From positions 1-64,000 of the forward strand of contig NZ_JANQBA010000004.1 in the NCBI RefSeq assembly GCF_025490915.1: 64,000 nucleotides of DNA. The letters are read 5' to 3'. Of this stretch, positions 1 through 64,000 are shown in pieces. The position numbers and the translations under genes are program-made. Source of the stretch: Lacticaseibacillus parakribbianus (GTDB taxonomy: Bacteria > Bacillota > Bacilli > Lactobacillales > Lactobacillaceae). Below the pieces are notes generated by a model that was not told where the DNA came from, searched no databases, and saw nothing but the letters and a program-made list of their open reading frames with translations. Every line of letters starts with the position of its first letter. The first letter of the stretch is position 1.

Positions 1-154
1 TAGTCGCATCTAGCACTAACCCAGATAACTCGTCAGCAATCAGCCACGTGTCGCCGTTGTCATCCATACCCGCACCTGATACATATCCTTCTGCATTGGT
101 TTCGACGGTACATAGGTGCATAAGCACTCCATCAACTGTTTTACTTTTTACCAT
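1..154 (-). CDS. Small phage tail-region protein, 3' end outside window
   Basis: A reading frame opens with ATG at 154 behind a good site (GGGAGGTG, 7 bases away) and stays open for 51 codons to the window edge. Its first bases overlap the stop of the preceding tail protein in an ATGGTAA arrangement, so the two are translationally coupled. The visible part starts MVKSKTVDGVLMHLCTVETN and is acidic. No family is recognised. Small proteins of this kind follow the fibre genes and precede holin and endolysin in many lactobacillus phages, so the lysis genes probably lie beyond the left edge. Confidence 0.6.
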   Translation of the reverse strand, partial: MVKSKTVDGVLMHLCTVETNAEGYVSGAGMDDNGDTWLIADELSGLVLDAT

Positions 155-1116
155 TCGAACACCTCCCGCAGCACGTAATTATTACTAGTGCCAGTTGCGT
201 TAGCATCGTTACCTTTAATCGTAGTTTGCGTAAAGTAACAGTACTTAAACGCAGCATCTAAGGTCTTTGTGCCACCTAAGTCCATATGCACTCCGGCACC
301 GCTATGACGGGCTGCGAATCCCTTGCTGATGTAGGTTGTTGTGTAGTTATAGTTCTGCGGAGCGTTTGTATCGCCACCAGACCAGAGCAGCGCCCATCCA
401 TTGAGACATTCGTTGATGTTCTTCTCCACCGTCAGCGTTGTGGACGCAGCCATCTTCCACGCCCCAGACCACAGCATATTACCGGTGTTGTTGATCTGCT
501 GAAGTTTCTCCGAAGTGAGCGTCCCGATATATGCCGGACTCGCATCGCTTTCTTTTGAGTACAAGGAGAGCTCGCCCATCGATAGCGATACACTTCTCTC
601 CACGCCGAGATCCGACGTAACGCGGTTTGACACGCCCGAAGGGCCAACCTCAGTGTGAAAGGCTTCGTCAGAACTAGCATCGTCAATCTTGCCATCAATG
701 ACCAAGTAGCCGTCGCCTAGGGTGGCCGTGCCCGAACCCGTCGTCGTCAGCTCTGACTGCACTCCGGCGGCATCCACTGACTGCCTGGAGAAGCTGCTGA
801 CGAATTTTGAGCCGTTGAAAATAACCCCGTTGAATGTCAACCCATTGAAGGTGGCTGCCGAGATGGCCGATGCAGAGATCGGCTGCTCAATCCAGTTAGT
901 CCCATCAGATCTGTAGAACTTTGTGGCGATGCCAGCGCTGTCGATTAGCCAGAACTGTGAATTGGCAGGCGGCACCGTGGATGGAATCACCGTTCCGCTG
1001 GCGTATGACGTGATGTCTTTGCCGGCCGGGCCCGGGGGGCCAGCTGGTCCAGTTGCACCTGCCTTGCCATCACTGACCAGCGCCAATGAGATGGACGCTT
1101 GTGCCTTAACTGCCAT
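148..1116 (-). CDS. Phage tail fibre / receptor-binding-type protein with collagen-like stretch
   Basis: This 322-residue protein begins with about 18 residues of head-contact-type sequence, followed by a short Gly-X-Y run (GATGPAGPPGPAGKD, about residues 20-34). Collagen-like runs are common trimerising linkers in phage fibres. A serine/threonine-rich beta-type middle follows, and the aromatic C-terminal third (NGWALLWSGG..., LDAAFKYCYF) resembles the C-terminal domain of lactic phage fibres. It sits last in the tail block, 4 bp after the preceding fibre gene, which fits a distal role in host adsorption. Which carbohydrate it contacts cannot be read from the sequence. Confidence 0.75.
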   Translation of the reverse strand: MAVKAQASISLALVSDGKAGATGPAGPPGPAGKDITSYASGTVIPSTVPPANSQFWLIDSAGIATKFYRSDGTNWIEQPISASAISAATFNGLTFNGVIFNGSKFVSSFSRQSVDAAGVQSELTTTGSGTATLGDGYLVIDGKIDDASSDEAFHTEVGPSGVSNRVTSDLGVERSVSLSMGELSLYSKESDASPAYIGTLTSEKLQQINNTGNMLWSGAWKMAASTTLTVEKNINECLNGWALLWSGGDTNAPQNYNYTTTYISKGFAARHSGAGVHMDLGGTKTLDAAFKYCYFTQTTIKGNDANATGTSNNYVLREVFEW

Positions 1117-1120
1117 TTAA

Positions 1121-2200
1121 TCACCCCGCTAACTGTGCGGTGTAGCTCGCCTTGCTGGTCACGTCCCCAGCAGCAACGGTGAGGGTCTGGCCTGTGCCGA
1201 CTGCGGTAGTGCCCCCATCCTTGTACCAGCTGATGGTGCCGAGGGCTGTGAGTGCCGCACCCGTAACTTCGGATGCACCCTTGTAAACATGTGCTGTGAG
1301 CGTGGTTGCAACAGATGTGTTTTTGAAAATAGTACCAGCACTGGAAATGATGACCATCGTCAATGCATCAGCGCCGTTCGCGCCATCCTTACCGTTAGTA
1401 CCATCAGTAGCTTGGCGGGCAACGGAATAAGACACCGTAGACTTACCATCTGAGTACTTAACTGTGACCCGTGTCCATAGATACTTGCCTGCTGCCACCG
1501 TTGGGATTGTCGTTGCCCAGGTGCCGGTCGGCGTGGTGGTTCCATCTGCTCCGACAATGTACTCGGTCACGTTGGAAGACACAGTAACCCCCGCCCCGTT
1601 TGTCCCGTTCTTGGGGTAGTACGTAACACCATACGTGGTGGTTGTCTTGCCATCAGAGTAAGTGACAACCGTCTTTGACCACAGATACTGCCCTTGTGGC
1701 ACTGATGGAATTGTCGCCGACCAGGTACCGGTCGTTGGCGTAGTCACACCATCAGCCGCAGCAAGATAAGTCACAGCACTACTCTTGACGCTGATGCTAG
1801 TACCAGCCGCCCCATCTTTACCATTAGTCCCGTTGGTACCCTTGAAGGCGATGGAGTAGCTGAATTGCTTATTGATGGTGATGTCGCCAATCATGACGGG
1901 AATCGTCAGCGTCCCCGCCGTAACACAAGCAGACGTTGCCGTAATCGTGATGGTTGGTGCTGGCGTCTTACCGTCGCTGACCGCAGTAATCCCGGTTGCA
2001 CCGGTGATCGTGCCGACGGATGCTGCCACCTGTTCGGACCCACACAATGCCATCACGGTTGTTGTTACTGTTTGTGTACTAGAAACGCTGTCTGTATCAC
2101 CAGTGAACACATGCGACTCGTTGGACAAAATTACGCTGTATCCATCCGTCAGGTCAATCAGGTCCGTTTGCGAACTTGCTTTAATCGTTGCCATTTTCAT
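1121..2200 (-). CDS. Phage tail fibre protein with Ig-like and collagen-like repeats
   Basis: A 359-residue structural protein. The first ATG (2200) has AGGAGC 5 bases upstream. The N-terminal third is Thr/Ser/Val-rich beta sequence. Two Gly-rich collagen-like segments (GTNGTNGKDG and DGTNGKDGANG) flank two tandem repeats of about 60 residues, each with a W..TIP.VP/A.GQYLW..V.V.YSDGK pattern. This repeat is frequent in minor structural proteins of lactic phages. The C-terminal part is an Ig-like fold (ITSWYKDGG-type motif). It lies between two other collagen-bearing tail genes and is probably part of the baseplate or side fibres. Confidence 0.75.
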   Translation of the reverse strand: MKMATIKASSQTDLIDLTDGYSVILSNESHVFTGDTDSVSSTQTVTTTVMALCGSEQVAASVGTITGATGITAVSDGKTPAPTITITATSACVTAGTLTIPVMIGDITINKQFSYSIAFKGTNGTNGKDGAAGTSISVKSSAVTYLAAADGVTTPTTGTWSATIPSVPQGQYLWSKTVVTYSDGKTTTTYGVTYYPKNGTNGAGVTVSSNVTEYIVGADGTTTPTGTWATTIPTVAAGKYLWTRVTVKYSDGKSTVSYSVARQATDGTNGKDGANGADALTMVIISSAGTIFKNTSVATTLTAHVYKGASEVTGAALTALGTISWYKDGGTTAVGTGQTLTVAAGDVTSKASYTAQLAG

Positions 2201-2205
2201 TGCTC

Positions 2206-2781
2206 CTATTCACATAAATCGCACTTAAATGTGCTCTTGTTAGTTACATCATCGACATTGACGGTTAGCATAAATCCACCATCAGATAACCTCGGGTCGT
2301 CACGCGCCAACGTTGAAAATTCTAGTTCACCGACCTTCTTCTCAGACCACTCTAGATAAGCTGATGAGCCTAGCACACTTTGCATCTTTGCCGAGGTATC
2401 GATTACGGCTCCACTAATAGTGATTGTTGCAGTCAAGATAGTGCTGATGCCGGTGTTTTTGAACATGTTGCCATTGACGCTGGTAATATTTAACACAATT
2501 GCATCGGCACCCTGCGCCCCTTGCGGACCAACAAACTTGGCCCATGTATAAACGCTTGGATCAGTCGGGTCAGCTTCGCTAAAATCGGTACACGTGCCCC
2601 AGTACGTCGCATTACCGTCCGCATTATCAACGCTAAAACCAGTGGTCCCGTCTGCTGACGTTGCGTATGCGGTATGCGTGTACGAGGTACGCCCATCGGC
2701 CCCGGGTGGCCCCGGCGTCCCCTCACCACCGTCCTGGCCGTTCTTCACTTTGACTAAGCTGATTTCGCTTTGTACGAGCAT
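2206..2781 (-). CDS. Phage minor tail/baseplate protein with collagen-like segment
   Basis: A 191-residue protein starting MLVQSEISLVKVKNGQDG, with a Gly-Pro-rich linker (EGTPGPPGADG, residues 20-30). This is followed by a module with the signature YWGTCTDFSEADPTDPSVYTWAKFVGPQG, a motif repeatedly seen in tail proteins of Gram-positive siphophages. The C-terminal half is predicted beta sandwich (MFKNTGISTILTATI...). The gene ends 5 bp before the next fibre gene and follows the large tail phosphoesterase by 11 bp, so it belongs to the distal tail operon. Confidence 0.72.
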   Translation of the reverse strand: MLVQSEISLVKVKNGQDGGEGTPGPPGADGRTSYTHTAYATSADGTTGFSVDNADGNATYWGTCTDFSEADPTDPSVYTWAKFVGPQGAQGADAIVLNITSVNGNMFKNTGISTILTATITISGAVIDTSAKMQSVLGSSAYLEWSEKKVGELEFSTLARDDPRLSDGGFMLTVNVDDVTNKSTFKCDLCE

Positions 2782-2792
2782 AGTTTCACCAC

Positions 2793-5348
2793 CTAATAAT
2801 CAAATTCCTGGTCTTTTCCGGCGCCAAATCGCACGAGGTTCACGTGCTGTGTGGCTGTATTCACAACCGCCACGTCCCACAAGTCTTCTTGCAGTTTGCC
2901 TAGCGGCCGGTCGGCCTGGTCTTTCTTTGGCCGGCTAACTGAACATCCCACCGAATAACTGTGAATATTGTTAGAGTCCGTGTTTATGCGGTCATTGTGG
3001 AAGTGCCCGTGGGCCAAGAAGGCCAGTAGGCCCTTCTGACCGCCGAAGTCGCAATCCACGCTGGCCTTGAAGTCAGCGTTAGCCGTGTAACTGCCGCTGT
3101 ACTTGCCGCCCGAGACGAAGGCGTCGATGATGCCATCGATCATCTCGTAGTTGTATGGCACGTAGGCCATCGTGGTTGAGTACCGGTACCCAAACCCGAA
3201 GTGCTGGTAGATCGCCACGGTGGTGCCGGCCGGCGTGTCGATCAGGGTATGGTACAGCCATGAGATTTGCGGCTGCCGGTACCCGGCGACGTTTAGGCCC
3301 TGATACTTGATGTACCCGTCGGTGTCGAGTGTGTCTGGCACGTCCTGGGCATTGAGCACGATCACGCGCATCGGCTTGCCTGGCACGTCATAGTAGTAGT
3401 AGCCGCCCTGCGGGTTTTCCGGGTCGGTCACGATGCCGAAGATGGTGCTCGGCTGCGTGGCCACGTCGTACATCTCGGCATTGCTTAGCATCTGGGCACC
3501 CTTGCCGTGCAAACCCTTAGTGCCTGGCACCGACGGCTTGTAGTTACGGATAACCTTGCTGATACTGTTCGTCCTGGTGTCGCCCCAGCAGTTGTTGTCG
3601 TGGTTACCCCACGCCACAAAGTAAGGACACTTGGCGAGGCCGAGGTCACTCACAATCTCCCGAAAGTTCGACAGCGCGATGTCCTTCGACGCCGTGCCGC
3701 CGTCGTGCGTGTCACCGTTTTGGACGATGTAGTCTAGGTCCACCAGCTGCGACAGCTCCGCCACGTTCTTGACGTGGTTCGCGCTTCTGGAGTAGTTTTC
3801 CAGGTCGTCGCGCGTGATGGTGTCCGTCGCGTAGTGCGTGTCAGAGATGTGCGCACTGACCACCGTGTCGTCAGTCCGCAGTCGCAGCACCTTGCGCGCC
3901 ACATCTTTGAGACCGTCGATAAAGTAAATCGCCTGCACCAGCGGCTTCTTGATGAGCAGCAGTGCGCACCTGACTTGGCCGGACTCGACAACGTCCGTGT
4001 CGGCCACGGTGACGGCCAGCGCGTTGGCATTGGCCGTCTCCCACTCGGTGTCGTGGACGCCTTGCTTGTCTACCTTGTACCACAGCAGGTCGCCAGGCTT
4101 TAGCGTGTACGTGATGTCCTCACCGTCGCGCGTGACCGTTGGTGTGATGGTCGTGGTCTTGGCTACCCCGTCCACGAAGCCGACGCCGTTGTCGGTGCTT
4201 AGCTTGAGCGTGTAGACTGACGTGTCTTCAAGCTGCCGGCTCTTGGCCAGCAGGTCGCTGCTGATACGACTGGCAAGTTGGGTGGCGTTGGTGATGATGA
4301 TGGTATTTTGTGTCTGATCGTCTGGATGCAGCTCCATGCTGGCAACGCGCGCTTTGAGCCGCAGTGCGGGATTGTAGTCCTCGTCCACAAAAGTCAGCGA
4401 GTCGCCGACTCCGAAGTCGCCGTCCTGGAAGACAAGCTCGACCTCAGCGCTGAAACTCGGCTCGTTGCTGGACTGTAGAATCTTGAGCAGCTCCGTGTAG
4501 CAGTCCATCGGCGTCGACGCCGTGGAAGCGGCCGACTTCGTGATGAAGCCGCTGAACCGCTCCTCCGACGTGTTGCCGCGGCCATACTGCGCGTTGGCCA
4601 CACGGTCGTAGATGATCGACTCGCCCAGCCGTGTGAAATAGCGGCCATCGCCGGTCGATAGGTCGTCGAAGCCGCTGTTCGAGTCCTGGATTGCGGTGAT
4701 CACGTTGTCGGTGTTGACCGACGTCCGCATGGTCACCACATCGCGCCCCGAATAGAAGACCTTGTCGGTCTTGTCGGCGCCGATGTGGTGGTAGATGTTG
4801 ACGAGCTTACGTTTGATGCGCAGATTCTGGAAGTCCAAGCTGAAGGTCATCTCACAGTCAAAAGCCGTGCAGATGCGCTGCAGGCGAGCCAGCGGCGTCT
4901 CATCACCGGACGTGTCGACCAGCTTCTTGACGTCGTGGCCTAGCTCGTTGACGCCGATCGCCCAGCCACTGTCGTAGAGCTCGCGCTCAACGTAGTAGTC
5001 AAGATACTGCGGCGCCGTCGAGGCGAAGACCGAGGCACTGCCGTTGTACAGCTCCATGCCGAGGTCCTTGGCTATGATGGGCCGTCTGGTCTCATCCTCA
5101 CCGTTAGTCGAAGTGACGGACACACAGACGTCTTTCCCGGCGCCGTCCTGCCACGCGAGGTAGACGCCGGGTGCGATCAGCGCGCTCTCGTTCGTGTCCT
5201 TGGAGACGGTGGCCTCCATGATTGTCAGCAGCGTGCCGCCGTCAAGACCGGGAGTGATCTTAAGGTCCTGCAGGCTTACGCCTGACGACGCGGCGGTGTC
5301 GATGGTGGTGAGTGCGTTGTAGTTACGATCAATGACATGGATAATCAC
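2793..5348 (-). CDS. Tail-associated protein (Tal-like) fused to calcineurin-like phosphoesterase
   Basis: An 851-residue protein with a GTG start overlapping the end of dit by 4 bp. Residues 1 to about 380 look like a siphophage tail-tip (Tal/minor structural) region. From about residue 495 there is a complete calcineurin-type metallophosphoesterase: D-T-H at 503-505, NGD at 544-546, GNHD at 581-584, a conserved His near 716 and GHFH at 781-784, so all metal ligands appear present. Tal proteins usually carry a peptidoglycan hydrolase or endopeptidase; here a phosphoesterase takes that place. A role in cutting phosphodiester-linked wall polymers during adsorption is inference only. Confidence 0.85.
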   Translation of the reverse strand: MIIHVIDRNYNALTTIDTAASSGVSLQDLKITPGLDGGTLLTIMEATVSKDTNESALIAPGVYLAWQDGAGKDVCVSVTSTNGEDETRRPIIAKDLGMELYNGSASVFASTAPQYLDYYVERELYDSGWAIGVNELGHDVKKLVDTSGDETPLARLQRICTAFDCEMTFSLDFQNLRIKRKLVNIYHHIGADKTDKVFYSGRDVVTMRTSVNTDNVITAIQDSNSGFDDLSTGDGRYFTRLGESIIYDRVANAQYGRGNTSEERFSGFITKSAASTASTPMDCYTELLKILQSSNEPSFSAEVELVFQDGDFGVGDSLTFVDEDYNPALRLKARVASMELHPDDQTQNTIIITNATQLASRISSDLLAKSRQLEDTSVYTLKLSTDNGVGFVDGVAKTTTITPTVTRDGEDITYTLKPGDLLWYKVDKQGVHDTEWETANANALAVTVADTDVVESGQVRCALLLIKKPLVQAIYFIDGLKDVARKVLRLRTDDTVVSAHISDTHYATDTITRDDLENYSRSANHVKNVAELSQLVDLDYIVQNGDTHDGGTASKDIALSNFREIVSDLGLAKCPYFVAWGNHDNNCWGDTRTNSISKVIRNYKPSVPGTKGLHGKGAQMLSNAEMYDVATQPSTIFGIVTDPENPQGGYYYYDVPGKPMRVIVLNAQDVPDTLDTDGYIKYQGLNVAGYRQPQISWLYHTLIDTPAGTTVAIYQHFGFGYRYSTTMAYVPYNYEMIDGIIDAFVSGGKYSGSYTANADFKASVDCDFGGQKGLLAFLAHGHFHNDRINTDSNNIHSYSVGCSVSRPKKDQADRPLGKLQEDLWDVAVVNTATQHVNLVRFGAGKDQEFDY

Positions 5349-6847
5349 AAGTATTTCTCCCTTTCTGTCAGTGTGCCGCTAAAGGTGCCATCAGACATGG
5401 CGTAGATGGTGGTGTCGCCTTTTCCGACCTTGAGCATCTGACTGCTGCCAAGCACACGATAGGAGTCATTTCTGACCCCGTTGATGTAGACCTGGTTGGT
5501 CTCACCATCGACGTGTAGCTCGTCGCCGCTGGTGAAAGTCAGCGGGATAAGCGTGTCGTCTTCCGTGTTGATTTTCGTCACCTTTACGTGAGCAAACTCA
5601 ATCTGCATCGCCGGAAAGTCTCGCCACTGTGCGCCGTATAATGCGATCTGCGACGTTGGAAGCATCGCCACCGTGTTGTTTACTCGGCTGAGCGTCGGAC
5701 TCCCCCAGGTCTCGCGTCCAGTCTTGCCATTGAGCCGTGCCAGGCGGAAGGTGAAGTTATTGCCAACCTTTTTGATCGTGGCAGTGCCGTAAAAGCCGCT
5801 ACCTTCCTTGAGCACCTTAGCAGGCAGCGCGGTCGTATTGACCCGTTCATCGCCGACGAAAAAGCTGTATGTGACCGCGTTAGCCGTCTGCACGTTGTCC
5901 TTGAGTTCGAAGCCGGCGATAAAGTTACCGTCAGCATCGACCAGGTTACCTTCGAGCAATCCCTGGCACTTGGAGCCACTCTTGCTCGGCTTGAAGGTCA
6001 CGAAGAAGACGGCCTCCACGTTGTCGGCAGCTTCGGTCAGTTCCTTGTTGAGCGTCGGCCCGTGCCAATATCCGGCCTCGGTCTTATGGTCGAAACTGCC
6101 ATAGCTAGCCACACTGACCAACTTGCTCTGCCAAGACAGCGTGCCATCGGCCTTAGACGTGTGATCGCCATCGTCTGCGCGCCAGCGAATCTTTCCGGCG
6201 TTAACCGTCCACAATTCCTTGGAAGCCGGCTCCATATAGTCACTGATCAGCACCTTTGACGCCACAAAGTCGCTGTCGTCGGAGTTAGCCTCGGGCGTCC
6301 CAAATTGTAGGATGTTGTCCTCGCTGGTAAACCCAATCGCATTGGCGTCAGATGTAAAGATCACGTCAATGTCCAGCGGGGTCTCAGCGGTTCCGTCATT
6401 TGAGACCGTCACGCTCCCGTCGGCGCCGATCGGGAAGAGTCGCTCATCGGCAGCGTGAGCTACGCCATCAGGAACATGAAACGTAATGGTCACTTCGCCG
6501 TGAAACTGGTCCTCCACAAGTTGTGGTTGCTCGCTAACGATGGCCAGGTAGTACTTGTCTGGCTCGTCGTCGATGGTGAGAATCGTCGGTTCTAGCTTTG
6601 CCAAAGCTGCTGCCAGTTCGCGGCGCTTGGCGACAAGCGAGTAGTTCATGTCGCCAGTGATCTTGATGACGTTATCGTCATCGGTTGCGCTGATGACGCG
6701 TTTGCCGGCCACGATTCCAATCTTGTCTGCTGTGATTGTTCGGTTTGGGCCAATGTTGCGCTGAATATCCGAGATGGTGATCCACTCCGTCAACTCGACG
6801 CCATCGTACTTGACATGCACGCTAGGACTAGTTGGATAGTCTGTCAT
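5345..6847 (-). CDS. Distal tail protein (Dit) with carbohydrate-binding-like insertion
   Basis: The start is placed at ATG 6847 because GAAGAGGT lies 8 bases upstream; an upstream in-frame start at 6883 lacks a binding site. The product is 500 residues. The N-terminal 130 or so residues (VKYDGVELTEWITISDIQRN...) match the Dit/SPP1 gp19.1-type hub that connects tail tube and tip. Classical Dits are about 250 residues; this one has about 250 extra residues (roughly 170-430) with a beta-sandwich pattern including a laminin-G/CBM-like stretch (FELKDNVQTANAVTYSFFVGD). So-called evolved Dits with inserted carbohydrate-binding modules are known in L. casei phages, which makes a cell-wall-binding role likely. 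Confidence 0.8.
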   Translation of the reverse strand: MTDYPTSPSVHVKYDGVELTEWITISDIQRNIGPNRTITADKIGIVAGKRVISATDDDNVIKITGDMNYSLVAKRRELAAALAKLEPTILTIDDEPDKYYLAIVSEQPQLVEDQFHGEVTITFHVPDGVAHAADERLFPIGADGSVTVSNDGTAETPLDIDVIFTSDANAIGFTSEDNILQFGTPEANSDDSDFVASKVLISDYMEPASKELWTVNAGKIRWRADDGDHTSKADGTLSWQSKLVSVASYGSFDHKTEAGYWHGPTLNKELTEAADNVEAVFFVTFKPSKSGSKCQGLLEGNLVDADGNFIAGFELKDNVQTANAVTYSFFVGDERVNTTALPAKVLKEGSGFYGTATIKKVGNNFTFRLARLNGKTGRETWGSPTLSRVNNTVAMLPTSQIALYGAQWRDFPAMQIEFAHVKVTKINTEDDTLIPLTFTSGDELHVDGETNQVYINGVRNDSYRVLGSSQMLKVGKGDTTIYAMSDGTFSGTLTEREKYL

Positions 6848-9800
6848 TTCGAATACCTCTTCTCTGGTTCTTGATATCGTCAATCTGCTGCATCTTCACA
6901 CGCAGCGGTGCTGCCATCTCGTCCGTCATCTCGCGCTTGTCGAGGTGGGCGTGCGTGTGGATCTCCAGCACGTCCGGCGTCGCCGCGCGTTGCTGGAGCA
7001 TGGTGGCCACAGCCTGCTCAAGCTGACCGATCGACTTGCTCAGTCCCTTGATGGCGACCGAAGACCCGCTATCCAGCGACATCTGCACCGACGACGTTTC
7101 AGGCGTGAAGCCGGACGCCATTTCCGGCGTGAAGCCGGTCAGGCGGTCGAGCACATCGTTGGTGCCACCACTGGTACCGCCGGCGAAGCGCGGGATCACA
7201 CCCGACTGCATCAGCTGCGCCGTCTTGCGGGCCGGGGTGATCGCGGTGCCGGCGGGAAGGCCAGGGAGAAACACGTTGCGCCCTTTTGCCACAGCCATGG
7301 TGCCGTTTGGTAAGGTCAGCAGCTCCTGGTATACGGGACCGGTTTCGTCGTTGATGATGGCCCCGCCACCATGGAAGTTGGAAGTACCAGTTCGGAATCC
7401 GAGCACCTTTGCGACGCCCTTGCCGAAGTTTGCCACCACACTCAGTGTCTTGGTGAAGGTCGACTTGCCAGATGCAAACTTGGAGACTGCATCCCTTGCT
7501 GTTTTAGCGGGGCCGCTAGCATGATCAAGCGCCTTGGCCGTCTTCGTGCTACCCATGCCTTGGCCTTGCCACGCCTTTGCTGATTTGGTTGCCTGGTCGA
7601 TCGGGCTGCTAGCGGGATTCGAGCCCTTCGCGACCTTTGTCGGGCCCATACCCTGACCAGCCCACTTTTGAGCCGACTTGGTAGCGGCGTCCACTTCCTT
7701 GGAGGCGTCGTTCTTGCCTTTCGCATGCTTAGTAGGGCCCGGGCTAGTGTTTTTGTATTTGTTTACTGCCGCTGTACCCAGCCCGAAGTTATTTTGTACG
7801 CTGTTAGTATCTGCCGTCGCCTTCTTCTTGTTCGGCTTGAGTAGATTGTACTTATCAATAATCACACCTGCATCAATTAGCTTCTGCTGCAGGTCTTCAT
7901 CATTTAGAATCGCCTTTTTGATGGCGTCCGGTAAATCTTTGAACTTGCCATACTTAATCGAGTCGTTTGCTACTGATTCAAGAAAACCTGGGTCCTTCAA
8001 CGCAGCCTTCTTAACTGCGTCTGGCAGTGTGACAAATCCATCGTACTTTTGCGCCAGGGTAGCAAGATCACCTGCCCCTTTTGCGTTGACGATGGCCATC
8101 TTCTCTTTGAACGTCATCTTCTGCCAGTCTCCTGATGCTTCAAGCATGTTGATAAGTGGCAGGGAGGCTTTGTCCTTGACCAGCGCAGTCTTCTCTTTAA
8201 GCGTCAGCTTATCCCAATCGCCGCTCTTGGTGAGCGCGTCAATCAACGGAGCGTAGTCTCCTTTCACGACTGCTTGCTGCTCCTTCGGGTCCAGGGAGTC
8301 CCAGTCGACAAAGTCTTCCATCACGTTGGCAAGTTGCTCGCGGCCTTGCGTACGGATAATGGCAGTCTTCTCCCATGTAGGAAGCTTCTTCCACTGGTCT
8401 GTCGCAGCCATCGCCTCCACGATGGCTTGCTTGGCATTGCTAGTGATGTGGGCATTTTTAAGTTCAAATTCAAGCTGACTCCACCCTTGCTGAGTAGACG
8501 CCGTTTGTTTGAGCACTTCAGGCAGGTTGGTGACAACCTTCCCAGTCTTGGGATCAAGCACCAGCTTATTCCACTCGTTGCCGGCCTTCTTAGTCGCCTC
8601 ACTCATGCCGTCGCCGACAGAGGCCGCAAAGTTCTTAGTCGACTTGGTGCTCTTCGCCATCGAATCGTCGTAACTTTTGAGAGCCTTCTTGACATCAGAA
8701 GCAGACATCTTGAAGGCATACGACATGTTCTTGACGATCTCGTCTTCGGTGTCGCCACGAACCTTCATCGCTTGAATGGTGCCGCGATAAATGCCATTCA
8801 TCTTGGCCTGGTGGTCTTTCTCCAATCCTTCGAGTGCAGCATTTCGTTCAGTTGCGTTGTTCTTGAGTTTGTCTTTAATTTGGTCCTGTGCCTTCTCGTT
8901 AGCCAATACTTCTTTGTGGTAAGAGTTGGTCATGTCCTGCAACTGATTGTCGGCTGCTTGACGAGACATGGTCACCTTTTCACCCAGGATGGCCTTCAGA
9001 ACGTTGTTTTCTTCTTTGCCTGACAATTTGAGAGTCTTTACTGCCGAAGCTGCGCTGTCAGCACGAAGGTTATCAAGCACCTGAATTTGTTCTGCTGTTA
9101 GCGCGACACCAGATTTTTTGGCCGCCGCTGTGATGACGTCAACTTTCTTCTGGTCAGACTGTATCTGCGCAATGCGCTTTGCATTTGCTGCCTTTTCTTT
9201 GGCCGCCGCAGCTTCAAGATTGGATCCGGCTTCACCGCCAAGAGATTTAGCAAGCTTCTTAGCCACCTTGTCAGATTCGTCCGCGGCCGCCTTGGCTGCC
9301 TTCGTCATGTCGTCAAATCCCTTGACGATAGTTGCGGCATTCTCCTTCACCGTATGGTTCGTATCGTCGAAGGCGCCAGCAATCTTGCCGGAAGCTTGTT
9401 GTAACTGCGTAGCTGCCTTGTCAGCGACGGGGCCAATATCCGCGCCCCACCGCTTAGTACGATCAGCGGATTCTGCTGCTTTCTTACCGTACAGCTCCCA
9501 CCAAGCGATACCGCCAGCAACCGCAGCACCGGCCACCAACAGGGCTGGTGCTAACGGCGCAAGGCTGGCGACAAAGCCGGTCGTCCCGACTCCAGCCCCA
9601 GTCATCGCCGCACCAGCGCCTTCAGCTGCTGTAGCTGCCTCCGCGATACCCGCGCCGGCCGCCGGCGCTGCACCAGTCAGCTTGCCGAATAATCCAGCAA
9701 GCAAGCCAGTTTGTTTACCAGTCTTTGCCGCCCCTCCAGTGAAGCGACCAAGGAACTCAATTGCGCCGCCACCCATTCGCGACAGCACGCCAAGCCCGGT

Positions 9801-11648
9801 GCTCAGTTTTCCGACACCAGAGATGACTGGGCCCATTACGGCGGCTGCCGCAATTGACTTCAGAATCATGTCCTGCGTGCCTTCATCTAGCTCGGAGAAC
9901 CAGTTGACCAGGTCAGTTCCTTTCTTCACCAGGTCGGTAATCTGCGGCAGGAGCTTTGCGCCCACCGTGATGGCCAAAGTATTGAGTGATGCCTTGAACT
10001 TATCGACGTTGGCCTGCGAGGTGTTGTTCATCGTCTCGGCCAGCTTCTTGGTGTAGCCGGTAGAGTTTTGAGTATCCTTGGTTAGTTTGCGTAGCGACGC
10101 GCTGCCTTCGTTGATAAGGATATTCATGGCAGACTGGCCATCAATACCGAACGCCTGCTGCAAAACAGCCGCCTTTTGTGCATCCTTCCAGCCCTTAGTC
10201 GTCTCAGCAATTTCGTCGATTACTTCCGGTAACCCAATAGCGCCGCTCTTAAAGGCGGCAACATTGACACCTAACTTTTTCATGGCAGGTCCCGCTTGAC
10301 CGGACTGAACAGTCAGACTCGATAGTACAGACCTGAGGCCGGTGCCTGCTTTCTCGCCTTCAATACCTTCCTGGCTTAAGTTACCAAGAATTGCGGCAGT
10401 CTGCTCAAGGCTCATACCCATCCCGCTTGCGACTGGACCAACATATTGCATTGCCAGTCCCAAGTCTTGAAAGCCGGAAGAGGTTGCATTGGCTACATAG
10501 GTCAGCGAGTCGGTGACCCGCTGCGTGTTTTTGAGCATCTGCGCCGTGTTGTTGGACTTCAAACCAAACTGCTCAAGCGTGGACGTGGCTACGGACATGA
10601 CTTCACCAAAGTCATCACCCGAGGCCCGCGCCGCATCCAGAATCGACGGCATGGCGCCCAGGACTTGGTTGTAGCTGTAGCCCTTCTTGATCAGCTCCGA
10701 CATCCCGTTGTTGATGTTGGAGGTGGACACGCCGTACTGCGTCGACCACTTCTTCGAGGCATTGCCCAGTCCTGTCAGCTCAGCCTTCAGGCCAGCGGCG
10801 GACACCGTACCATCGTCCAGCAGTGAACCCATCGACTGAATTTCACTGTCGAACGTGACGGCTGCTTTGCCGGCGTATGCCAATCCGGCCACGATCGGTG
10901 CCGTGATGCCTATCGTCATCTTCGAGCCGACGGCACTCAGCTTCTCACCCGCCGACGTGAAGCGATCGCCCAGTGCGCGCACTTTGTCCGCGGCGGCGGC
11001 CATCTGTGGGGTGAGCCCGCCGATTTTTGACTCGAGTCGCTGCGTCTCAAGACCCAGCGCGGCTTGCTTGCCGGCCAGTTCGACGTAGGCGTTGCGCGCC
11101 TCGTTAGTCTTGGCCGAGTTCTCACCTTCGGCCACCGACAGCTGCACGAGCTTGTTACGCGCCTCGTTGGTCTCGATGGTCGTCTGTCCCAACTCGGACT
11201 TGAGACCGTTCAGGTGGGACACTGCGGCCGAAGTTTTAAGCCCCGCCTGCTCTTGCGCCTTCGACAGGCTGTCCCAATACTTGCCCTGAGCTTCGAGTGA
11301 GGACGCCATCTGCTTCTGCGCGTCGACGGCCTTCGTGGTCTCATCGCTGTTGCGCTTGGTCTCGTCGGTGTCCTTTTTGGTCGAGTCGGTCTTCTTCTTG
11401 GTCGAGTCGGTGGCCTTGTCTGCGGCGTCACTTTCCTGCTTCTTAGCAGTAGCGTCCGCCTTGGTGGCTTCGGCGGCGCCCTTGGCAGCGTCCTTCGTCT
11501 CATCGAGCGCCGTGGCCAACTTCTTGGCGTTGGTCGCCGCCTCTGGCTTGACGTCGACGTCCTTCAGCGTCGACTTGAGTGCGGTGGCGGCCGCCGTGGC
11601 GGTACTCGTGATCAGTTTGACGTCAATCTTGACCGTTCCATCAGCCAT
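6828..11648 (-). CDS. Tail tape measure protein
   Basis: At 1606 residues this is the largest gene of the phage. Its N-terminal 200 residues are a highly charged Ala/Lys/Asp/Thr coiled coil. A TP901-1-type tape-measure core follows (about residues 250-560; QSMGSLLDDGTVSAAGLK..., SGDDFGEVMSVATSTLEQFGL). Hydrophobic helices lie near 690-720 (LAPALLVAGAAVAGGIAWWELYG). A run of degenerate helical repeats around DWxKLTxKEKxAxVxxK (about 1150-1330) ends in Gly-rich repeats (GQGMGxTKxAKG). Such proteins set tail length and are ejected with DNA. The gene overlaps the upstream gp15-like gene by 8 bp and dit by 20 bp. Confidence 0.95.
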   Translation of the reverse strand: MADGTVKIDVKLITSTATAAATALKSTLKDVDVKPEAATNAKKLATALDETKDAAKGAAEATKADATAKKQESDAADKATDSTKKKTDSTKKDTDETKRNSDETTKAVDAQKQMASSLEAQGKYWDSLSKAQEQAGLKTSAAVSHLNGLKSELGQTTIETNEARNKLVQLSVAEGENSAKTNEARNAYVELAGKQAALGLETQRLESKIGGLTPQMAAAADKVRALGDRFTSAGEKLSAVGSKMTIGITAPIVAGLAYAGKAAVTFDSEIQSMGSLLDDGTVSAAGLKAELTGLGNASKKWSTQYGVSTSNINNGMSELIKKGYSYNQVLGAMPSILDAARASGDDFGEVMSVATSTLEQFGLKSNNTAQMLKNTQRVTDSLTYVANATSSGFQDLGLAMQYVGPVASGMGMSLEQTAAILGNLSQEGIEGEKAGTGLRSVLSSLTVQSGQAGPAMKKLGVNVAAFKSGAIGLPEVIDEIAETTKGWKDAQKAAVLQQAFGIDGQSAMNILINEGSASLRKLTKDTQNSTGYTKKLAETMNNTSQANVDKFKASLNTLAITVGAKLLPQITDLVKKGTDLVNWFSELDEGTQDMILKSIAAAAVMGPVISGVGKLSTGLGVLSRMGGGAIEFLGRFTGGAAKTGKQTGLLAGLFGKLTGAAPAAGAGIAEAATAAEGAGAAMTGAGVGTTGFVASLAPLAPALLVAGAAVAGGIAWWELYGKKAAESADRTKRWGADIGPVADKAATQLQQASGKIAGAFDDTNHTVKENAATIVKGFDDMTKAAKAAADESDKVAKKLAKSLGGEAGSNLEAAAAKEKAANAKRIAQIQSDQKKVDVITAAAKKSGVALTAEQIQVLDNLRADSAASAVKTLKLSGKEENNVLKAILGEKVTMSRQAADNQLQDMTNSYHKEVLANEKAQDQIKDKLKNNATERNAALEGLEKDHQAKMNGIYRGTIQAMKVRGDTEDEIVKNMSYAFKMSASDVKKALKSYDDSMAKSTKSTKNFAASVGDGMSEATKKAGNEWNKLVLDPKTGKVVTNLPEVLKQTASTQQGWSQLEFELKNAHITSNAKQAIVEAMAATDQWKKLPTWEKTAIIRTQGREQLANVMEDFVDWDSLDPKEQQAVVKGDYAPLIDALTKSGDWDKLTLKEKTALVKDKASLPLINMLEASGDWQKMTFKEKMAIVNAKGAGDLATLAQKYDGFVTLPDAVKKAALKDPGFLESVANDSIKYGKFKDLPDAIKKAILNDEDLQQKLIDAGVIIDKYNLLKPNKKKATADTNSVQNNFGLGTAAVNKYKNTSPGPTKHAKGKNDASKEVDAATKSAQKWAGQGMGPTKVAKGSNPASSPIDQATKSAKAWQGQGMGSTKTAKALDHASGPAKTARDAVSKFASGKSTFTKTLSVVANFGKGVAKVLGFRTGTSNFHGGGAIINDETGPVYQELLTLPNGTMAVAKGRNVFLPGLPAGTAITPARKTAQLMQSGVIPRFAGGTSGGTNDVLDRLTGFTPEMASGFTPETSSVQMSLDSGSSVAIKGLSKSIGQLEQAVATMLQQRAATPDVLEIHTHAHLDKREMTDEMAAPLRVKMQQIDDIKNQRRGIRNDRLSN

Positions 11649-12279
11649 TCATGTCACCTTCTTTCTTCATGCGTGCGAGCAGCTTGATCCGCTGCAGGCG
11701 ATCAAGCCCGATCATCTGCGCCTCGATAGAGCCAGGCTTAGCGGTGGACGTCTTGAGGCTGTACAGCTTCTTCATCTTGAGGATGTGGTCGCGCTGCTCG
11801 TCGGTTGCGTCCTTCGGGATCTCCATCATTCGGTAGGCCGTCGCTTGCCGGAACGGCGTGTCCGGGCCCAATCCGTCCAGGAGTGCATTAAAAAACGCCC
11901 AGGAGAGCTTGGCGCGTTCCCGAGCGTTAGTCAGGTCGATGTGATACTGCTGCATAAAGCTAGCGGCGATCCGGCTAGCGTCGGCGTCGAAATCGAATGC
12001 CTTACCTTTCGCTTTGAAGATGGAGGCCGCCAACCGGTTCTCTGCTAGGTCAATTTTCTCATCCATGATGGCCTGCAGGAGGCCGTCACGAGCCGCAGGA
12101 GCGACGCTAGCACTGCCGCGTACAAGTAGCCGCGTGACCAGCTCCACGTGCTCCTGCGCTGACAGGCCGTCGTCAGCGAGGATTCGGAAGACTTCGAGCA
12201 CGACCGCGTAGCCGAGGTTCAGCTGATACGTGACCCCGTCCACCGTGATCTGGTTCTCATTTTTCCCCGTTAAGTCCAT
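11641..12279 (-). CDS. Gp15-family phage protein (tail assembly chaperone partner)
   Basis: ATG 12279 is chosen because AAGGTGA precedes it by 6 bases; the frame is open further upstream but inside the previous gene. The 212-residue product resembles the bacteriophage Gp15 family: GKNENQITVDGVTYQLNLGYAVVLEVFRIL at the start, then helical repeats. Its place between the assembly chaperone and the tape measure corresponds to the T part of the lambda G/GT pair. It overlaps the chaperone ORF by 23 bp. The overlap includes a G4A5 run next to the chaperone stop (see findings). Confidence 0.75.
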   Translation of the reverse strand: MDLTGKNENQITVDGVTYQLNLGYAVVLEVFRILADDGLSAQEHVELVTRLLVRGSASVAPAARDGLLQAIMDEKIDLAENRLAASIFKAKGKAFDFDADASRIAASFMQQYHIDLTNARERAKLSWAFFNALLDGLGPDTPFRQATAYRMMEIPKDATDEQRDHILKMKKLYSLKTSTAKPGSIEAQMIGLDRLQRIKLLARMKKEGDMNG

Positions 12280-12796
12280 GCACGTCACCTTCAGCTTCCT
12301 GCTTGAGCGCGTCGACTTCCTTCGCATACTTTTGCATGTAGTCCTCGACGTCGTTGGCTGCGTTCATCTTGGCCATAACGATGCCGATGACCTTGCTGAC
12401 GGCCACCGTGTTGCGGCCGCACGTCTCGTAGATCTCCGCACCAGAGCCGGCGCCGAACAGCGTATCGAGGAAGGCCGGGTAGGCTTGCTGGCCGTATGTC
12501 TCCGCCTGATCGGCCGCGAAGTTGAACTTGCGGGTGAAGTCCGCCTGCAGGGCCTCCTCACGCTGCTTGGCCTGCTGATCGGTCAGGTCACGCTTGACGT
12601 GCGACAGTTTGTACTGCAGCTCACCTTGCAGGTCTTCGATGTGCTTGTTCGCCGCGATCTCGTGGGTCTCGATGGCCCGATACTCCTCGGTGATCTTGGC
12701 GCGGCTCTTGTCGGCCAGTGACAGCGTGTAGACCTTGCCGCCGATGTCAAAGTTGATTGCGGTCTCGGGTACGGTGATCTTGATAGTTTCGGTCAT
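12257..12796 (-). CDS. Tail assembly chaperone
   Basis: A 179-residue, largely helical acidic protein with an N-terminal beta segment (IKITVPETAINFDIGGKVYTLSLADKSR). It lies between the major tail protein and the gp15/tape-measure genes, the usual place of the chaperone that coats the tape measure during tail assembly. The site AGGAGAGAACATC precedes the ATG at 12796. The sequence itself is poorly diagnostic, so the call rests on position, size and helicity. Confidence 0.65.
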   Translation of the reverse strand: MTETIKITVPETAINFDIGGKVYTLSLADKSRAKITEEYRAIETHEIAANKHIEDLQGELQYKLSHVKRDLTDQQAKQREEALQADFTRKFNFAADQAETYGQQAYPAFLDTLFGAGSGAEIYETCGRNTVAVSKVIGIVMAKMNAANDVEDYMQKYAKEVDALKQEAEGDVHGLNGEK

Positions 12797-12869
12797 GATG
12801 TTCTCTCCTCTTTTTTGAGTGATAAGGATCGCCGGCAGTTTGATCCGACCGACGACCGTGTGGAACTGG

Positions 12870-12945
12870 TTAGCCTACAGTTACTTTCGCGCCGTCCCCA
12901 GTAGGCTCAGCTTTCAGGCTGGCCGGCGCTGTCATTACCCCGCTG
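12870..12945 (-). promoter_or_regulatory. Putative -1 frameshift element of the major tail gene
   Basis: The zero frame ends GCG GGG TAA. A G4 run permits the P-site tRNA to move from GGG to GGG in the -1 frame while the stop is in the A site; this is not a canonical X-XXY-YYZ heptamer. Eight bases later an outer stem GCGCCG/CGGCGC encloses an inner stem CAGC/GCTG. The layout matches the element after the major capsid gene, with compensatory base changes in both stems. A weaker alternative is reinitiation at the ATG overlapping the stop (TAATG). Confidence 0.65.
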
Positions 12946-13549
12946 GTGCCGGGGCTGCTCCCTTGACCACGGCAGTCTCGCCGAGGATCTCCGCGTTGAT
13001 GGACGGGGTCTCCGTGAGGACAGACGTCATCTTATCCGCATCGGTGGCCGCATCAAGTACGGTTGGCTTGGCGGCGTAGGTCAGCGTGGCCTTGAATGCG
13101 CCAGGGTCGGTCGCGTTACCGCCCTTGTCCGTGATGTCGCTGACGGTCGCGATCCCAGTGCGGACCTTGGTCAGCTCCAGCGACTTACCGTCGTCGGATT
13201 GGACGTAGTCGAGCTCACGCAGCCATACGTTGCGCGCAGCCCCGGTCTGGTCGGCCAGCGCCGCAAGCAAGTCCTGCGCCGGATCACCAGTGGAACGGTC
13301 CCCACTGAGCGCCAGAGAGCGCGTGGAGCCGGTGACGGTGGTCGTCTCCTGCCCGCCACCGTTGTAGTAGGACTTGGAGTTCTTCTTGTCCTCCTGAGTG
13401 ACGTCGATGGTCTCGATGCCGTCGCCAATGTAGGCGACGTCTTCCGGCACCGCGTCAGCACTCGTTGCCTTGCCCACGAAATATTCAGACAGGAAGTTCT
13501 CTTCGATGCTCCCGTGCGTGAGCAGGTCTTTTGCAGTCTTTGCAGTCAT
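12870..13549 (-). CDS. Major tail protein, with putative -1 frameshift extension
   Basis: The unshifted product is 204 residues (13549 to stop at 12935-12937), the usual size for a major tail tube protein, starting MTAKTAKDLLTHGSIEENFL. It is followed by the assembly chaperone and preceded by a tail terminator-like gene. The last sense codons are GCG GGG before TAA. Slipping back one base on the GGGG run (12938-12941) reads a further 22 codons to a stop at 12870. The added tail (V)MTAPASLKAEPTGDGAKVT ending VG is closely related to the one after the major capsid gene. A stem-loop begins 8 bases after the slip site. L. casei phage A2 is an established case of -1 frameshifting in both genes. 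Confidence 0.85.
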
Positions 13550-13561
13550 ATAACTGCCTCC

Positions 13562-13978
13562 TTAGTTGTTTAGAATGATTGTCGTTTTGAAACTAGCGCC
13601 GTAGACGGAGTAGGTCTCCCCGCTATCCTCCACGGCGCTGCGATACGCTGGGCTGTCAGTCATCTCGGCCTTGACGAATTGGAAGCTACCGTTGGCGGAC
13701 TTGATGTCGCCGCTGCGCGCATGCTCCACCGCGTCCACAATCTGGCTCAGCAGACCGATCGCGTCGATCGGCCGCGCCAGCTTCGTCATGATGGTAAAGG
13801 CGTACGCGCGGCGCACACGACCGCCGTAGTAGCGCTTGACCTCGTTGGTCGGCTTGATGACGTACACAACGCCTGGCCCGCTTGAGTCCTGGCGCCCAAA
13901 GTCGATACCAGTCGGCAGCGACACGGTCGCCTTGATGAAGCTGATCACCTGGCTGTCCAGGTCTAGGGTCTTGGTCAT
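13562..13978 (-). CDS. Phage minor capsid / tail terminator-type protein
   Basis: A 138-residue protein encoded directly upstream of the major tail gene. Start and length fit the tail terminator (minor capsid 3-type) slot of Gram-positive siphophages. Recognisable features are LDLDSQVISFIKATVSLPTGIDFGRQ, a predicted beta core with VRRAYAFTIMTKLARP, and a C-terminal strand (VYGASFKTTIIL). It overlaps the preceding gene's end by 4 bp. Tail terminators cap the tube and join it to the head; that role is inferred from gene order. Confidence 0.65.
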   Translation of the reverse strand: MTKTLDLDSQVISFIKATVSLPTGIDFGRQDSSGPGVVYVIKPTNEVKRYYGGRVRRAYAFTIMTKLARPIDAIGLLSQIVDAVEHARSGDIKSANGSFQFVKAEMTDSPAYRSAVEDSGETYSVYGASFKTTIILNN

Positions 13979-14346
13979 GATTGCGTCATCCTCTCTCCTA
14001 CGAATCGCTCCCAGCCGGCCATGTTGACATCAGCGGCACGCTCGACCCAGTCGGCACCGGCTTGCTTGTGTTTGCCCGTGTAGTAGTTCAGCGCGAGTCC
14101 ACCGGTGACGTACTGCTTCGGCTTGGGCCCGACCATCACCTGGCCGAACCAGACATAGTGCGCATAGGGCGCGCCGTAGATGATCGAGCTGTCGATGATG
14201 TCTGCACTATCCCCGGACAGATTGCCGTCTTGGCGTGGCACGAACGGGTCCGCGTCTTCACGCACCTTGCTCGCCAACTCGCGCTCCACGTCGGCCGGGT
14301 TGGCCAGCTCATCGGCCCAGCGGCCAAACTCCACGGTGGTGGTCAT
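13975..14346 (-). CDS. Minor capsid protein (head-tail joining, type 2)
   Basis: The ATG at 14346 overlaps the TGA of the previous gene by 4 bp and is preferred over an upstream in-frame GTG-type start. The 123-residue product begins MTTTVEFGRWADELANPAD and contains IIYGAPYAHYVWFGQVMVGPKP, a motif of the HK97 gp10 / minor capsid 2 class that forms part of the neck. Gene order (connector, this pair, terminator, tube) supports the role. Confidence 0.7.
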   Translation of the reverse strand: MTTTVEFGRWADELANPADVERELASKVREDADPFVPRQDGNLSGDSADIIDSSIIYGAPYAHYVWFGQVMVGPKPKQYVTGGLALNYYTGKHKQAGADWVERAADVNMAGWERFVGERMTQS

Positions 14347-14708
14347 TGCAACCACACTTCCCAGTGATGCGGCGTCGGTAGCCATGCCTTGAGCGCGTCG
14401 ATTTGGATCACCTGCCGCGTCACGCCGCCGTACTCGACCTTGTCGCCGAGCTTGACGGAGTAGCCGTCTACATTGACCGAGTTGATCGCGTCGATGAAGA
14501 CCAGCGTGTTGCCGATGTGCTGTAGCTGGGCGCTGTCACCGGCACCGCCGGTCACTTGCCGCTTGTCGACGGGCTGCACGAGCACGCGCTCGAATCGGTG
14601 CCGCACCGGCTCGCCGAGGTTGTCGGTCGAAGTGGCGGACTGGTGCTCGATGACCTCGATACTGTCCACCAGCGCACGCATTGGGATCGGTCGCACGTCC
14701 TTAGCCAT
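14343..14708 (-). CDS. Minor capsid protein (head-tail joining, type 1)
   Basis: The start is placed at ATG 14708 (MAKDVRPIPMRALVDSIEVIEH), which overlaps the stop of the connector gene by 8 bp; the frame upstream of it reads a shadow of that gene. The 121-residue product is mostly beta, with the pattern GYSVKLGDKVEYGGVTRQV typical of small head-closure (stopper) proteins. It is coupled on both sides to other neck genes. Confidence 0.7.
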   Translation of the reverse strand: MAKDVRPIPMRALVDSIEVIEHQSATSTDNLGEPVRHRFERVLVQPVDKRQVTGGAGDSAQLQHIGNTLVFIDAINSVNVDGYSVKLGDKVEYGGVTRQVIQIDALKAWLPTPHHWEVWLQ

Positions 14709-15108
14709 ATTGATGCACCCCACCGTATAGCAGGCCCGTCGGCTGCAGGTAGCGCACCACCCGATCGTCAACGGCACCAGTCCATTCGACGCTTGCCGCT
14801 GCGCCGGTCGGGGCTGTCATGGAGAATGAGCCGAGCGTGAAGGACTTAGCGCCCTCCTGCGCTGCGGCGCGCTCGTTGGTAGTGACACCGCCCTGGTCTT
14901 GGTAGAACTCGATCTGGGCACAGATGGCGTTCTTGACGCGCGTCTGGTCCGTCACGAGCTGCAGGTCGGCCAGTCCATGAGCATCAAAAAAGCCGTGACA
15001 CAGGGAGTTCACAGCCTCTTCGGCGGCACGCTCATACCTCGGCCAGACGGCTTCGGGCACAGGCTGGCCCATGAACGTCTGGGCATAATACTCCTGATCG
15101 ACTAGCAT
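14701..15108 (-). CDS. Head-tail connector (adaptor) protein
   Basis: ATG 15108 (MLVDQEYYAQTFMG) has AGGAGG 9-10 bases upstream; an in-frame GTG at 15117 sits inside that site and is unlikely. The 135-residue product is a mainly helical protein with conserved spacing of aromatic residues (YYAQTFMGQPVPEAVWPRYERAAEEAVNSLC), as in gp6/gp15-type adaptors that dock on the portal. It opens the four-gene neck block after the capsid genes. Confidence 0.7.
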   Translation of the reverse strand: MLVDQEYYAQTFMGQPVPEAVWPRYERAAEEAVNSLCHGFFDAHGLADLQLVTDQTRVKNAICAQIEFYQDQGGVTTNERAAAQEGAKSFTLGSFSMTAPTGAAASVEWTGAVDDRVVRYLQPTGLLYGGVHQYG

Positions 15109-15124
15109 GGCTGCCACCTCCTAG

Positions 15125-15613
15125 CTAGCCTTCGGCCGCAGCCACCGGCGTGGCCTTGACGATGGCGGACGCCGGGCTATCACCAGCGGCGTTGGTGGCC
15201 ACGACCTTGACCTGATACTCGGTGTCGTTGGTCAGACCGTCCACGGTCCCGGTCAGCTTAGCCGGGTCGGCGATCGCCACGTCGGTCCACTTGCTACCGT
15301 CGGTCGAGTAGCTCAGCTTGAGTGCGGTGGCAGCGGAGCCGCCGTTTGCGGCGCCCAGCTTGATTGTGTAGTCGAGCTTGGCATCGCCGACAGTCAGCGT
15401 CACGGTCGGCGCCTTGAGCGCGGCGTCCTTGACCATGAAGGCTGGCACGTCGACCTTGTCGGACGTCTTGGTGCCGTCAGAAAAGGCGCCCTGGTAGTCG
15501 CCAGCAGCGACCGCCGTGTTGGGCGCCAGCCCGGTGATCGCAGCGCTAGTCGCATCACCGGTGAAGGAAGGAGTGTCCTCCCCCTTCTTGTAGATCACAA
15601 GCTTCTCAGCCAT
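15125..15613 (-). CDS. Capsid decoration-like protein with Fn3 domain
   Basis: A 162-residue protein immediately after the major capsid gene, with AAAGGAGG before the ATG. Residues 1 to about 60 form a small beta module (MAEKLVIYKKGEDTPSFTGD...). Residues about 70-155 are a fibronectin type III/Ig-like domain (ALKLSYSTDGSKWTDVA, TVDGLTNDTEYQVKVVATNAAGDSP). Ig-like and Fn3 domains are often displayed on capsid surfaces of tailed phages and may bind host glycans weakly. Its binding site partly overlaps the end of the frameshifted capsid extension. Confidence 0.75.
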   Translation of the reverse strand: MAEKLVIYKKGEDTPSFTGDATSAAITGLAPNTAVAAGDYQGAFSDGTKTSDKVDVPAFMVKDAALKAPTVTLTVGDAKLDYTIKLGAANGGSAATALKLSYSTDGSKWTDVAIADPAKLTGTVDGLTNDTEYQVKVVATNAAGDSPASAIVKATPVAAAEG

Positions 15614-15626
15614 GATTGGCCTCCTT

Positions 15627-15698
15627 TCAGCCTACAGTCACATCTGCACCGTCTGCAGTAGGCTCGGCGTTAAGCGCCGACGGTGCGGTTATTTTCCC
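15627..15698 (-). promoter_or_regulatory. Putative -1 frameshift element of the major capsid gene
   Basis: Slippery heptamer GGGAAAA (15692-15698) in the correct frame is followed by a 5-base spacer. A stem-loop follows with outer stem GCACCGTC/GACGGTGC (8 bp) and inner stem TCGGCG/CGCCGA (6 bp, loop CTTAA). All three classical requirements for -1 programmed frameshifting are visible: heptamer, spacer and stimulatory structure. Confidence 0.82.
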
Positions 15699-16696
15699 GC
15701 GTCGGGATTCTCGACCGGAGCGGTATCAGCAGCTACCTTGGTGGACAGGTTCGTGGTGTCCTTGGTAGACTTCACGCGCTTGGAGCCACGAGGGGAGGTC
15801 GGCTTTACAGCCGGGTCCTGGGCGCCGTCACCAGCGACCTCGGAGTTGGCCCCGATGACCAGAATCTTGGTGTCGTCGTAAATCGCAACACCGTAGATTG
15901 CGTCGGCGTTGAACAGGGTGGTCTTGTGCGTGATGTCGCGAGCGGACTCGGCGTTGACGCCGCGCTTCATGTACGTGCGGAGCGCGCCCGGCTTGATGGC
16001 CAGCTGAGTGCCAACCGGAATCTTCTTACTGGTCTGGATTTCCCATCCGAGTACACGGCCGATGGAGCCGCTGACCAGCACGCTGTCGCCGAGATCGGTC
16101 TGCCGGGTCCAGTCGCCGGACTCGGTCTTCATAATCGCCGCACGCAGCGTCCGCATGTCCTTCGGGTTCATAAAGATGACGCCGGTAGACGAAGCCGCCT
16201 GGTCTTCTGCCTTGTATGGGCTGTTGTCGTCGTCGAAGGCGTTCTCGACGGCGTCGATCAGGGACACGTCCAGGGTAGCCGGCTCAGCGATCGTCAAGCG
16301 TGCATCAAGCGCCGCATTGAGCACATCGTAGTCCATCTTAGCGGCCATGCCATTGGTGATCTGCTTGCGGCCTTCGCCGACGGGATCGCCGTAGCCGATC
16401 AGCGTGGACTCATCGGTGAAGGACAGCCCCTTGGCTACCTTCTTGATGGTGAGCGAGGTCGTGCCGGTCGTCAGCTGATCGTACTGGATCGCTTCGCCTT
16501 CAGCGACGTCCTTGGCGTCCCCGGTGTAGTTGAAGCGTGGCACGGTGATAGTGTCGCCAGGGCGGCCCTCCAACGTGTCGTCCACCGGAGCTAGCTGGCG
16601 AAAGGCCAGGCGCTTCGGCAATTCAGCGGAGATGATGTTGCCCATAACTTCCGGGTCGACCATCTGAGATGCAGTAGTTGGCGTGATTTCTGCCAT
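15627..16696 (-). CDS. Major capsid protein, with putative -1 frameshift extension
   Basis: The unshifted product is 335 residues (16696 to a stop at 15689-15691). It is a HK97-fold capsid protein by length and context, with LAFRQLAPVDDTLEGRPGDTI near the start and a C-terminal IYGVAIYDDTKILVIGANSE, preceded by a scaffold gene. The last codons read GGA AAA TAA within the canonical slippery heptamer G-GGA-AAA (15692-15698). A -1 slip adds 21 residues beginning ITAPSALNAEPTADGADVT and ending VG (stop at 15627). A stem-loop with an 8-bp outer stem starts 5 bases after the heptamer. The longer form would be a minor capsid component, as shown for L. casei phage A2. Confidence 0.9.
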
Positions 16697-16711
16697 GGTT
16701 AATTCCTCCCT

Positions 16712-17365
16712 TTACTTAAAAAGCCCAGCGTATTCGGCTGGGTGAGTGCGTTTGAATTCGAGCTGCTCTGCCGTCTTCATCTTGACGAAGTCGGAGAGCG
16801 TGGTGCCGGTGGCGTTACCTGTCGGCTCGTTGCCGACGATCGCGCTGCCGTCTGGGTTGGCTGCCGGCGCCGCCTCGCTCTTGAACGCCGGGTTACGGTC
16901 GAGCACGCCCTTGAGCGCATCATCGATTGTCTTAGCCCCGCCGACCTTGTTGGCCAAATCGGCGTGAGCCAGTGCCAGAGCGTCGTCGATGTGATCAGCA
17001 CTGACGCCCTGGGTCACAGCCGCAAGCTTGGCCTCTGCCGCGTCGGCGCGGGCGGTAGCTGCCGCCGTGGCCTTCTCCGACTTGGTGAGGTTAGCTTGGG
17101 CGTTCTCCAGGTCGCTGCGGCTAGCAGCATCGGCTTGGTTCTTGGCCTCGATGATTGCCTTCAGGTCGTCAAGGCTGCCGACGCCTAGGTCCTTCAGCAG
17201 TCCCGCCTGTACTTCGTCCGCAGACGGGCCCGTAGGCGTCGCCGGTTCGGCTGGAGTGGCTGGAGCTGCGTTCGCGGCTGGATCGGCACCGGCAGCGGCA
17301 CCAGCAGGGGTGCCGCCTTCACCAGCGCCCGCGTCAGGCGCGAACATAATCAGATGATTTAACAT
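16712..17365 (-). CDS. Capsid scaffolding protein
   Basis: A 217-residue Ala/Pro-rich then coiled-coil protein. Residues 10-50 are low-complexity (GAGEGGTPAGAAAGADPAANAAP). Residues about 60-130 are strongly helical and charged, and the C-terminus carries LSDFVKMKTAEQLEFKRTHPAEYAGLFK. Size, composition and position before the major capsid gene are those of a scaffold. ATG 17365 is preceded by GGGGGAG 5 bases away. Confidence 0.8.
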   Translation of the reverse strand: MLNHLIMFAPDAGAGEGGTPAGAAAGADPAANAAPATPAEPATPTGPSADEVQAGLLKDLGVGSLDDLKAIIEAKNQADAASRSDLENAQANLTKSEKATAAATARADAAEAKLAAVTQGVSADHIDDALALAHADLANKVGGAKTIDDALKGVLDRNPAFKSEAAPAANPDGSAIVGNEPTGNATGTTLSDFVKMKTAEQLEFKRTHPAEYAGLFK

Positions 17366-17429
17366 TGTTTCTCCCCCTTTTTGGGTATAAAAATGGAGCA
17401 GTTTATCGACTTACTCAGGTCGTGGTACT

Positions 17430-17455
17430 AAAAAAGCACCCACAATGTGGATGCT
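17430..17455 (-). terminator. Intrinsic terminator inside the head gene operon
   Basis: On the - strand the stem AGCATCCAC/GTGGGTGCT (9 bp, one G-U, loop ATT) is followed directly by six T. It overlaps the stop of the 35-residue ORF and lies 65 bp before the scaffold gene, so it should partially separate packaging/portal transcripts from capsid transcripts. Confidence 0.75.
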
Positions 17456-17561
17456 ACTTTTGTTCGTCCTTCTCGACGTTTTCTGGATTCCAGCTGTTCC
17501 ACCACTCCACAAAGGAGCGGTCATCTTCAATCACATCAAACTTTTCGGACTTTGAATCCAT
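17454..17561 (-). CDS. Small acidic phage protein (35 residues)
   Basis: Its ATG at 17561 is preceded by GTGAGGAG and lies within the last codons of the minor capsid gene in another frame. The product MDSKSEKFDVIEDDRSFVEW continues to a Lys C-terminus at residue 35 and is rich in Asp/Glu and Trp (EWWNSWNPEN). It is too short for family assignment. Position between minor capsid and scaffold genes and a good binding site support translation. Function unknown. Confidence 0.55.
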   Translation of the reverse strand: MDSKSEKFDVIEDDRSFVEWWNSWNPENVEKDEQK

Positions 17562-19248
17562 ACTCCTCACCTACCTTGTTGAGTGCTCTCAGCCACCTTG
17601 TGTCCTTGGATCCGGTTAGTTCCTTTTTTGCAGCTGCCGTAATCATCATGTTTAGATCCGCTGAATCTGGCAAGGGCTTAGTCGCCCTTGTGTACACGTA
17701 CATTGTACCATCATGACCAGCAACAATTCCATAAGCTGTTTTGCCTTTGTAATTTGACTGCAGGGCGCGCAGATCGTTAGGCGACGGCGGAACGCTCATC
17801 GGGTGATTATGAACCACAACCATTGAATTTCGCTCGGCGTTCCTGATAGTTTCCAGCATAGAATGCGGATACTTATCAATCGAGTGTTCAGTAACCGATC
17901 CGTCATATAGGCTCAGCACTGCTCCAGTATCCCTATCCAATAGCGCAATGTCTTCGTAAGGTGTCCCGTTTCGATGACGCAGCATCTGTGTCGTCACGGA
18001 TTGAACCTGCTTAGCGATCCCACCCATCTCTCTGTCAGAAAGCAATCGGCCCTGAAATGCTTTGCTCCTAAGATATCGCAAATCTGCAACGTATTGAGAG
18101 CTGGCAGCAGCCTTCTCTGCTTCCCTGCCCGTCGCCGCAAGAATCTTCTCGCGCGAGTAGTCCCGCCGCAGAGCGTTCGGGTGGCTGTCAACAAACGTCT
18201 TGAGCTGGTGCTGACGGCTACGCACCAGCCTATTGGCTTTGGCGATACGTGCGTCACTGCCGAACTCTTTAGCCGCCACCTGCTCCCGCTTGGCCGCCCG
18301 GACCTCGCGCTCAAGGCGCCGCTGCTTTTGGGTCAGCGCGTACGCGGCGTTATTGCTGTCGGGGTCTAGTGTGTCCATGTCCGGCGTATCGTAGCCAGGC
18401 ACGTAGGTCATGACGTAGTGGTGGCAGTTGATGCCGCCGAGCCCCCCTGCGCTGCCAAAGTTTGTAGCCTGGTACAGGTCGGGGTATTCCGCTGTGTCAC
18501 CTGTGACCGAGTACACGCGGCCTTGGTAGTCCAGGTGTGTCGGGCGGCATGCCAGATGGCTGCTGACCTTGACTAGGCCGCTGGTCTCCTTGGTGCGAGC
18601 GATCATGACGTCGTTGGTGGTCTGCTTGACTTGCGTCTGCACGACCAGCCGCAGGTAGGTGTCGGGCTGCCAGTGTCGGCCGGCCTTGTCGACCAGGGTT
18701 GGTACACCCTGCTCCGCCCACTGTTCGGCCGCCTGCGCCATGCCTTCGCGCGGCGCCTTGCCGTTCTTGATGGCCAGCGCGGCGTCGGACACGATGCCCT
18801 TGAAGACACGGGTTGCTTCCTTGCTCATCCCCCGCTCGGCCATGGCGACGTAGTTACGTGACTGGGCGCGGGCAGCTTCGACGATCCCCGTCACGGCCTT
18901 GGACTCCTGCAGCGACTTGGGTGGCGTGAATACGTGTTGCTCGGCGAGCGACGCCAACCACGGCTCCATCTTCTGCTGTTGAGCGATCGGCACTGTGGCG
19001 ACGTACTCGTCGAGCTGGCGGGCGACAGACTGGAACGGTTGCCGACCGGCTGCACGTACTGCCGTGGCAACCTCGCCGGCGTGATTGATGATCTGCTGGC
19101 GCCACTCGTCTGGCTTCAGGTCGTCCTTGCCGTCGATGTGCTTTGCGAGCGTCTGGACGATGTAGCCCCACGCCAGATCGCCCAGGGTGGCTGCCAGCTT
19201 CTCAGCGCCGGTGGACAGCGCGTCCAGGTCTTTGGGATTAAGCGCCAT
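17536..19248 (-). CDS. Minor capsid protein with C-terminal JAB-like domain
   Basis: The start is placed at ATG 19248 (AGGTGA 7 bases upstream), giving 570 residues; residue numbers below count from a GTG three codons earlier. Residues 1 to about 310 match the phage minor capsid 2 (MuF-like) class, with the conserved INCHHYVMTYVPGYD near 276-290. A basic coiled linker (310-400) leads to a C-terminal domain with VVVHNHPMSVPPSPNDL. The HxHP (483-486) and S..D (492-495) spacing resembles JAMM/JAB isopeptidases and the Tox-JAB domains of polymorphic toxins. The domain may mature the capsid or be an injected effector; neither is shown here. Confidence 0.85.
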   Translation of the reverse strand: MALNPKDLDALSTGAEKLAATLGDLAWGYIVQTLAKHIDGKDDLKPDEWRQQIINHAGEVATAVRAAGRQPFQSVARQLDEYVATVPIAQQQKMEPWLASLAEQHVFTPPKSLQESKAVTGIVEAARAQSRNYVAMAERGMSKEATRVFKGIVSDAALAIKNGKAPREGMAQAAEQWAEQGVPTLVDKAGRHWQPDTYLRLVVQTQVKQTTNDVMIARTKETSGLVKVSSHLACRPTHLDYQGRVYSVTGDTAEYPDLYQATNFGSAGGLGGINCHHYVMTYVPGYDTPDMDTLDPDSNNAAYALTQKQRRLEREVRAAKREQVAAKEFGSDARIAKANRLVRSRQHQLKTFVDSHPNALRRDYSREKILAATGREAEKAAASSQYVADLRYLRSKAFQGRLLSDREMGGIAKQVQSVTTQMLRHRNGTPYEDIALLDRDTGAVLSLYDGSVTEHSIDKYPHSMLETIRNAERNSMVVVHNHPMSVPPSPNDLRALQSNYKGKTAYGIVAGHDGTMYVYTRATKPLPDSADLNMMITAAAKKELTGSKDTRWLRALNKVGEEYGFKVRKV

Positions 19249-20806
19249 TGTCCTCACCTGCCGTCTGCGTCAAGATGTCGTCCACGTCGTCAGGCCCTGC
19301 GTCCTCCTGCTTGATCTCCGCCAGCCACTGATCAGCCGTCTGGTCGTCGAGCCCGTTGGCACGCTTGATCGCCTCACGCTGAGGCATCAGCGGCTTGTTG
19401 CCGGTCACGGTCTGGTAGTACTTGGCGTTCTCGTCGCGGTCCTTGGCGATGCTGTCGTCGAAGTTGACCATCACCGTAACGTCCGCTGAGGCGCTATATT
19501 TGACCGCTGTGGCGTTTTTGGCGAGCTCCAGACATGATGTTGCGATGTCCTGGATAAACCGCTCCACGAGCGTCTCGTGGCTATTCTTGGTCTGGTAGGT
19601 CTCGGAGTTCTGGCTGACCACCTCAGTCGCCGTCTGCAGGCCAGTCGCGCCGTCGAAGCTAAACGTCGAGGCGCTGAACCCGATCTGCGTGGCATACACC
19701 TTCAGCAGGTCCTTGATCGTCGCGATGAACTGGTCGTTGCGCAGTGGCAGCGTGATGTCGCGCACCTCGTCCTTGTTGGCACCCGTGCGGTCCATCTTGA
19801 GCGGCTGGTACACGCGCTCGCGCCAGTCAACGTACCAGGACTCTTTACCCGTCCTGACATCAGGCGCGCGCTTGAGCATATAGTCAGGCGCGACGATCCG
19901 ACGCCGGCCCATCTGCATCTCCTGCATCAGGCCGTTGTACGCCTCGTCGAGCATCCGCAGCGTGTCCATCGCGTTGGCGTAGATTGGCACACCCAGCGGG
20001 CTGTCCAGGTTGAAGTTGTTGGCGATGTTCGGCTTGAGATACTGGAAGGTCGGCCGGGTGTAGGTCGCCTTGTCGTACAGCGACTTCTCCTTGAGCTGCG
20101 GGTAGACCTCCGCCAGTGGGCAACGTGTGCCCAGGTCGCTGCCGTCGGTCGAGGTCGAGCGGTACAGCTGGTTCTCGACGATGTAGTAGCGCTCGTCCTC
20201 ACGGTGCCACTCCAGCAGCGTGTAGTGCTTGCCGTCGACCACCTTCGAGCTGGCGATCACGCACTCGGTGATGCCGTTGGCGTCCTGGCTGATTGGAATG
20301 ATGGAGTCGGCGGCGGCGAAGCGAATCTTCACCTCGCCATCGTTGACGTACTCCCGCGCCATGATGCCGCCGGTGGCGTAGCAATACTCCAGCCAGCGCT
20401 CCAGATTGACCTTGAAGTGGTTGCGGCGCAGGATCTCCTGCAGCATCAGGTTCTGGTCGTTGTTATCGTCGTCCGGCGTCGTCTTACCCGCCTTCGGATC
20501 CTTGCCGGCCTCGTAGGCCGTGATGGTCGCCGCTTGGTTGAATACCAGGCTAGCCATCTTCTTGGCGCTGACCTTAGGCATGTGCAGCGACAGCAGCGCG
20601 TCGCGGTGCGGATCGCCCTTGACGTCCTGCCAGTTGTACACCGACCACTCTGGATGGCCCTGATACGTCGACATCCAAGCAGTCACGCGCTGCAGGTCAG
20701 CGTCGTCCACCGTCAGGTTAGGCACGTCGGCCAGCGTCTTGATTGAGCTGATAAGTCCCATGCGAGCAAACACCCCCTTCAATTTGAGCCACAGATCATG
20801 CAGCAT
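19238..20806 (-). CDS. Portal protein
   Basis: A 522-residue SPP1 gp6/A118-type portal protein. It forms the dodecameric ring at the capsid vertex and is the terminase docking site. Features include the N-terminal helix block, conserved MASLVFNQAATITAYEAG, and a long helical stem region around IKDLLKVYATQIGFSASTFSFDG (about 400-425). The acidic C-terminus is typical. It follows terL by 11 bp and overlaps the minor capsid gene by 11 bp. Confidence 0.93.
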   Translation of the reverse strand: MLHDLWLKLKGVFARMGLISSIKTLADVPNLTVDDADLQRVTAWMSTYQGHPEWSVYNWQDVKGDPHRDALLSLHMPKVSAKKMASLVFNQAATITAYEAGKDPKAGKTTPDDDNNDQNLMLQEILRRNHFKVNLERWLEYCYATGGIMAREYVNDGEVKIRFAAADSIIPISQDANGITECVIASSKVVDGKHYTLLEWHREDERYYIVENQLYRSTSTDGSDLGTRCPLAEVYPQLKEKSLYDKATYTRPTFQYLKPNIANNFNLDSPLGVPIYANAMDTLRMLDEAYNGLMQEMQMGRRRIVAPDYMLKRAPDVRTGKESWYVDWRERVYQPLKMDRTGANKDEVRDITLPLRNDQFIATIKDLLKVYATQIGFSASTFSFDGATGLQTATEVVSQNSETYQTKNSHETLVERFIQDIATSCLELAKNATAVKYSASADVTVMVNFDDSIAKDRDENAKYYQTVTGNKPLMPQREAIKRANGLDDQTADQWLAEIKQEDAGPDDVDDILTQTAGEDNGA

Positions 20807-20817
20807 CGTCTATCACC

Positions 20818-22119
20818 TCACATGTAATTCGCATAAAAATGGTTCGCGGCGTAGCGGCTCTCGTCCATTGCGTGGTTGTTAGCGTCGACCGGGTGGCCGC
20901 TCGTCTCGTCGCGAACGTACATGCCGAGCTCCTTGGTGTAATCGTAGTGGCCGTATGGACACCCGTCCGGCACCTCGACCACACGGAACTGACCGCTGGC
21001 CATCAGGTTCTGTTGCCGCTGAATGCCGACCTCAATACCCTTACGCCCGCCGACCACCTCGTGGCCGTTGTTGTTGGCCGTGCTGGCGTCGATGCCCAGC
21101 TTGACCAGCTCCATGCGCAGCGCTAGCGCCGCCGGGTCCACCTCGACCACGCTGTACTGCAGGCCGAAGTGCCGGGTACACCACAAGATGAACTCCTTGA
21201 GCTGTGCCGCATACGTTGACATGGCGCGCTGTTCACCGGTCTCTCGGCCGGAGTGGTAGAAGTTCGCCACTCGGTTCAGCACGTACTTCCACTCGCCGTC
21301 CACCACCCGCCGTGTGACGATGTTGCAGCTCATGGTAGTAGCGTCGTCCTGCCCGGCGTCGGTCTCGAAGAACATCTCGACCGGCTCACCGATCAGCGTG
21401 GCGTCAGTCATCGTGTCCGGGTCGAAGATGGAGTAGATCAGGCCCTCTGGCATCACCCGAAGGCCCAGCCAGTCGCGCTTGTACAGGTACGGCGACTTCT
21501 TGAGCTGCGTCTCCATCTCGGCCAGCCGCTGCTGCGTCATGATCGGGTTGTCGCTCATGCGCCAGTGTAGCCAGTGCGCGTCGCGCTCCTGGAAGAACTT
21601 GATGATCGGGTCCTGTGGCGCCGGTGGGTTGAGGTCGGCCAGGTGATAGCGCACCTTGGCCGCAGCCGTCCTCCGGAACGTCTCGTTGAGGAACTCGAGG
21701 TTGAGCAGGTTGATTTCGGAGTACGCCACGGAGCCCAGCGACATGCCTCGAATGGCGTTGGCACTGTTGGACTTGGCGCCGCCCTTGAAGTAGATCTTCT
21801 TGTGCCCGCTCGGCAGGTCGATGGCCAGGTGATCGCCCGACCGATCTCGCCGCAGGTGACTGCAGCCGTCGAAGATGTAGGCCAGTCCCATGCCGTCGCC
21901 CTCGATGAAGAGGTTGTACGCCAGCTCTTGGTTGTACGCGCTGACCAGGTGGTTCTCGTCCGGACTGATCATGTAGAACATAGCCAGGCGCGAGTCGTCG
22001 GCCGCCGTCTTGCCGGCACGGATGCTGCCCTCGTTGACGTCGAACAGGTGGTCAAACGGCGAGAAGATGAAGCTCTGCTGCTTCGGCGAGAAGCTAACTG
22101 CCTTGACGTTTGTCTTCAC
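20818..22119 (-). CDS. terL: Terminase large subunit
   Basis: Packaging motor ATPase and nuclease of the PBSX/terminase 3 type, about 433 residues. Walker A-like NEGSIRAGKTA lies near residue 35, Walker B/catalytic region SVAYSEINLLNLEF near 130, and C-terminal nuclease aspartates in FFETDAGQDDATT and VEVDPAALAL. The start is uncertain: ATG 22128 abuts the AAGGGAG site, whereas GTG 22119 has 9-base spacing and is preferred. The gene overlaps terS, so the two subunits are probably translationally coupled. Confidence 0.95.
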   Translation of the reverse strand: MKTNVKAVSFSPKQQSFIFSPFDHLFDVNEGSIRAGKTAADDSRLAMFYMISPDENHLVSAYNQELAYNLFIEGDGMGLAYIFDGCSHLRRDRSGDHLAIDLPSGHKKIYFKGGAKSNSANAIRGMSLGSVAYSEINLLNLEFLNETFRRTAAAKVRYHLADLNPPAPQDPIIKFFQERDAHWLHWRMSDNPIMTQQRLAEMETQLKKSPYLYKRDWLGLRVMPEGLIYSIFDPDTMTDATLIGEPVEMFFETDAGQDDATTMSCNIVTRRVVDGEWKYVLNRVANFYHSGRETGEQRAMSTYAAQLKEFILWCTRHFGLQYSVVEVDPAALALRMELVKLGIDASTANNNGHEVVGGRKGIEVGIQRQQNLMASGQFRVVEVPDGCPYGHYDYTKELGMYVRDETSGHPVDANNHAMDESRYAANHFYANYM

Positions 22120-22633
22120 TCTTGTCATCTCCCTTCGCTAACAGTGCCGCCGCGCCCTTAGCCAGTGCTTCAATCAACGGATTCTTGTACCCGATGCCCT
22201 TAAGCTCGTCGCGCTGCATTTCAGCTATGTCAGCAGCGGCCTCGGTCTGTCGCGTCCGCGCATCGAGCAACTTGTCCGTCCCCGGGTATCGCTTGAGTAG
22301 TTCGCGGCCAGCAGCCATGCGGTCCTTGATGCTGGGAGAATTGTCAACCGCTTCTGCACCGTCTCCAGTACCCACCACAATGGTCTCGCTTGCTTCGCCT
22401 CGAAGCACCGTCGTAAGATACTGCAGTACCTCATCGGCATTCGCAATCTTCTCGGATTCAAGCTCAGCCATTCGTTTTTCGATGGCTGATTTTATTCCGA
22501 CATTTTCCAACATTTTTGATGACTGAGCCTTGGCGTATGCCTTGGAATAGCCAGCGGAAACCGCGGCCTGATAGGCATTACCCGACTGTACATAATTGTC
22601 AACAAATCGTTGTTGTTTTGGCTTTAGCGTCAT
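22094..22633 (-). CDS. terS: Terminase small subunit
   Basis: A 179-residue DNA-recognition subunit of the terminase. The N-terminus carries the typical LKPKQQRFVDNYVQSGNAYQAAVSAGYS helix-turn-helix (residues 3-35), and the C-terminal half is helical and charged for oligomerisation. ATG 22633 is used; a GTG one codon earlier is possible. It is encoded first in the packaging block and overlaps terL. Confidence 0.9.
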   Translation of the reverse strand: MTLKPKQQRFVDNYVQSGNAYQAAVSAGYSKAYAKAQSSKMLENVGIKSAIEKRMAELESEKIANADEVLQYLTTVLRGEASETIVVGTGDGAEAVDNSPSIKDRMAAGRELLKRYPGTDKLLDARTRQTEAAADIAEMQRDELKGIGYKNPLIEALAKGAAALLAKGDDKSEDKRQGS

Positions 22634-22817
22634 CACATATCACCACACCTCCGTGTTCTTTTTCGCACGAACGCGGCTTGCTTGGGCGGCCTTCAGCAGG
22701 CTTAGCTCGCTTGTCGTGCTTCTTGCTTTTCTTTTCTTCGGCGTAGATCCTGCCGAGTATGTCGGCCTCATTCTTGCAGACGTAGCCGAACTTGGTCCAT
22801 CGCATTTGGCTCATCAC
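22599..22817 (-). CDS. Small basic protein before terS
   Basis: A 72-residue ORF (or 71 from the second Met) starting MSQMRWTKFGYVCKNEADIL, Lys-rich in the middle (EEKKSKKHDKRAKP) and overlapping terS by 35 bp. A weak site (GTGAGGTC) precedes it. It is the first ORF after a strong intrinsic terminator. No family is recognised, and it could be a non-coding leader of the late transcript. Confidence 0.4.
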   Translation of the reverse strand: MMSQMRWTKFGYVCKNEADILGRIYAEEKKSKKHDKRAKPAEGRPSKPRSCEKEHGGVVICDDAKAKTTTIC

Positions 22818-22828
22818 ATGACCTCACG

Positions 22829-22851
22829 AAAAAACCGCCTCAAGGGCGGCT
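22829..22851 (-). terminator. Intrinsic terminator upstream of the packaging genes
   Basis: On the - strand GCCGCC..GGCGG followed by six T. It would stop transcripts coming from the early genes and arpU just before the packaging genes, so late transcription must either pass it or start close by. Confidence 0.75.
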
Positions 22852-22990
22852 TCTGTGTGCTGTGGCTTTTAGGACAGAGGATGTCACTTCCTCTTCTTTT
22901 TTGTGGCGTCGCACACTCGCGCTATGACCACCAGCCGTCTGACCGACTGGCAGCCCGCTGGCGGGTACCAGCTAAAGGAGAAAATTTTGG

Positions 22991-23143
22991 GTGAAACAGG
23001 TGTTCTACTATCCGCCCGAGTTAGGGGTTCGGGCGAAGGCGCCGTGCCTGGCTTGCACAGGCTGTGAGCTTTACCTCTCGGCGCTCGATGGTCGCTACCA
23101 GCGGACCTTCGATGCTACTATCATATGTCTGAAAAAAGTTTAG
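22991..23143 (+). CDS. Small Cys-rich protein on the opposite strand
   Basis: A 50-codon + strand ORF with GTG start; AAAGGAG lies about 10 bases upstream. The product VKQVFYYPPELGVRAKAPCL runs on with a C-x2-C-x2-C cluster (CLACTGC, residues 19-25) and one later Cys (residue 46), suggesting a small metal-binding knuckle. TTGTGG/TATGAC with 16 bp between them, ending near 22928, is a possible promoter. It is the only + strand candidate in the packaging and replication block apart from 32530-32805. An overlapping 47-codon frame (22924-23068) competes with it. Confidence 0.42.
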   Translation: MKQVFYYPPELGVRAKAPCLACTGCELYLSALDGRYQRTFDATIICLKKV

Positions 23144-23196
23144 TTCCGATGTTTATGCGGTACAAAATGTTGGGATTCCGTTGAAATTCCGAAGAT

Positions 23197-23613
23197 TCAG
23201 CAGAAGACGAGTAGCTTCTCACCGGGAAATGCCTCTGCGAACTCCATCAGCGCCCGGTGCCTCATATACCGGACAACACCGTCGTTGTCCACGTTGAGCC
23301 TGGCCGCGATCTCGTACCCGGTCAGTGGCTCTGGCGTGCAGTACGAGTAGAAAAGCACCCAGTAGCTCTGCACCGGAAGTAGCGCCAACGCCTGGATGAT
23401 GGTCTCCAGCGTCTGCTGAGCGTCGAAAGTCTCTGTGAGCCGCTTCTCCTGCAAGTTGCCGTAGCCGGTGGCTCTGGGAATGTCGGTGACCGTCGGCGAC
23501 TTGATGTCTGTGAGTGGCCGCCCCGCCATCCGTGCGATGCGTCTGAAGTCCTTGAGCAGATCACGTGCGTTGTCTCGGCTTGCCTGCTCGTCTATGTCTG
23601 GTACCAGTCCCAT
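23197..23613 (-). CDS. arpU: ArpU-family late transcription regulator
   Basis: A 138-residue protein matching the ArpU/phage transcriptional activator family. It has an N-terminal charged helix region and a C-terminal sigma-like region 4-type helix-turn-helix (QSYWVLFYSYCTPEPLTGYEIAARLNVDNDGVVRYMRHRALMEFAEAFP). ArpU proteins switch on late genes in Gram-positive phages. It is last in the early block and just before terminase. ATG 23613 is chosen since AAGGGG lies 8 bases before it; a GTG at 23622 is inside the site. Confidence 0.85.
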   Translation of the reverse strand: MGLVPDIDEQASRDNARDLLKDFRRIARMAGRPLTDIKSPTVTDIPRATGYGNLQEKRLTETFDAQQTLETIIQALALLPVQSYWVLFYSYCTPEPLTGYEIAARLNVDNDGVVRYMRHRALMEFAEAFPGEKLLVFC

Positions 23614-23648
23614 GCCACACACCCCTTATGCTATAATCGTCTTGTGTG

Positions 23649-23675
23649 AGCGTGCCTTCAGGGGTGCGCTTTTTT
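23649..23675 (+). terminator. Intrinsic-terminator-like hairpin, + strand
   Basis: Stem AGCGTGCC/GGTGCGCT (8 bp with two wobble pairs) followed by six T on the + strand. Twelve bases upstream lies an extended -10 (TGCTATAAT, 23629-23637). No + strand gene ends here. Confidence 0.5.
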
Positions 23676-23684
23676 CGTGTGCCG

Positions 23685-23747
23685 TTATAATTTCCTCCCG
23701 CACCACTGGCAATACCGCGCGAGGCGCTCGCGATTGCAGTTAGTCAT
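23685..23747 (-). CDS. 20-residue zinc-ribbon-like peptide
   Basis: An ATG overlapping the TGA of the preceding small gene (ATGA) opens a 20-codon frame, MTNCNRERLARYCQWCGRKL. The CxxCGRKL ending is the familiar half of a zinc ribbon, and further Cys stands at residue 4. Coupled start and sensible composition favour a real microprotein, but length precludes certainty. Confidence 0.4.
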   Translation of the reverse strand: MTNCNRERLARYCQWCGRKL

Positions 23748-23899
23748 CGCTGGTCAGTCTTCTTCCGCACATCAGGCAGTAGTTGATCGATTGGGATGCG
23801 GATGTGCAGGTCCACGACCTGTCCTTTGTTGACGGTCTTTTCTTGCATGGACAGGATGCTGCCCTTAACGGTGATGCTGTTGTCCTTGAGTTCCTTCAT
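23744..23899 (-). CDS. Small phage protein (51 residues)
   Basis: ATG 23899 has AGTAGGA 6 bases upstream and follows the RusA gene by 8 bp. The product starts MKELKDNSITVKGSILSMQE and has a beta pattern (SITVKGSIL, VVDLHIRI). Unknown function. It is part of the early operon by strand and spacing. Confidence 0.55.
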   Translation of the reverse strand: MKELKDNSITVKGSILSMQEKTVNKGQVVDLHIRIPIDQLLPDVRKKTDQR

Positions 23900-23907
23900 G
23901 ATAATTC

Positions 23908-24321
23908 CTACTTGATTTCTTCGATTGTGATTTCTACGCGCGGGTCTTCTGTGTAGTACTTGCTGCAGCTCGAATCGACGATCTGTGCGTCGTCAATCCA
24001 GACCAGGCCGGTCAGTGCGTCTGTGATTGCCTTGAAATAGTTGTCGGTGTCGCCTTTGACCGTGGGCCGGATTAGGCCCGCCGCTTTTGCGGCTCTGAGA
24101 CGCTTGCTGCCGGACTTTTGAATCGGCCGGTACACTTTAACGTGGCAGGCGACGGGACCCGTCAGCGGCTCGCTGTGGTACTGCTGCGATGCCTGAGTGG
24201 CAACCGTGAACTTGTAGTCGCGTGAGGTCTTTGGGTCATAGGCCCTAGCGAAGCCGCCACGGGCTGAAAACTTTGGCCGCCCCTGCGGAACTGGAACGCC
24301 GATGATGGTCAGATGGATCAT
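23908..24321 (-). CDS. RusA-family Holliday junction resolvase (copy 1)
   Basis: A 137-residue RusA-type endonuclease that resolves four-way junctions in phage replication and recombination. It has the N-terminal VPVPQGRPKF, conserved PTVKGDTDNYFKAITDALTGLVWIDDAQIVD with the catalytic aspartates, and a C-terminal strand ending PRVEITIEE. The length is normal. A second, diverged copy is at 27258-27683, so the phage has two. Confidence 0.9.
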   Translation of the reverse strand: MIHLTIIGVPVPQGRPKFSARGGFARAYDPKTSRDYKFTVATQASQQYHSEPLTGPVACHVKVYRPIQKSGSKRLRAAKAAGLIRPTVKGDTDNYFKAITDALTGLVWIDDAQIVDSSCSKYYTEDPRVEITIEEIK

Positions 24322-24404
24322 CGCTGGTCACCTCCCCAGTACCTAGTCTCGTGTGTCTTGCCTGGCCGAACGTACTTCTCAACATCTACTTCAATCTTTC
24401 TCAT
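24318..24404 (-). CDS. Small phage protein (28 residues)
   Basis: ATG 24404 is preceded by GGAGGTG 5-6 bases away, lies inside the end of the DUF1642-like gene and ends in an ATGA-type overlap with the RusA start. The product MRKIEVDVEKYVRPGKTHET continues 8 residues. Such very small coupled genes are common in this phage's early operon. Unknown role. Confidence 0.5.
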   Translation of the reverse strand: MRKIEVDVEKYVRPGKTHETRYWGGDQR

Positions 24405-24741
24405 CTCGCACCTCCGCCTCCAATTTCACGATTTCCCCTGTTTCTTCCACGCGCCAGATACCTAGCACCCATGCAAGGGCAAAAGTGTCCTCATTGTCTG
24501 CAATCCAGTTAGACAGTTCGCGATCACCCAAAGCCCCTTGAGCTGCCCAATGTAGTTCATCGCTTAGATGTTCGCCCTGATCTTCTACGATTTGATTACC
24601 CACCGCTTCTGGAATCGCCGGCATATCATCTGGCAGGGCGGCGTCATATCTACTCATCATTTCGCTATAATCAACCCAACCGCTTTTCGTCGCGTGATTC
24701 ATCGCTACTTCGAACACGTCTCGCTTCGTCTCATTGCTCAT
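24391..24741 (-). CDS. DUF1642-like phage protein
   Basis: A 116-residue acidic protein with the C-terminal ALAWVLGIWRVEETGEIVKLE pattern of DUF1642, a family found only in phages and prophages of lactic acid bacteria and relatives. No enzymatic motif. It overlaps both neighbours in the early operon. Confidence 0.6.
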   Translation of the reverse strand: MSNETKRDVFEVAMNHATKSGWVDYSEMMSRYDAALPDDMPAIPEAVGNQIVEDQGEHLSDELHWAAQGALGDRELSNWIADNEDTFALAWVLGIWRVEETGEIVKLEAEVRDEKD

Positions 24742-24907
24742 CGTCAGTCACCCCCAACTGTTCCTTGTTGTAATCGATAATACGTTGATAGCCGTTGTTG
24801 GATTGCCACGCGCAATCATAAAGACCACACAGATCAAGCTTATTAATCGCATTGTTCGCGGCATCAATGGCCTTTTGTGCCGCGTCTATGTCAGCTTTAT
24901 TCGCCAT
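24731..24907 (-). CDS. Small phage protein (58 residues)
   Basis: ATG 24907 overlaps the stop of the upstream gene (TGATG) with GGAGGTG upstream. The product MANKADIDAAQKAIDAANNA continues as a helical, Asp/Asn-rich protein with two Cys (LCGLYDC). No family is recognised. Confidence 0.5.
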   Translation of the reverse strand: MANKADIDAAQKAIDAANNAINKLDLCGLYDCAWQSNNGYQRIIDYNKEQLGVTDDEQ

Positions 24908-25230
24908 CAGTCCTTCACCTCCACAGTTTCGGCTATAAAACTGTTTTCTGGTAAGCTCAATTTGCATCCGTCCTTGAGCTTCACAATATATGCTCCAGGA
25001 TTGCCGCATATCACGTTGCGTGCGTATTCGATTGATACCACATCGCGGTCAGTATGATTTTCAACGCGAATAATATTTCCTTTGCCATCCATATCATCGC
25101 TCGTATATTGCTCCCCATATGGGTGCCCAACGCTAATGTACCTAGTGCAGTTGTACTCGTGCCCGTCATAATCATTTTGACAAACGTCCATTGCAATCAG
25201 GCTCTCAAGGCTCACAATTTTCCTAGTCAT
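24907..25230 (-). CDS. Hypothetical phage early protein
   Basis: A 107-residue protein, MTRKIVSLESLIAMDVCQND..., with GGAGGTGA before the ATG. It is beta-rich (NVICGNPGAYIVKLKDG) and without catalytic motif. It sits between two DUF1642-like genes with an overlapping start and stop. Confidence 0.6.
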   Translation of the reverse strand: MTRKIVSLESLIAMDVCQNDYDGHEYNCTRYISVGHPYGEQYTSDDMDGKGNIIRVENHTDRDVVSIEYARNVICGNPGAYIVKLKDGCKLSLPENSFIAETVEVKD

Positions 25231-25273
25231 TGTCAGTCACCTCCACTTTCTCACAATCATGCAAGCCGTAGTG

Positions 25274-25756
25274 CTAGATTTCGGCGTCAGTAAATTGCTG
25301 AATGTGGTCCTTGTTACCAAACACAGAGTTGGCGGAGAGCTTCCCGTTGCGTAACTTCATGTAGTAGGCGCCGTCCACGTGTGGTACCTTTACGTTCCAC
25401 CGCTTCGGCTTCTCGACCGTCCAGCCGAGGACGTAGGCGCGCATGAGGCGGTCCTCAAGGTCGCTGGTTAAGTCCCAACCATGATGATCGTTTGAGTATG
25501 ACGTAATCACGCTGGACGGTCTGAAGGTTGGATTTTTTGCCGTTTCCAGCATCTCCGCCTCTTCCGCGCTCACCACGACCTTCGCCGGGGCCTCGATCAG
25601 TTCGACCACGTGGCCACCGTAATCGGAAGCAGTGCGCTTTGCATACGGCTCATTGACACCAAACCACAGCGTGGCGAAACCCGTCTCCCACGTGAGTTCG
25701 TCCATGTCGATATGGGCATACTCGCCCTTGTCGTTCTTCACAGCCCATAAGCTCAT
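25274..25756 (-). CDS. DUF1642-like phage protein
   Basis: A 160-residue protein whose C-terminal third (DRLMRAYVLGWTVEKPKRWNVKVPHVDGAYYMKL) is typical of DUF1642. The N-terminus (MSLWAVKNDKGEYAHIDM) is a separate short module, with a Glu/Ala-rich helix in the middle (VVSAEEAEMLE). It overlaps the preceding gene by 4 bp. Function unknown for the family. Confidence 0.65.
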   Translation of the reverse strand: MSLWAVKNDKGEYAHIDMDELTWETGFATLWFGVNEPYAKRTASDYGGHVVELIEAPAKVVVSAEEAEMLETAKNPTFRPSSVITSYSNDHHGWDLTSDLEDRLMRAYVLGWTVEKPKRWNVKVPHVDGAYYMKLRNGKLSANSVFGNKDHIQQFTDAEI

Positions 25757-26076
25757 CGTTCGTCCTCCTCAACCTTGACCAGATTCCCCGCATCGTCCAG
25801 CTCGTACAGCGTCTTCTCGAATCCATCGCGCAGCGCAGGCCCGTACATCCGATTTTCCCATGTGTTGCTCAAGATATTGCGGTTAAGCGGATAGCGCCGC
25901 AGCACAATCTGGTCGTCGTAAACGCCGCGGCTCTGGTCGCAGTTCCACTCGGTGGCCTCACGCTCCGCAGCTACGAGCGCTGCTTCCTTCGAGTCATATA
26001 CGCCAACCACGTTCTCGACGTAGTCTTCGTAGTCCCCGGACACGTGAATCGGAATGTAGATCATCTTGTCTGTCAT
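25753..26076 (-). CDS. Hypothetical phage early protein
   Basis: The start is placed at ATG 26076 (MTDKMIYIPIHVSGDYEDYV), overlapping the previous stop by 4 bp; the long upstream extension is a shadow of that gene. The 107-residue product begins with a strand-rich segment and includes VVGVYDSKEAALVAAEREA, an alternation common in small phage regulators. No family assigned. Confidence 0.6.
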   Translation of the reverse strand: MTDKMIYIPIHVSGDYEDYVENVVGVYDSKEAALVAAEREATEWNCDQSRGVYDDQIVLRRYPLNRNILSNTWENRMYGPALRDGFEKTLYELDDAGNLVKVEEDER

Positions 26077-26354
26077 TCGGCTACCCCCTTCACCGAAACG
26101 ACCTGCAGCCACCCCCTGTGGTATGCCGCAGCTAGGCATCGACTGCACACCTTCATGCTGTTGTCGAAAGGTTCGACGTAGCAGGCTACCCCGTCGCGCG
26201 TAAACTGAACTGGCTCGCCATCCTTGTGGGGGCTGACGTATAGCTCGACGGCCCCGCACAGAGACGGCAGCGTGTCCTTATCCGAATCCCCAGCAACGTG
26301 CCAGGTCCCGCTTCCGGGGACCGTAAGCACCATCACGCCATGTCCACTTTTCAT
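26073..26354 (-). CDS. Hypothetical phage early protein with CxxC
   Basis: A 93-residue protein with LPSLCGAVELYV and KVCSRCLAAAYHRGW (CxxC near residue 70). The two Cys groups and aromatic residues suggest a small zinc-binding fold, otherwise unrecognised. It is coupled by 4-bp overlaps to both neighbours. Confidence 0.6.
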   Translation of the reverse strand: MKSGHGVMVLTVPGSGTWHVAGDSDKDTLPSLCGAVELYVSPHKDGEPVQFTRDGVACYVEPFDNSMKVCSRCLAAAYHRGWLQVVSVKGVAE

Positions 26355-26965
26355 TTCGCTGCCTCCTGTTTGATGCGCGCCACACCCTCGAAAATGACCC
26401 AGTGTCCCGTCTCGTAGGTCGTACCGCCAATTTCAAGGCGTTGATTGGTGGTTAGCTTCTCCTTCTGCATCCCCAGCTTGAGCATCGGCTGATAGCGGTT
26501 GGCGAAGTATTGGATTGTGCCATCTGGCTTCAAAGCTCGTGCTGACATCTCCTGAGGGCAGGCGATACCTAAGTCTGTCTCGCAACGGATGATATAGTTG
26601 ACAGTACGCCCAAGCTTCTTGCTGGTCTGGCTTCGCGTCAGTCCGGCGCGGTAACACTCGAGCACCTGCTTGCCGACCGCCATACGCTGAGCGCGAGCGT
26701 TCTCGACTGCCGAATTTCCGCGTGTGCCTGGTATCATCTTCTCCGCGATGTGCTTTACCGATACGTTGATACGTCCGGTACCGGTAGCATGAATCCTGCG
26801 CTTAGTGAGCTCTGGCGACTTGCTAACGTCGATGATGGCAGAGTTCTCGTTTACCTTGACCACTACGCCGTGGAAGTCGTACCAAGGTTCAACGACCCCG
26901 ACCGCTGGGAAGGCTGCGTGGTACTTGATCACGTGACACGTTTCCCCTGGCACTAAAGCCTTCAT
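26351..26965 (-). CDS. Hypothetical phage protein with internal helix-turn-helix
   Basis: A 204-residue protein. The N-terminal about 75 residues are beta (GETCHVIKYHAAFPAVGVVEPWYDFHGVVVKV). Residues about 95-135 resemble a homeodomain-type HTH (VLECYRAGLTRSQTSKKLGRTVNYIIRCETDLG). The C-terminus has a ligand-like strand region (ETGHWVIFEGVARIKQ). Possibly a DNA-binding early regulator; that is inference. Confidence 0.55.
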   Translation of the reverse strand: MKALVPGETCHVIKYHAAFPAVGVVEPWYDFHGVVVKVNENSAIIDVSKSPELTKRRIHATGTGRINVSVKHIAEKMIPGTRGNSAVENARAQRMAVGKQVLECYRAGLTRSQTSKKLGRTVNYIIRCETDLGIACPQEMSARALKPDGTIQYFANRYQPMLKLGMQKEKLTTNQRLEIGGTTYETGHWVIFEGVARIKQEAAK

Positions 26966-27261
26966 GCCATCGCCCCCTTCGCTGGAACCTCAAGATCCTT
27001 CATCGGTGTGGTAGCGACCCAAAACTTCATGCTGGCCATGGCCGACTCGTTTGCCGCCTTCAGGTCATCGACCGTCTTGATGTCCTTCTCCAGCACCAGC
27101 TTCTGGCGAACATAGTCCAGGGCCCAGGTCATGCTGGGGAAGTAGTGTGGCCGTAGCGGGACCAGGCGGCCATCCTTGCCGTAGTATGTTTCTCCGACCG
27201 TGTACTGCGCGAAGTCAGTTTGCCGAATCACGTACTTACCAATTTCGATTTTGATGCTCAT
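26962..27261 (-). CDS. Hypothetical phage protein
   Basis: A 99-residue protein starting MSIKIEIGKYVIRQTDFAQYTV, with a beta N-terminal half and helical C-terminal half (ALDYVRQKLVLEKDIKTVDDLKAANESAMA). It resembles short proteins beside RusA genes in lactobacillus phages. No known domain. Confidence 0.55.
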   Translation of the reverse strand: MSIKIEIGKYVIRQTDFAQYTVGETYYGKDGRLVPLRPHYFPSMTWALDYVRQKLVLEKDIKTVDDLKAANESAMASMKFWVATTPMKDLEVPAKGAMA

Positions 27262-27683
27262 GATAGTTCCTCCACTTCGATTTCCACCCTCGGGCCACCG
27301 CCGTCGTCGTAGTACGTGGCGACAGTGATGGCCACGATTTGGTTGTCGTCGTGCCAGGCGATGCCCGTTAGCGCGTCTGACACGGCCTTGTAGTAATTGT
27401 CCACGTCCGGCTTGACCGTCGGGCGGATTGTGCCCAGCATTTTAGCGTCGTGCTGACGTTTTGAGCCGCTCTTTTGAATTGACCGGTAGACGTCAACTCT
27501 GACTTTCAGAGCGCCGTCTAGCGGCTCTCCGTGCCATTGCTGGTGTGCGTGCCAAGAGACCAGTGCTTTGTAGCTGCGTGACTTGGGCGGGTCAACGCCA
27601 CGCACTCCGTATGGTGTGCGGTAGACACGTGGCCGGCCCTGTGGCACCGGCTCTCCTGGCACAGTGATCTTGTGGCTAGCCAT
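27258..27683 (-). CDS. RusA-family Holliday junction resolvase (copy 2)
   Basis: A 141-residue RusA relative with VPGEPVPQGRPRVYR and KPDVDNYYKAVSDALTGIAWHDDNQIV, sharing most of the core of copy 1 (PxxKxDxDNYxKAxxDALTG) but clearly diverged elsewhere. It follows the replisome organiser by an 8-bp overlap, the standard place of rusA in these phages. Confidence 0.9.
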   Translation of the reverse strand: MASHKITVPGEPVPQGRPRVYRTPYGVRGVDPPKSRSYKALVSWHAHQQWHGEPLDGALKVRVDVYRSIQKSGSKRQHDAKMLGTIRPTVKPDVDNYYKAVSDALTGIAWHDDNQIVAITVATYYDDGGGPRVEIEVEELS

Positions 27684-28641
27684 TCTTGCTGGCCTCTAGC
27701 TCTTTAAGTTCATCCAGACGGGCCTTGAGGCTGGCTTTCTGGTCATCAGTGAATGGCACCTCTGGTGCTTTATAGCCAGGCTGTAGCCACTCTGGAGCCG
27801 TCTCCTGGCGTGCAGGCTTACCAAAGCGTTGCTGGCGTGGCGCGTTAGCTTTGGCCGTCTGCTCGTGAGCCTTAGCCTCAGCCTCGGCCTGCTCGACCGT
27901 CTTGATGCCCTGCTCGCGGTACTGCGTCAGCACGCGATCGAGGTACTTGTCGGCAGCCTTGGCTTGCACGGCGCGGCGAGCGGCGTAGTCGATCACCCAC
28001 GTCACCAACTCGTCACCAAACTCGGAAACCCAGTCGACAAGGTCTTGTTGGGCAACGGCATTTGGGAAGCCCCAGACGGACTGCCAGCGATCGAATGCTA
28101 ATTCTTCGTGCGCGTGCCCGCCAGACAGACTGTCATTTGGTTTACTTTTATTTGTTTTACTTTCCTTTACTTTACTTTGGGGATTGTCAGCCTTGGAAAC
28201 CCGAGTTTCCAAGTAGTTTACAGGATTGGAAACCTCGTTATCATCTTTGCATTCGTCCTGCATTAGGTCGTACTCGGGTTCAATCGAGCTATCCTTCTTC
28301 TGAGCTGCGGCAGACTTGTAGCGCTTTTGGATGTCCGTGCTTGTCAGTATATTTTGCCCAGCAAACATGCCAGCGTCGAAATACCCAACTTGGACAGCCT
28401 TTTGCACCACTTCGTCAACGAACAATTCTTTGACCCCAACATCGTCAGCAATCAAAAACCGAGCGTCTTCGTCGTAGCTCATGTAGTACCCGCGTTCCGA
28501 GTAAATGTAACCTTCAATGCAATCCACGACCGCAACTGATGCCGGCCCATTTGCCTTCATGATCTTGCGCACGGCCAGCTTGTGAACGAAGTCCGTGTCG
28601 CGAGGGTAGTAGTCCAATCCCTTCTTGATTGGTCTTGCCAA
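27676..28641 (-). CDS. Phage replisome organiser (DUF4373 + DnaD-like)
   Basis: A 321-residue replication initiation protein with a TTG start (28641) behind AAGGGGGCGG. Residues 1-110 are a DUF4373-type winged helix (GLDYYPRDTDFVHKLAVRKIMKANG). The centre is low-complexity and charged. Residues about 175-255 show a DnaD-type helical block with the DKYLDRVLTQYREQGIKTVEQAEAEAKA ending. No helicase or loader gene follows, so the host helicase system is presumably recruited. Confidence 0.85.
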   Translation of the reverse strand: MARPIKKGLDYYPRDTDFVHKLAVRKIMKANGPASVAVVDCIEGYIYSERGYYMSYDEDARFLIADDVGVKELFVDEVVQKAVQVGYFDAGMFAGQNILTSTDIQKRYKSAAAQKKDSSIEPEYDLMQDECKDDNEVSNPVNYLETRVSKADNPQSKVKESKTNKSKPNDSLSGGHAHEELAFDRWQSVWGFPNAVAQQDLVDWVSEFGDELVTWVIDYAARRAVQAKAADKYLDRVLTQYREQGIKTVEQAEAEAKAHEQTAKANAPRQQRFGKPARQETAPEWLQPGYKAPEVPFTDDQKASLKARLDELKELEASKNG

Positions 28642-28653
28642 CTTACCGCCCCC

Positions 28654-28680
28654 TTACCCGCTGTCTCGAATCTGTGTCAT
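28654..28680 (-). other. Eight-codon leader ORF before the replisome organiser
   Basis: ATG ACA CAG ATT CGA GAC AGC GGG TAA, preceded by a strong AGGAGG site 6 bases away that overlaps the stop of the upstream gene. It ends 12 bases before the TTG of the replication gene and could couple its translation; it might equally be a remnant. Confidence 0.4.
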
Positions 28681-28689
28681 GGCATCCTC

Positions 28690-29250
28690 CTAGAATGGCA
28701 GGTCGTCATCACTGATGTCCATGGTACCTTTGCCGGCATCAGCAAACGGGTCCGGTGCCGCCGGCCGTGGCGGCTGTGCTGGTGCCCCGTAGCGGCTCGC
28801 GGTGGCAGCCTGCTGACCGGCTGAGTGATGTTTGACCACCGGCTGCTCAGTCATCTGCGGGTGTTGCGTCTGCATCAGGGACTTGACGTCGGAGTACTGC
28901 TTGCCGTTGTCGGCGGTGACCATCTCGATGCTGACGCGGAATGGCTTGCCAAGCATCGCCTCGGCCCAGTTCTCCGGTGTGCCAAAGTCGAAACCTTGCG
29001 GCACCCCGCCGACAGCCTTAGTCAGTGCGTTGAACCGCCACATTGAGTTTGGCGTGATCACGTAGTTGTCGCGGCGAATCTCACTGCCTGCGCAGTTTTG
29101 CTCTACGTCGCTGCGGACACGGTAGTTCATCAGGATCATGTTGTTGCCGGAGTTGGCAACTTGGGTTTCCCAAGCGCTCGGATAGACCTCGTACTCCCCG
29201 CTTTCAAGTGGCTTGATGCCAGCGTTGTTTTCGTCGTAAGTAAAGCTCAT
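28690..29250 (-). CDS. DUF669 protein, ssDNA-binding-like
   Basis: A 186-residue protein of the DUF669 family, with an OB-like core (ESGEYEVYPSAWETQVANSGNNMILMNYRVRSD) and a flexible Pro/Ala/Gln tail ending MDISDDDLPF. That acidic end copies the C-terminal tip of SSB, which docks replication partners. It is paired with the AAA ATPase just upstream (4-bp overlap). It probably replaces a phage SSB. Confidence 0.75.
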   Translation of the reverse strand: MSFTYDENNAGIKPLESGEYEVYPSAWETQVANSGNNMILMNYRVRSDVEQNCAGSEIRRDNYVITPNSMWRFNALTKAVGGVPQGFDFGTPENWAEAMLGKPFRVSIEMVTADNGKQYSDVKSLMQTQHPQMTEQPVVKHHSAGQQAATASRYGAPAQPPRPAAPDPFADAGKGTMDISDDDLPF

Positions 29251-30215
29251 GCTTGTGCCTCCGTCTTCTGCTGTGCGGCGCTTTGTGCCGCTTCCTTCGC
29301 CTTCACGCCGGCCAGGTATTTGTAACCTTTGGTCAGCTCATCCATCGTCCAGTCCTTGAGTTCTGGCTTGCCTAGCTTTAGCTCCAACGCTGCCAGCTTG
29401 AGCAGGACCGCTTGACTCTCAGTCGTCATCTTGACGATGGCGTCCTGTGCCTTGATTTTGCGCTCCCGCATTTTGGCAACCAGGTCGACGCCTAGCTCAG
29501 CCCAGGAAACAATCTTGCGGCCGACTTCACGATCCAGCACCTGCGGCTGAGCGAAGATGGAGCTGTTGTCCTTCATCGCCTGGGCAATGTGGTTCTCGTA
29601 AAGTTGGAAGGTGATGGCGAACTCGTACTCGGTGCCGTCCTTCATCTCAGGCTTCAAACCGACCTTCTCGACCTTCACCTTGCCGGTGTCGGTGCGAGTG
29701 ACTTCAACGCCCTGCTTGCTGCGGGCTGTGGCGATCACGTGGACGTCGTTGCGTGTCAGCAGGTTCAGCAGCTTTTGCTGGTCTGGGCCGACCTTCTTCC
29801 AATCGCCGATTTGGCCGCCGTATTCGTCAACCTTGTTCAGGATGCCGCCTTCTCCCGACCATGCACTCGATGTGGAGTCGATGATGATCACCTGGCATCC
29901 TGCTTGCTTGAGTAGCGTAAAGGCTTCCTCGTAGCGGTCGGCAGTGAATGGTGCTTCGAGATCAACCTTGGTGAAGCTGCCGATGGTGACACCGTCATGC
30001 TCTGTGTTGACGTACAGGCTCGAGCGCTGGTGCTCGGTGTCGATGACGCCGATGTTCTCCCACTGCTTGGCCTCTTCCAGGTCGGGCTGTATCTTCTCGA
30101 GCATCCCCTTGGCGATCAGTAGGGCGCTAAGCGTCTTGCCTGAGCCGCTGGCTCCCATCAGCAGGATGGGGACCTTGATTTGCGAACGCTGTGCTTTTGT
30201 GACTTTCATCGTCAT
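29247..30215 (-). CDS. AAA/RecA-like ATPase (Sak4-type)
   Basis: A 322-residue phage nucleotide-binding protein with Walker A GASGSGKT at about 19-26, a Walker B-type VIIIDSTSSAW near 110 and ARSKQG. It is of the RecA-fold family used by phages for single-strand annealing with a DUF669 or SSB partner. Operon context (Gam-like, this protein, DUF669, DnaD) describes a recombination-replication module. Confidence 0.8.
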   Translation of the reverse strand: MTMKVTKAQRSQIKVPILLMGASGSGKTLSALLIAKGMLEKIQPDLEEAKQWENIGVIDTEHQRSSLYVNTEHDGVTIGSFTKVDLEAPFTADRYEEAFTLLKQAGCQVIIIDSTSSAWSGEGGILNKVDEYGGQIGDWKKVGPDQQKLLNLLTRNDVHVIATARSKQGVEVTRTDTGKVKVEKVGLKPEMKDGTEYEFAITFQLYENHIAQAMKDNSSIFAQPQVLDREVGRKIVSWAELGVDLVAKMRERKIKAQDAIVKMTTESQAVLLKLAALELKLGKPELKDWTMDELTKGYKYLAGVKAKEAAQSAAQQKTEAQA

Positions 30216-30841
30216 AGCTCCTTCACGATTGGGGCCGGCTTGATGTTCGGGGTCTCCGTCCCCACCGGCTGTACTTCCAGTCCTGGCACCGCCTCGCCGT
30301 TCTCATCGACAACCTTGTCGCCAACAATCTTGATGGCGGGCTTGAGGTCGGCGAGCTTGATGCTCTCCTTGCGGGTGATCACCTCTGCCTGTGTGTCCTC
30401 GTCCCAGCTGTGCTTGACGAAGTCCAGCAACTGGTCGGGGTCGCTGATGTGGACCGTCGCCGTCTTCTTGACTGTGACGGTCACCTTGCCGAACGGCGTG
30501 TCGAGCTTGTACCTCTTGTCGTGCTGTCGCTGGTTTGCGACGAAGGCTACAAGCTCATGCTCAAGGTAGTTGCGACCGCTGTTGTGGCTCTCCAAGCACG
30601 CCTTTTCCCAAGCATTCACCTGCTCGATGTAGTGGCCGGCCTGACTACGCACGGCTGCGTCCTCGGCGTTCATCTTGGCCAAGCGCAGCAGCGCGTAGCC
30701 TGCGGTGATCTCGTCCTTGACGTAACGGGTATCGGCCTGGCCAAAGGCCGTGATTTCGTCCATGGCCTGCTCGTACAGCGCGGCATTCGGGTCTGGCATG
30801 AAGCTTGGAGCGGTTGTCTTCTGATCAATCAACTTCGGCAC
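30212..30841 (-). CDS. Gam-like host nuclease inhibitor
   Basis: A 209-residue helical protein with a Gam-type C-terminus (FGKVTVTVKKTATVHISDPDQLLDF, then IVGDKVVDENGEAVPGLEV). Mu Gam binds and shields DNA ends from RecBCD/AddAB. The long helical centre (NAWEKACLESHNSGRNYLEHELVAFV) is consistent. Gp157-type proteins have a similar layout and remain an alternative. Confidence 0.7.
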   Translation of the reverse strand: MPKLIDQKTTAPSFMPDPNAALYEQAMDEITAFGQADTRYVKDEITAGYALLRLAKMNAEDAAVRSQAGHYIEQVNAWEKACLESHNSGRNYLEHELVAFVANQRQHDKRYKLDTPFGKVTVTVKKTATVHISDPDQLLDFVKHSWDEDTQAEVITRKESIKLADLKPAIKIVGDKVVDENGEAVPGLEVQPVGTETPNIKPAPIVKEL

Positions 30842-31034
30842 CCTCTTTCGCCATCAGGGTCATGAGCAGGGCAGTTGCAACCAATGAGAGCTTCTTCCCA
30901 GCATCCTTTGCGATGTAGGAGACTAGCGCTTCAAGTGCGGCCGAAACCTCAACGGATGATGTTGCTTCAGAGCTGATGAGTGTTGCTACTCCGTTCTCTT
31001 TGAGCTCGGTGGTGATTGTGATTGTGTGTTCCAT
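30825..31034 (-). CDS. Small hypothetical early protein
   Basis: A 69-residue protein (MEHTITITTELKENGVATLI...) with a long amphipathic helix in the second half. It overlaps the Gam-like gene by 17 bp and abuts the membrane-anchored protein upstream. No family. Confidence 0.55.
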   Translation of the reverse strand: MEHTITITTELKENGVATLISSEATSSVEVSAALEALVSYIAKDAGKKLSLVATALLMTLMAKEGAEVD

Positions 31035-31294
31035 TACTTGACCGCCTTTCGCGTTGGCTGTTGATGTGATAAACTTAGGTAAATAATGTTTTGATTTGGT
31101 TCTGATGCCTCAGCGGTGGCCGCCGCTGGGGCTTTTTTGTCGTCCTCGTCCGGTTCGTCTTCCTCCCATCCGAAGAACTCCTTGACGCGCGGGTGGCGCG
31201 TCATGAAGCGGTTTGTCGGTTCAACGCCAGCCGAAGCAATCATCCCCAGGCCGCCGATGGTGCCGAGCATCAGAACTGCGATTCCTGCTACCAT
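31034..31294 (-). CDS. Small membrane-anchored phage protein
   Basis: ATG 31294 (AAGGAGG 8 bases away) gives 86 residues: a single N-terminal transmembrane helix (VAGIAVLMLGTIGGLGMIASAGV, residues 2-24), then an acidic cytoplasmic tail (WEEDEPDEDDKK). Unknown role. The Ala-rich stretch in the tail is encoded by a perfect hairpin read as a + strand terminator (31107-31138). Confidence 0.5.
   Translation of the reverse strand: MVAGIAVLMLGTIGGLGMIASAGVEPTNRFMTRHPRVKEFFGWEEDEPDEDDKKAPAAATAEASEPNQNIIYLSLSHQQPTRKAVK
31107..31138 (+). terminator. Intrinsic-terminator-like hairpin, + strand, inside a - strand gene
   Basis: GCCTCAGCGG/CCGCTGGGGC (10-bp stem with one G-U) with a 6-base loop and six T. 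Upstream, TTGATG and TAATGT spaced 17 bp (31061-31089) could be a promoter, giving a transcript of only about 45 bases antisense to the gene. Confidence 0.45.
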
Positions 31295-31308
31295 GCCTGT
31301 TTCCTCCT

Positions 31309-31599
31309 TCAATTGACCGAGTTCTCGGTCAGATACTTGTCAACCGCTCCAGACCAGTACCGGCGCTGTGTTCCTGCCGGATAGCTTGGGAGCTGCCGGA
31401 TGGTCGCTTCTGCCAGGCGGTCATCGGCGACCTTGATCACCTTGCGAACCTCCTGCCGCGTCATGCCGTGATGCGGTAGTGCCGCGCTGACCTCTTGTCT
31501 GACCAGGTCCCGCAGCACCGGCTTCACCTGCTCAACGAGCATGGTTGCGATCAGCTTTGCGAATGCTTCGTCGTCGCTAGTCTTGACTGCTACGTCCAT
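31309..31599 (-). CDS. Hypothetical early protein, HTH-like C-terminus
   Basis: A 96-residue protein. The C-terminal half (MTRQEVRKVIKVADDRLAEATIRQLPSYPAGTQRRYWSGAVDKYLTEN) has the look of an excisionase/MerR-type winged HTH with the RRYW..AVDKYL ending. Possibly the phage's small DNA-binding regulator; no Xis is otherwise visible. Confidence 0.5.
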   Translation of the reverse strand: MDVAVKTSDDEAFAKLIATMLVEQVKPVLRDLVRQEVSAALPHHGMTRQEVRKVIKVADDRLAEATIRQLPSYPAGTQRRYWSGAVDKYLTENSVN

Positions 31600-32053
31600 C
31601 TTTTCGCCTCCCTTGGTCTTCGAGAAGTCCGAAGAACACGTTCATGTACGTGATCACCGAGCGCCCGATTGTTGTGTAGTTCTCGATGTGCCGCCAATCG
31701 GCTTTGCTGCGCCTCTCCGGCGCTTTGCCCATGGCCTCCTGCATCTCTGCCGTGGCCCGCTCCATTCGCACCAGCGCCCCGCTCATCGCCATGTAGACGG
31801 TGAGAGGATCAGTGCTGTGCAGCTCGTCCGGGAACACGTCTACCCCGGTCAGTACCTCGGTCGCAGCCGCTTGGAAGTAGCTGTCCGGGACTGCGTGGAT
31901 CAGGTCGGCCAGGGTCATCTCTGGAATGCTGCGCCGCTCAATCCAGCGGCTCACTGCCGACTGTGTGACATGCACCGCCATGGCAAGCTCCTTCTTCGAC
32001 ATACCGGTGCGGTTGAGCCCGTCCTCGAACTCTTGAATGATGTCAATTGCCAT
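31577..32053 (-). CDS. HTH regulator-like early protein
   Basis: ATG 32053 has GGGAGGTGA 4 bases upstream; the frame extends further without a site. The 158-residue product has residues about 15-45 as an XRE-type helix-turn-helix (MSKKELAMAVHVTQSAVSRWIERRSIPEMTL), followed by a helical domain. Probably an early DNA-binding protein. It overlaps the next gene by 23 bp. Confidence 0.6.
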   Translation of the reverse strand: MAIDIIQEFEDGLNRTGMSKKELAMAVHVTQSAVSRWIERRSIPEMTLADLIHAVPDSYFQAAATEVLTGVDVFPDELHSTDPLTVYMAMSGALVRMERATAEMQEAMGKAPERRSKADWRHIENYTTIGRSVITYMNVFFGLLEDQGRRKDGRSSQD

Positions 32054-32119
32054 TTTGTCACCTCCCTTCGGTGTCAATTGGTGGCGGCACGGCTTGCGGG
32101 CGGTACCGCCATACTTGAG

Positions 32120-32296
32120 TCAGATGGTAATCGAGGCTGCCTCGTCTTGAATCTCGCGGTCTTCCGCGTCTGATACGAGCAGATACATGGCGTCAAGCAC
32201 CTTATCGCTCTTGGCCTCCAGCTGGCGCCGAGAATACTGGCGCCCGCTCTCCGCGAGCCGATTGAAGATGTACTCGATTTTTTCTTTGCGGCTCAT
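32120..32296 (-). CDS. Small hypothetical early protein (58 residues)
   Basis: ATG 32296 overlaps the upstream gene's TGA by 4 bp and has GGAGGTGAG before it. The product MSRKEKIEYIFNRLAESGRQ continues as a helical charged chain ending EIQDEAASITI. No family. Confidence 0.55.
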   Translation of the reverse strand: MSRKEKIEYIFNRLAESGRQYSRRQLEAKSDKVLDAMYLLVSDAEDREIQDEAASITI

Positions 32297-32469
32297 GCTC
32301 TCACCTCCAAGTTCCGTAGATCCATGATGATTAGCCGGGCCAGCATGATTAGATCGGTCAGCGCTGATGCCTCCAGCGTGAATCCAGATTCCAGGGCCTT
32401 GTCGCGGTCATCCTCCAGGCAATCCCGGAGTTCCTCGTACTTAGCAATTAGTTCAGCCTTGTTGATCAT
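32293..32469 (-). CDS. Small hypothetical early protein (58 residues)
   Basis: ATG 32469 (AAGGAGAGAAC upstream) encodes MINKAELIAKYEELRDCLED..., a helical coiled-coil-like protein ending RLIIMDLRNLEVRA. It starts the block of - strand genes that resumes after the opposite-strand gene 32530-32805. Confidence 0.55.
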   Translation of the reverse strand: MINKAELIAKYEELRDCLEDDRDKALESGFTLEASALTDLIMLARLIIMDLRNLEVRA

Positions 32470-32529
32470 GTTCTCTCCTTCTTTCGCTCTTTGACATGTG
32501 AGATAATCGCCTCAAAGGAGGTGATTGTA

Positions 32530-32805
32530 ATGAAAAACTATTTGGTGACCTTTCAAGAATCTGGCGAAGATAACGCCATTCGCATCAAGGCTCTGTTAGA
32601 ACAGCTCGATCCAGATAACTGGGTCGAAGTCAGCCATAATCAGATGGCCGTCCGTGTCGACTCGGGAGCGTCACAGCTACGTGCCGAGCTACGCCCAGCG
32701 CTGAAAACCGGTCAAACAGTGAGTGTCTTCGAGATCAAGTCATTCAGTTGCTCTGCATCCGGGGTCACGGACGAGCTGACAAACCGTGGCTATACAATTC
32801 AGTAG
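32530..32805 (+). CDS. Cas2/SinR-fold-like small protein on the + strand
   Basis: ATG 32530 is chosen because AAAGGAGGTG lies 8 bases upstream; the 13 codons before it lack a site. The 91-residue product begins MKNYLVTFQESGEDNAIRIK. The pattern (beta1, helix, W..VS..M.V.VDSGA..L...L.P.L..GQTVSVFEI) resembles ferredoxin-like SinR/VapD/Cas2-type small proteins. The gene is antisense to the early operon, has an extended -10 (TGAGATAAT, 32499-32507) and may act independently of early transcription. The fold call is tentative. Confidence 0.55.
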   Translation: MKNYLVTFQESGEDNAIRIKALLEQLDPDNWVEVSHNQMAVRVDSGASQLRAELRPALKTGQTVSVFEIKSFSCSASGVTDELTNRGYTIQ

Positions 32806-33083
32806 ATGCATCGGCGCACATATTCGTCATAGTGCCGGCGGTACTCAGCCTCGCTTGCTAATGGTCCTGGGAATGAACAGCCTGGGAACAAATACTTTGA
32901 AGAGTTTTCTGACAAGGCAGCTGGGCGTGTAGGTTCAGTTGCCTTGTTGACTAGTGGCTCGAAGTAGTCCGTTGAAACAATTCGTGCTCCCTCGCAGTCG
33001 ATCTCAACCCGCTGATATGGGTTCCCATGCTTGCGCAGAATTTCAACGATGGCACGCGCATGTGCCTTCACTTCATCGTTCAT
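32799..33083 (-). CDS. Hypothetical early protein
   Basis: A 94-residue protein, MNDEVKAHARAIVEILRKHG..., second gene of the early transcript with a 4-bp overlap with cro. Tyr/Arg-rich C-terminus (EAEYRRHYDEYVRRCIY). Its 3' end overlaps that of the convergent + strand gene by 7 bp. No family. Confidence 0.55.
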   Translation of the reverse strand: MNDEVKAHARAIVEILRKHGNPYQRVEIDCEGARIVSTDYFEPLVNKATEPTRPAALSENSSKYLFPGCSFPGPLASEAEYRRHYDEYVRRCIY

Positions 33084-33322
33084 TGAGTTACCTCCTTTGA
33101 TTTCGATTTTCGCAAAGATGAGATGAAAATTTTTTCCAACGGAATGCCGAGTTCGCTTGCGACAACAGGAATTTCCGTGGCCTTGAATCGATAGGCCCCC
33201 GCCTCGCGACGGCTATACTTATCAACCGCTGGTAAACCTAGTACCTTTGCCATATGGGTCTGTGTGATTCCTTGAAGCTCACGTGACTCGCGAATCAGCT
33301 TGAGATTAACTTCAAAGCTCAA
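33080..33322 (-). CDS. Cro-like repressor
   Basis: An 80-residue XRE-type protein with helix-turn-helix (ESRELQGITQTHMAKVLGLPAVDKYSRREAG, residues 12-42), divergently transcribed from the CI-like gene across the operator region. First early gene, so it should commit the phage to lytic growth by repressing cI. Its own promoter is visible at 33364-33392. Confidence 0.8.
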   Translation of the reverse strand: MSFEVNLKLIRESRELQGITQTHMAKVLGLPAVDKYSRREAGAYRFKATEIPVVASELGIPLEKIFISSLRKSKSKEVTQ

Positions 33323-33363
33323 ATGATCACCTCCTTTGCGATATTAGCAATCTCTATGGTGCT

Positions 33364-33392
33364 ATCATACATAGCGATTTTCGCAAAGTCAA
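33364..33392 (-). promoter_or_regulatory. Early (cro) promoter
   Basis: On the - strand, TTGACT (33387-33392), a 17-bp spacer containing an operator, and TATGAT (33364-33369), about 40 bp before the cro start. A nearly ideal sigma-A promoter. Confidence 0.8.
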
Positions 33393-33440
33393 CACCTTTT
33401 TTGCGATTTAAGAAACATAGATAGCGATAGTCGCAATTCG

Positions 33441-33449
33441 TGCTATATT
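33441..33449 (+). promoter_or_regulatory. Probable cI promoter (extended -10)
   Basis: TGCTATATT at 33441-33449 is an extended -10 with no good -35, typical of a weak repressor-maintenance promoter. The operator at 33454-33468 lies over the start region, allowing autoregulation. Confidence 0.55.
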
Positions 33450-33483
33450 TAGTTTGCGTAATGCGCAATATCAGGAGGTTAAT

Positions 33484-33888
33484 ATGGAAGCAGATGCTAT
33501 TAGAACACGACTGATAAACCTTCGGGAAAGCCAGAACCTTTCTCAGGTTGAACTTGGTAAGCGCATTGGAATCAACAATACAATTATCAACAAAATTGAA
33601 AGCGGAACCCGCGCTGTGTCTGCCGAGGAGCTTGGCCGATTCGCGGACTTCTATGGCGTAACGTCAGACTATATTCGAGGGGCAAACCACACTCCGGAAT
33701 GGGCAACCACAGAAGACGTTGCAGATCTCAAGCAGTGGCTTGATGATCCAGACGCCATGAACACCTTCAATTTCGGCGGCAACAAACTAAGCGACGACGA
33801 GAAAGCAAAGCTGCAGCTCGCAGTAACCCAGATCTTCTGGGACAAGCTCAAACAGCGTCACAAAGGTGGTAGCGCCTTTGGCAATTAA
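33484..33888 (+). CDS. CI-like lysogeny repressor
   Basis: ATG 33484 follows AGGAGG by 5-6 bases; upstream codons run through the operator. The 134-residue product has an N-terminal XRE HTH (LSQVELGKRIGINNTIINKIESGTRAVSAEELGRFADFYGV, residues about 19-59) and a C-terminal helical region without the Ser/Lys autoprotease of LexA-type repressors. Lack of self-cleavage fits with the ImmA-type metallopeptidase encoded directly downstream, which would remove the repressor on induction. Confidence 0.85.
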   Translation: MEADAIRTRLINLRESQNLSQVELGKRIGINNTIINKIESGTRAVSAEELGRFADFYGVTSDYIRGANHTPEWATTEDVADLKQWLDDPDAMNTFNFGGNKLSDDEKAKLQLAVTQIFWDKLKQRHKGGSAFGN

Positions 33889-34282
33889 CGATATGGTCCC
33901 ATTCATCGCGCACCGATATGGCACCGCTGATCCTTTCACAATCGCTGAGCAGCTCAACATCGACGTCAGGTGGCGTGATCTGGGACCTGGCATCATGGGC
34001 AAGACCGTCTACGTTTTCGGCCAACCTACCGTGCTGCTGAACCCACAGGTCAAGGACACGCCAGAGCGGCTGTTCGTGATGGCGCACGAGCTGGGCCATG
34101 TGATCTTGCACGAGGGCCTTGCCAGCTACTACCGCCTGGCTCGCGGTGGCAACGACAAGGCCGAGTACGAAGCCGACTGCTTCGCTGAGAAGCTGTTGGT
34201 GCTGCTGTATGTCGAGGAGAACCGGGAACTGCCCGCTACATACGATGACGTGGTCCACGGGTACGGGTTCCCTGAATTATAG
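33866..34282 (+). CDS. ImmA/IrrE-type metallopeptidase
   Basis: A 138-residue (or slightly shorter) zinc peptidase with the HExxH motif in VMAHELGHVILHEGL (near residue 74) and a downstream glutamate (EADCFAEKLL). ImmA proteins cleave CI-like repressors on a DNA-damage or conjugation signal. The start is uncertain: GTG 33866 overlaps the cI gene, TTG 33878 or ATG 33893 are alternatives; AAAGGTGG lies just before. Overlap with cI argues for coupled synthesis. Confidence 0.85.
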   Translation: MVAPLAINDMVPFIAHRYGTADPFTIAEQLNIDVRWRDLGPGIMGKTVYVFGQPTVLLNPQVKDTPERLFVMAHELGHVILHEGLASYYRLARGGNDKAEYEADCFAEKLLVLLYVEENRELPATYDDVVHGYGFPEL

Positions 34283-34293
34283 GGGTTGAGGGT

Positions 34294-35217
34294 ATGAAAA
34301 AATGCTGGGTTCTTCCTATGGCCGTGGCCGTTATGCTTTTGGCTGGGTGTAAAAAGGAAGAGGAGAAGGGTTACAGCTTCAACGATCAAGTTAAGCAGGC
34401 AGAGAAAGACAAGCCTGGATATGCCGGCAAGCTCGATGAAGACGGCGACGTTGTGAAGGTTCCAGATTACGCAAACAACCAGACTACCGTAACAGTACAC
34501 TGGAAAAGCGGCGCAATTGCTGAGATGCAAGATGACTCTGGCCAGAATCAGCCAACGACTCTTGCGGCCGGTGGAGATGGGTATGTCACGTTCCCCATTG
34601 TGGTGACAACCAAAGACGCGAAGCTGCAAGTGAAAATGACATACAAGCGGCAGTACAAAACGGCCACGATTACCGTCAAGCACAATGTCCACGACGCTAC
34701 CGACGATTTAGACGAATTTGCGGCATCTGAATCAAAGAAACAAGCCGCGGCCGACGCCTCCATCGAGAAAGCAAATGCTGCTGACGAGGCTGAAGAAGCA
34801 AAGGCCGCCAGCGCTTCGTCAGCTAAAGCAGCCGCAGCCAAGAAATCCAAGGACGGTCAATACACTCCCATCGAACAGGCCTTTGATTTAGAAAGCATTA
34901 TGAAGCAGTCGGACGACGTCTTACTTAGCCGCGGCGCTGGTGTCTCCTTTGACAAATTCGACATCATTGATTTTGGAGCGGATCAGATGCATCAGTACCA
35001 TGTTCTCTTGGCACCACCTGGTCAAAAGTCGCCCCTCTTCCTTGCGACCTTCAAACGGCCAAAGGGACGGACTTTGGTTCTGTCCGATCGAGTCACGCTT
35101 CAAGGCAGCTTAAATGGTAAGTCAAGTGTCACCACTACGGCACTAAAGACGGGCATAAAATCCAACTATTACGGTGCCCCCGTAATTTTGGTGGTTGTCG
35201 ATAAAGCTACGTGGTAA
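34294..35217 (+). CDS. Phage-encoded lipoprotein (superinfection-exclusion candidate)
   Basis: A 307-residue secreted lipoprotein. Signal peptide with lipobox L-A-G-C (Cys19), then a Lys/Glu-rich segment, a beta domain (TTVTVHWKSGAIAEM...; YVTFPIVVTTKDAKLQVKMTYKR), a long Ala-rich linker (about 145-195) and a C-terminal domain. It is expressed from the lysogeny module, where temperate lactic phages often carry membrane-anchored proteins that block DNA entry of related phages (as TP-J34 Ltp does). Sequence relatedness to Ltp is not claimed. Confidence 0.75.
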   Translation: MKKCWVLPMAVAVMLLAGCKKEEEKGYSFNDQVKQAEKDKPGYAGKLDEDGDVVKVPDYANNQTTVTVHWKSGAIAEMQDDSGQNQPTTLAAGGDGYVTFPIVVTTKDAKLQVKMTYKRQYKTATITVKHNVHDATDDLDEFAASESKKQAAADASIEKANAADEAEEAKAASASSAKAAAAKKSKDGQYTPIEQAFDLESIMKQSDDVLLSRGAGVSFDKFDIIDFGADQMHQYHVLLAPPGQKSPLFLATFKRPKGRTLVLSDRVTLQGSLNGKSSVTTTALKTGIKSNYYGAPVILVVVDKATW

Positions 35218-35393
35218 TTCTTTGGCCCCACATCGTGGCTTTTATTTCAAGGAATACTCGGACGAGTTCGACACTAAGAAGAGAGAGCTGCTGGGATTGT
35301 AGACGGAACCCCATGCCAGGACTTTTCTTTCAGAATTTTGGCAGATTTGAACGGCAACGAAATGCCCCCCCATATGGAGCAGAGGAACACAAC

Positions 35394-36665
35394 GTGGAAA
35401 AAGAAAAACGTCCAGAACAATTAGACTTGGATCTGAGCGAGTCAGATAGCCTGCTTTCAATTCCAGCTGGTACACATTACTGGCTGATGCGCGCTCGTGG
35501 TGGAAGGTTTTTAACTGATTTCATTGAAGGCGGTTTTATTAGCCTTGGGTTTAACAAAATAACCATGGAAGCACTTTGTTGCCCTGACACCATAAAAGGT
35601 ACCACAGGGATTCCAGATATTCGGCAACTAGTGGCGCAAGCCTATCCCGAGGATTCAAAACTGGCAATCACTTTACACTCAAATCAAATACGACAATTTG
35701 TTTATGAGTTCAACGTTGGTGATGTGGTAATCGTCCCAGGTCGGAATTCCGATATCTTTGCTATTGGAGTGATAGACGGCCCTGCATATGATGAGCCGCA
35801 ACACCTGCTTCAGGAGAGAATTGAAAACCGCATTCGTGATGGCATCAATTATAGTCTTACTGACGACATCAAACGTCGAAGCGTTTGCTGGATAAAAACT
35901 TTCAAACGTGCTGATCTTCCGAAAAATCTGCTATTTGCCCTAAACGCTCAGCAGACAATTTTGCGAATTGAAGACGGGCATTCAGCCATCAATAAGTTGA
36001 TTTCGCCGCTTTTTCAAGATGAAAATGGAATCAACTTGGTCATTGCCACCCAAGTCAACAACGGTTTGTCCGTCCAACAATTACAGGCGTTAACTGAGAT
36101 TGCCTCTTCAGTTGTGTCAGGTGACGAAAGTACCTCGCTACGTATTGATACCGAGAAGAATTCACCAATAACGCTCACCTTCATTGCGCAACTACTGGAC
36201 AAGGATACGCTGCATGCGATATTAGTGTCCTTTGCTCCGTACATGCAGCAATCTGGCGAGGTAGTAGCTAGCGCTGTAACGGCTGGCGGGATTTTCTTTG
36301 GAATTAATTCTGCACTAAAAATTCTTGGTGGAAAATCCATTAAAGAAGAAGGCCTAATTGGATGGGTTCAGGATCGGCATTCACAATTTTTAGACAATAA
36401 ACGCAAAAAAATCGAACTGGCAAAAGATGAATCAGAGCTAAAGGCACTGCAGCAAAAAGAAAAAACCACTGATATAAGTCCAGCAGCTCAACAAGGCATC
36501 GCGAGCCTAAACCCCAAACTCAAAAATTCCGGAACCGAAATCGAACCTCATAGTCAAACCAAGTCCGATGGGGCCCGATTTGAACCGAAAGAAGAAAAAC
36601 GCAACCAAAAAAAGAAGGCAAAAGCCAAGCGGTCGGGTCATAAGCATACCCAAAAAGATGAGTAA
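35394..36665 (+). CDS. PUA/EVE-like domain protein with membrane segment (moron; defence candidate)
   Basis: GTG 35394 with AGAGGA 7 bases upstream is preferred over upstream in-frame starts lacking a site, giving 423 residues. Residues about 26-190 (THYWLMRARGGRFLTDFIEG; VGDVVIVPGRNSDIFAIGVI; RSVCWIKTFKRADLP) look like the PUA/EVE-like N-terminal domain of some Mrr/McrB-type and related restriction proteins. A hydrophobic stretch (287-310) could span the membrane. The C-terminus is disordered and very basic. Base composition is visibly more AT-rich than the structural genes, as expected for a horizontally acquired moron. Function unknown. Confidence 0.65.
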   Translation: MEKEKRPEQLDLDLSESDSLLSIPAGTHYWLMRARGGRFLTDFIEGGFISLGFNKITMEALCCPDTIKGTTGIPDIRQLVAQAYPEDSKLAITLHSNQIRQFVYEFNVGDVVIVPGRNSDIFAIGVIDGPAYDEPQHLLQERIENRIRDGINYSLTDDIKRRSVCWIKTFKRADLPKNLLFALNAQQTILRIEDGHSAINKLISPLFQDENGINLVIATQVNNGLSVQQLQALTEIASSVVSGDESTSLRIDTEKNSPITLTFIAQLLDKDTLHAILVSFAPYMQQSGEVVASAVTAGGIFFGINSALKILGGKSIKEEGLIGWVQDRHSQFLDNKRKKIELAKDESELKALQQKEKTTDISPAAQQGIASLNPKLKNSGTEIEPHSQTKSDGARFEPKEEKRNQKKKAKAKRSGHKHTQKDE

Positions 36666-36729
36666 TGAACGCCAGTAGCATCGCAAAAAACGATGACATC
36701 CACAAGTAAATTACAAGCTTCTTTACCAT
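36520..36729 (-). CDS. Doubtful small two-helix membrane protein
   Basis: A 69-codon - strand frame with ATG at 36729 and a possible AGGGGG site about 8 bases upstream. The product (MVKKLVIYLWMSSFFAMLLA...) has two hydrophobic segments. More than two thirds lies antisense to the Lys-rich end of the + strand gene, and antisense Lys codons read as Phe/Leu, so the hydrophobicity may be an artefact. Confidence 0.25.
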   Translation of the reverse strand: MVKKLVIYLWMSSFFAMLLAFITHLFGYAYDPTAWLLPSFFGCVFLLSVQIGPHRTWFDYEVRFRFRNF

Positions 36730-36806
36730 CTAGCGCGCCCCCTTTTCTTCAGCACATTATAACCACAACAGGCTGGAAAACCAACAAGAGATTCTACGCA
36801 ATCCCT

Positions 36807-36820
36807 GCTGGAATACCAGC
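36807..36820. promoter_or_regulatory. Palindrome upstream of integrase
   Basis: GCTGGAATACCAGC is a perfect 5+4+5 palindrome lying 58 bp before the integrase start, next to an AT-rich TATATTTTAA box. It could be an operator or integration-accessory site; no evidence separates these. Confidence 0.35.
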
Positions 36821-36877
36821 TATATTTTAACACATTTAACGAACATACGTTTGTCAACAATCAAAGGAGGAATTGAC

Positions 36878-38110
36878 ATGAGGGCATGGACGCCAGTCCC
36901 CCGCCATCCGGGGCTGTTTAGCTACGAGACGCGAAAAGGCACGCGCTACGGCGTGCGGCGCGGCTTCAAAAATAGTCAAGGAAAGCGCGATGAATTTCAC
37001 CCAAGCGGTTTTCACACTTGGCGCGACGCCGACCGGGCGCTGAAAGACTTCGAGGCCAGCCTGGCATCTGGCCAGCTGAACACGCTCACTGGTGCGTCAG
37101 TTCGGCTTGGTGACTACTTCGACAAAATGGCGGAGCGGAAGATGAAGTATGGCGCATGGCGGCAGTCAACCTACGACGCGTTCACAAGGTACTTCAACAA
37201 TCACATCCGTGTGGTTTTTGGCAGTCGGCCGATGAGCAGTATCAAGCGTCCAGAGTACCAGGCATTTCTCGACTCGCTCGCCGACGACAAGAAACTGCGT
37301 CTTGGCACCGTGCGGACAATCCACCGTGTGATGATGACCACGCTGAACGCGGCTGAGACAGAAGACGTGATTCAGAAGAACGTGCTGCGCCGCATGGAGC
37401 TCCACGGTATCGAACCGAAACCGGTAGACATCAATCCCGAAGACTTCGACCGATGGATGATGGCAGCCGAGCAGATTTTCGACAGGTATACGTACTGCAT
37501 GATTAATGTTGCGACACTTGGACTGCGACGTGGAGAGATCTTCGGGCTACGAACCAGCAGCATCAGCTTCCAGAAGGACGAGGCGACCGGAGAAGAACTA
37601 GCAGCCGTCAAGGTTGATTTGCAACGTGGCGAAGACTACCCGACCGGCGGGCCGCTCAAAAATAAGCCTTCCTACCGTACGATTTGGACAGACGGTGAGA
37701 TGGTGGCAATGCTACACTATGCAATTTTGGCAAGCGACAACCTGCGGAAGAAGAACGGTGTGCCGGACCACGCCACCAAATGGCTGTGGGTGAACACTGT
37801 TGGCCGGCCCGTCTCCTCGGACTATATGCACGGGAAAATGAAGGACGTCAACCTCGCAACCGGACTATCGCTTCGGCCACACATGTTCCGCCACTACTTT
37901 GCGACCAGGGCTATCGGATCAGGTGCAGCACAAATCGACGTCATGCACTACCTCGGACACAAGAACCTGCAGATGACAGCAGACTACACCAGGCCGACAA
38001 AAGTTGCGTCCCTCGACGTTTTCAAAGGGTTTGACCACGCTACCGGCGGTACAAAAAAATGTACCGCCGAAAGTACCGCCGAACCGATGGCTTCGGATGA
38101 CTCGCGATGA
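36878..38110 (+). CDS. int: Tyrosine integrase
   Basis: ATG 36878 has AAAGGAGG 7 bases upstream. The 410-residue protein has an N-terminal AP2-like arm-binding region (RHPGLFSYETRKGTRYGVRRG), a SAM-like core-binding domain (about 70-160) and a C-terminal catalytic domain with R (LGLRRGEIFGLR), HxxR (PHMFRHYFATRAI), H (HYLGHKNLQ) and nucleophilic Tyr (TADYTRP). It catalyses prophage integration and excision and lies at the host junction, as usual. Confidence 0.95.
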   Translation: MRAWTPVPRHPGLFSYETRKGTRYGVRRGFKNSQGKRDEFHPSGFHTWRDADRALKDFEASLASGQLNTLTGASVRLGDYFDKMAERKMKYGAWRQSTYDAFTRYFNNHIRVVFGSRPMSSIKRPEYQAFLDSLADDKKLRLGTVRTIHRVMMTTLNAAETEDVIQKNVLRRMELHGIEPKPVDINPEDFDRWMMAAEQIFDRYTYCMINVATLGLRRGEIFGLRTSSISFQKDEATGEELAAVKVDLQRGEDYPTGGPLKNKPSYRTIWTDGEMVAMLHYAILASDNLRKKNGVPDHATKWLWVNTVGRPVSSDYMHGKMKDVNLATGLSLRPHMFRHYFATRAIGSGAAQIDVMHYLGHKNLQMTADYTRPTKVASLDVFKGFDHATGGTKKCTAESTAEPMASDDSR

Positions 38111-38184
38111 CAATCGCAAAACAAAAAGGCTTGCCCTGATGGCGATTCATACCATCTTGGGCAAGCCTTTTCAATCCGAGAAAG
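38111..38184. other. Probable prophage-host junction (att region)
   Basis: The integrase ends at 38110 and potD ends at 38185, so the attachment core is expected in these 74 bases or in the 3' end of potD. The other end is outside the window, so the core repeat cannot be identified. Confidence 0.5.
38124..38171. terminator. Bidirectional terminator between int and potD
   Basis: AAAAGGCTTGCCC (38124-38136) pairs perfectly with GGGCAAGCCTTTT (38159-38171) across a 22-base loop. It can serve both the integrase transcript and the pot operon. Confidence 0.8.
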
Positions 38185-39258
38185 CTATTTTCTGAACATT
38201 TTGAACTCGAGGAACAGGTCATTGTACAGCCCCACGGTCTTGGGTGCTAGGTCCTTGTAGACCTCGGAGCGGCGAATGACGTCTTGATCCGGGTAGAACT
38301 GCTTGTCGTTTTGGACCTTCTTGGGCAGGCGGCGCAAGGCGGCGTCGTTGGGCGTCGAGTAACCGACGTAATCCGCGTTTTGAGCCGCGTTTTTCGGGTC
38401 GTTCATAAAGTTCAAAAAGGCGTAGACGGCCTTCAGGTGCTTGGCAGTTTTGGGAATCACGAAGTTGTCGAACCAGAGGTTGGAACCCTCGGTCGGCACG
38501 ACGTAATGCAGGTGCGAATTGTCCCACATCATGTCGGCGGCCTCACCGGACCAGTCGACGGCCAGCGGCGCCTCGCCTTCCGCCATGTACATCTTGATTT
38601 CATCGGCGACCACCGCCTTGACGTTCGGCGACAGGGCGTCGAGCTTGGTCTTGGCCAGCTGTAGGGTCGTCGGGTTGGTCGTGTTCATCGACTTGCCCAT
38701 CGACACCAGGGAGAAGCCCAGGATGTCACGCGCCGAGTCGATCAGCATGATGTCACCGCGCCACTTCTTGTTCCACAGGTCGTCCCAGTGTTCAACCTCG
38801 GAGCGCTTGACGTACTGGTCGTTGTAGATGATGCCAAGCGTTCCCCAGAAGTAGGGCAGCGAGTACTTGTTGCCGGGGTCAAAGGAGCGGTTCATGTACA
38901 GGCTGCCGAAGTTTTTCAGGCCGGTCAGCCTGCTTTTGTCCAGCGGAATCAGCATGTTGGCCTTAATCATCTTCTCGACCATGTACTCGGAAGGCACGGT
39001 CAGGTCGTAGGACGTGCCGCCTTGCTGGATCTTGGTGTACATCGCCTCGTTGGAGTCGAAGGTCTCCTGGTTGACGTGGTAACCGGTTTGCTTCTCGAAC
39101 TTCTTGATCAACGCCGGGTCGATGTAGTCGCCCCAGTTGGCGAAGTTCAGCGTGTTGCCGCCGGTGGCGCCTTGGGTCTTTTTCAAGTTGGCCGACCACA
39201 GGGCCAGCCCGGCGACCACGGCGAGAATCGCCACGATCATGCTCATGAGCTTCTTCAC
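38185..39258 (-). CDS. potD: Spermidine/putrescine-binding protein PotD
   Basis: A 357-residue substrate-binding protein of the polyamine ABC importer. An N-terminal hydrophobic segment (MSMIVAILAVVAGLALW) without a lipobox Cys acts as membrane anchor. LNFANWGDYIDPALIKKFEKQTGYHV is the typical PotD start, and YMVEKMIKANMLIPLD and WSGEAADM contribute to the polyamine site. Last gene of the potABCD operon, overlapping potC by 4 bp, followed by a strong terminator and the prophage. Confidence 0.95.
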   Translation of the reverse strand: MKKLMSMIVAILAVVAGLALWSANLKKTQGATGGNTLNFANWGDYIDPALIKKFEKQTGYHVNQETFDSNEAMYTKIQQGGTSYDLTVPSEYMVEKMIKANMLIPLDKSRLTGLKNFGSLYMNRSFDPGNKYSLPYFWGTLGIIYNDQYVKRSEVEHWDDLWNKKWRGDIMLIDSARDILGFSLVSMGKSMNTTNPTTLQLAKTKLDALSPNVKAVVADEIKMYMAEGEAPLAVDWSGEAADMMWDNSHLHYVVPTEGSNLWFDNFVIPKTAKHLKAVYAFLNFMNDPKNAAQNADYVGYSTPNDAALRRLPKKVQNDKQFYPDQDVIRRSEVYKDLAPKTVGLYNDLFLEFKMFRK

Positions 39259-40064
39259 AGTGTCTCGCCCCCCTTGTGCTTGGCCTTGCGCGTCTGGGCG
39301 CCTTGCTGGATGAAGTAGTAGCCGATGACCAACAGCAGCGCGAAGATGAACATCACGCCGGACAGCGCGTTGATCTCCAGGCTAATGCCTTGCCGGGCCC
39401 GGGCGTAGATTTCGACGGCCAGGGTCTGAAAGCCGTTGCCGGTAACGAAGAAGGTGACGGCAAAGTCATCCAGCGAGTAGGTGAAAGCCATGAAGAACCC
39501 GGACAAAATCCCGGGGGTGATGAACGGCATGATGATGTGCGTCAGCACCTGGGTGGTGGTGGAGCCGAGGTCGCGGGCCGCGTCCAGCATGGACTGGCGC
39601 ATTTCCTTGAGCTTGGGCAGCACCATCAGCACCACGATGGGGATCGAAAAGGCGATGTGCGACAGCAGCACCGACAGGAAGCCCAGCGGGACCTTCAGCG
39701 CGGTGAAGAAGATCAGGAAACTCGCCCCGATGATGACGTCGGGCGACACCATCAGGATGTTGTTCATGCTCAGCACGGTGTTTTTGATCACCGGCCGGCT
39801 GGTGCGGTGAATCGCCAAGGCCCCCATCGTGCCGACGATGGTGGCAATCAGGCTGGACAACAGCGCGAGCAGCAGCGTGTCGACCACAATCTGAATCATC
39901 CGCGTGTCGGCGAACAGGTCCAGGTAGTGCTGCCAGGTGAAGCCGTGGAAGTTGCTCATCGAGTCGCCGGCGGAGAAGGAGTAGCCGACCAGGTAGAAAA
40001 TCGGCACGTACAGCAGAATGAAGACGAAGATCAGGTAGAGGTTAGACCACTTCCATTTTTTCAT
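39255..40064 (-). CDS. potC: Spermidine/putrescine ABC transporter permease PotC
   Basis: A 269-residue membrane protein with six predicted helices and the EAA-type loop (RQSMLDAARDLGSTTTQVLTHIIMPFITPGI) that contacts PotA. The N-terminal helix is YLIFVFILLYVPIFYLVGYSF. The ATG overlaps the potB stop by one base (40064). Confidence 0.95.
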   Translation of the reverse strand: MKKWKWSNLYLIFVFILLYVPIFYLVGYSFSAGDSMSNFHGFTWQHYLDLFADTRMIQIVVDTLLLALLSSLIATIVGTMGALAIHRTSRPVIKNTVLSMNNILMVSPDVIIGASFLIFFTALKVPLGFLSVLLSHIAFSIPIVVLMVLPKLKEMRQSMLDAARDLGSTTTQVLTHIIMPFITPGILSGFFMAFTYSLDDFAVTFFVTGNGFQTLAVEIYARARQGISLEINALSGVMFIFALLLVIGYYFIQQGAQTRKAKHKGGETL

Positions 40065-40879
40065 CAGGCCCGGCCCCCTTTCCGCTTGCGTTCCCCGGTC
40101 AGGAACATGATCAAAAACATCGCGATGATCAACACGACGCCGATGGTCGAGCCCATCCCCCAGTTCATGGTGACCAGGAAGTGCTCCTCAATCGCGGTCC
40201 CCAGCGTGATCACGCGGTTCCCGCCAATCAGGCGCGTCAGCATGAACAGGCTGAGGCTGGGGATGAACACCGCCTGCACCCCGGCCTTCACGCCGCTCAT
40301 GGTCAAAGGCAAGATCACGCGGGTGAAGGTCTGCCAGCCCTTGGCCCCCAGGTCGCGAGACGCGTTCACGTAGCCCTGGTCGAGCTCCTCGATGCCGTTG
40401 AAAATCGGCAGGATCATGAACGGAATTTCGATGTAGCTCGCCACCAGAATGAACGAGAAGTCCGTGAACAGGAACTGCTTGGGCGCGATGCCAAACATCG
40501 CGAGGAAGCCGTTGACCCCGCCGTCTTGGGAAAAGATGCCGATGAAGGCGTAGGCCTTGAGCAGCAGGTTGATCCAGGTCGGCAGGATGATGAGCAACAG
40601 CCACAGCTGCTTGTGCTTGGCGTAGTGCAGCAAGTACGCGGTGGGATACGAGATCAAAAGCGTCACCGCCGTGATGATGAACGCGTACACCACCGAGTTG
40701 ATGGTCATCAGGATGTAGGTGCCGGACTGAAAGTACGTCGCATAGTTGCTCAGCGTGAAGTGACCGCTGATGTCAAAGAAGCTTTGGTAGATGATGAGCA
40801 GGACCGGCGCCACGACGAACAGGGCCAGCCACAACCCGTACGGCACGTAAAAGGCCGCGTTGGTGGTACTTTTCTTCAA
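40064..40879 (-). CDS. potB: Spermidine/putrescine ABC transporter permease PotB
   Basis: A 271-residue permease partner of PotC with a TTG start behind GGGGGGAG. It has six helices and the EAA loop ELDQGYVNASRDLGAKGWQTFTRVILPLTMSGV. It lies 11 bp after potA and forms the membrane heterodimer with PotC. Confidence 0.95.
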   Translation of the reverse strand: MKKSTTNAAFYVPYGLWLALFVVAPVLLIIYQSFFDISGHFTLSNYATYFQSGTYILMTINSVVYAFIITAVTLLISYPTAYLLHYAKHKQLWLLLIILPTWINLLLKAYAFIGIFSQDGGVNGFLAMFGIAPKQFLFTDFSFILVASYIEIPFMILPIFNGIEELDQGYVNASRDLGAKGWQTFTRVILPLTMSGVKAGVQAVFIPSLSLFMLTRLIGGNRVITLGTAIEEHFLVTMNWGMGSTIGVVLIIAMFLIMFLTGERKRKGGRA

Positions 40880-40890
40880 CTGACTCCCCC

Positions 40891-41982
40891 CTATTCACCT
40901 TCGTAGCTTTCAAGCCGCGCGTCGAAGTCCTCCTCCGATTCGTTCAGGCGCATGACGTGGATGTCCTCCGGATCGAAGGTCAGCCCCACCGTCTCGCCGT
41001 CCTTGGCCGGGTTGGTGGAATGCACCAGCCACTCGTTTTGGGCGCCATCGTAGGCCACGATTTCGTAGTAGTCGCCGCGGAACAGCTGGGTGTCGACCGT
41101 GACGGTCACCTTGCCCTTGTCGACCGCCGTCAAGTCGAGGTCCTCGGGCCGCAGCACGACTTCGACCTGCTCGTGCGGCCGCATGCCGGCGTCGGCGCAT
41201 TCGAACTGCTTGCCGTTGAACTCCACCAGGTAGTCTTCAATCATGTAGCCGGAGACGATGTTGCTTTCCCCGATGAAGTCGGCGACGAAGTGGTTGATCG
41301 GCTCGTCGTAGATGTCCACCGGGGTGCCGCTTTGCTGGACCTCGCCGTCATTCATGACGAAGATTTCGTCGGACAACGCCAGCGCCTCTTCCTGGTCGTG
41401 GGTGACGAACAAGAACGTGATGCCCAGCCGCTGCTGCAGCTCGCGCAGCTCGTATTGCATGTCCTTGCGCAGCTTGGCGTCAAGCGCCGACAACGGCTCG
41501 TCGAGCAGCAGCACGGAAGGCTCCAGCACGATGGCCCGGGCGATAGCGATGCGCTGCTGCTGGCCGCCGGACAGCTCGGAAATTTCGCGGTCGGCCAGGT
41601 CGTCCAGCCGCACCATGTGCAAGGCGTCCTTCACCCGCGTTTTGATCTCGGCCTTGGGCAGCTTTTGGATGCGCAGGCCATACGCGACGTTTTCGAACAC
41701 GTTCATGTGCGGGAACAGCGCGTAGTCTTGGAAAACGGTGTTGACGCGCCGCTCGTTGGCCGGGATGTCGTTCACCCGCTTGCCCTCGAACAAAACGTCG
41801 CCGGACGTCACGTCCAAAAAGCCGTTGATGGCGCGTAAGATAGTCGTTTTGCCGCTGCCGGAAGGCCCCAGCAGCGTGTAGAACTTGCCGCGCTCGATTT
41901 CGATGTTCACGTCCTTGAGAACGACGGTGTCGCCGTAGGTCTTGTTGACGTGCTTGAGTTCAATGATGGTGTTGTTGCTCAA
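40891..41982 (-). CDS. potA: Spermidine/putrescine ABC transporter ATPase PotA
   Basis: A 363-residue ATPase with Walker [10 protein letters not shown], signature LSGGQQQR, Walker [12 protein letters not shown] and switch His (THDQEEA). The C-terminal TOBE domain (about 280-350) is normal. TTG 41982 (GAGGAG and GGGGAGA upstream) is favoured over GTG 41991, which lies inside the site. It energises polyamine uptake. Confidence 0.95.
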
Positions 41983-42005
41983 TCTCCCCACTCCTCTAAC
42001 TGGAC

Positions 42006-42545
42006 TTACAGGTAAGACGCCGTGGCCACCAGCAGGATTTCGCTGGCGGTTTTGGCGGCGTTGACAATGCGGTGCTGCTGGGTCGCGTGAAAGTAGATCG
42101 TCTCGCCACGCTTGGCCAGGTAGTGCTTGTCGCCGAGCTCGAGGGTCACCCGCCCCTTGGTCACGTAGACGAAGGTTTCGGCCGGCGATGGCTCGAAGGT
42201 TTTGAAGGTGCCGCCCGGTTCGAAGCTGATGCGAACCGGCTCCATCTCGTTCTCGTTGCTCTCCGGTACCAGCCAGCGCAGGTTGAACCCCCGCTCTTCG
42301 TCCTCGTACTCGACTTGGTCTTCTGCGGTGTACACCAGCTGGTCCTCACGGTTTTCGGTGAAAAACTGCGCCGGCGTCTGCCCCAGCACGTTCAGGATGT
42401 CGAAGAATGTCTCCATCGAAGGCGAGCCCTGATCGTGCTCAAGCTGCGAGATGTACCCCTTCGTCAGGTCGGTTCGCTCTCCCAGCTCCTCTTGTGTCAG
42501 GTTCTTTTGGATTCGCAGGTCGCGAATCCTCTGACCGATGTCCAT
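42006..42545 (-). CDS. XRE regulator with cupin sensor, pot operon regulator
   Basis: A 179-residue protein with an N-terminal helix-turn-helix ([41 protein letters not shown]) and a C-terminal small beta-barrel cupin ([53 protein letters not shown]). The same architecture as PuuR-type polyamine regulators, and this gene commonly precedes potABCD in lactobacilli. It is 24 bp before potA, so it probably controls its own operon through the palindrome at 42572-42584. Confidence 0.9.
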
Positions 42546-42571
42546 GCGACACCTCCTTGTTTGGTAAAACT

Positions 42572-42584
42572 AAACTCTAAGTTT
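42572..42584. promoter_or_regulatory. Probable operator of the pot regulator
   Basis: AAACTCTAAGTTT (5+3+5 palindrome) in an AT-rich patch just upstream of the regulator start, overlapping the likely promoter. It stands out from the GC-rich surroundings. Confidence 0.5.
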
Positions 42585-42599
42585 AATATTCTAGCCCAT

Positions 42600-42954
42600 T
42601 ATACCGACTGACCCCCAAAAAGCAACGCCCCCGCGCAAAAAAATTGATGACAATTTGATGACAGGGTACGTTCGGGTCTGACCGCCTGTGGCGCAGGCTC
42701 AACCGCGATTCCCGCCACCGTGCGGCGGATTACCGAACACGCGCGGCCACTAACCGCCGCCCCTGCGGCAAACCGCGGCCGGTGTTCCCCGTGCGGCACC
42801 GTGAAGGCCCGATCGCGTGAGGGCGGGTCGCGAAAAGTGCAGCGGTGCAAGGCGAGGTCGCACGTAGCGCCGGCCGGTGTCACCGCTAGCCGGGGACACC
42901 GGCAACGCGGCTCGCCGAGCGATCCCGGCCAGCGGCGCCGGCTGGGCCGCGGCC
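42600..42954. other. GC-rich non-coding gap with long hairpins
   Basis: About 355 bases without a believable gene on either strand. It contains a 9-bp perfect stem GCCGGTGTC/GACACCGGC (42873-42903) and several weaker inverted repeats. No promoter for a coding gene was found beyond the pot operator. Confidence 0.5.
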
Positions 42955-42985
42955 AACAAAAAAGGCCGCAATCAGATGATTGCGG
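42955..42985 (-). terminator. Terminator of murB
   Basis: On the - strand CCGCAATCA/TGATTGCGG (9-bp stem, 2-base loop) then CC and six or more T. It begins 10 bases after the murB stop. Confidence 0.85.
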
Positions 42986-42994
42986 TCTCGGCGG

Positions 42995-43873
42995 CTATTG
43001 CGCCGCCCCAATGATTCGTACCTCGGGCTCCAGGTGCAGCCCGAATTGCTCGAAGATGTTGGCCTGGACGTAGTGAATCATGTTCAGGTAGTCCGTCGCC
43101 GTGGCGTGGTCGATATTGACGATGAAGCCGGCGTGTTTCTTGGAAATCTGGGCACCGCCGATGATGTGGCCCTGCAGGCCGGCCTGTTGAATCATCGGCC
43201 CCACGTAATGATCCGGCGGCCGCTTGAAGACCGAGCCGCAAGACGGGTACTCCAGCGGCTGCTTAGCGGCGCGACGGGCGTTCAAGTCATCCATTTTGGT
43301 GCGAATCGCCACCGGATCGCCCGGCGTCAGTGCGAAGGTCGCCGAAAGGACAATCGCCCCGTTGTCTTGCACCAGGCTGTGGCGGTAGCTGAAGGCCATG
43401 TCGGCGTTGCTGTAAGTCGCCAGCTCACCTGCCGTCGTCAGCACCGTGACGCTTTCAAGTACCGAGGCGATGTCCCCGTCGTAGGCGCCGGCGTTCATGA
43501 ACACCGCCCCGCCGATGGAGCCGGGAATGCCGCAGGCGAACTCGAAGCCGCTCAGCCCGGCGCGGTAGGCCGCCTCGGTGGTGTCGATCAGCCGGGCCCC
43601 GGCCTGGGCGGTCACCCGGTCGCCGCTGACGGCGACCTCGGCCATGTCCGTCAAAATCATGGTCAACCCCCGAATGCCGCCGTCTTGGACGATTAGGTTC
43701 GAGGCGTTGCCGATCACCGTCAGCGGCAGGCCTTGGTCGCAAGCCATGGCGACCAGCTGGCGAACCTCCGCGACGGTTTTGGGAAACGCCAGCAGGTCGG
43801 CCGGACCGCCGGTTTTGGTGAACGTGTAACGGCTCAGCGGCTCGTTGTGCAGCATGCGAATCTCTGCGACCAA
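42995..43873 (-). CDS. murB: UDP-N-acetylenolpyruvoylglucosamine reductase MurB
   Basis: A 292-residue FAD enzyme reducing UDP-GlcNAc-enolpyruvate to UDP-MurNAc in peptidoglycan synthesis. FAD-binding motifs are VIGNASNLIVQDGGIRGLTMIL and GFEFACGIPGSIGGAVFMNAGAYDG; the catalytic serine lies in YPSCGSVFKRP and the C-terminal glutamate in HLEPEVRIIG. TTG start with AAAGGAG upstream. The length suits the short type IIb. Confidence 0.95.
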   Translation of the reverse strand: MVAEIRMLHNEPLSRYTFTKTGGPADLLAFPKTVAEVRQLVAMACDQGLPLTVIGNASNLIVQDGGIRGLTMILTDMAEVAVSGDRVTAQAGARLIDTTEAAYRAGLSGFEFACGIPGSIGGAVFMNAGAYDGDIASVLESVTVLTTAGELATYSNADMAFSYRHSLVQDNGAIVLSATFALTPGDPVAIRTKMDDLNARRAAKQPLEYPSCGSVFKRPPDHYVGPMIQQAGLQGHIIGGAQISKKHAGFIVNIDHATATDYLNMIHYVQANIFEQFGLHLEPEVRIIGAAQ

Positions 43874-43909
43874 GTTATCGACTCCTTTCGTTTTGACCAG
43901 TCTAACACA

Positions 43910-44449
43910 TCACGCCGCCGTGAGCTTGGTCAAAGGCGCCAGCGCCGCCAGCCCGAAGCGGTCGGCCTGGGCCAAGAGAATGCGGGCACAGGCGTAGCTG
44001 TCGGCCAGCGCGTTGTGGTGGTTGGTCAGCGGAATGTGCAGCGCCGCACTGACGGTATCGAGCTTGCGGTTGTCCAGCTCCGGCATCAGCCGCTTGCTGG
44101 TCTGCGCGGTGTCGATCACCTGGTAGCGCGGCACGGCCAGGTGGTAGCGCTCCAGGCTGCGGCGCATCACCGACACGTCGAAGGGCGCGTTATGCGCCAC
44201 CACCAGCCGGTTGCGGGTGAAAAACGACTGGATGTGCGGCCACACGCCGGCGAAGTTCGGCTGACCCACCACCATGCTCGGGCGAATGTGGTGAATCTGC
44301 ACGTTCATCGGCTCAAAGTCGTCCTCGGGGTCAATCAGGGTGTAGAAGCTGTCGGTAATCTGGCTGTTTTGGACCACCACCAGGGCCAGCGAGCAGGCGC
44401 TGGCGCGTTTGCGGTTGGCGGTTTCAAAATCCATCGCGATAAAATCCAT
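43910..44449 (-). CDS. DnaQ-like DEDDh 3'-5' exonuclease
   Basis: The start is placed at ATG 44449 (TTTAGGAGGCAAC upstream); upstream in-frame codons are a shadow of exoA. The 179-residue single-domain exonuclease has ExoI DFETA, ExoII NAPFDV with HNAPF, and ExoIII HHNALADSYACARI (His and Asp). Similar to free-standing epsilon-type exonucleases. It lies 8 bp after exoA, so the two repair-type nucleases form one operon. Confidence 0.85.
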   Translation of the reverse strand: MDFIAMDFETANRKRASACSLALVVVQNSQITDSFYTLIDPEDDFEPMNVQIHHIRPSMVVGQPNFAGVWPHIQSFFTRNRLVVAHNAPFDVSVMRRSLERYHLAVPRYQVIDTAQTSKRLMPELDNRKLDTVSAALHIPLTNHHNALADSYACARILLAQADRFGLAALAPLTKLTAA

Positions 44450-44457
44450 GTTGCCTC

Positions 44458-45219
44458 CTAAAGCAGGTCTGCGGTCACAAGCTCGACCGGGCAGTGGTCG
44501 CTGCCCAAAATCTCGCTGTGGATGCTGGCGTCTTGCATGAACGGCACAAAGCCGGCGCTGGCCACGAAGTAATCGATGCGCCACCCGGCGTTGCGGCTTC
44601 TGGCGTTGAAGCGGTAGCTCCACCAAGAGAACGCGTCGGTCAATGTCGGGTAGAAGTGGCGGAAGGAGTCGGTGAAGCCGGCCGCCAGCTGCGTCGTGAA
44701 GCCTGCGCGTTCCTCATCGGTGAAGCCGGCGTTGTGGTGGTTGGCACTCGGGTTCTTCAGGTCGATTTCCTGATGCGCAACGTTCAAGTCGCCGCAGTAG
44801 ACCAAGGGCTTTTGGGCCGCCAGCGTCTTGGTGTAGGCGAGAAAGGCCTTGTCCCACGCCTGGCGGAAGTCTAGGCGCTTGAGCTCGCTGCCGGAGTTGG
44901 GGGTGTACACCGTGATCAGGTAGAACTTGGGATACTCCAGCGTGATCACGCGGCCCTCGGTGTCCAATTCCGGGGTGCCGATGCCGTACGTGACCGCCAG
45001 CGGCTCGTGCTTGGTGAAAATGGCGGTGCCGGAATACCCCTTGCGCTCGGCGTAGTTGAAGTACTGGTGGTAGCCGGGCAGGTCAAGCGTCACTTGCCCC
45101 GCCTGCATCTTGGTTTCCTGCAGGCAAAACCAGTCGGCGTCAAGCGCCGCAAAGGTCGCCTCAAAGTCCTTCTTCAGCACCGCGCGAAGCCCGTTCACGT
45201 TCCAAGAAATGAATTTCAT
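44458..45219 (-). CDS. exoA: Exodeoxyribonuclease III ExoA
   Basis: ATG 45219 (MKFISWNVNGLRAVLKKDFE) is the family's standard start. The 253-residue AP endonuclease / 3'-5' exonuclease has catalytic Glu in LQETK, the YCGDLNVAHQEIDL active site and the C-terminal LGSDHCPVEL His. It repairs abasic sites in base-excision repair. The upstream region holds a strong terminator at 45314-45345. Confidence 0.93.
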   Translation of the reverse strand: MKFISWNVNGLRAVLKKDFEATFAALDADWFCLQETKMQAGQVTLDLPGYHQYFNYAERKGYSGTAIFTKHEPLAVTYGIGTPELDTEGRVITLEYPKFYLITVYTPNSGSELKRLDFRQAWDKAFLAYTKTLAAQKPLVYCGDLNVAHQEIDLKNPSANHHNAGFTDEERAGFTTQLAAGFTDSFRHFYPTLTDAFSWWSYRFNARSRNAGWRIDYFVASAGFVPFMQDASIHSEILGSDHCPVELVTADLL

Positions 45220-45313
45220 TGTCCAGTCTCCCATCTGCATTCTCTGAGCCCATTGTACCTGCAATTCGAGTCACGGGCAATTGACCCCGGGCCGCGGCCA
45301 CCCCAGACACGCC

Positions 45314-45345
45314 AAAAAGCCGCCGCGGGTTGCCCCGGCGGCGGC
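45314..45345 (-). terminator. Intrinsic terminator upstream of exoA
   Basis: On the - strand GCCGCCGC/GCGGCGGC (8-bp stem) followed by five T. No gene ends here on that strand, so it would end any transcript starting in the 45.4-46.26 kb gap. Confidence 0.7.
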
Positions 45346-45812
45346 CGCGCCGAAGCCAGCGGCGCGTGCATCGCCGCTGGCCTTGGCCGTTTTGCTGCTT
45401 GGTTGCGAGAATCGTGGTTGCCGCAAGTGGCGTGGTGCGACTTGCGGCCGAGTGGCACAAGCCACCGGTAATGCGCCGCCGCAGCTACCTCGCAAGCGAG
45501 TAGGCGGAACACTAAACAGCCGGTGGGTGGAGGTCCAACCCTGGTATTCGGGCCCGCAGGTGGGCGCCGTTACGCGAAAACACGTGTGTTGAAAGCCCGA
45601 TTCGGCTTGGTATGAGCGGGGTACTGGGAATGCTTATGTCCCGGACCGTTCCCCATGGGCAGTGGGCGTGCTGCGGCCAAGGCCTTTGGCCGCCCCCCTG
45701 TCCTAGAATAATCATCCAAGGTTAGTGTAAGCCCTGCCATTTTGGCCGTCAATGTTTTAGCTCACCGTTGCGCGATCGGTTCACCGGGCCCAAGGCGGTG
45801 GCGGCACACAAA

Positions 45813-45844
45813 CAGACGCGCGCATGTTGATGGCATGCGCGCGT
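45813..45844. terminator. Long perfect hairpin, possible 3' end of a small transcript
   Basis: GACGCGCGCATG pairs perfectly with CATGCGCGCGTC over a 7-base loop. On the - strand it is followed by TGTTTGTGTG, a poor U-tract, so termination is possible but not assured. Confidence 0.45.
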
Positions 45845-46230
45845 CCTAGGTCAGGGTGATTGTCAGCTGGTGACGATAAACTTGCAGTGACATTAAATTG
45901 ATGGTTCCACCTCAAACTGTTCTGATATTCACTTGTACGCTTAGACTGCGGTATTGCATGGTGCGGCCTAATTACTTGGCGTTGTTTGGTGTTATGCTAA
46001 TTACCCGTGTTGCACCTTTAACTCGCAGTGGTCACGCTTGGTTCGTTGAGCCTTGTTATTAGACTCACACCTCCAATTTCGTGTTACCGGTTCTTTGCAG
46101 TTAATGCTGTGTTTCTGGTGTTTCCGGAGCTCAGTGCGTCATCCTGTGTTGAACGACTTGCCGGGATCTTCCTTCGAAGCTGATGAGACTTGGTTGACTG
46201 GCTGAGCAATCCTTCCTTGACCTTGACTAA

Positions 46231-46268
46231 AGTATAGCACGGGTTCCGAATTTTTGCAAGCGCTTCCC
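46231..46268 (-). promoter_or_regulatory. Strong promoter overlapped by a cre-like site
   Basis: On the - strand TTGCAA (46254-46259), 17-bp spacer, TATACT (46231-46236). The + strand TTGCAAGCGCTTCC (46254-46267) fits the CcpA cre consensus and covers the -35, which would make the promoter sensitive to catabolite repression. No gene follows within 900 bp on that strand. Confidence 0.65.
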
Positions 46269-46317
46269 TGTTATTTTTTAAGTTGACCTGCGCAACTTCA
46301 CGCCGATTGGTCCGGCC

Positions 46318-46352
46318 AATCAAAAAGGCGGACCGCAGCGATCCGCCCTTTT
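46318..46352 (-). terminator. Terminator of the phosphoesterase gene
   Basis: On the - strand AAAGGGCGGATCG, 3-base loop, CGGTCCGCCTTTTT: a 10-bp or longer GC-rich stem ending in five T, 21 bases after the stop. Confidence 0.85.
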
Positions 46353-46372
46353 GATTCATCCCATTAATCGCC

Positions 46373-47464
46373 TCAGTAGCCGAACACGCGCGACGGGGTC
46401 GCGGCCCCGTAGCCGAACACCCCGAGCCGGCGGGTGGCGGCGTTGATCGACACCACGTAGCCGGCGTACTCGCTGGGTGTGTTGATCAGGCGGTTCCACT
46501 TGCGGTTGAAGCGCGTGGTCAGCCCGTGGTTGCGCCCCATCAAGGCGGCGGTGTTCAGCAGGCAGTAGTGAATCCCGTTGACCGCAAAGTCCTCTTCGGT
46601 GTGCCAGTGGCCGGCGAGGCTGGCGATGATCGTGCCCTTCGTGTGGCTAAAATCAAACTGCGCCTGCCCCCCAAAGTCTGGGTGCTCCCCGAAAGTCACC
46701 TGCCCGGCGAGCTTGGCGTTGAACGCGCGAAGCACCTCGTGGACCTGGCGGCCGTTAAAGCGCAGCCCGGGCTTGCCACTTCTGGTCATCACCGGGGCGT
46801 GGCTCATGATCAACACGTCGCGCGACCCGGCCGACTGCAGGGCGTCGATCAGCTCCTGCACCTGCGCGGCCGTCACCGCCAAAGTCTTTTTGACGTCGTA
46901 GTTCTTGCGGCCACCGAGCCACCGCACCGGCACATCCGAGGTGTTCAAGGTAATCACGCGAATGTTGGCCCAGTCGAACACGGACAGCCCGTGGGCCGAC
47001 ACGAGCGGGGCCCCGACTTGCGCCTTCATCTTGGCGAACACGTACTCGTTGAAGACCCAGGGGTGGAAGCTGCCGGTGAAGCGCCGGTTGCGCTCGGCGA
47101 ACTTGTCGTTGTCGTCGTGGTTGCCCTTGGTGATCACGTAAGGCAGCGCGGTCGCCGCGTAGTCGCTGACGATGTTGCGCAGCCGCCACTGGGTCAAAAA
47201 GGCGGGTTCCGAGCCGTCAACCAGATCGCCCAGGTGGACGCGCCAGTCGATCGGCAGCTCGCCGGTCAGCCAGTGCTGCTCCAGCAGGTGCCAGTAGCCG
47301 TTGGGGCCGTAAAAGCTGCGCGACAGCTTGGTGCGGTCGTGGGTGTCGGTGATGACGGCCATGTTCAGGCTGGCGCCGGTGATCTGCGGTCGCACCCAAT
47401 CGGCGAACGCGGTCAGGTCGGCCTTGGCGAAGCGGCGAATCGTGATGTTCTCGTGATGACGCAT
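46373..47464 (-). CDS. Calcineurin-like metallophosphoesterase, phage-tail type
   Basis: ATG 47464 is used (AAAGGAGTG 7-8 bases upstream), giving 363 residues; numbers below count from a GTG three codons earlier. All motifs are present: D43-T-H45, GD at 82-83, GNHD at 117-120, SHAPV and LAGHWHTE. Its layout (TKGNHDDND, RVITLNTSDVPVRW, strand-rich ending) resembles phosphoesterase domains of phage tail proteins, including the one at 2793-5348. No signal peptide or membrane segment. It may be a domesticated phage domain; substrate unknown. Confidence 0.8.
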   Translation of the reverse strand: MRHHENITIRRFAKADLTAFADWVRPQITGASLNMAVITDTHDRTKLSRSFYGPNGYWHLLEQHWLTGELPIDWRVHLGDLVDGSEPAFLTQWRLRNIVSDYAATALPYVITKGNHDDNDKFAERNRRFTGSFHPWVFNEYVFAKMKAQVGAPLVSAHGLSVFDWANIRVITLNTSDVPVRWLGGRKNYDVKKTLAVTAAQVQELIDALQSAGSRDVLIMSHAPVMTRSGKPGLRFNGRQVHEVLRAFNAKLAGQVTFGEHPDFGGQAQFDFSHTKGTIIASLAGHWHTEEDFAVNGIHYCLLNTAALMGRNHGLTTRFNRKWNRLINTPSEYAGYVVSINAATRRLGVFGYGAATPSRVFGY

Positions 47465-47552
47465 GTCGGTCACTCCTTTGTGCTTTTGCCACCATCATAC
47501 ACGCCCGAAGCCAAAATGTATCGGCACAGGGGCGGATTTTCGCGGTGCGGAA

Positions 47553-48857
<1,305 letters not shown>

Positions 48858-48939
48858 GCGTCACCACTCCCTTGCGTGTTAATATCTATAGTATAGCGTA
48901 TTCAGACCAGAGTTTCAGATTGACGATCAGGAGGCTCAC

Positions 48940-49968
48940 ATGGACGCACAAATTTTGCACCAGCTCGGCAAAGTCGAACTTCACTGCCACCTCGACGGGT
49001 CGCTGTCTTTACCCGTCATTCGTAGGCTTGCGGCACAGGCCAACGTCTCACTGCCGGCAGACGACGCGGCGCTGCAGGCCAAGGTCTGCGCCCCACCCGA
49101 TGCGCAGTCCTTGATGGATTACCTGCGGCCCTTCGATGTCATTCGGCCGCTGCTTCAAACCGCCCCGGCGCTGCGGTTGGCGGCTCACGACGTGGTCGCC
49201 CAGGCCGCGGCGGAAAACGTGCGGTACATCGAGGTTCGCTTCGCCCCGGAGTTTTCGATGGACGGTGAGCTGTCGGCGCTTGAGGCCATCGAGGCCGTGA
49301 TTGCCGGGCTCGCCGCGGCCAGCGCCGAGTTCGGCGTGCAGGCCAACGCCTTGGTGTGCGGAATGCGCCAAAGCCCGGCGCCGGTGACCCAGGCGATTTT
49401 TGCCGCGGCGGCCCCCTTGGTCGGCCGCGGGGTCGGCGGCGGCGATTTTGCCGGCAATGAGGCCGCCTTCCCGCCGGCCACCGTGGCGGCCTCGCTGCAG
49501 TTCGCGCAGTCGCTTGGCCTGCCGATGACCTTCCACGCCGGCGAGTGCCACTGCGCCGCCAACATCGCGGACGCCTTGGCCGCCGGGGTGCGGCGCATCG
49601 GCCACGCCACCGCCATCGGGCAAGACCCTGCCCTGATTCAGCGCTTCGTCGCGGCCGGTGCGGTGGCGGAGCTGTGTTTGACCTCCAACCTGCAGACCAA
49701 GGCCGCCAATAACCTGGCCGAATTCCCCTTCAAGGCGCTGCGGGCCGCCGGGGCCAAAATCACGATCAACACCGACAACCGCACCGTGTCCAACACCACG
49801 CTGGCCCGCGAGTACGAGCTGTTCGGCCAGCTGTTCGGCGTGACCTACGCCGATCTGCTCGCCTTCAACCAAACCGCGGCGGCCGCCGCCTTCATCCCGC
49901 CCGAACAGCGCGAGGCGCTGAGCCGCCGCCTGGCCGCGGAATACGCGCCTTACGTCGACCGCCACTAA
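48940..49968 (+). CDS. add: Adenosine deaminase
   Basis: A 342-residue zinc enzyme converting adenosine to inosine. ELHCHLDGSL carries the first zinc histidines (H15, H17); FHAGE, GHATAIG and NTDNRTVSNTTL supply the remaining ligands and catalytic acid. The NTDN form instead of NTDD is usual in lactic acid bacterial enzymes. AGGAGG precedes the ATG by 6 bases. Convergent with the GGDEF gene across a shared terminator. Confidence 0.95.
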   Translation: MDAQILHQLGKVELHCHLDGSLSLPVIRRLAAQANVSLPADDAALQAKVCAPPDAQSLMDYLRPFDVIRPLLQTAPALRLAAHDVVAQAAAENVRYIEVRFAPEFSMDGELSALEAIEAVIAGLAAASAEFGVQANALVCGMRQSPAPVTQAIFAAAAPLVGRGVGGGDFAGNEAAFPPATVAASLQFAQSLGLPMTFHAGECHCAANIADALAAGVRRIGHATAIGQDPALIQRFVAAGAVAELCLTSNLQTKAANNLAEFPFKALRAAGAKITINTDNRTVSNTTLAREYELFGQLFGVTYADLLAFNQTAAAAAFIPPEQREALSRRLAAEYAPYVDRH

Positions 49969-50033
49969 GTCGCAACACCCGGGCTTCGCGGCCCCGGCGC
50001 CCCCCGACCGCCGGGCCCCCGCTGCCAAGCCCA

Positions 50034-50082
50034 CCCACGCAAAAACCGTTCGTCGCATCACGAGACGAACGGTTTTTGCGTG
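50034..50082. terminator. Bidirectional terminator
   Basis: CCACGCAAAAACCGTTCGTC pairs with GACGAACGGTTTTTGCGTGG around an 8-9-base loop. It has A and T tracts on the two sides and serves add and the convergent GGDEF gene. Confidence 0.85.
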
Positions 50083-50097
50083 GTTCGATGGCGCCTG

Positions 50098-51231
50098 TCA
50101 GGCGGCCTGGCCCTCGACGGTCACCCGGTCGCGGCCGGCGGTTTTGGACTGGTACAAGTAGCGGTCGGCGCGTTTGAACACCGCCGTCGGGCTGCCGTCC
50201 TGCGGGGTGGCCATCGCCAGGCCAAAGGAGGCGGTGATGCGAAGCTCACCGGTCGCGTGGCGAATCACCAGGCCCCGCAGCAGCTTTTGGCAATCGGCCA
50301 CCAGCGTCTGGGCCTCCGAAAGCGTCAGGCCGGGCAGAATCATCGCGAACTCCTCGCCGCCGGTGCGGTAGAGCTGAAAGGCGGCGTCGCGTTGCTGCAG
50401 CTTGGCCTCAAGCTGGCTGGCCACCGTCATCAGCACCTGGTTGCCGACCAGGTGGCCGTGGTCATCGTTGATCCATTTGAAGTGGTCGACATCAAGCGCC
50501 ACCAGTGCGAGGTTGGGGTGTTCGGCGTCAAGCGCGGCGTATTGGGTGGAGAAATCGCGCTGGAACATCGCCCAGTTGCGAACCTGCGTCAGCGCGTCGT
50601 ACTGCACATCGCGGGTCAGCTGCGCCAGCACCTGCTGGTCCTTGCGTTGATAATGCTCGTAATCCCAAAGCGCCAGGTAGGCCCAGCCGTAGCCCAGAAA
50701 ATGGGCGATGCCGCCGGCTCGGGTGACCGTCGGGAACTCCGTGGCCACCGCCAGCCAAAACACCGCGCCAATCAGAATCGGCACCACCAGGTACAGCAGC
50801 TGGTGCTGCGCCGCGCGTTTGCCCCAGAAGCGTTCAGAATACACCAGCAGGCAGGCGGCCAGGTACAGCGGCCCGGTCACCCAGTTGATGCCGCCGGTCG
50901 ACACGAACAGCACCAGCCCCAGCGTCTGCAGCCCCAAGGCGGCCGGCACCGACTGCACCAGGAAGTTGCTGTAAACCAAGATGATCAGCTGCAGGTTGAC
51001 GAACAGCCAGTACGGCTCGGCCGGGGCCCCAATCTCAAGGCCCCGCAGCAGAATCAGGATGGCGCCGATGTAGGCCAGCTTCGGTAGGCTGCCGGCCAAG
51101 CGGCTGAGGCTGCGCTTTTGCGCCAGCCGCCTTTTGGTCCCGGCATCGATCTGCGTGTACACCGTCATGAACCCCAGGGTGCTGACCACGGCCAGAAAAA
51201 TATCCCCAATATAAATCGTTAATCCAGCCAA
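50098..51231 (-). CDS. Membrane GGDEF protein (putative diguanylate cyclase)
   Basis: A 377-residue protein with six or more N-terminal transmembrane helices (residues about 1-200) and a C-terminal GGDEF domain. The active loop is GGEEF in YRTGGEEFAMILPG, and metal/substrate motifs LDVDHFKWINDDHGHLVGNQVL are intact, so synthesis of c-di-GMP is plausible. No RxxD inhibitory site at the usual distance. No other c-di-GMP gene is in the window. TTG start. Confidence 0.85.
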   Translation of the reverse strand: MAGLTIYIGDIFLAVVSTLGFMTVYTQIDAGTKRRLAQKRSLSRLAGSLPKLAYIGAILILLRGLEIGAPAEPYWLFVNLQLIILVYSNFLVQSVPAALGLQTLGLVLFVSTGGINWVTGPLYLAACLLVYSERFWGKRAAQHQLLYLVVPILIGAVFWLAVATEFPTVTRAGGIAHFLGYGWAYLALWDYEHYQRKDQQVLAQLTRDVQYDALTQVRNWAMFQRDFSTQYAALDAEHPNLALVALDVDHFKWINDDHGHLVGNQVLMTVASQLEAKLQQRDAAFQLYRTGGEEFAMILPGLTLSEAQTLVADCQKLLRGLVIRHATGELRITASFGLAMATPQDGSPTAVFKRADRYLYQSKTAGRDRVTVEGQAA

Positions 51232-51326
51232 TCTAACGCCCCCATCGTTCAGTGGATTAACTTAATAATGGGCCGCGAGCCGACGGGTGTCAAACCCAAT
51301 CCGGCAGCGCGGCCCCACCACGCCAA

Positions 51327-51350
51327 AAAGCCGGTCGCAAGCGACCGGCC
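51327..51350 (-). terminator. Terminator of the permease gene
   Basis: On the - strand CCGGTCGC/GCGACCGG with a two-base loop, then CTTTTT, about 40 bases after the stop. Confidence 0.8.
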
Positions 51351-51386
51351 CCAATTCGATCGGTGAACCTGCCCGGCAAGCTGGCG

Positions 51387-52829
51387 TCAGGCCGCCTGTT
51401 TGCCGCGGTGCCGCCGCGCAATCGCCGGCAGAATCAGGCCCAGCGCCAGCAGAATCAGCGGCGTCACAATGTTCAGTGCCAACTGGAACCACCAGGTGCC
51501 GGGCTCCTTGGCGAAGTTGACCTTCGGCACCATGCCCAGCAGGCAGGCGAAGGCGGTGAACACCAGGCACCACGCGCCGATGGCCATCCCCGCGTACTTG
51601 TTTTTGACGAAGCGGTAGGCCGACGGGAACTTCTTGAGCTGCTGGTTCAACAGGATGTAGGCCAAAAATACCCAGAGGTAGCGCATCGGCATCACCACCG
51701 CGTTGAGGTTGAGCATCCAGTTGTACAGCGCGTTCATGTTCTTGATGCCAAGCGTCGGCACCATGATCAGCAGACTGACCAAAATGCCGGTCATCAGGTA
51801 GCCGCGCGTCGGGGTGCCGCGGTCGTCGAGCTTGGCCAGCCCGGCCGGCACGAACTCGGGATCCGCGTCGCCCAGCAAAATACGCAGCGGCGCATCGATG
51901 GAAAAGGCCAAGGCCGAGATCTGCGCCAGTGCCTGGGCCAGCGCGTAGAGAATCACGAAAATATTGCCGACGTGGTAGTAGCCGCCGAGCTTGGCGAAGG
52001 CCATGTAGGCGCCGTTGGCCATCAGGTCCTTGGGCAGGTGGTTGGCGTCAAAGAGCAGCGCCATGGCAAAGGAACCGAGCAACGCGCAGACGGCCACCAT
52101 CAGCGCCAAGACCAGCATCCCCCGGGGGAACTCCTTGGCCGCGTTTTTAGTGCGGTTGACGTACGGCGAGATTTTCTCCGCCCCACCGACGGCAAACACC
52201 AGCATCGAAATCGAGGCGAAGTAGCCGAGGTCAAAACTCGGCAGGTAGGTCTTCAGCTTGTCCAAGTGAGCCGTGGCCACCGGGGCATGGGCCATGAACG
52301 GCGCCGACACCGCCAGCAGGATGAACAGCAAAGACATCACAAACATCGCGGTACCGGCCACCGAGCCGATGCGGTTGAGCGTGGTCAGCCCCCGCGAGGC
52401 CAACCACAAGAACACCAGGAAAATCACCAGCGCGATCAGGGACACCAGCCGAGAGTCGACCTCATTGACGAACTTGCCGTTGCCTTGAAACAGCCAGCTC
52501 AAAGACACCAGAATGCCGCTTGGTTTTTGCGCCAAGTACGGCACGTGAACCACCCAGTAGGTCCAGGCGGCGTAGTAGGCCAGGCGCTTGGTCGACGTGT
52601 TGCGAATCCAGCTGGCCACCCCGCCGGCCTCGTCCTTGAACGCCGAGCCCAGCTGGCCGACGATTAAGGCGTAAGGCACGAAGTACAGCGCCATAATCAG
52701 CACCCAGGACACAATGACGGACGGGCCTTGCAGCGCCTAGTTGTTCACCACGTTGCCGAGGCCCCACACCGCCACAAAGGCGATCAAGGCGACGTTGTAC
52801 CAGCGCAATTGCTTATTGTCTTCTGACAT
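51387..52829 (-). pseudogene. APC-family amino-acid permease interrupted by an amber codon
   Basis: Reading from ATG 52829 (GGGGGA 4 bases upstream) gives MSEDNKQLRWYNVALIAFVA and then, at codon 31 (52737-52739), TAG inside the first-helix motif where relatives of the YjeM/glutamate-GABA antiporter type have a sense codon (inferred Tyr, NNYALQG). The frame then continues uninterrupted for 450 codons with about 12 helices to 51387. A product restarted at GTG 52712 would lack helix 1. Either a recent nonsense mutation or a sequencing error; no other defect is seen. Confidence 0.8.
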
Positions 52830-52961
52830 AATTCCCCCGACTTTCTCTTCGAATATTCCGGTCACCAGAATGGTAGACGCCACCAGCGTAACAGGTCCGG
52901 ACCAGCGGCGCGGTGAGGCCCGGCCTATTTTTCGCTAAGAATTCGGTGTGTCAAGACACAC

Positions 52962-52988
52962 AAAAAGCAGCGGTCGATGGCCGCTGCC
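52962..52988 (-). terminator. Terminator of the TetR gene
   Basis: On the - strand GCAGCGG/CCGCTGC (7-bp stem, 7-base loop) then five T, 8 bases after the stop. Confidence 0.85.
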
Positions 52989-52995
52989 TGAGAGT

Positions 52996-53805
52996 TCAGT
53001 TATCGTTTGCCGGGCGTTTGGTGGCCGGCGGCTCATTCGCCTTTTGCGGCCCGACGCCGCCCGGGACTGGCTGACCCGGGCCGCTGGCCGCGGCCGGGTC
53101 TGACGCGGCCACGCCTGGGGCGTTGGGACCGCTCGCCGCGGCGCCTGAGCCGGCGGTGTTGCCGGTCGACCCTTCCGGCGCCAGGAAGCCGTGCTCCATC
53201 ACATCGAGAATCGCCAGTGTGTCGTCGACCAGAAATTCGAGGTCGGCCACCGTCGCGTCGGGGTGTTGGTGCATGAAAGCCTTGGCCTTGGTGGAGATCA
53301 GGTCGCTCATCATCACCACCAGGCTTTGCACCGTCGTCGCCGCCACACCCTCGCGCAGGTGCATCCGGCCGAACACCGGCCCGGTCAGCTGCGGCACGGC
53401 GCCTTGAATCTCGTCTTGCCACAGCGCCTGAAGCTTGGGCCTCAGCGCCTCCGGCAGTTGGCTGCCGTCCGAATAGGCGGCGAGGCTCAGCGCGAACTCG
53501 TCGGGGTACTCGACTTGCAGCTTCAGCTTGTAGCGCATCGCCCGTCGTACCATGGTCGGCAGGTCCGGCGCCTTTTGCCACACGGTCCAGTCGGCGATGG
53601 CGTTGATCCGCTGCAGCGTCCACCGCACCGCCGCCACGTAGAGGTTCGCCTTGCTCTGAAAATAATGGAAAACCAGGCCCTTGGAGACGCCGGCCTCCTT
53701 GGCAATCACGTCGGTCTTGGCGTCGCGATAGCCCGCTCGCGCGAACTCGTGCATCGCCGCGGTCAGGATGCGCTGTTCCTTGGCCGCGTCTCTTGCCGCA
53801 CCCAC
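52996..53805 (-). CDS. TetR-family regulator of the ABC exporter
   Basis: A 269-residue regulator. Residues about 10-58 form the TetR HTH (ILTAAMHEFARAGYRDAKTDVIAKEAGVSKGLVFHYFQSKANLY), followed by a helical ligand domain. The last 55 residues are a disordered Gly/Pro/Ala/Ser tail, unusual for TetR proteins. Third gene of the exporter operon (7 bp after the permease), so it likely represses the operon via the palindrome at 56391-56408. GTG start. Confidence 0.88.
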   Translation of the reverse strand: MGAARDAAKEQRILTAAMHEFARAGYRDAKTDVIAKEAGVSKGLVFHYFQSKANLYVAAVRWTLQRINAIADWTVWQKAPDLPTMVRRAMRYKLKLQVEYPDEFALSLAAYSDGSQLPEALRPKLQALWQDEIQGAVPQLTGPVFGRMHLREGVAATTVQSLVVMMSDLISTKAKAFMHQHPDATVADLEFLVDDTLAILDVMEHGFLAPEGSTGNTAGSGAAASGPNAPGVAASDPAAASGPGQPVPGGVGPQKANEPPATKRPANDN

Positions 53806-53812
53806 GGCGCCC

Positions 53813-55432
53813 TCAGTTGGTCAGCAGGTCGCGCCGCTTGTAGCCGACGTAACCTGCGACCATCAAGGCGAGGCCAAGCGCGGTCATCCAGGCGAAAGCC
53901 CCCCAGTCAATGGCCGAAGCCGGCACGAGGTTGACCCAGCCGTACGGGGTGATCTTGGTCGCCCACTCCGGCAGCCCGATCATGTTCCCGAGGTACAGGG
54001 ACAGCACGCCGTAAATTGGAATCGCCCAGACCCAGGCCTGAAGCCGCGGCAACACCGCAATCACCACCATCACAACGCCCAGCGTCACCAGCATCGCCGG
54101 CCAGTAGCCGACAAAGGCCCGTAGGTAACGCGCAATCGAGATCGGGGTGGCGGTCAGGCTGGCCGAGCCGGCCACGGCCATGCCGAGGATGCCCAGCACA
54201 AGCGCCGCAGACCCAACCAGCACCGCATGGACCAGGAAGCTGATGTACAGGCGCAGCCGAGACACCGGCTTGGCATGCACCAGCTCGAGGTAACCACCGC
54301 GCTCGTCACCGTTGAGCTTCAGCAGCGTGATCACCGCAGGAATCGTCGCCACCACGGCGAAAATGATGCTCAGCTTGTTGGCGAAGGTCAACACCATGGT
54401 GCGACCGGCGGCGTGCAAAGCGCCAGTCCCCATCAGCTGCCCGATCGCCGGGTTGGTCTTGACCAGGTCACCAACGGTGCCAAAAATCGAGCCGTAGCTT
54501 GCGCCCAAGATGAACAAGGACACCAGCCAGATCAGCGTGCTGGTGCGCTCAAGCCGCGCCAGCAGCGTGAGCGGTCCGGCCAAGAAGCGCGAGGCGCGGG
54601 CGCGACCGGGCCGCGGCTGGATCAGCCCGGCCCCGGTGTCACGGGCGGTTGACAGCGCAACGGCCGCGACCAGCAGCACCGCGCTCAGGCCGAGCATCAA
54701 AAGCAGCGGCCACCAGGTGTTCTTGGTGTAGAGGTTGAGTTTTTCAATCCAGCCAAAAACCGTCCACCAGCTCAGGTCCGGATTCTGAACGTCGGTACCC
54801 ATCCGCACCACGTACAGGCCGCCGAGCAGGACGTAGCTGAGAATCGTCGCGCTGCGCCCGGAGCTTGCGACCTGGGCGAGCAACAGCGAGAAGCAGCCGA
54901 ACATGAAGCCAAACGCCGCCAGCCCCAGCCCGAACAGCCAGTTACCCGCCGCAGAACCCCCGGTCATGTTCGCGGCCTGCAGCCCCAGTGCCTCCAAGAC
55001 GCCGGCGACCAGGTTGATCGCCGCCAGCTCCAGAATCGCCGCGGCCAGCGGGCTTTGGCGCCCGACCGCGTGGGCCAAGATGAACTCGGTGCGACCGGCG
55101 TCCTCCTCGACGCGGGTGGCATGCACGGCGAAGTACACGTTCATCATCGCCGCGAACAGTCCCATGAAGACCATCATCATCGCGCCGTAGATCACGGCCA
55201 CGGTATACGGCGGCTTGGGCGTGAACGGGCCGAACATGCTGACCATCGCCGGCGTGCTTAGGGTCTCGGCGATTGAGGACATCGCCTTTTGGGTCGAATA
55301 CAGGCCGTCGAACTTCGCGGCCGCGGCGGTCATCAACCCGCCCAGGCCGAGGAGCCAAAACACAATCTTAAGCCAGTCCCGGCGCAGGTTCAACGCCAGC
55401 ACCAGGCCCACGGACTTGAACTTATTGGCCAT
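53813..55432 (-). CDS. ABC exporter permease (polyketide-antibiotic exporter type)
   Basis: ATG 55432 overlaps the ATPase gene by 11 bp; an earlier frame start is a shadow. The 539-residue protein with 12 predicted helices in two halves resembles the COG3559-type permeases first described for polyketide export. The helices are interrupted by long loops. Together with the ATPase and TetR protein it probably exports a toxic compound; the substrate is unknown. Confidence 0.85.
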   Translation of the reverse strand: MANKFKSVGLVLALNLRRDWLKIVFWLLGLGGLMTAAAAKFDGLYSTQKAMSSIAETLSTPAMVSMFGPFTPKPPYTVAVIYGAMMMVFMGLFAAMMNVYFAVHATRVEEDAGRTEFILAHAVGRQSPLAAAILELAAINLVAGVLEALGLQAANMTGGSAAGNWLFGLGLAAFGFMFGCFSLLLAQVASSGRSATILSYVLLGGLYVVRMGTDVQNPDLSWWTVFGWIEKLNLYTKNTWWPLLLMLGLSAVLLVAAVALSTARDTGAGLIQPRPGRARASRFLAGPLTLLARLERTSTLIWLVSLFILGASYGSIFGTVGDLVKTNPAIGQLMGTGALHAAGRTMVLTFANKLSIIFAVVATIPAVITLLKLNGDERGGYLELVHAKPVSRLRLYISFLVHAVLVGSAALVLGILGMAVAGSASLTATPISIARYLRAFVGYWPAMLVTLGVVMVVIAVLPRLQAWVWAIPIYGVLSLYLGNMIGLPEWATKITPYGWVNLVPASAIDWGAFAWMTALGLALMVAGYVGYKRRDLLTN

Positions 55433-56327
55433 CGTGCTCACCACCTTGGTTATAGTAGCGCAGGAACAGGTCCTCAAGCGTCGGTGGCGTGCTCTGAAGC
55501 GTCACGATGCCAAGCCCAGTCAGCGTGGTGATCACGGCCCCGAGGTTCTCCGAGTCGACGGCGAACGTCGCGGTGTGGTCCCCCTCCGCCTTGAACTGGT
55601 GGACGTCCGGGCGCTTGGCGATGTCGGCGAGCGGCGCCGTGGTGGTCACCCGCACGGTGCTGCGCGACAGCTGCCGCATCGCATCCAGCGTACCGGTTTC
55701 GATGATGCGGCCCTCGCGAATGATCCCAATGCGGTCGCACATGCGCTCGACCTCGCTTAGGATGTGCGAGGACAGCAGCACGCTTTTACCCGCCCGTTTC
55801 AGCGCGAGCACCTGCGTCTGGAACACCTCTTCCATCAAGGGGTCGAGGCCACTGGTTGGCTCATCGAACACGTACAGCGCCGCGTCGCTGGAGAAGGCGG
55901 CGATCAGCGCGACCTTCTGGCGATTCCCCTTGGAGTAAGTGCGGCACTTCTTGGTCGCGTCGAGCTCGAACAGCTTGATCAGCTCATCGGTGTGGGCGCT
56001 GTGCCGCTCCCCGTTCATCTTCAGGAACAGGTCGATCACCTCGCCGCCGGTCAGGTTCGGCCACAGGTACACGTCGCCGGGCACATACGCGAGGCGCTTG
56101 TGAATCGCCACGGCGTCCGTCCAGACGTCCTGGCCAAAAATGGTCGCGGAGCCGCCGCTGGCCTTCAGGATGCCCAACAGCGTCCGGATGGTGGTCGACT
56201 TCCCCGCGCCGTTGGGGCCGATGAAGCCGAACACCTCGCCCGAGTTGACGGTCAGCGTGATGTCCTTGAGCGCCTCGAACTTCCCGAATCGCTTCTGCAA
56301 GTGATTGATTGCCACTACTTCGGTCAT
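55422..56327 (-). CDS. ABC exporter ATPase
   Basis: A 301-residue ATPase with Walker A GPNGAGKST, signature YSKGNRQKVALIAAF, Walker B LYVFDEPTSGLD and H-loop SSHILSE. It has the C-terminal regulatory extension of about 80 residues common in drug exporters. First gene of the operon and directly behind the operator-bearing promoter. Confidence 0.93.
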   Translation of the reverse strand: MTEVVAINHLQKRFGKFEALKDITLTVNSGEVFGFIGPNGAGKSTTIRTLLGILKASGGSATIFGQDVWTDAVAIHKRLAYVPGDVYLWPNLTGGEVIDLFLKMNGERHSAHTDELIKLFELDATKKCRTYSKGNRQKVALIAAFSSDAALYVFDEPTSGLDPLMEEVFQTQVLALKRAGKSVLLSSHILSEVERMCDRIGIIREGRIIETGTLDAMRQLSRSTVRVTTTAPLADIAKRPDVHQFKAEGDHTATFAVDSENLGAVITTLTGLGIVTLQSTPPTLEDLFLRYYNQGGEHDGQ

Positions 56328-56377
56328 GATTTCTTCCTCCCGTGAGGTCTTGCCTCTTTTGGATTGCTATCGAGGTG

Positions 56378-56423
56378 AGTATAGGCGGTCGTTGACTCGT
56401 GAGTCAACGCTTATCGAGTCAAC
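56378..56423 (-). promoter_or_regulatory. Exporter operon promoter with TetR operator
   Basis: On the - strand TTGACT (56402-56407), 18-bp spacer, TATACT (56378-56383). The palindrome GTTGACTCGTGAGTCAAC (56391-56408) covers the -35, and an extra half site GAGTCAAC lies at 56416-56423. Typical autoregulated TetR layout. Confidence 0.8.
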
Positions 56424-56460
56424 CACCCGTCGCCGCAATCCCGTGCGGCCGTAGGAACGA

Positions 56461-56494
56461 AAAAAGCGTTGACCCGCGAGTCAACGCTTTTTCA
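56461..56494. terminator. Terminator containing a second operator copy
   Basis: AAAAAGCGTTGAC, 6-base loop, GTCAACGCTTTTT: a clean terminator after the acetyltransferase gene. Its core GTTGACCCGCGAGTCAAC (56469-56486) differs from the exporter operator at only two positions. Confidence 0.8.
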
Positions 56495-56504
56495 AGGAAG
56501 CGGC

Positions 56505-57683
56505 TTAGAAGTAATCGAACAGCTGCGTCTGCCGCTGCAAAAAGGCATCGTCGAGGCTAGCCACCGTGAACGGGTCGCCATCGATCAGGCCGAGGTTGTA
56601 GGCATCGCGCAGGGACCGCACCCCGAAGGTCACCTTCACCAGCTGCTGAATGCTCAAGGTGATGGCTGGCACCCCGCTGGTGTCGCGCTCGAAGCTCGCC
56701 TGGCCGTCGTTGATGGCCAGGCGCCACCGCCCGTCGTTGTCCGGGATGTTGGCATCCTGAATGCCGAACACCACCGGGGCCAGGTCCGAGACCTGGTACG
56801 GGTAGCGGGTCATGAAGTCCTTGACGTCGACGATTCGCGCCATCATGAACGCGCGAACCGACGACCGCAAGGCGCTGGGATCCGGCAGCAGGTCGTGCAG
56901 CGACTCGGGGTCGCCGGTGGTGTAGCGAAAACGCGCGAAGGCCGTGCGGTGAGCGGCGCAGAACTGAACTAGGGCCAGCAGGCTGTCCAGGTCGTCGTAA
57001 AACAGCTCATGCACCCAAAACAGGTCGCCAGTGCGTTCGTAAATCACGTAGCCGGTCGGGTGATCGCCGAGGCTCGCCACGGCCACCTCGCGGCTCGGGT
57101 AGTGATCGGCCATGTTCAGCCACCACCAGTCGGCGCGGCGCAACCCGCCCCGGGTGGTTTCCTTGCTGCGACCGTACACCGTGGTCATCGCCTCAATGGC
57201 CGCGCGAAACGGTACCCGATCCACGGCCACCGCGCCGGAATGGCGCGGCACCTTTGGCAGGGCCGCCGCATCGATTTCGTGGGTCACCTGGTCGAACGCC
57301 CCTTCGTAGCCGAAGCGGCGGTAAAACGGGGCGGAAAACGGCGCCAGGTAAGACAGCGTCTCCCCGTTGGCCCGCATGTCGGCGAAGGCCTGTTCCATGA
57401 TGGTGTGGATGCCCCCCTTGCCGCTCGCCTCGGGGTAGCTGGCGACGTACCCCACGCCGCTCATTTTGTAGGCGACGCCGGCCAGATCCACGGTGAAGTG
57501 GGTCCCGAGCAGCCCAGAGGTCAACGGGCTGCCGGTCCCCCAGGCCGCGCTGTGGTCGTATAAGCTGGCAAAGGCGCGGTCGCGCGTCGGGCTTTGCGGC
57601 TTGTGGAACGCGTAACGGGCAAGCGCGTAAAAGCTCGCCTCATCTTCTGCAGTCAAGCGCCGAACATCGGTCACAAGTATCAC
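56505..57683 (-). CDS. Eis-like GNAT acetyltransferase
   Basis: A 392-residue protein with the Eis architecture: an N-terminal GNAT domain with SGVGYVASYPEASGKGGIHTIMEQAFADM acetyl-CoA loop, a central second GNAT-like domain (about 160-290) and a C-terminal SCP2-like domain (about 300-390). The C-terminal carboxylate conserved in Eis is Phe (QLFDYF). Eis enzymes acetylate amino groups of aminoglycosides or peptides. The GTG start (57683) has AAAGG upstream. Its leader region carries the repeat array. Confidence 0.88.
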   Translation of the reverse strand: MILVTDVRRLTAEDEASFYALARYAFHKPQSPTRDRAFASLYDHSAAWGTGSPLTSGLLGTHFTVDLAGVAYKMSGVGYVASYPEASGKGGIHTIMEQAFADMRANGETLSYLAPFSAPFYRRFGYEGAFDQVTHEIDAAALPKVPRHSGAVAVDRVPFRAAIEAMTTVYGRSKETTRGGLRRADWWWLNMADHYPSREVAVASLGDHPTGYVIYERTGDLFWVHELFYDDLDSLLALVQFCAAHRTAFARFRYTTGDPESLHDLLPDPSALRSSVRAFMMARIVDVKDFMTRYPYQVSDLAPVVFGIQDANIPDNDGRWRLAINDGQASFERDTSGVPAITLSIQQLVKVTFGVRSLRDAYNLGLIDGDPFTVASLDDAFLQRQTQLFDYF

Positions 57684-57692
57684 AATCCTTTC

Positions 57693-58129
57693 GATTAGAG
57701 GGCATAGCCGAGCGTTTAGCCGACCGGCCAGCGTAGGGCTGGCGCTTGAAGCGGTCCTTGCTTCGAGTGCCGGACCTAGCTGGACGCGTCGGCGATGCCC
57801 GGCGGCGCCCGTTTAGAGGGTGGAACGAGGCGGGTTTAGCGGCGCGACTAGCGCAGGGACGGACGTTGGCCCGGTCCTTGGGCCGGCGGCCGGTCCTAGC
57901 TAGGCGCATCCGCGTTGCCTCGTGGAACCCGTTTAGAGGGCATAGCCGAGCGTTTAGCCGACCGGCCAGCGTAGGGCTGGCGCTTGAAGCGGTCCTTGCT
58001 TCGAGTGCCGGACCTAGCTGGCCGCGTCGGCGATGCTCGGCGGCGCCCGTTTAGAGGGTGGAACGAGGCGGGTTTAGCGGCGCGACTAGCGCAGGGACGG
58101 ACGTTGGCCCGGTCCTAGCTAGGCGCATC
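57693..58129. repeat. Tandem array of four structured repeats of about 118 bp (A-B-A-B)
   Basis: Units: A1 57693-57810, B1 57811-57930, A2 57931-58048, B2 58049-58129 (shortened by a 19-bp internal deletion and truncated). A and B share boundaries (GTTTAGAGGG) and internal words (GGTCCTTG, CCTAGCT). A1 and A2 differ at very few positions. Each unit can close on itself: A by GGGCAT-GCCGA with TCGGC-ATGCCC, B by GGGT-ACGAGGC with GCCTCGT-ACCC, enclosing two or more hairpins (for A, CCAGC/GCTGG and CTTGAAGC/GCTTCGAG). No coding capacity is credible. It occupies the space upstream of the acetyltransferase. Confidence 0.8.
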
Positions 58130-58143
58130 AATGACGCCTTTTT
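58121..58143 (+). terminator. Weak terminator-like hairpin at the end of the array
   Basis: AGGCG...CGCCT (5-bp stem) followed by five T on the + strand. Weak, but it marks the array boundary if the array is transcribed rightwards. Confidence 0.4.
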
Positions 58144-58171
58144 GTGAATCATCAAACACACTGTCTTCAGT

Positions 58172-58177
58172 ATAGCG
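58172..58177 (-). promoter_or_regulatory. Possible -10 box reading into the repeat array
   Basis: TATACT on the - strand with no good -35. If used, the acetyltransferase mRNA would start near 58165 and carry the whole array as a leader of about 480 bases. Confidence 0.35.
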
Positions 58178-58324
58178 TAGCTCGACGTCGCTTGCATCTT
58201 TACCTTAGCTTTAGAAAGCCTTCACATTATCGTCTTGAATCCTGCGCCGAACGCTCACAGGCGTTGGTTATGATGGTTTTGTTGATAACGCAACGCCCCC
58301 GCCTCTCGTGAAAGGATCTTACAT

Positions 58325-58561
58325 ATGAAACTTCAAAATAACGTCTACACCGCCCAGCTCGACCAGATCACCTACCCCACCATCACCGCTCACCTGGAGA
58401 ACGGCGCCCCGCTGGTGATCGAAACCAATCAAAAACAGCGCGACGACCCCCAGTTTTGGGCGGTCATCAGCGCCATTGTCAAAGCTAAATTGTGGGTGCC
58501 GGTCTCCACGCGGCTGCACCAGCTACTGGACACCGACTGGCTGGTGCCGGCCGCAGACTAA
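58325..58561 (+). CDS. Small conserved-looking protein (78 residues)
   Basis: The ATG follows GAAAGGATCTTACAT. MKLQNNVYTAQLDQITYPTI continues with HLENGAPLVIETNQ and AKLWVPVSTRLHQLLDTDWL. A small alpha/beta protein without known motif. No partner gene on the same strand. The region 58144-58324 before it shows no further element. Confidence 0.6.
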   Translation: MKLQNNVYTAQLDQITYPTITAHLENGAPLVIETNQKQRDDPQFWAVISAIVKAKLWVPVSTRLHQLLDTDWLVPAAD

Positions 58562-58639
58562 CCGTTCCTGGGCTTCGGCGGCGCTGACGTCAGCGCCGCC
58601 AACCACACGATCCAGTCGCAGCCGCGCGTTAACGCCAGC

Positions 58640-59128
58640 CTACTTCTGCCACTCGGCGAACCGGGCCGCGGCCACCACCAGGGTGACCACCGCGTCCTTG
58701 GCCAAAGCCGCCGTCACGGTGGCGCGATGGCCCGAGGTCGCAACCGCCCCGATGACCTCGAAGCCGTACTTGACCAGGTTCAGGTCCTTTTTGGCCGAAT
58801 AATCCGGTTCGAAGACCGGTTCGTGGTTGTAGGTGAAGTTCAGCACGTCACCCACGATCGAGCCGTCGACGTGGTTGACCATGATGCGATCTTGCAGTGC
58901 CGCCAGCGGCTGATCATCCGCGAGCAGGTTCAGCTTGTGATCGGATTCCTCTCGGTAGTAAGTCCCCTGCGGCATGTCGAGGTAGGTCGCGGCCGGGTGC
59001 GACAGCACCGCCAGGTAATCCACCGCGGCAAACACGCGGTCCAGCGGCAGCTTGACCTTCTTTGCCAGCAGCGCCTCGGTGTTGCTTTCCAGCCAATCCG
59101 CCAGTTCACTGACCCCAAATTGATCCAT
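58640..59128 (-). CDS. Hypothetical protein (162 residues)
   Basis: GGAGGG precedes the ATG. Helical N-terminal third (MDQFGVSELADWLESNTEALLAKKV) then a beta-rich fold with repeated ligand-like loops (FTYNHEPVFEPDYSAKKDLNLVKYGFEV). It resembles START/SRPBCC-like small proteins in overall pattern only. Convergent with the 58325 gene. Confidence 0.6.
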   Translation of the reverse strand: MDQFGVSELADWLESNTEALLAKKVKLPLDRVFAAVDYLAVLSHPAATYLDMPQGTYYREESDHKLNLLADDQPLAALQDRIMVNHVDGSIVGDVLNFTYNHEPVFEPDYSAKKDLNLVKYGFEVIGAVATSGHRATVTAALAKDAVVTLVVAAARFAEWQK

Positions 59129-59312
59129 GTGTGTGGCCCTCCATTATCGTAATTGCGTCTATTGTAGCATTTTTGCGGGCCAGCGTGAAGGCGCCGCGCC
59201 GCCGATGTTTTGGTTAAGGTGCCGCCAAGCCCCGCTACCGGTCGCAGGCGGGTGTATACTGAGCGTGGGTGAGCATCTTGAGCTGCCCGACTCACCCGAA
59301 GGAGGCGTCGTC

Positions 59313-59510
59313 ATGTCTGATTTGCCAACCGGCTACCCACTGGTCGATGCCCAGGGGCGGCCCCTCAAGCTTCAACCCAAGGTCACCTACACGCTGCGGG
59401 TCAAAAACGGCTACATCCTCGGCTTGCGCCAAGACCAGCGCCAGGTTCGCCTGCCGAACCTGCTCCGGGACTTCCCCAACACCGATCCCAGCAAGTCGCA
59501 CCACCGTTAG
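59313..59510 (+). CDS. Small hypothetical protein (65 residues)
   Basis: ATG 59313 has GAAGGAGG 6-7 bases upstream; the longer frame upstream lacks sense. MSDLPTGYPLVDAQGRPLKL then a compact strand-loop-strand (VTYTLRVKNGYILGLRQDQRQVRLPNLL). No family. TATACT near 59254 may be its -10. Confidence 0.55.
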   Translation: MSDLPTGYPLVDAQGRPLKLQPKVTYTLRVKNGYILGLRQDQRQVRLPNLLRDFPNTDPSKSHHR

Positions 59511-59537
59511 CTCACCGCCAACATCCCGGTGAGGTGA

Positions 59538-59582
59538 CCGCAATAGGCCCGAGCCACGCGATTGCGCGGTTCGGGCCTATTG
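59538..59582. terminator. Hairpin between convergent genes
   Basis: CAATAGGCCCGAGCC pairs with GGTTCGGGCCTATTG (one wobble pair) around a GC-rich loop. It has weak T tracts but is well placed for both neighbours. Confidence 0.65.
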
Positions 59583-59588
59583 GTGTCT

Positions 59589-60503
59589 TTAAGGGGCGGT
59601 CGACTCGCCCGGGGCCTTGGGGGCCAAAAGCGCCATCGCCACCACTATGCCGATGATCACCAGGCCGCCGACCAGCTCCCAGCCGCTCAGCCGCGTCCCG
59701 AGAAACAAGACGGCGATCACCGTCGCGGCCAGCGGCTCAAAGGCGTCCAGGAGGCTGGCGGCCGTCGGCGTGATGTACTGCAGGCTGGCCAAATAGACCA
59801 GGTAGGCGACGATGGTGCCACCGATCACGACGAACGCGTAGCAACCCCAGCCAAAGGCGGTGAGGTGCGGCACCTGCCGCCAAAACGGGGCCCAAACGGT
59901 CATCAAAAGTCCGCCCAACAGCTGGGCCCAGCCGGTCACTACCAGGGGCGAGTGACGCTGGAGCAGCTCGCCGGGCAACAGCGTGTAGGTCGCCGCGGCA
60001 ACGGCCGCCAACAGCCCCCAAAACAGGGCCTGCGGCGTGATGGCCAGCGTCGTCAGCCGGCCCTTGGTCACGATCAAAAGCGTCCCGAGCATCGCAAAGG
60101 CGATAATCACCACGTCGCTGCGCCGCGGTAGCGTCAGCGTTTTGACGGCCAAGACCACCAGCACCACGATCGGCGACAGGTACTGGAGGATGGTGGCGGT
60201 CGGCGCGTTGGCCACCGCCACGGCCTTGAAGTAGACGAACTGCATGGCAATCATGCCAAACAGCACGAACACCACCATCTGCAGGGCGTCCTTGCGGGTT
60301 CGCCAAGGCGTGGTCAACAGGCGCGGTGTTTTGACCGCGGCGTAACCCAGCGTGACGATCCCGGCGATCAGCATTTTGGAGCTGATCAGCCAGGCGACAG
60401 CCACGCCTTGGTTGAACAAAACGGTGCTGGCGGGGCCGGACACGCCCCACAGAGACGACCCCAGGATGGCCAGCAAAATGCCGGTCAGGTGCTTAGACTT
60501 CAT
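59589..60503 (-). CDS. EamA-family (DMT) transporter
   Basis: A 304-residue protein with ten predicted helices in two EamA repeats (GILLAILGSSLWGVSGPASTVLFNQG and QALFWGLLAAVAAATYTLLPGELL). Members export metabolites such as amino acids. The length is standard. It ends 10 bp before the next gene's 3' region. Confidence 0.9.
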   Translation of the reverse strand: MKSKHLTGILLAILGSSLWGVSGPASTVLFNQGVAVAWLISSKMLIAGIVTLGYAAVKTPRLLTTPWRTRKDALQMVVFVLFGMIAMQFVYFKAVAVANAPTATILQYLSPIVVLVVLAVKTLTLPRRSDVVIIAFAMLGTLLIVTKGRLTTLAITPQALFWGLLAAVAAATYTLLPGELLQRHSPLVVTGWAQLLGGLLMTVWAPFWRQVPHLTAFGWGCYAFVVIGGTIVAYLVYLASLQYITPTAASLLDAFEPLAATVIAVLFLGTRLSGWELVGGLVIIGIVVAMALLAPKAPGESTAP

Positions 60504-60513
60504 GCTTTTCCCC

Positions 60514-61071
60514 TTACTTACGGCGGTGCCACCCGGCCAGGTGGTCGTCGATCACCCCGGCGCCTTGCAGGAAGCTGTAAGCGCTGGTGGGACCGATCAT
60601 CTTGATGCCGTGCTTCTTCATGTCGGTTGCGACCAGCTGCGACAGCGGGTCTTGCGTCGGAATGTCGGCCGCGGTCTGGGGCCGCCGCACCAGCTGCTGG
60701 CCGTCGGTGAACCCCCACACGTAGCGGTCGAAGCTGCCGTATTCGCGCTGCAGCTCCTGCACCGCGCCGGCGTTGTGGACGATGGCCTCAAGCTTGCGGC
60801 GGTTGCGAATCAGCCCGGCGTCTTGCATCAAGACGTCGAGATCCAAGTCGGTCATCGCCGCCACCGGTGCCAGTTCAAAGTGGTGAAAGGCCGCGTTGAA
60901 CGCCGGGCGCTTCTTGAGCACCAGCGCCCAGCTCAACCCGATTTGCAGCCCCTCTAAGGACAGCAGCTCGAACAAGGCGCGGTCGTCGTGCTTGGGCACA
61001 CCCCATTCGTGGTCGTGGTAAGCCTTGAGCAGCGGGTTGCGATCGCCCCACCAAGTTGTTGCATCCGTCAT
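60514..61071 (-). CDS. tag: DNA-3-methyladenine glycosylase I
   Basis: ATG 61071 (GGAGGTGATCGA upstream) gives 185 residues starting MTDATTWWGDRNPLLKAYHD. DHEWGVPKHDDRALFELLSLEGLQIGLSW is the Tag signature, and GPTSAYSFLQGAGVIDDH ends the fold. The enzyme removes 3-methyladenine. The cysteines that bind zinc in E. coli Tag (at the N-terminus and after the last His) are not present here: WW and GWHRRK stand in their place. It starts 92 bp downstream of the stress gene. Confidence 0.9.
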   Translation of the reverse strand: MTDATTWWGDRNPLLKAYHDHEWGVPKHDDRALFELLSLEGLQIGLSWALVLKKRPAFNAAFHHFELAPVAAMTDLDLDVLMQDAGLIRNRRKLEAIVHNAGAVQELQREYGSFDRYVWGFTDGQQLVRRPQTAADIPTQDPLSQLVATDMKKHGIKMIGPTSAYSFLQGAGVIDDHLAGWHRRK

Positions 61072-61109
61072 TCGATCACCTCCACCCAATAGATTACGCC
61101 AGGTGACGC

Positions 61110-61143
61110 AAAAACCGCCTCGGGGCCAGACGCCTCGAAGCGG
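61110..61143 (-). terminator. Terminator of the universal stress protein gene
   Basis: On the - strand CCGCTTCG/CGAGGCGG (8-bp, one wobble) then five T, 20 bases after the stop. Confidence 0.8.
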
Positions 61144-61163
61144 TCGCGGCCGATTGCAAGCAA

Positions 61164-61613
61164 TCAGGCCTCCGTCTTGACGATCAGCACGTCGCAAGGC
61201 GCCGTGCGGTTGACATACTCGGTGACCGAGCCGACCAAGACGCGCTCAACCGCGTTCAGGCCGGTGGCGCCGATGATAATCAAATCGGTGTGGTGATCGT
61301 GCGGGAAGTCGGTGGCGATGACCGACTTGGGGTTGCCGAACCGCACGTGGATGGCGACGTCTTCAAGCCCCGCCTTCTTGGCGCGGTCCGCAAGCTCCTC
61401 GAGGAACTTCTCGGCGTCTTGGGTCAGCTGGTAAATCGCGTCGCCGGAAATCATGCCACCGTAGCCGCCGATGAACTGCTTGGTGTCCAACACGTTCAGG
61501 ATGTCGAGGTGGGCGTGGTTGGCGACGGCGACCTTCACCGCCTTTTTGAAGGCGAGGTCGGACTCGTCGGACCCATCGATGGGTACCAGTAAGTTGTTAT
61601 ATTCTTGATCCAT
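61164..61613 (-). CDS. Universal stress protein (UspA family)
   Basis: ATG 61613 (AAGGAG upstream), 149 residues. LLVPIDGSDESDLAFKKAV at the N-terminus and the ATP-binding GATGLNAVERVLVGSVTEYV near the C-terminus, the G2xG9G(S/T) pattern of ATP-binding Usps. A cytoplasmic stress protein. Monocistronic with its own terminator. Confidence 0.92.
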   Translation of the reverse strand: MDQEYNNLLVPIDGSDESDLAFKKAVKVAVANHAHLDILNVLDTKQFIGGYGGMISGDAIYQLTQDAEKFLEELADRAKKAGLEDVAIHVRFGNPKSVIATDFPHDHHTDLIIIGATGLNAVERVLVGSVTEYVNRTAPCDVLIVKTEA

Positions 61614-61722
61614 GCGATCACTCCTTAGGTTGCCAATGCACACGCACGACGCGCGGGCTTATCTCAAGCGTACAACCGCGCCGGGCGAAAAACAAGTTAT
61701 ACCAATAGGCACGATAACCTTT

Positions 61723-62088
61723 TTAATCAGTGAACAAGAGCTGGAATTCGTGCTTGGTGACGTCGATGTTCACGGCAACGTGGCGGTTCAAGTCGGCGAC
61801 CAGCTTGCGGGCGAAGTTCATCTTGGATTCAAAATCCGTGAGCACCGCCGTCTCGCTCAGGCTGGCAAAATCGAAGTTCTCGCCGATGAAGGCGGGATCC
61901 GTGACGTACAGCAGGTTGTTCTCATCGTGGCGGCTGCCCGGACGCAGCACGGCGTCGATGTAGTGGTAAAGCAGCGTCGGGGGGAAGTTCAGCGGCTTGT
62001 CCAGCTCGGTTGTGATTGCAAACCCCGGCGCATCGTCGGCCAGCGTTTCGTTCACCTGGACCTGGGTCAATCCTTGGTAGAGTTTCAT
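61723..62088 (-). CDS. Hypothetical protein (121 residues)
   Basis: ATG 62088 (GAAGGAAGTGA upstream; an earlier GTG lies in that site). MKLYQGLTQVQVNETLADDA, then FAITTELDKPLNFPPTLLYHYIDAVL and a beta C-terminus. No motif known to me. It is single-gene, between the stress gene and a GC-rich gap. Confidence 0.6.
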   Translation of the reverse strand: MKLYQGLTQVQVNETLADDAPGFAITTELDKPLNFPPTLLYHYIDAVLRPGSRHDENNLLYVTDPAFIGENFDFASLSETAVLTDFESKMNFARKLVADLNRHVAVNIDVTKHEFQLLFTD

Positions 62089-62099
62089 TCTAGTCACTT

Positions 62100-62511
62100 C
62101 CTTCGTCGTGATGGCGGCTAGGCCGCCTTACGCCTTTATTATACGCCCCAAAAACGGGCTTGCCCAACGCAACGCGCGACCGACCGGGGAAAAATGCCTG
62201 GGTTCAGTAAGGCCGCGACCGAACCGTCTGGCCGCCGTCGCTGACGCCCGTGGCCAGACGGTTCGAACCGGCGCCATCGCCTTTTCCAGGTACAACGCCT
62301 GTCGGGTTCGTCGCTTGGCCACGGTGAGGCCAAGCCGCTCAAGCAGGTATCGCGCGAGGCCGCCAAAGTCTTGGGCGACCGTGGCGCAAGCCTGTGGTGG
62401 CGCAGGGTTCGCCCGTCTTGGTGCGGCAGCCGCCGCGGTCGCGGCAATTGGCGGCCTGCTGGAGCGGGAGTGCCGTTGCTTGCATAACTGCTCCTATCGA
62501 ATCAATCTATC
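62100..62511. other. GC-rich non-coding gap with long inverted repeats
   Basis: No believable gene. Includes a perfect 14-bp inverted repeat CGAACCGTCTGGCC/GGCCAGACGGTTCG (62220-62233 and 62252-62265) and CTTGGCC/GGCCAAG nearby. A + strand frame of 147 codons here is Arg/Ala-rich without a binding site and is taken as chance. Confidence 0.5.
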
Positions 62512-62537
62512 AAAAAAGCGCCGACAACGCGGCGCTG
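62512..62537 (-). terminator. Terminator of the XRE gene
   Basis: On the - strand AGCGCCG/CGGCGCT (7-bp stem, about 5-base loop) then six T, 11 bases after the stop. Confidence 0.85.
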
Positions 62538-62547
62538 TGGCGGACAA

Positions 62548-62943
62548 CTAGTCTTCAGACGTGGTTCCGCCGATGATCAGGCCTGCTGTGAACGAGGCCA
62601 CAAGGTCCTTTTTGCTGGACGCCAGGACTTCGTTGTTGTACGTCAGGACGGTCTTTTCGCTCAGCAGGTCCTCGACGCGAATCACTTCACGATCGGACAG
62701 GTCAACGGTCTTGGCTTGCTGTTCTGCGTACTTATCCGGGTAAGCCAAGGCGAGAATGTTGACAGGATCAGTGTTGTAGTACTCCGCAAGCTTGCGGATA
62801 CTACGCTCACTTGGAACAGTTTGATCATTTTCCCACTTTGTGAAGCTTGCCGGGGAAGTGTGGGTTGCCTTTGCGACTTCAACGATCGACTCGCCACGGC
62901 CCTTGCGGATCTGGCGGAGGGAGCTACCAACGGTTTCTGTCAT
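62548..62943 (-). CDS. XRE-family regulator
   Basis: ATG 62943 (MTETVGSSLRQIRKGRGESI) yields 131 residues; the frame before it crosses the promoter. N-terminal HTH (ESIVEVAKATHTSPASFTKWENDQTVPSERSIRKLAEYY), then a Lys/Asp/Val-rich C-terminal part with no metal or protease motif. The operator at 62978-62992 suggests autoregulation. Confidence 0.75.
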   Translation of the reverse strand: MTETVGSSLRQIRKGRGESIVEVAKATHTSPASFTKWENDQTVPSERSIRKLAEYYNTDPVNILALAYPDKYAEQQAKTVDLSDREVIRVEDLLSEKTVLTYNNEVLASSKKDLVASFTAGLIIGGTTSED

Positions 62944-62961
62944 TCTTTTCACCACGATTCC

Positions 62962-62992
62962 ATTATAGTCAATCACAAACCGAAATTCGGTT
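62962..62992 (-). promoter_or_regulatory. Promoter and palindromic operator of the XRE gene
   Basis: TATAAT (62962-62967, - strand) with the perfect palindrome AACCGAAATTCGGTT (62978-62992) where the -35 would be. The palindrome probably binds the regulator encoded downstream. Further right (63098-63117) TTTGACA/TGTCAAA is another inverted repeat of unknown use. Confidence 0.55.
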
Positions 62993-63215
62993 CATCTACT
63001 AATTTAGCGGTATCGTAGTGAAAATGCAATCAAATAATCTGTTTTTATTAAGTTTGTTATCCAGCCTTCACAGAAAAGTCACAATCGGCCGTTTACATTT
63101 GACAAACAGGTGTCAAAACAGTGATTGGTCTGATGCGCTTGGGGCGTTCGCCGTGCCGGCGACCCGAAGCGCCGCCGCAACGGTATAGACAGAACCGCTT
63201 TCATCCCCCGTTCCG

Positions 63216-64000
63216 CTAGTTCGCGCCGGCAGGGAGTCGCCACCGCTTGCCGGTCGGCACCAGGTACCACACCGTGGCCTCGGTGACAAAACCGGCCTTG
63301 GCGTAGGCCCGACACGCCGCCGGGTTGTCGGCTTCGACCCCCAACCGCACCGGCCCGGTCGCGCTGAGCCGGTGCAACAGGGCCGCGACGAAGCGGGTCC
63401 CCAGCCCCTGGTTGCGGCGAGCGGCGGCGATGAACACCCCGAACAGGTAGGCGTAGCCCAGCCCATCATCGACCGCGGCGTAACCGATCGGTCGCCCGGC
63501 CTCAATCAGCAGGTAGGCCGCACTGGTCTTCCCCCGCAGCGTCTGGGTCAGATACAAGGTGGCCGAGTCACCATCTTCGGGAAAGGCGGCTTCGTAAAGC
63601 GGCAACACCGCGTCAATGTCGGCTGCGGTCATCGCGCGGACGCTCAGGCCGCCGGCCAGCGCGTGGCCGCTGCCTCGCGGTGCCACCAGCTGGTACTCGG
63701 CGGGGTCGCCGTTCAAGGCCAGCTGGGCCTGGGTGAGAAAGCCCGGCGCCGCCTGCAGCCAACTTGCCTCGCACAAGAACTCGTATTCGGTGTAGCCGAA
63801 GGCCCGAAGCACCGCCGCCGCGGCCTGCCACAGCGCCGTGGCGACCCCGCGCCGGCGCCAGCCCGGCGCCACGTACAAGGCGACATCGACGCTGCCGCCC
63901 GGCGCCTCATCGGCGTAAAGCGTCGCGTAGCCGATCAAAGCCGCCCGATCCCAGGCCATGAAGAAGGCCGGCATCGTGCGGTCGTAATTGAACTGGTTGT
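63216..64000 (-). CDS. GNAT acetyltransferase with two domains, 5' end outside window
   Basis: Open to the right edge (NQFNYDRT before the first internal Met), so the start is missing. At least 260 residues: N-terminal acetyltransferase-like domain (PGWRRRGVATALWQAAAAVL) and a C-terminal GNAT domain with the acetyl-CoA loop RRNQGLGTRFVAALLHRL and typical VEADNPAACRAYAKAGFVTE. Two GNAT halves in one chain occur in several lactobacillar acetyltransferases. Substrate unknown. The 62944-63215 stretch before its 3' end holds only the regulator's promoter. Confidence 0.85.
   Translation of the reverse strand, partial: NQFNYDRTMPAFFMAWDRAALIGYATLYADEAPGGSVDVALYVAPGWRRRGVATALWQAAAAVLRAFGYTEYEFLCEASWLQAAPGFLTQAQLALNGDPAEYQLVAPRGSGHALAGGLSVRAMTAADIDAVLPLYEAAFPEDGDSATLYLTQTLRGKTSAAYLLIEAGRPIGYAAVDDGLGYAYLFGVFIAAARRNQGLGTRFVAALLHRLSATGPVRLGVEADNPAACRAYAKAGFVTEATVWYLVPTGKRWRLPAGAN

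Follow-up and report, generated by a model that had tools for sequence, protein, structure and literature searches.

A putative −1 frameshift-tag cassette behind the major capsid and major tail protein genes of a Lactobacillaceae phage

Within the Lactobacillus phage A2, −1 frameshifts are reportedly found in the major head and the major tail protein (work ascribed to Garcia 2004 and Rodriguez 2005). Ig-like domains are likewise said to have been described on phage virions (Fraser 2006). The latter work is cited in the review PMC5009743 and quoted in PMC9230969. According to PMC5009743, the A2 extensions are Ig-like, and the Listeria phages PSA, A118 and A500 form second Cps and Tsh products by frameshift, with a pseudoknot placed at PSA cps. 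PMC8718954 gives an FN3 domain for SPP1 gp17.1. A frameshifted major capsid protein (MCP) or major tail protein (MTP) as such is thus already known from A2 and PSA, while the tag family described here is a variation on this theme.

The window, i.e. the whole 64,000-nucleotide stretch of Lacticaseibacillus parakribbianus DNA analysed here, carries in a prophage an A2-like dual −1 extension on an MCP and an MTP gene, both named by profile matches. All features given below lie on the minus strand. The MCP gene (15689..16696, 0 frame; Pfam Phage_capsid_4, E 7e-11; phrog_544 major head protein, E 2.5e-79) ends with GCG GGA AAA TAA. The slippery heptamer G_GGA_AAA, read from the sequence at 15692..15698, abuts the 0-frame stop (15691-15689), and the −1 frame continues with the tag ITAPSALNAEPTADGADVTVG and a stop (15627..15692; codons 15692-15630, stop 15629-15627). 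The MTP gene (12935..13549, 0 frame; phrog_820 major tail protein, E 1.9e-29) ends with GCG GGG TAA, and its shift site GGGG (12938..12941) abuts the stop at 12937-12935. Its −1 frame encodes the tag (V)MTAPASLKAEPTGDGAKVTVG followed by a stop (12870..12935; codons 12935-12873, stop 12872-12870). Each 0 frame thus ends in a slippery run, and a −1 frame overlaps it, although the GGGG-stop of the MTP gene is no classic heptamer, which counts against frameshifting there. The corresponding MTP site in L066, L067 and L068 is GGGGGAA-stop.

The earlier note had taken the two tags to be paralogous, and their relationship was borne out. Codons 2-21 have 43 of 60 nucleotides in common, and 12 of the 17 differences fall on third codon positions. 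With the MTP tag as query against the whole 2.82 Mb genome, only the tag itself (5e-8) and the MCP tag (2.5e-4) were found at E ≤ 10. Among 13 close pairs from 22 distinct tags, which are not independent of each other, differences at codon positions 1, 2 and 3 numbered 24, 14 and 69; L083, L119, L086, L134, the antisense L078 match, the L073 repressor match and the L135 copies of the L080 tags were left out of this count. The excess at third positions argues that the −1 frame is translated and, as judged by comparison, is under protein-coding selection. The 27 frameshift-type matches sit in the −1 frame of the preceding gene with one exception, L086, which is +1; the other 26 count one site twice (L135). 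All 23 adjacent sites have A, G or C in a run within 10 bases before the stop; L083, L119 and L086, where the tag lies 19-41 nt past the 0-frame stop, do not belong to this set. Two −1 sites per locus occur in L066, L067, L068, L071, L076, L077 and L078, where length and position alone were the basis for calling the second gene MTP.

The tag was found on MCPs of two Pfam families, the MTP, a small protein adjoining the MCP, the tail sheath and a 159-residue protein. Two or three tags were present in 23 of 36 regions (21 at a stricter score). In pattern scans, 18 of 57 locus/strand entries, which include many near-identical prophages, had two copies within the same fetched stretch, separated by 2525-2769 nt. 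This recurrence and the related tags on MCP and MTP agree with the earlier suggestion that head and tail bear the same group. Matches scoring 12-14 include at least one chance match (antisense L078, 13.6), and the sheath tags of L117 and L125 are therefore uncertain. The tag stretch is missing from the 3-SAC12 sheath, where the loop is shorter; the tail-sheath model was poor (pLDDT 50) and was used as a hint only.

Each family draw gave profile matches of similar length and motif from 11 of 40 genera, some of them by chance. In an order-wide search, 8 of 395 genomes matched, all from the family of the window, the number of the 395 from outside this family not being given. One of 21 MCP relatives outside the window had the tag (L018), and 12 were without a clear shifted extension. 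A covariance-model search, proposed in the earlier note, recovered known tags but zero new frameshift members in 397 genomes. The model (R1) gave 24 matches in 19 of these genomes; the 11 strong ones were its own rows, and the 13 weak ones comprised two known frameshift tags (G316, G186), six known in-frame tags, one new in-frame tag (G279) and four that look like chance (G215, G314, G053, G088:C45). Neither a short-peptide tblastn with the MCP tag nor a viral-contig prophage of the same type gave a match or near match, respectively, in the phages collection. Judged from these comparisons, the tag is a family of Lactobacillaceae phages.

The tag is predicted as a β-hairpin (model, pLDDT 92). 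In the window, the small protein adjoining the MCP (15125..15613; Pfam fn3, E 8.9e-7; phrog_341, annotated there as major tail protein) has a C-terminal FN3 domain at the place where, by alignment, relatives carry the tag in frame. A Foldseek search with this protein returned nothing significant (best E 0.15); the matches were FN3-like folds and a tripod of a phage baseplate. As an observation beyond the earlier note, this exchange of tag and FN3 stands next to the in-frame carriers and a second RNA helix, S2. The tag could also be a decaying, functionless remnant of a frameshifted Ig-like domain. Shifted-frame Ig-like extensions occur at the same places in A2 (so called in PMC5009743) and in P7.1, L006 and L020 (so called by eye), and the tag resembles the first hairpin of the FN3 fold by eye. 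Yet the similar length and motif in matches from 11 of 40 genera per draw, some of them chance, the third-position excess and the occurrence of the tag in sheath loops and beside an FN3 domain in L079, where the tag match scores only 13.9, all speak against decay. Profile comparison gave no FN3 kinship either: with the window's FN3 protein, hhalign returned a probability of 0.2%, and the tag as a decayed FN3 was rejected. No recognisable Big_2/FN3 domain was found in the tag. In a Pfam search, one of 23 tags matched any model, an unrelated one at E 0.077, and Pfam and PDB yielded unrelated weak matches and no credible relative. We consider a remnant unlikely.

At the RNA level, the outer stems GCACCG/CGGTGC and GCGCCG/CGGCGC and the inner stems GGCG/CGCC and CAGC/GCTG of the earlier note were all present. 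As seen from sequence and comparison, the outer stem S1 is formed by GCACCGTC (15679..15686) and GACGGTGC (15646..15653) behind the MCP gene and by GCGCCG (12924..12929) and CGGCGC (12889..12894) behind the MTP gene. The inner hairpins are TCGGCG-CTTAA-CGCCGA (15664..15680; sequence and MFE fold) and CAGC-CTGAAA-GCTG (12908..12921; sequence and fold). S1 and the inner hairpin partly compete, which counts against the model; at the MCP, the hairpin competes with the final two S1 pairs and has one base in common with S2. Four of the six S1 pairs are set by the peptide itself (Ala-Pro against Asp-Gly-Ala codons), and thus only two wobble-wobble pairs are informative. The stems themselves stood, but the two window elements are not significant on their own. 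Compared to dinucleotide shuffles, they showed no better folding (z −0.39 and +0.23), and window-type tags did not differ significantly from synonymous shuffles (z −0.46 for the L067 MCP tag, which is near-identical to the window MCP tag and represented it once the tags had been clustered; the window MTP tag had −0.27).

Taken together, the relatives gave a different result. After near-identical tags had been clustered at 85%, the two wobble-wobble pairs of the frameshift-type tags were Watson-Crick in 15/18 and 13/18 cases, compared to 5.8 and 7.4 expected; the observed numbers were reached by 0 and 31 of 10000 shuffles. This count scored the L076 and L077 MCP tags, whose pairing, as read from the sequence, is displaced by one codon, as unpaired. 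There was no excess for in-frame C-terminal (9/24 and 12/24) or in-frame internal tags (2/11 and 3/11). The mean synonymous-shuffle z, calculated after the same clustering, was −1.82 for frameshift-type (n=18) and −0.22 for in-frame tags (n=36; p 3e-5); L083, L119 and L086, which lie outside this set, had z −1.46, +0.64 and +1.85 in the earlier synonymous-shuffle analysis. Covariation in 13 pseudoknot-type tags was 0.189 compared to 0.084 in shuffled sets (0/500), so that the stems do covary in relatives. L133, which has no anchor, was dropped from the counts. The antisense L078 and L073 repressor matches were dropped from the tag-similarity, wobble-pair and codon-position counts and kept in the in-frame groups of the earlier synonymous-shuffle z analysis (L067 and L083 figures); the stem-pairing tabulation merged identical tags, dropped L133 and antisense L078 and kept L073. 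The RNA is, on this comparative evidence, selected in the frameshift-type tags taken together. Wobble pairing, synonymous shuffles, covariation and third positions, all from relatives together, uphold the earlier claim of selection on structure as well as on protein. The same peptide family with and without a frameshift is a clean natural control that separates RNA from protein selection, and the stem appears selected only where a frameshift is needed.

A second helix further downstream, GCCTAC with GTAGGC, was absent from the earlier note and would give a pseudoknot with S1. Its arms AGCCTAC and GTAGGCT lie at 15658..15664 and 15629..15635 (MCP) and at 12901..12907 and 12872..12878 (MTP); in both cases the 3′ arm extends into the first base of the tag stop. 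The helix was found in 13 of 27 frameshift tags, from one phage group only, the others having no clear S2; any helix of ≥6 bp was present in 1/29 and 2/13 in-frame tags. One S2 pair has changes on both sides, and five are invariant. A DNA pattern of the S2 arms and GAYGGNGC matched at 88 places, and at 75 of these the match follows a host ORF in the right frame. The 3′ arm GTAGGC occurs in all three tag reading frames (67/7/1 of 75). Compared to shuffled downstream sequence, the S2 duplex energies of the window did not stand out (z −0.71 and −1.17), and Rfam at gathering scores gave 0 matches in window positions 5000-24000. At the sequence level, a helix from the stem 1 loop to downstream sequence is present as in an H-type pseudoknot, and the best reading is that S1 and S2 form one in the window's phage group.

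Such an element might instead be a regulator of translation coupling or mRNA stability, with the peptide incidental. The MCP element does sit between the MCP stop and AAAGGAGG shortly before the next gene, and L205 keeps the pseudoknot arms though the C-terminus of its tag has changed. The third-position excess, however, shows selection on the peptide, in-frame copies keep the peptide without wobble pairing, and the element recurs behind two different genes, which makes a mere regulator rather improbable. Restart at an overlapping stop/start would yield a free 21-residue peptide and no fusion. It would suit the window MTP tag, which starts with TAATG, and the ATG in both tags of L067 and in the MCP tag of L071; but ATG, GTG or TTG occurs in tag codons 0-3 of only 5 of 23 adjacent tags (L135 copies of the L080 tags dropped) and not in the window MCP tag. 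The run before the stop at 23/23 adjacent sites and the same peptide fused in frame in other phages also argue against restart, which we regard as very unlikely. That Ala-Pro and Asp-Gly-Ala are the mere translation of a G+C-rich stem would account for the link of peptide and stem in four of six S1 pairs, but is highly improbable and largely refuted already by the in-frame tags, which keep Pro, Gly-Ala and the greater part of the motif but show no excess of wobble pairing.

Concerning the origin of the pair, the earlier note proposed duplication of one tag module within one operon, which could not be established. Mean tag similarity was 49.6 within phages (n=35), 50.2 between phages of the same genus (n=225) and 42.4 between genera (n=1820; L135 copies of the L080 tags dropped throughout). 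For different carriers only, it was nominally a little higher within phages (49.6) than between phages of the same genus (46.3, n=135). Concerted evolution within a phage was rejected as within-phage similarity equals that between phages of the same genus, and no homogenisation is claimed. Similarity tracks the host genus more than the carrier protein. Given this and the presence of the tag on further virion proteins, it appears as likely that the tags were drawn from a common pool as that they arose by a single duplication.

We thus favour as likely a −1 frameshift-tag cassette of ~75 nt at each site, which displays an exchangeable surface β-hairpin with a probable adhesion role. Coding −1 frame, selected RNA, tag family and carriers emerge from sequence comparison; the occurrence and rate of frameshifting, display on the particle and function are what we infer. 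Most ribosomes would terminate at the normal stop of the MCP or MTP gene, while a minority would slip −1 on the A/G run directly before it, aided by the adjoining downstream RNA (S1 enclosing a small hairpin, plus the S2 pseudoknot in the window's phage group), and add ~21 residues. Virions would then hold a minority of capsid and tail-tube subunits with a common β-hairpin tag at the end. The tag would be added to MCP and MTP by frameshift and to further outer proteins in frame, at sites where other phages bear Ig-like (Big_2/FN3) decorations, and is predicted to have most likely the same weak cell-surface adhesion role. A bolder and rather doubtful proposal is that Lactobacillaceae phages share one exchangeable surface peptide on every outer part (capsid lattice, small head protein, tail tube, sheath and perhaps the fibre region) as a label for a single partner, e.g. 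a polymer of the host wall or a modifying enzyme made by the phage. The findings also point to a peptide label that is used repeatedly, on different virion proteins, in phages of one host family, and the role of Ig-like and similar phage decorations becomes testable with a 21-residue unit and not a domain. In records that overlook the −1 frame, the ends of these products of the MCP and MTP genes would be missing.

Of the known systems, A2 has, as predicted for the window, a −1 shift at the last codons of both head and tail gene; both genes end with CCCAAAAGCG-stop in its record, and the CCCAAAA site is also found in L118. Up to the next stop, the A2 extensions are 86 and 81 residues long, compared to ~21 and the same tag on both proteins here, and the fetched A2 stretch contained no tag scoring above 5. 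The Listeria phages, as described in the review, resemble our model in their second capsid and tail products. The PSA tsh extension is similarly short (24 residues), but PSA shifts +1 with unlike extensions on its two genes, while the window would shift −1 with related tags; the fetched PSA stretch had no tag above the score threshold. By eye, the capsid extension of A500 resembles HeH/LEM-type extensions of relatives. The Latilactobacillus phage TMW 1.2272 P1 has near-identical shifted-frame peptides (19 residues) behind both MCP and MTP, a double arrangement shared with the window. Its frame is +1, however, its peptide sequence is unlike the tag, and its locus (L033) gave no match above threshold with the tag profile; these peptides are far relatives of the tag or else arose independently. 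Compared to a whole Ig-like domain, the tag is a hairpin of ~20 residues and has no match to FN3 or Big_2, but like the Ig-like virion domains, it appears to be exchangeable and to decorate the capsid, tail tube and sheath, placed in frame or by frameshift.

The major capsid protein (MCP) gene (15689-16696, minus strand; Phage_capsid_4, E 7e-11; phrog_544) and the major tail protein (MTP) gene (12935-13549, minus strand; phrog_820) end in GCG GGA AAA TAA and GCG GGG TAA, respectively, on the minus strand. In either gene the -1 frame continues beyond this stop through a tag of ~21 residues. Between codons 2 and 21 the two tag DNAs were identical at 43 of 60 nt, and 12 of the 17 differences fell on third positions of the -1 frame, which bears out the relatedness proposed in the earlier note; the stems named there are likewise present in the sequence. 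A tag search of the whole 2.82 Mb genome led to two places only, the MCP and MTP ends (E <= 10).

Tag matches with a score of at least 12 numbered 70 in a six-frame search of 54 fetched loci (L-numbers). They comprised 27 of the frameshift type (among them the L080/L135 site twice, from two fetches), 30 in-frame C-termini (one an antisense chance match) and 13 in-frame internal tags, one of them inside a repressor. This HTH/S24-peptidase repressor (L073:366-1073) has the tag-like PVPQNVRAHPTSDGASITAN in its linker, either by chance or as a recruited segment. The sequence pattern indicates translation of the -1 frame. A set of 13 close pairs, with members in common, drawn from 22 distinct frameshift tags showed 24, 14 and 69 differences at the first, second and third codon positions, respectively. 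The frame was -1 relative to the preceding gene in 26 of 27 frameshift matches, all 23 adjacent sites had an A, G or C run no more than 10 bases upstream of the stop, and a start codon was available at only five of these.

Because the peptide dictates four of the six pairs of the outer RNA stem (S1), this stem was tested on its two wobble-wobble pairs only. Without clustering, these were formed in 15 and 16 of 22 frameshift tags (6.7 and 8.35 expected), in 10 and 15 of 27 in-frame C-terminal tags (8.7 and 12.8 expected) and in 2 and 2 of 11 internal tags. After 85% clustering, which leaves tags incompletely independent by descent, and removal of three tags not abutting the shift site, the values were 15 and 13 of 18 (5.8 and 7.4 expected), 9 and 12 of 24 (7.7 and 10.3) and 2 and 3 of 11 (2.7 and 3.2), respectively. 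Both pairs were formed jointly in 11/18 frameshift versus 3/35 in-frame tags (Fisher p 9e-5). Compared with synonymous-codon shuffles, the mean folding-energy z was -1.51 for frameshift clusters (n = 21; nine at p < 0.05), -0.16 for in-frame C-terminal tags (n = 25; one at p < 0.05) and -0.27 for internal tags (n = 13; none at p < 0.05), with a frameshift versus in-frame difference at p 3e-4. The RNA is thus under selection only where a frameshift is needed. The selection on structure that had been read from the window's pair holds for the frameshift tags together, in wobble pairing and folding z; the single elements of the window were not significant individually in the folding tests.

A second helix (S2) of GCCTAC in the S1 loop with a downstream GTAGGC, which would form a pseudoknot, was found in 13/27 frameshift tags; any helix of at least 6 bp occurred in 1/29 and 2/13 of the in-frame tags. 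S2 duplex energies departed modestly from those obtained with shuffled downstream sequence, at a mean z of -0.95 in frameshift tags compared with -0.23 and -0.30 in the in-frame groups. Among the 13 S2-bearing tags, 94% of cells were paired, falling to 25-45% when partners were slid by 1-3 columns, and two-sided change was seen in 12 cells (3.7 expected), in a test that favours the structure as it was derived from the same 13 sequences. Pairs with two-sided change were unexceptional (3 vs 2.2 expected), and five of the six S2 pairs were invariant. The reading-frame spread of GTAGGC is a stronger argument for S2 than these covariation counts. A host ORF accompanied 75 of the matches to the arm pattern; in these the arm stood in phase 0, as Val-Gly codons, in 7, in phase 2, where it includes the tag's own TAG stop, in 67, and in phase 1 in one, L205. 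In this last case, at an MCP 3' end, the diverged tag IDASFTLASEPTADGAKVRRQNKQ has an altered peptide end yet keeps both arms, the 3' arm in the third reading frame. As the pattern itself requires both arms, the arm counts show arm position and not retention rate, and the 88 matches (35 distinct sequences) represent few independent events because many come from near-identical prophages. The 13 matches without a host ORF were ten chance or unrelated ones and three true tags (L208, L216, L230) close to the end of the fetched stretch. Records of Lacticaseibacillus absianus, hulanensis, porcinae and sharpeae contained the pattern.

By profile, the carriers were MCPs of the Phage_capsid_4 (window) and Phage_cap_E type (L085), the MTP (window), a phrog_341 protein (L072, L126, L079, L086), whose window counterpart is a neighbour of the MCP, the tail sheath phrog_205 (L079, L085; Pfam DUF3383 matches below cut-off) and a Phage_sheath_1 sheath (L117; weak tag match, score 13.6). 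A 159-residue protein without family match, adjoining a phrog_341-like gene, also carried the tag (L120, L121, L126, L132). Two or three tagged proteins were present in 23/36 prophage regions after dropped rows (21/36 at a score of at least 15), which are lower bounds because regions were fetched at ~10 kb. Viral contigs added prophages with tags on MCP, small protein and MTP. Elsewhere in the window, all on the minus strand, overlapping genes at 12257-12796 and 11641-12327 (Phage_Gp15 in the latter) precede the tape measure gene; we take this pair (11641-12796) to resemble tail-assembly chaperones that may use their own frameshift. By eye, one tail-region protein (2793-5348) has calcineurin-like phosphoesterase-type motifs (DTH, GNHD, GHFH), and short Gly-x-y stretches reminiscent of collagen occur in two others (148-1116 and 2206-2781).

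A three-row tag profile matched 23/397 family genomes (E <= 0.01), some matches not being true tags, and an improved 23-row profile 33/396 in a second, overlapping draw (E <= 0.003), with 11/40 genera in each draw. In an order-wide draw, the latter profile matched 8/395 genomes (E <= 0.001), every one in the window's family. The tag is not universal among MCP relatives: of 21 outside the window, from 301 genomes, L018 was the sole carrier on the MCP. The others had -1 extensions (two Ig-like and two HeH/LEM-like, all by eye, and one 69-residue frame), +1 frames (two of 14 residues, one of 35) or, in 12/21, no clear shifted extension. Two relatives, L008 and L010, have the short +1-frame peptide KITTTPTTATIEVE after their MCP stop. 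The duplication of one tag module suggested earlier is plausible, but tag similarity tracks host genus more than carrier: on different carriers it was 46.3 within versus 42.1 between genera (0/300 permutations), while the carrier effect was a difference of 1.5 (permutation p 0.01).

The tagged 91-residue protein of L072 was predicted with a mean pLDDT of 92 and its tag as a β-hairpin (strands 78-82 and 85-89); a hairpin was also drawn in the poor sheath model (pLDDT 50). We read the tag as a putative equivalent of Ig-like decorations, since the window homologue of the tagged small protein carries FN3 at the tag position, the isolated phage 3-SAC12 has a sheath with 45-50% identity to tagged ones in which the tag stretch is missing and the loop is shorter, Ig-like extensions occur in shifted frames at other MCP/MTP ends (A2, per review; P7.1, L006 and L020, by eye), and one L079 protein combines an FN3 match just below the Pfam cut-off with a weak tag match (13.9). 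HeH/LEM-like extensions take such places in A500, L012 and L017 (by eye). Weak binding of surface carbohydrates is the role proposed for Ig-like decorations; SPP1 is viable without its FN3, and lambda without its Ig domain loses activity ~100-fold, as stated in PMC8718954.

Frameshifting in both a head and a tail gene is already known from A2, PSA, A118 and A500 (PMC5009743). The short tag itself is provisionally new: no description of it was found in the literature searched, which included PMC5009743, PMC7260188, PMC8718954, PMC9230969 and PMC9641780 but not the original A2 papers. The induced Latilactobacillus phage TMW 1.2272 P1 (L033) has near-identical 19-residue peptides, KPQTATVETTDTTAVFTIA and KPQTATVETTDTTAKFTIS, past its MCP and MTP; unlike the window tags they lie in the +1 frame and differ in sequence, an apparent parallel solution.
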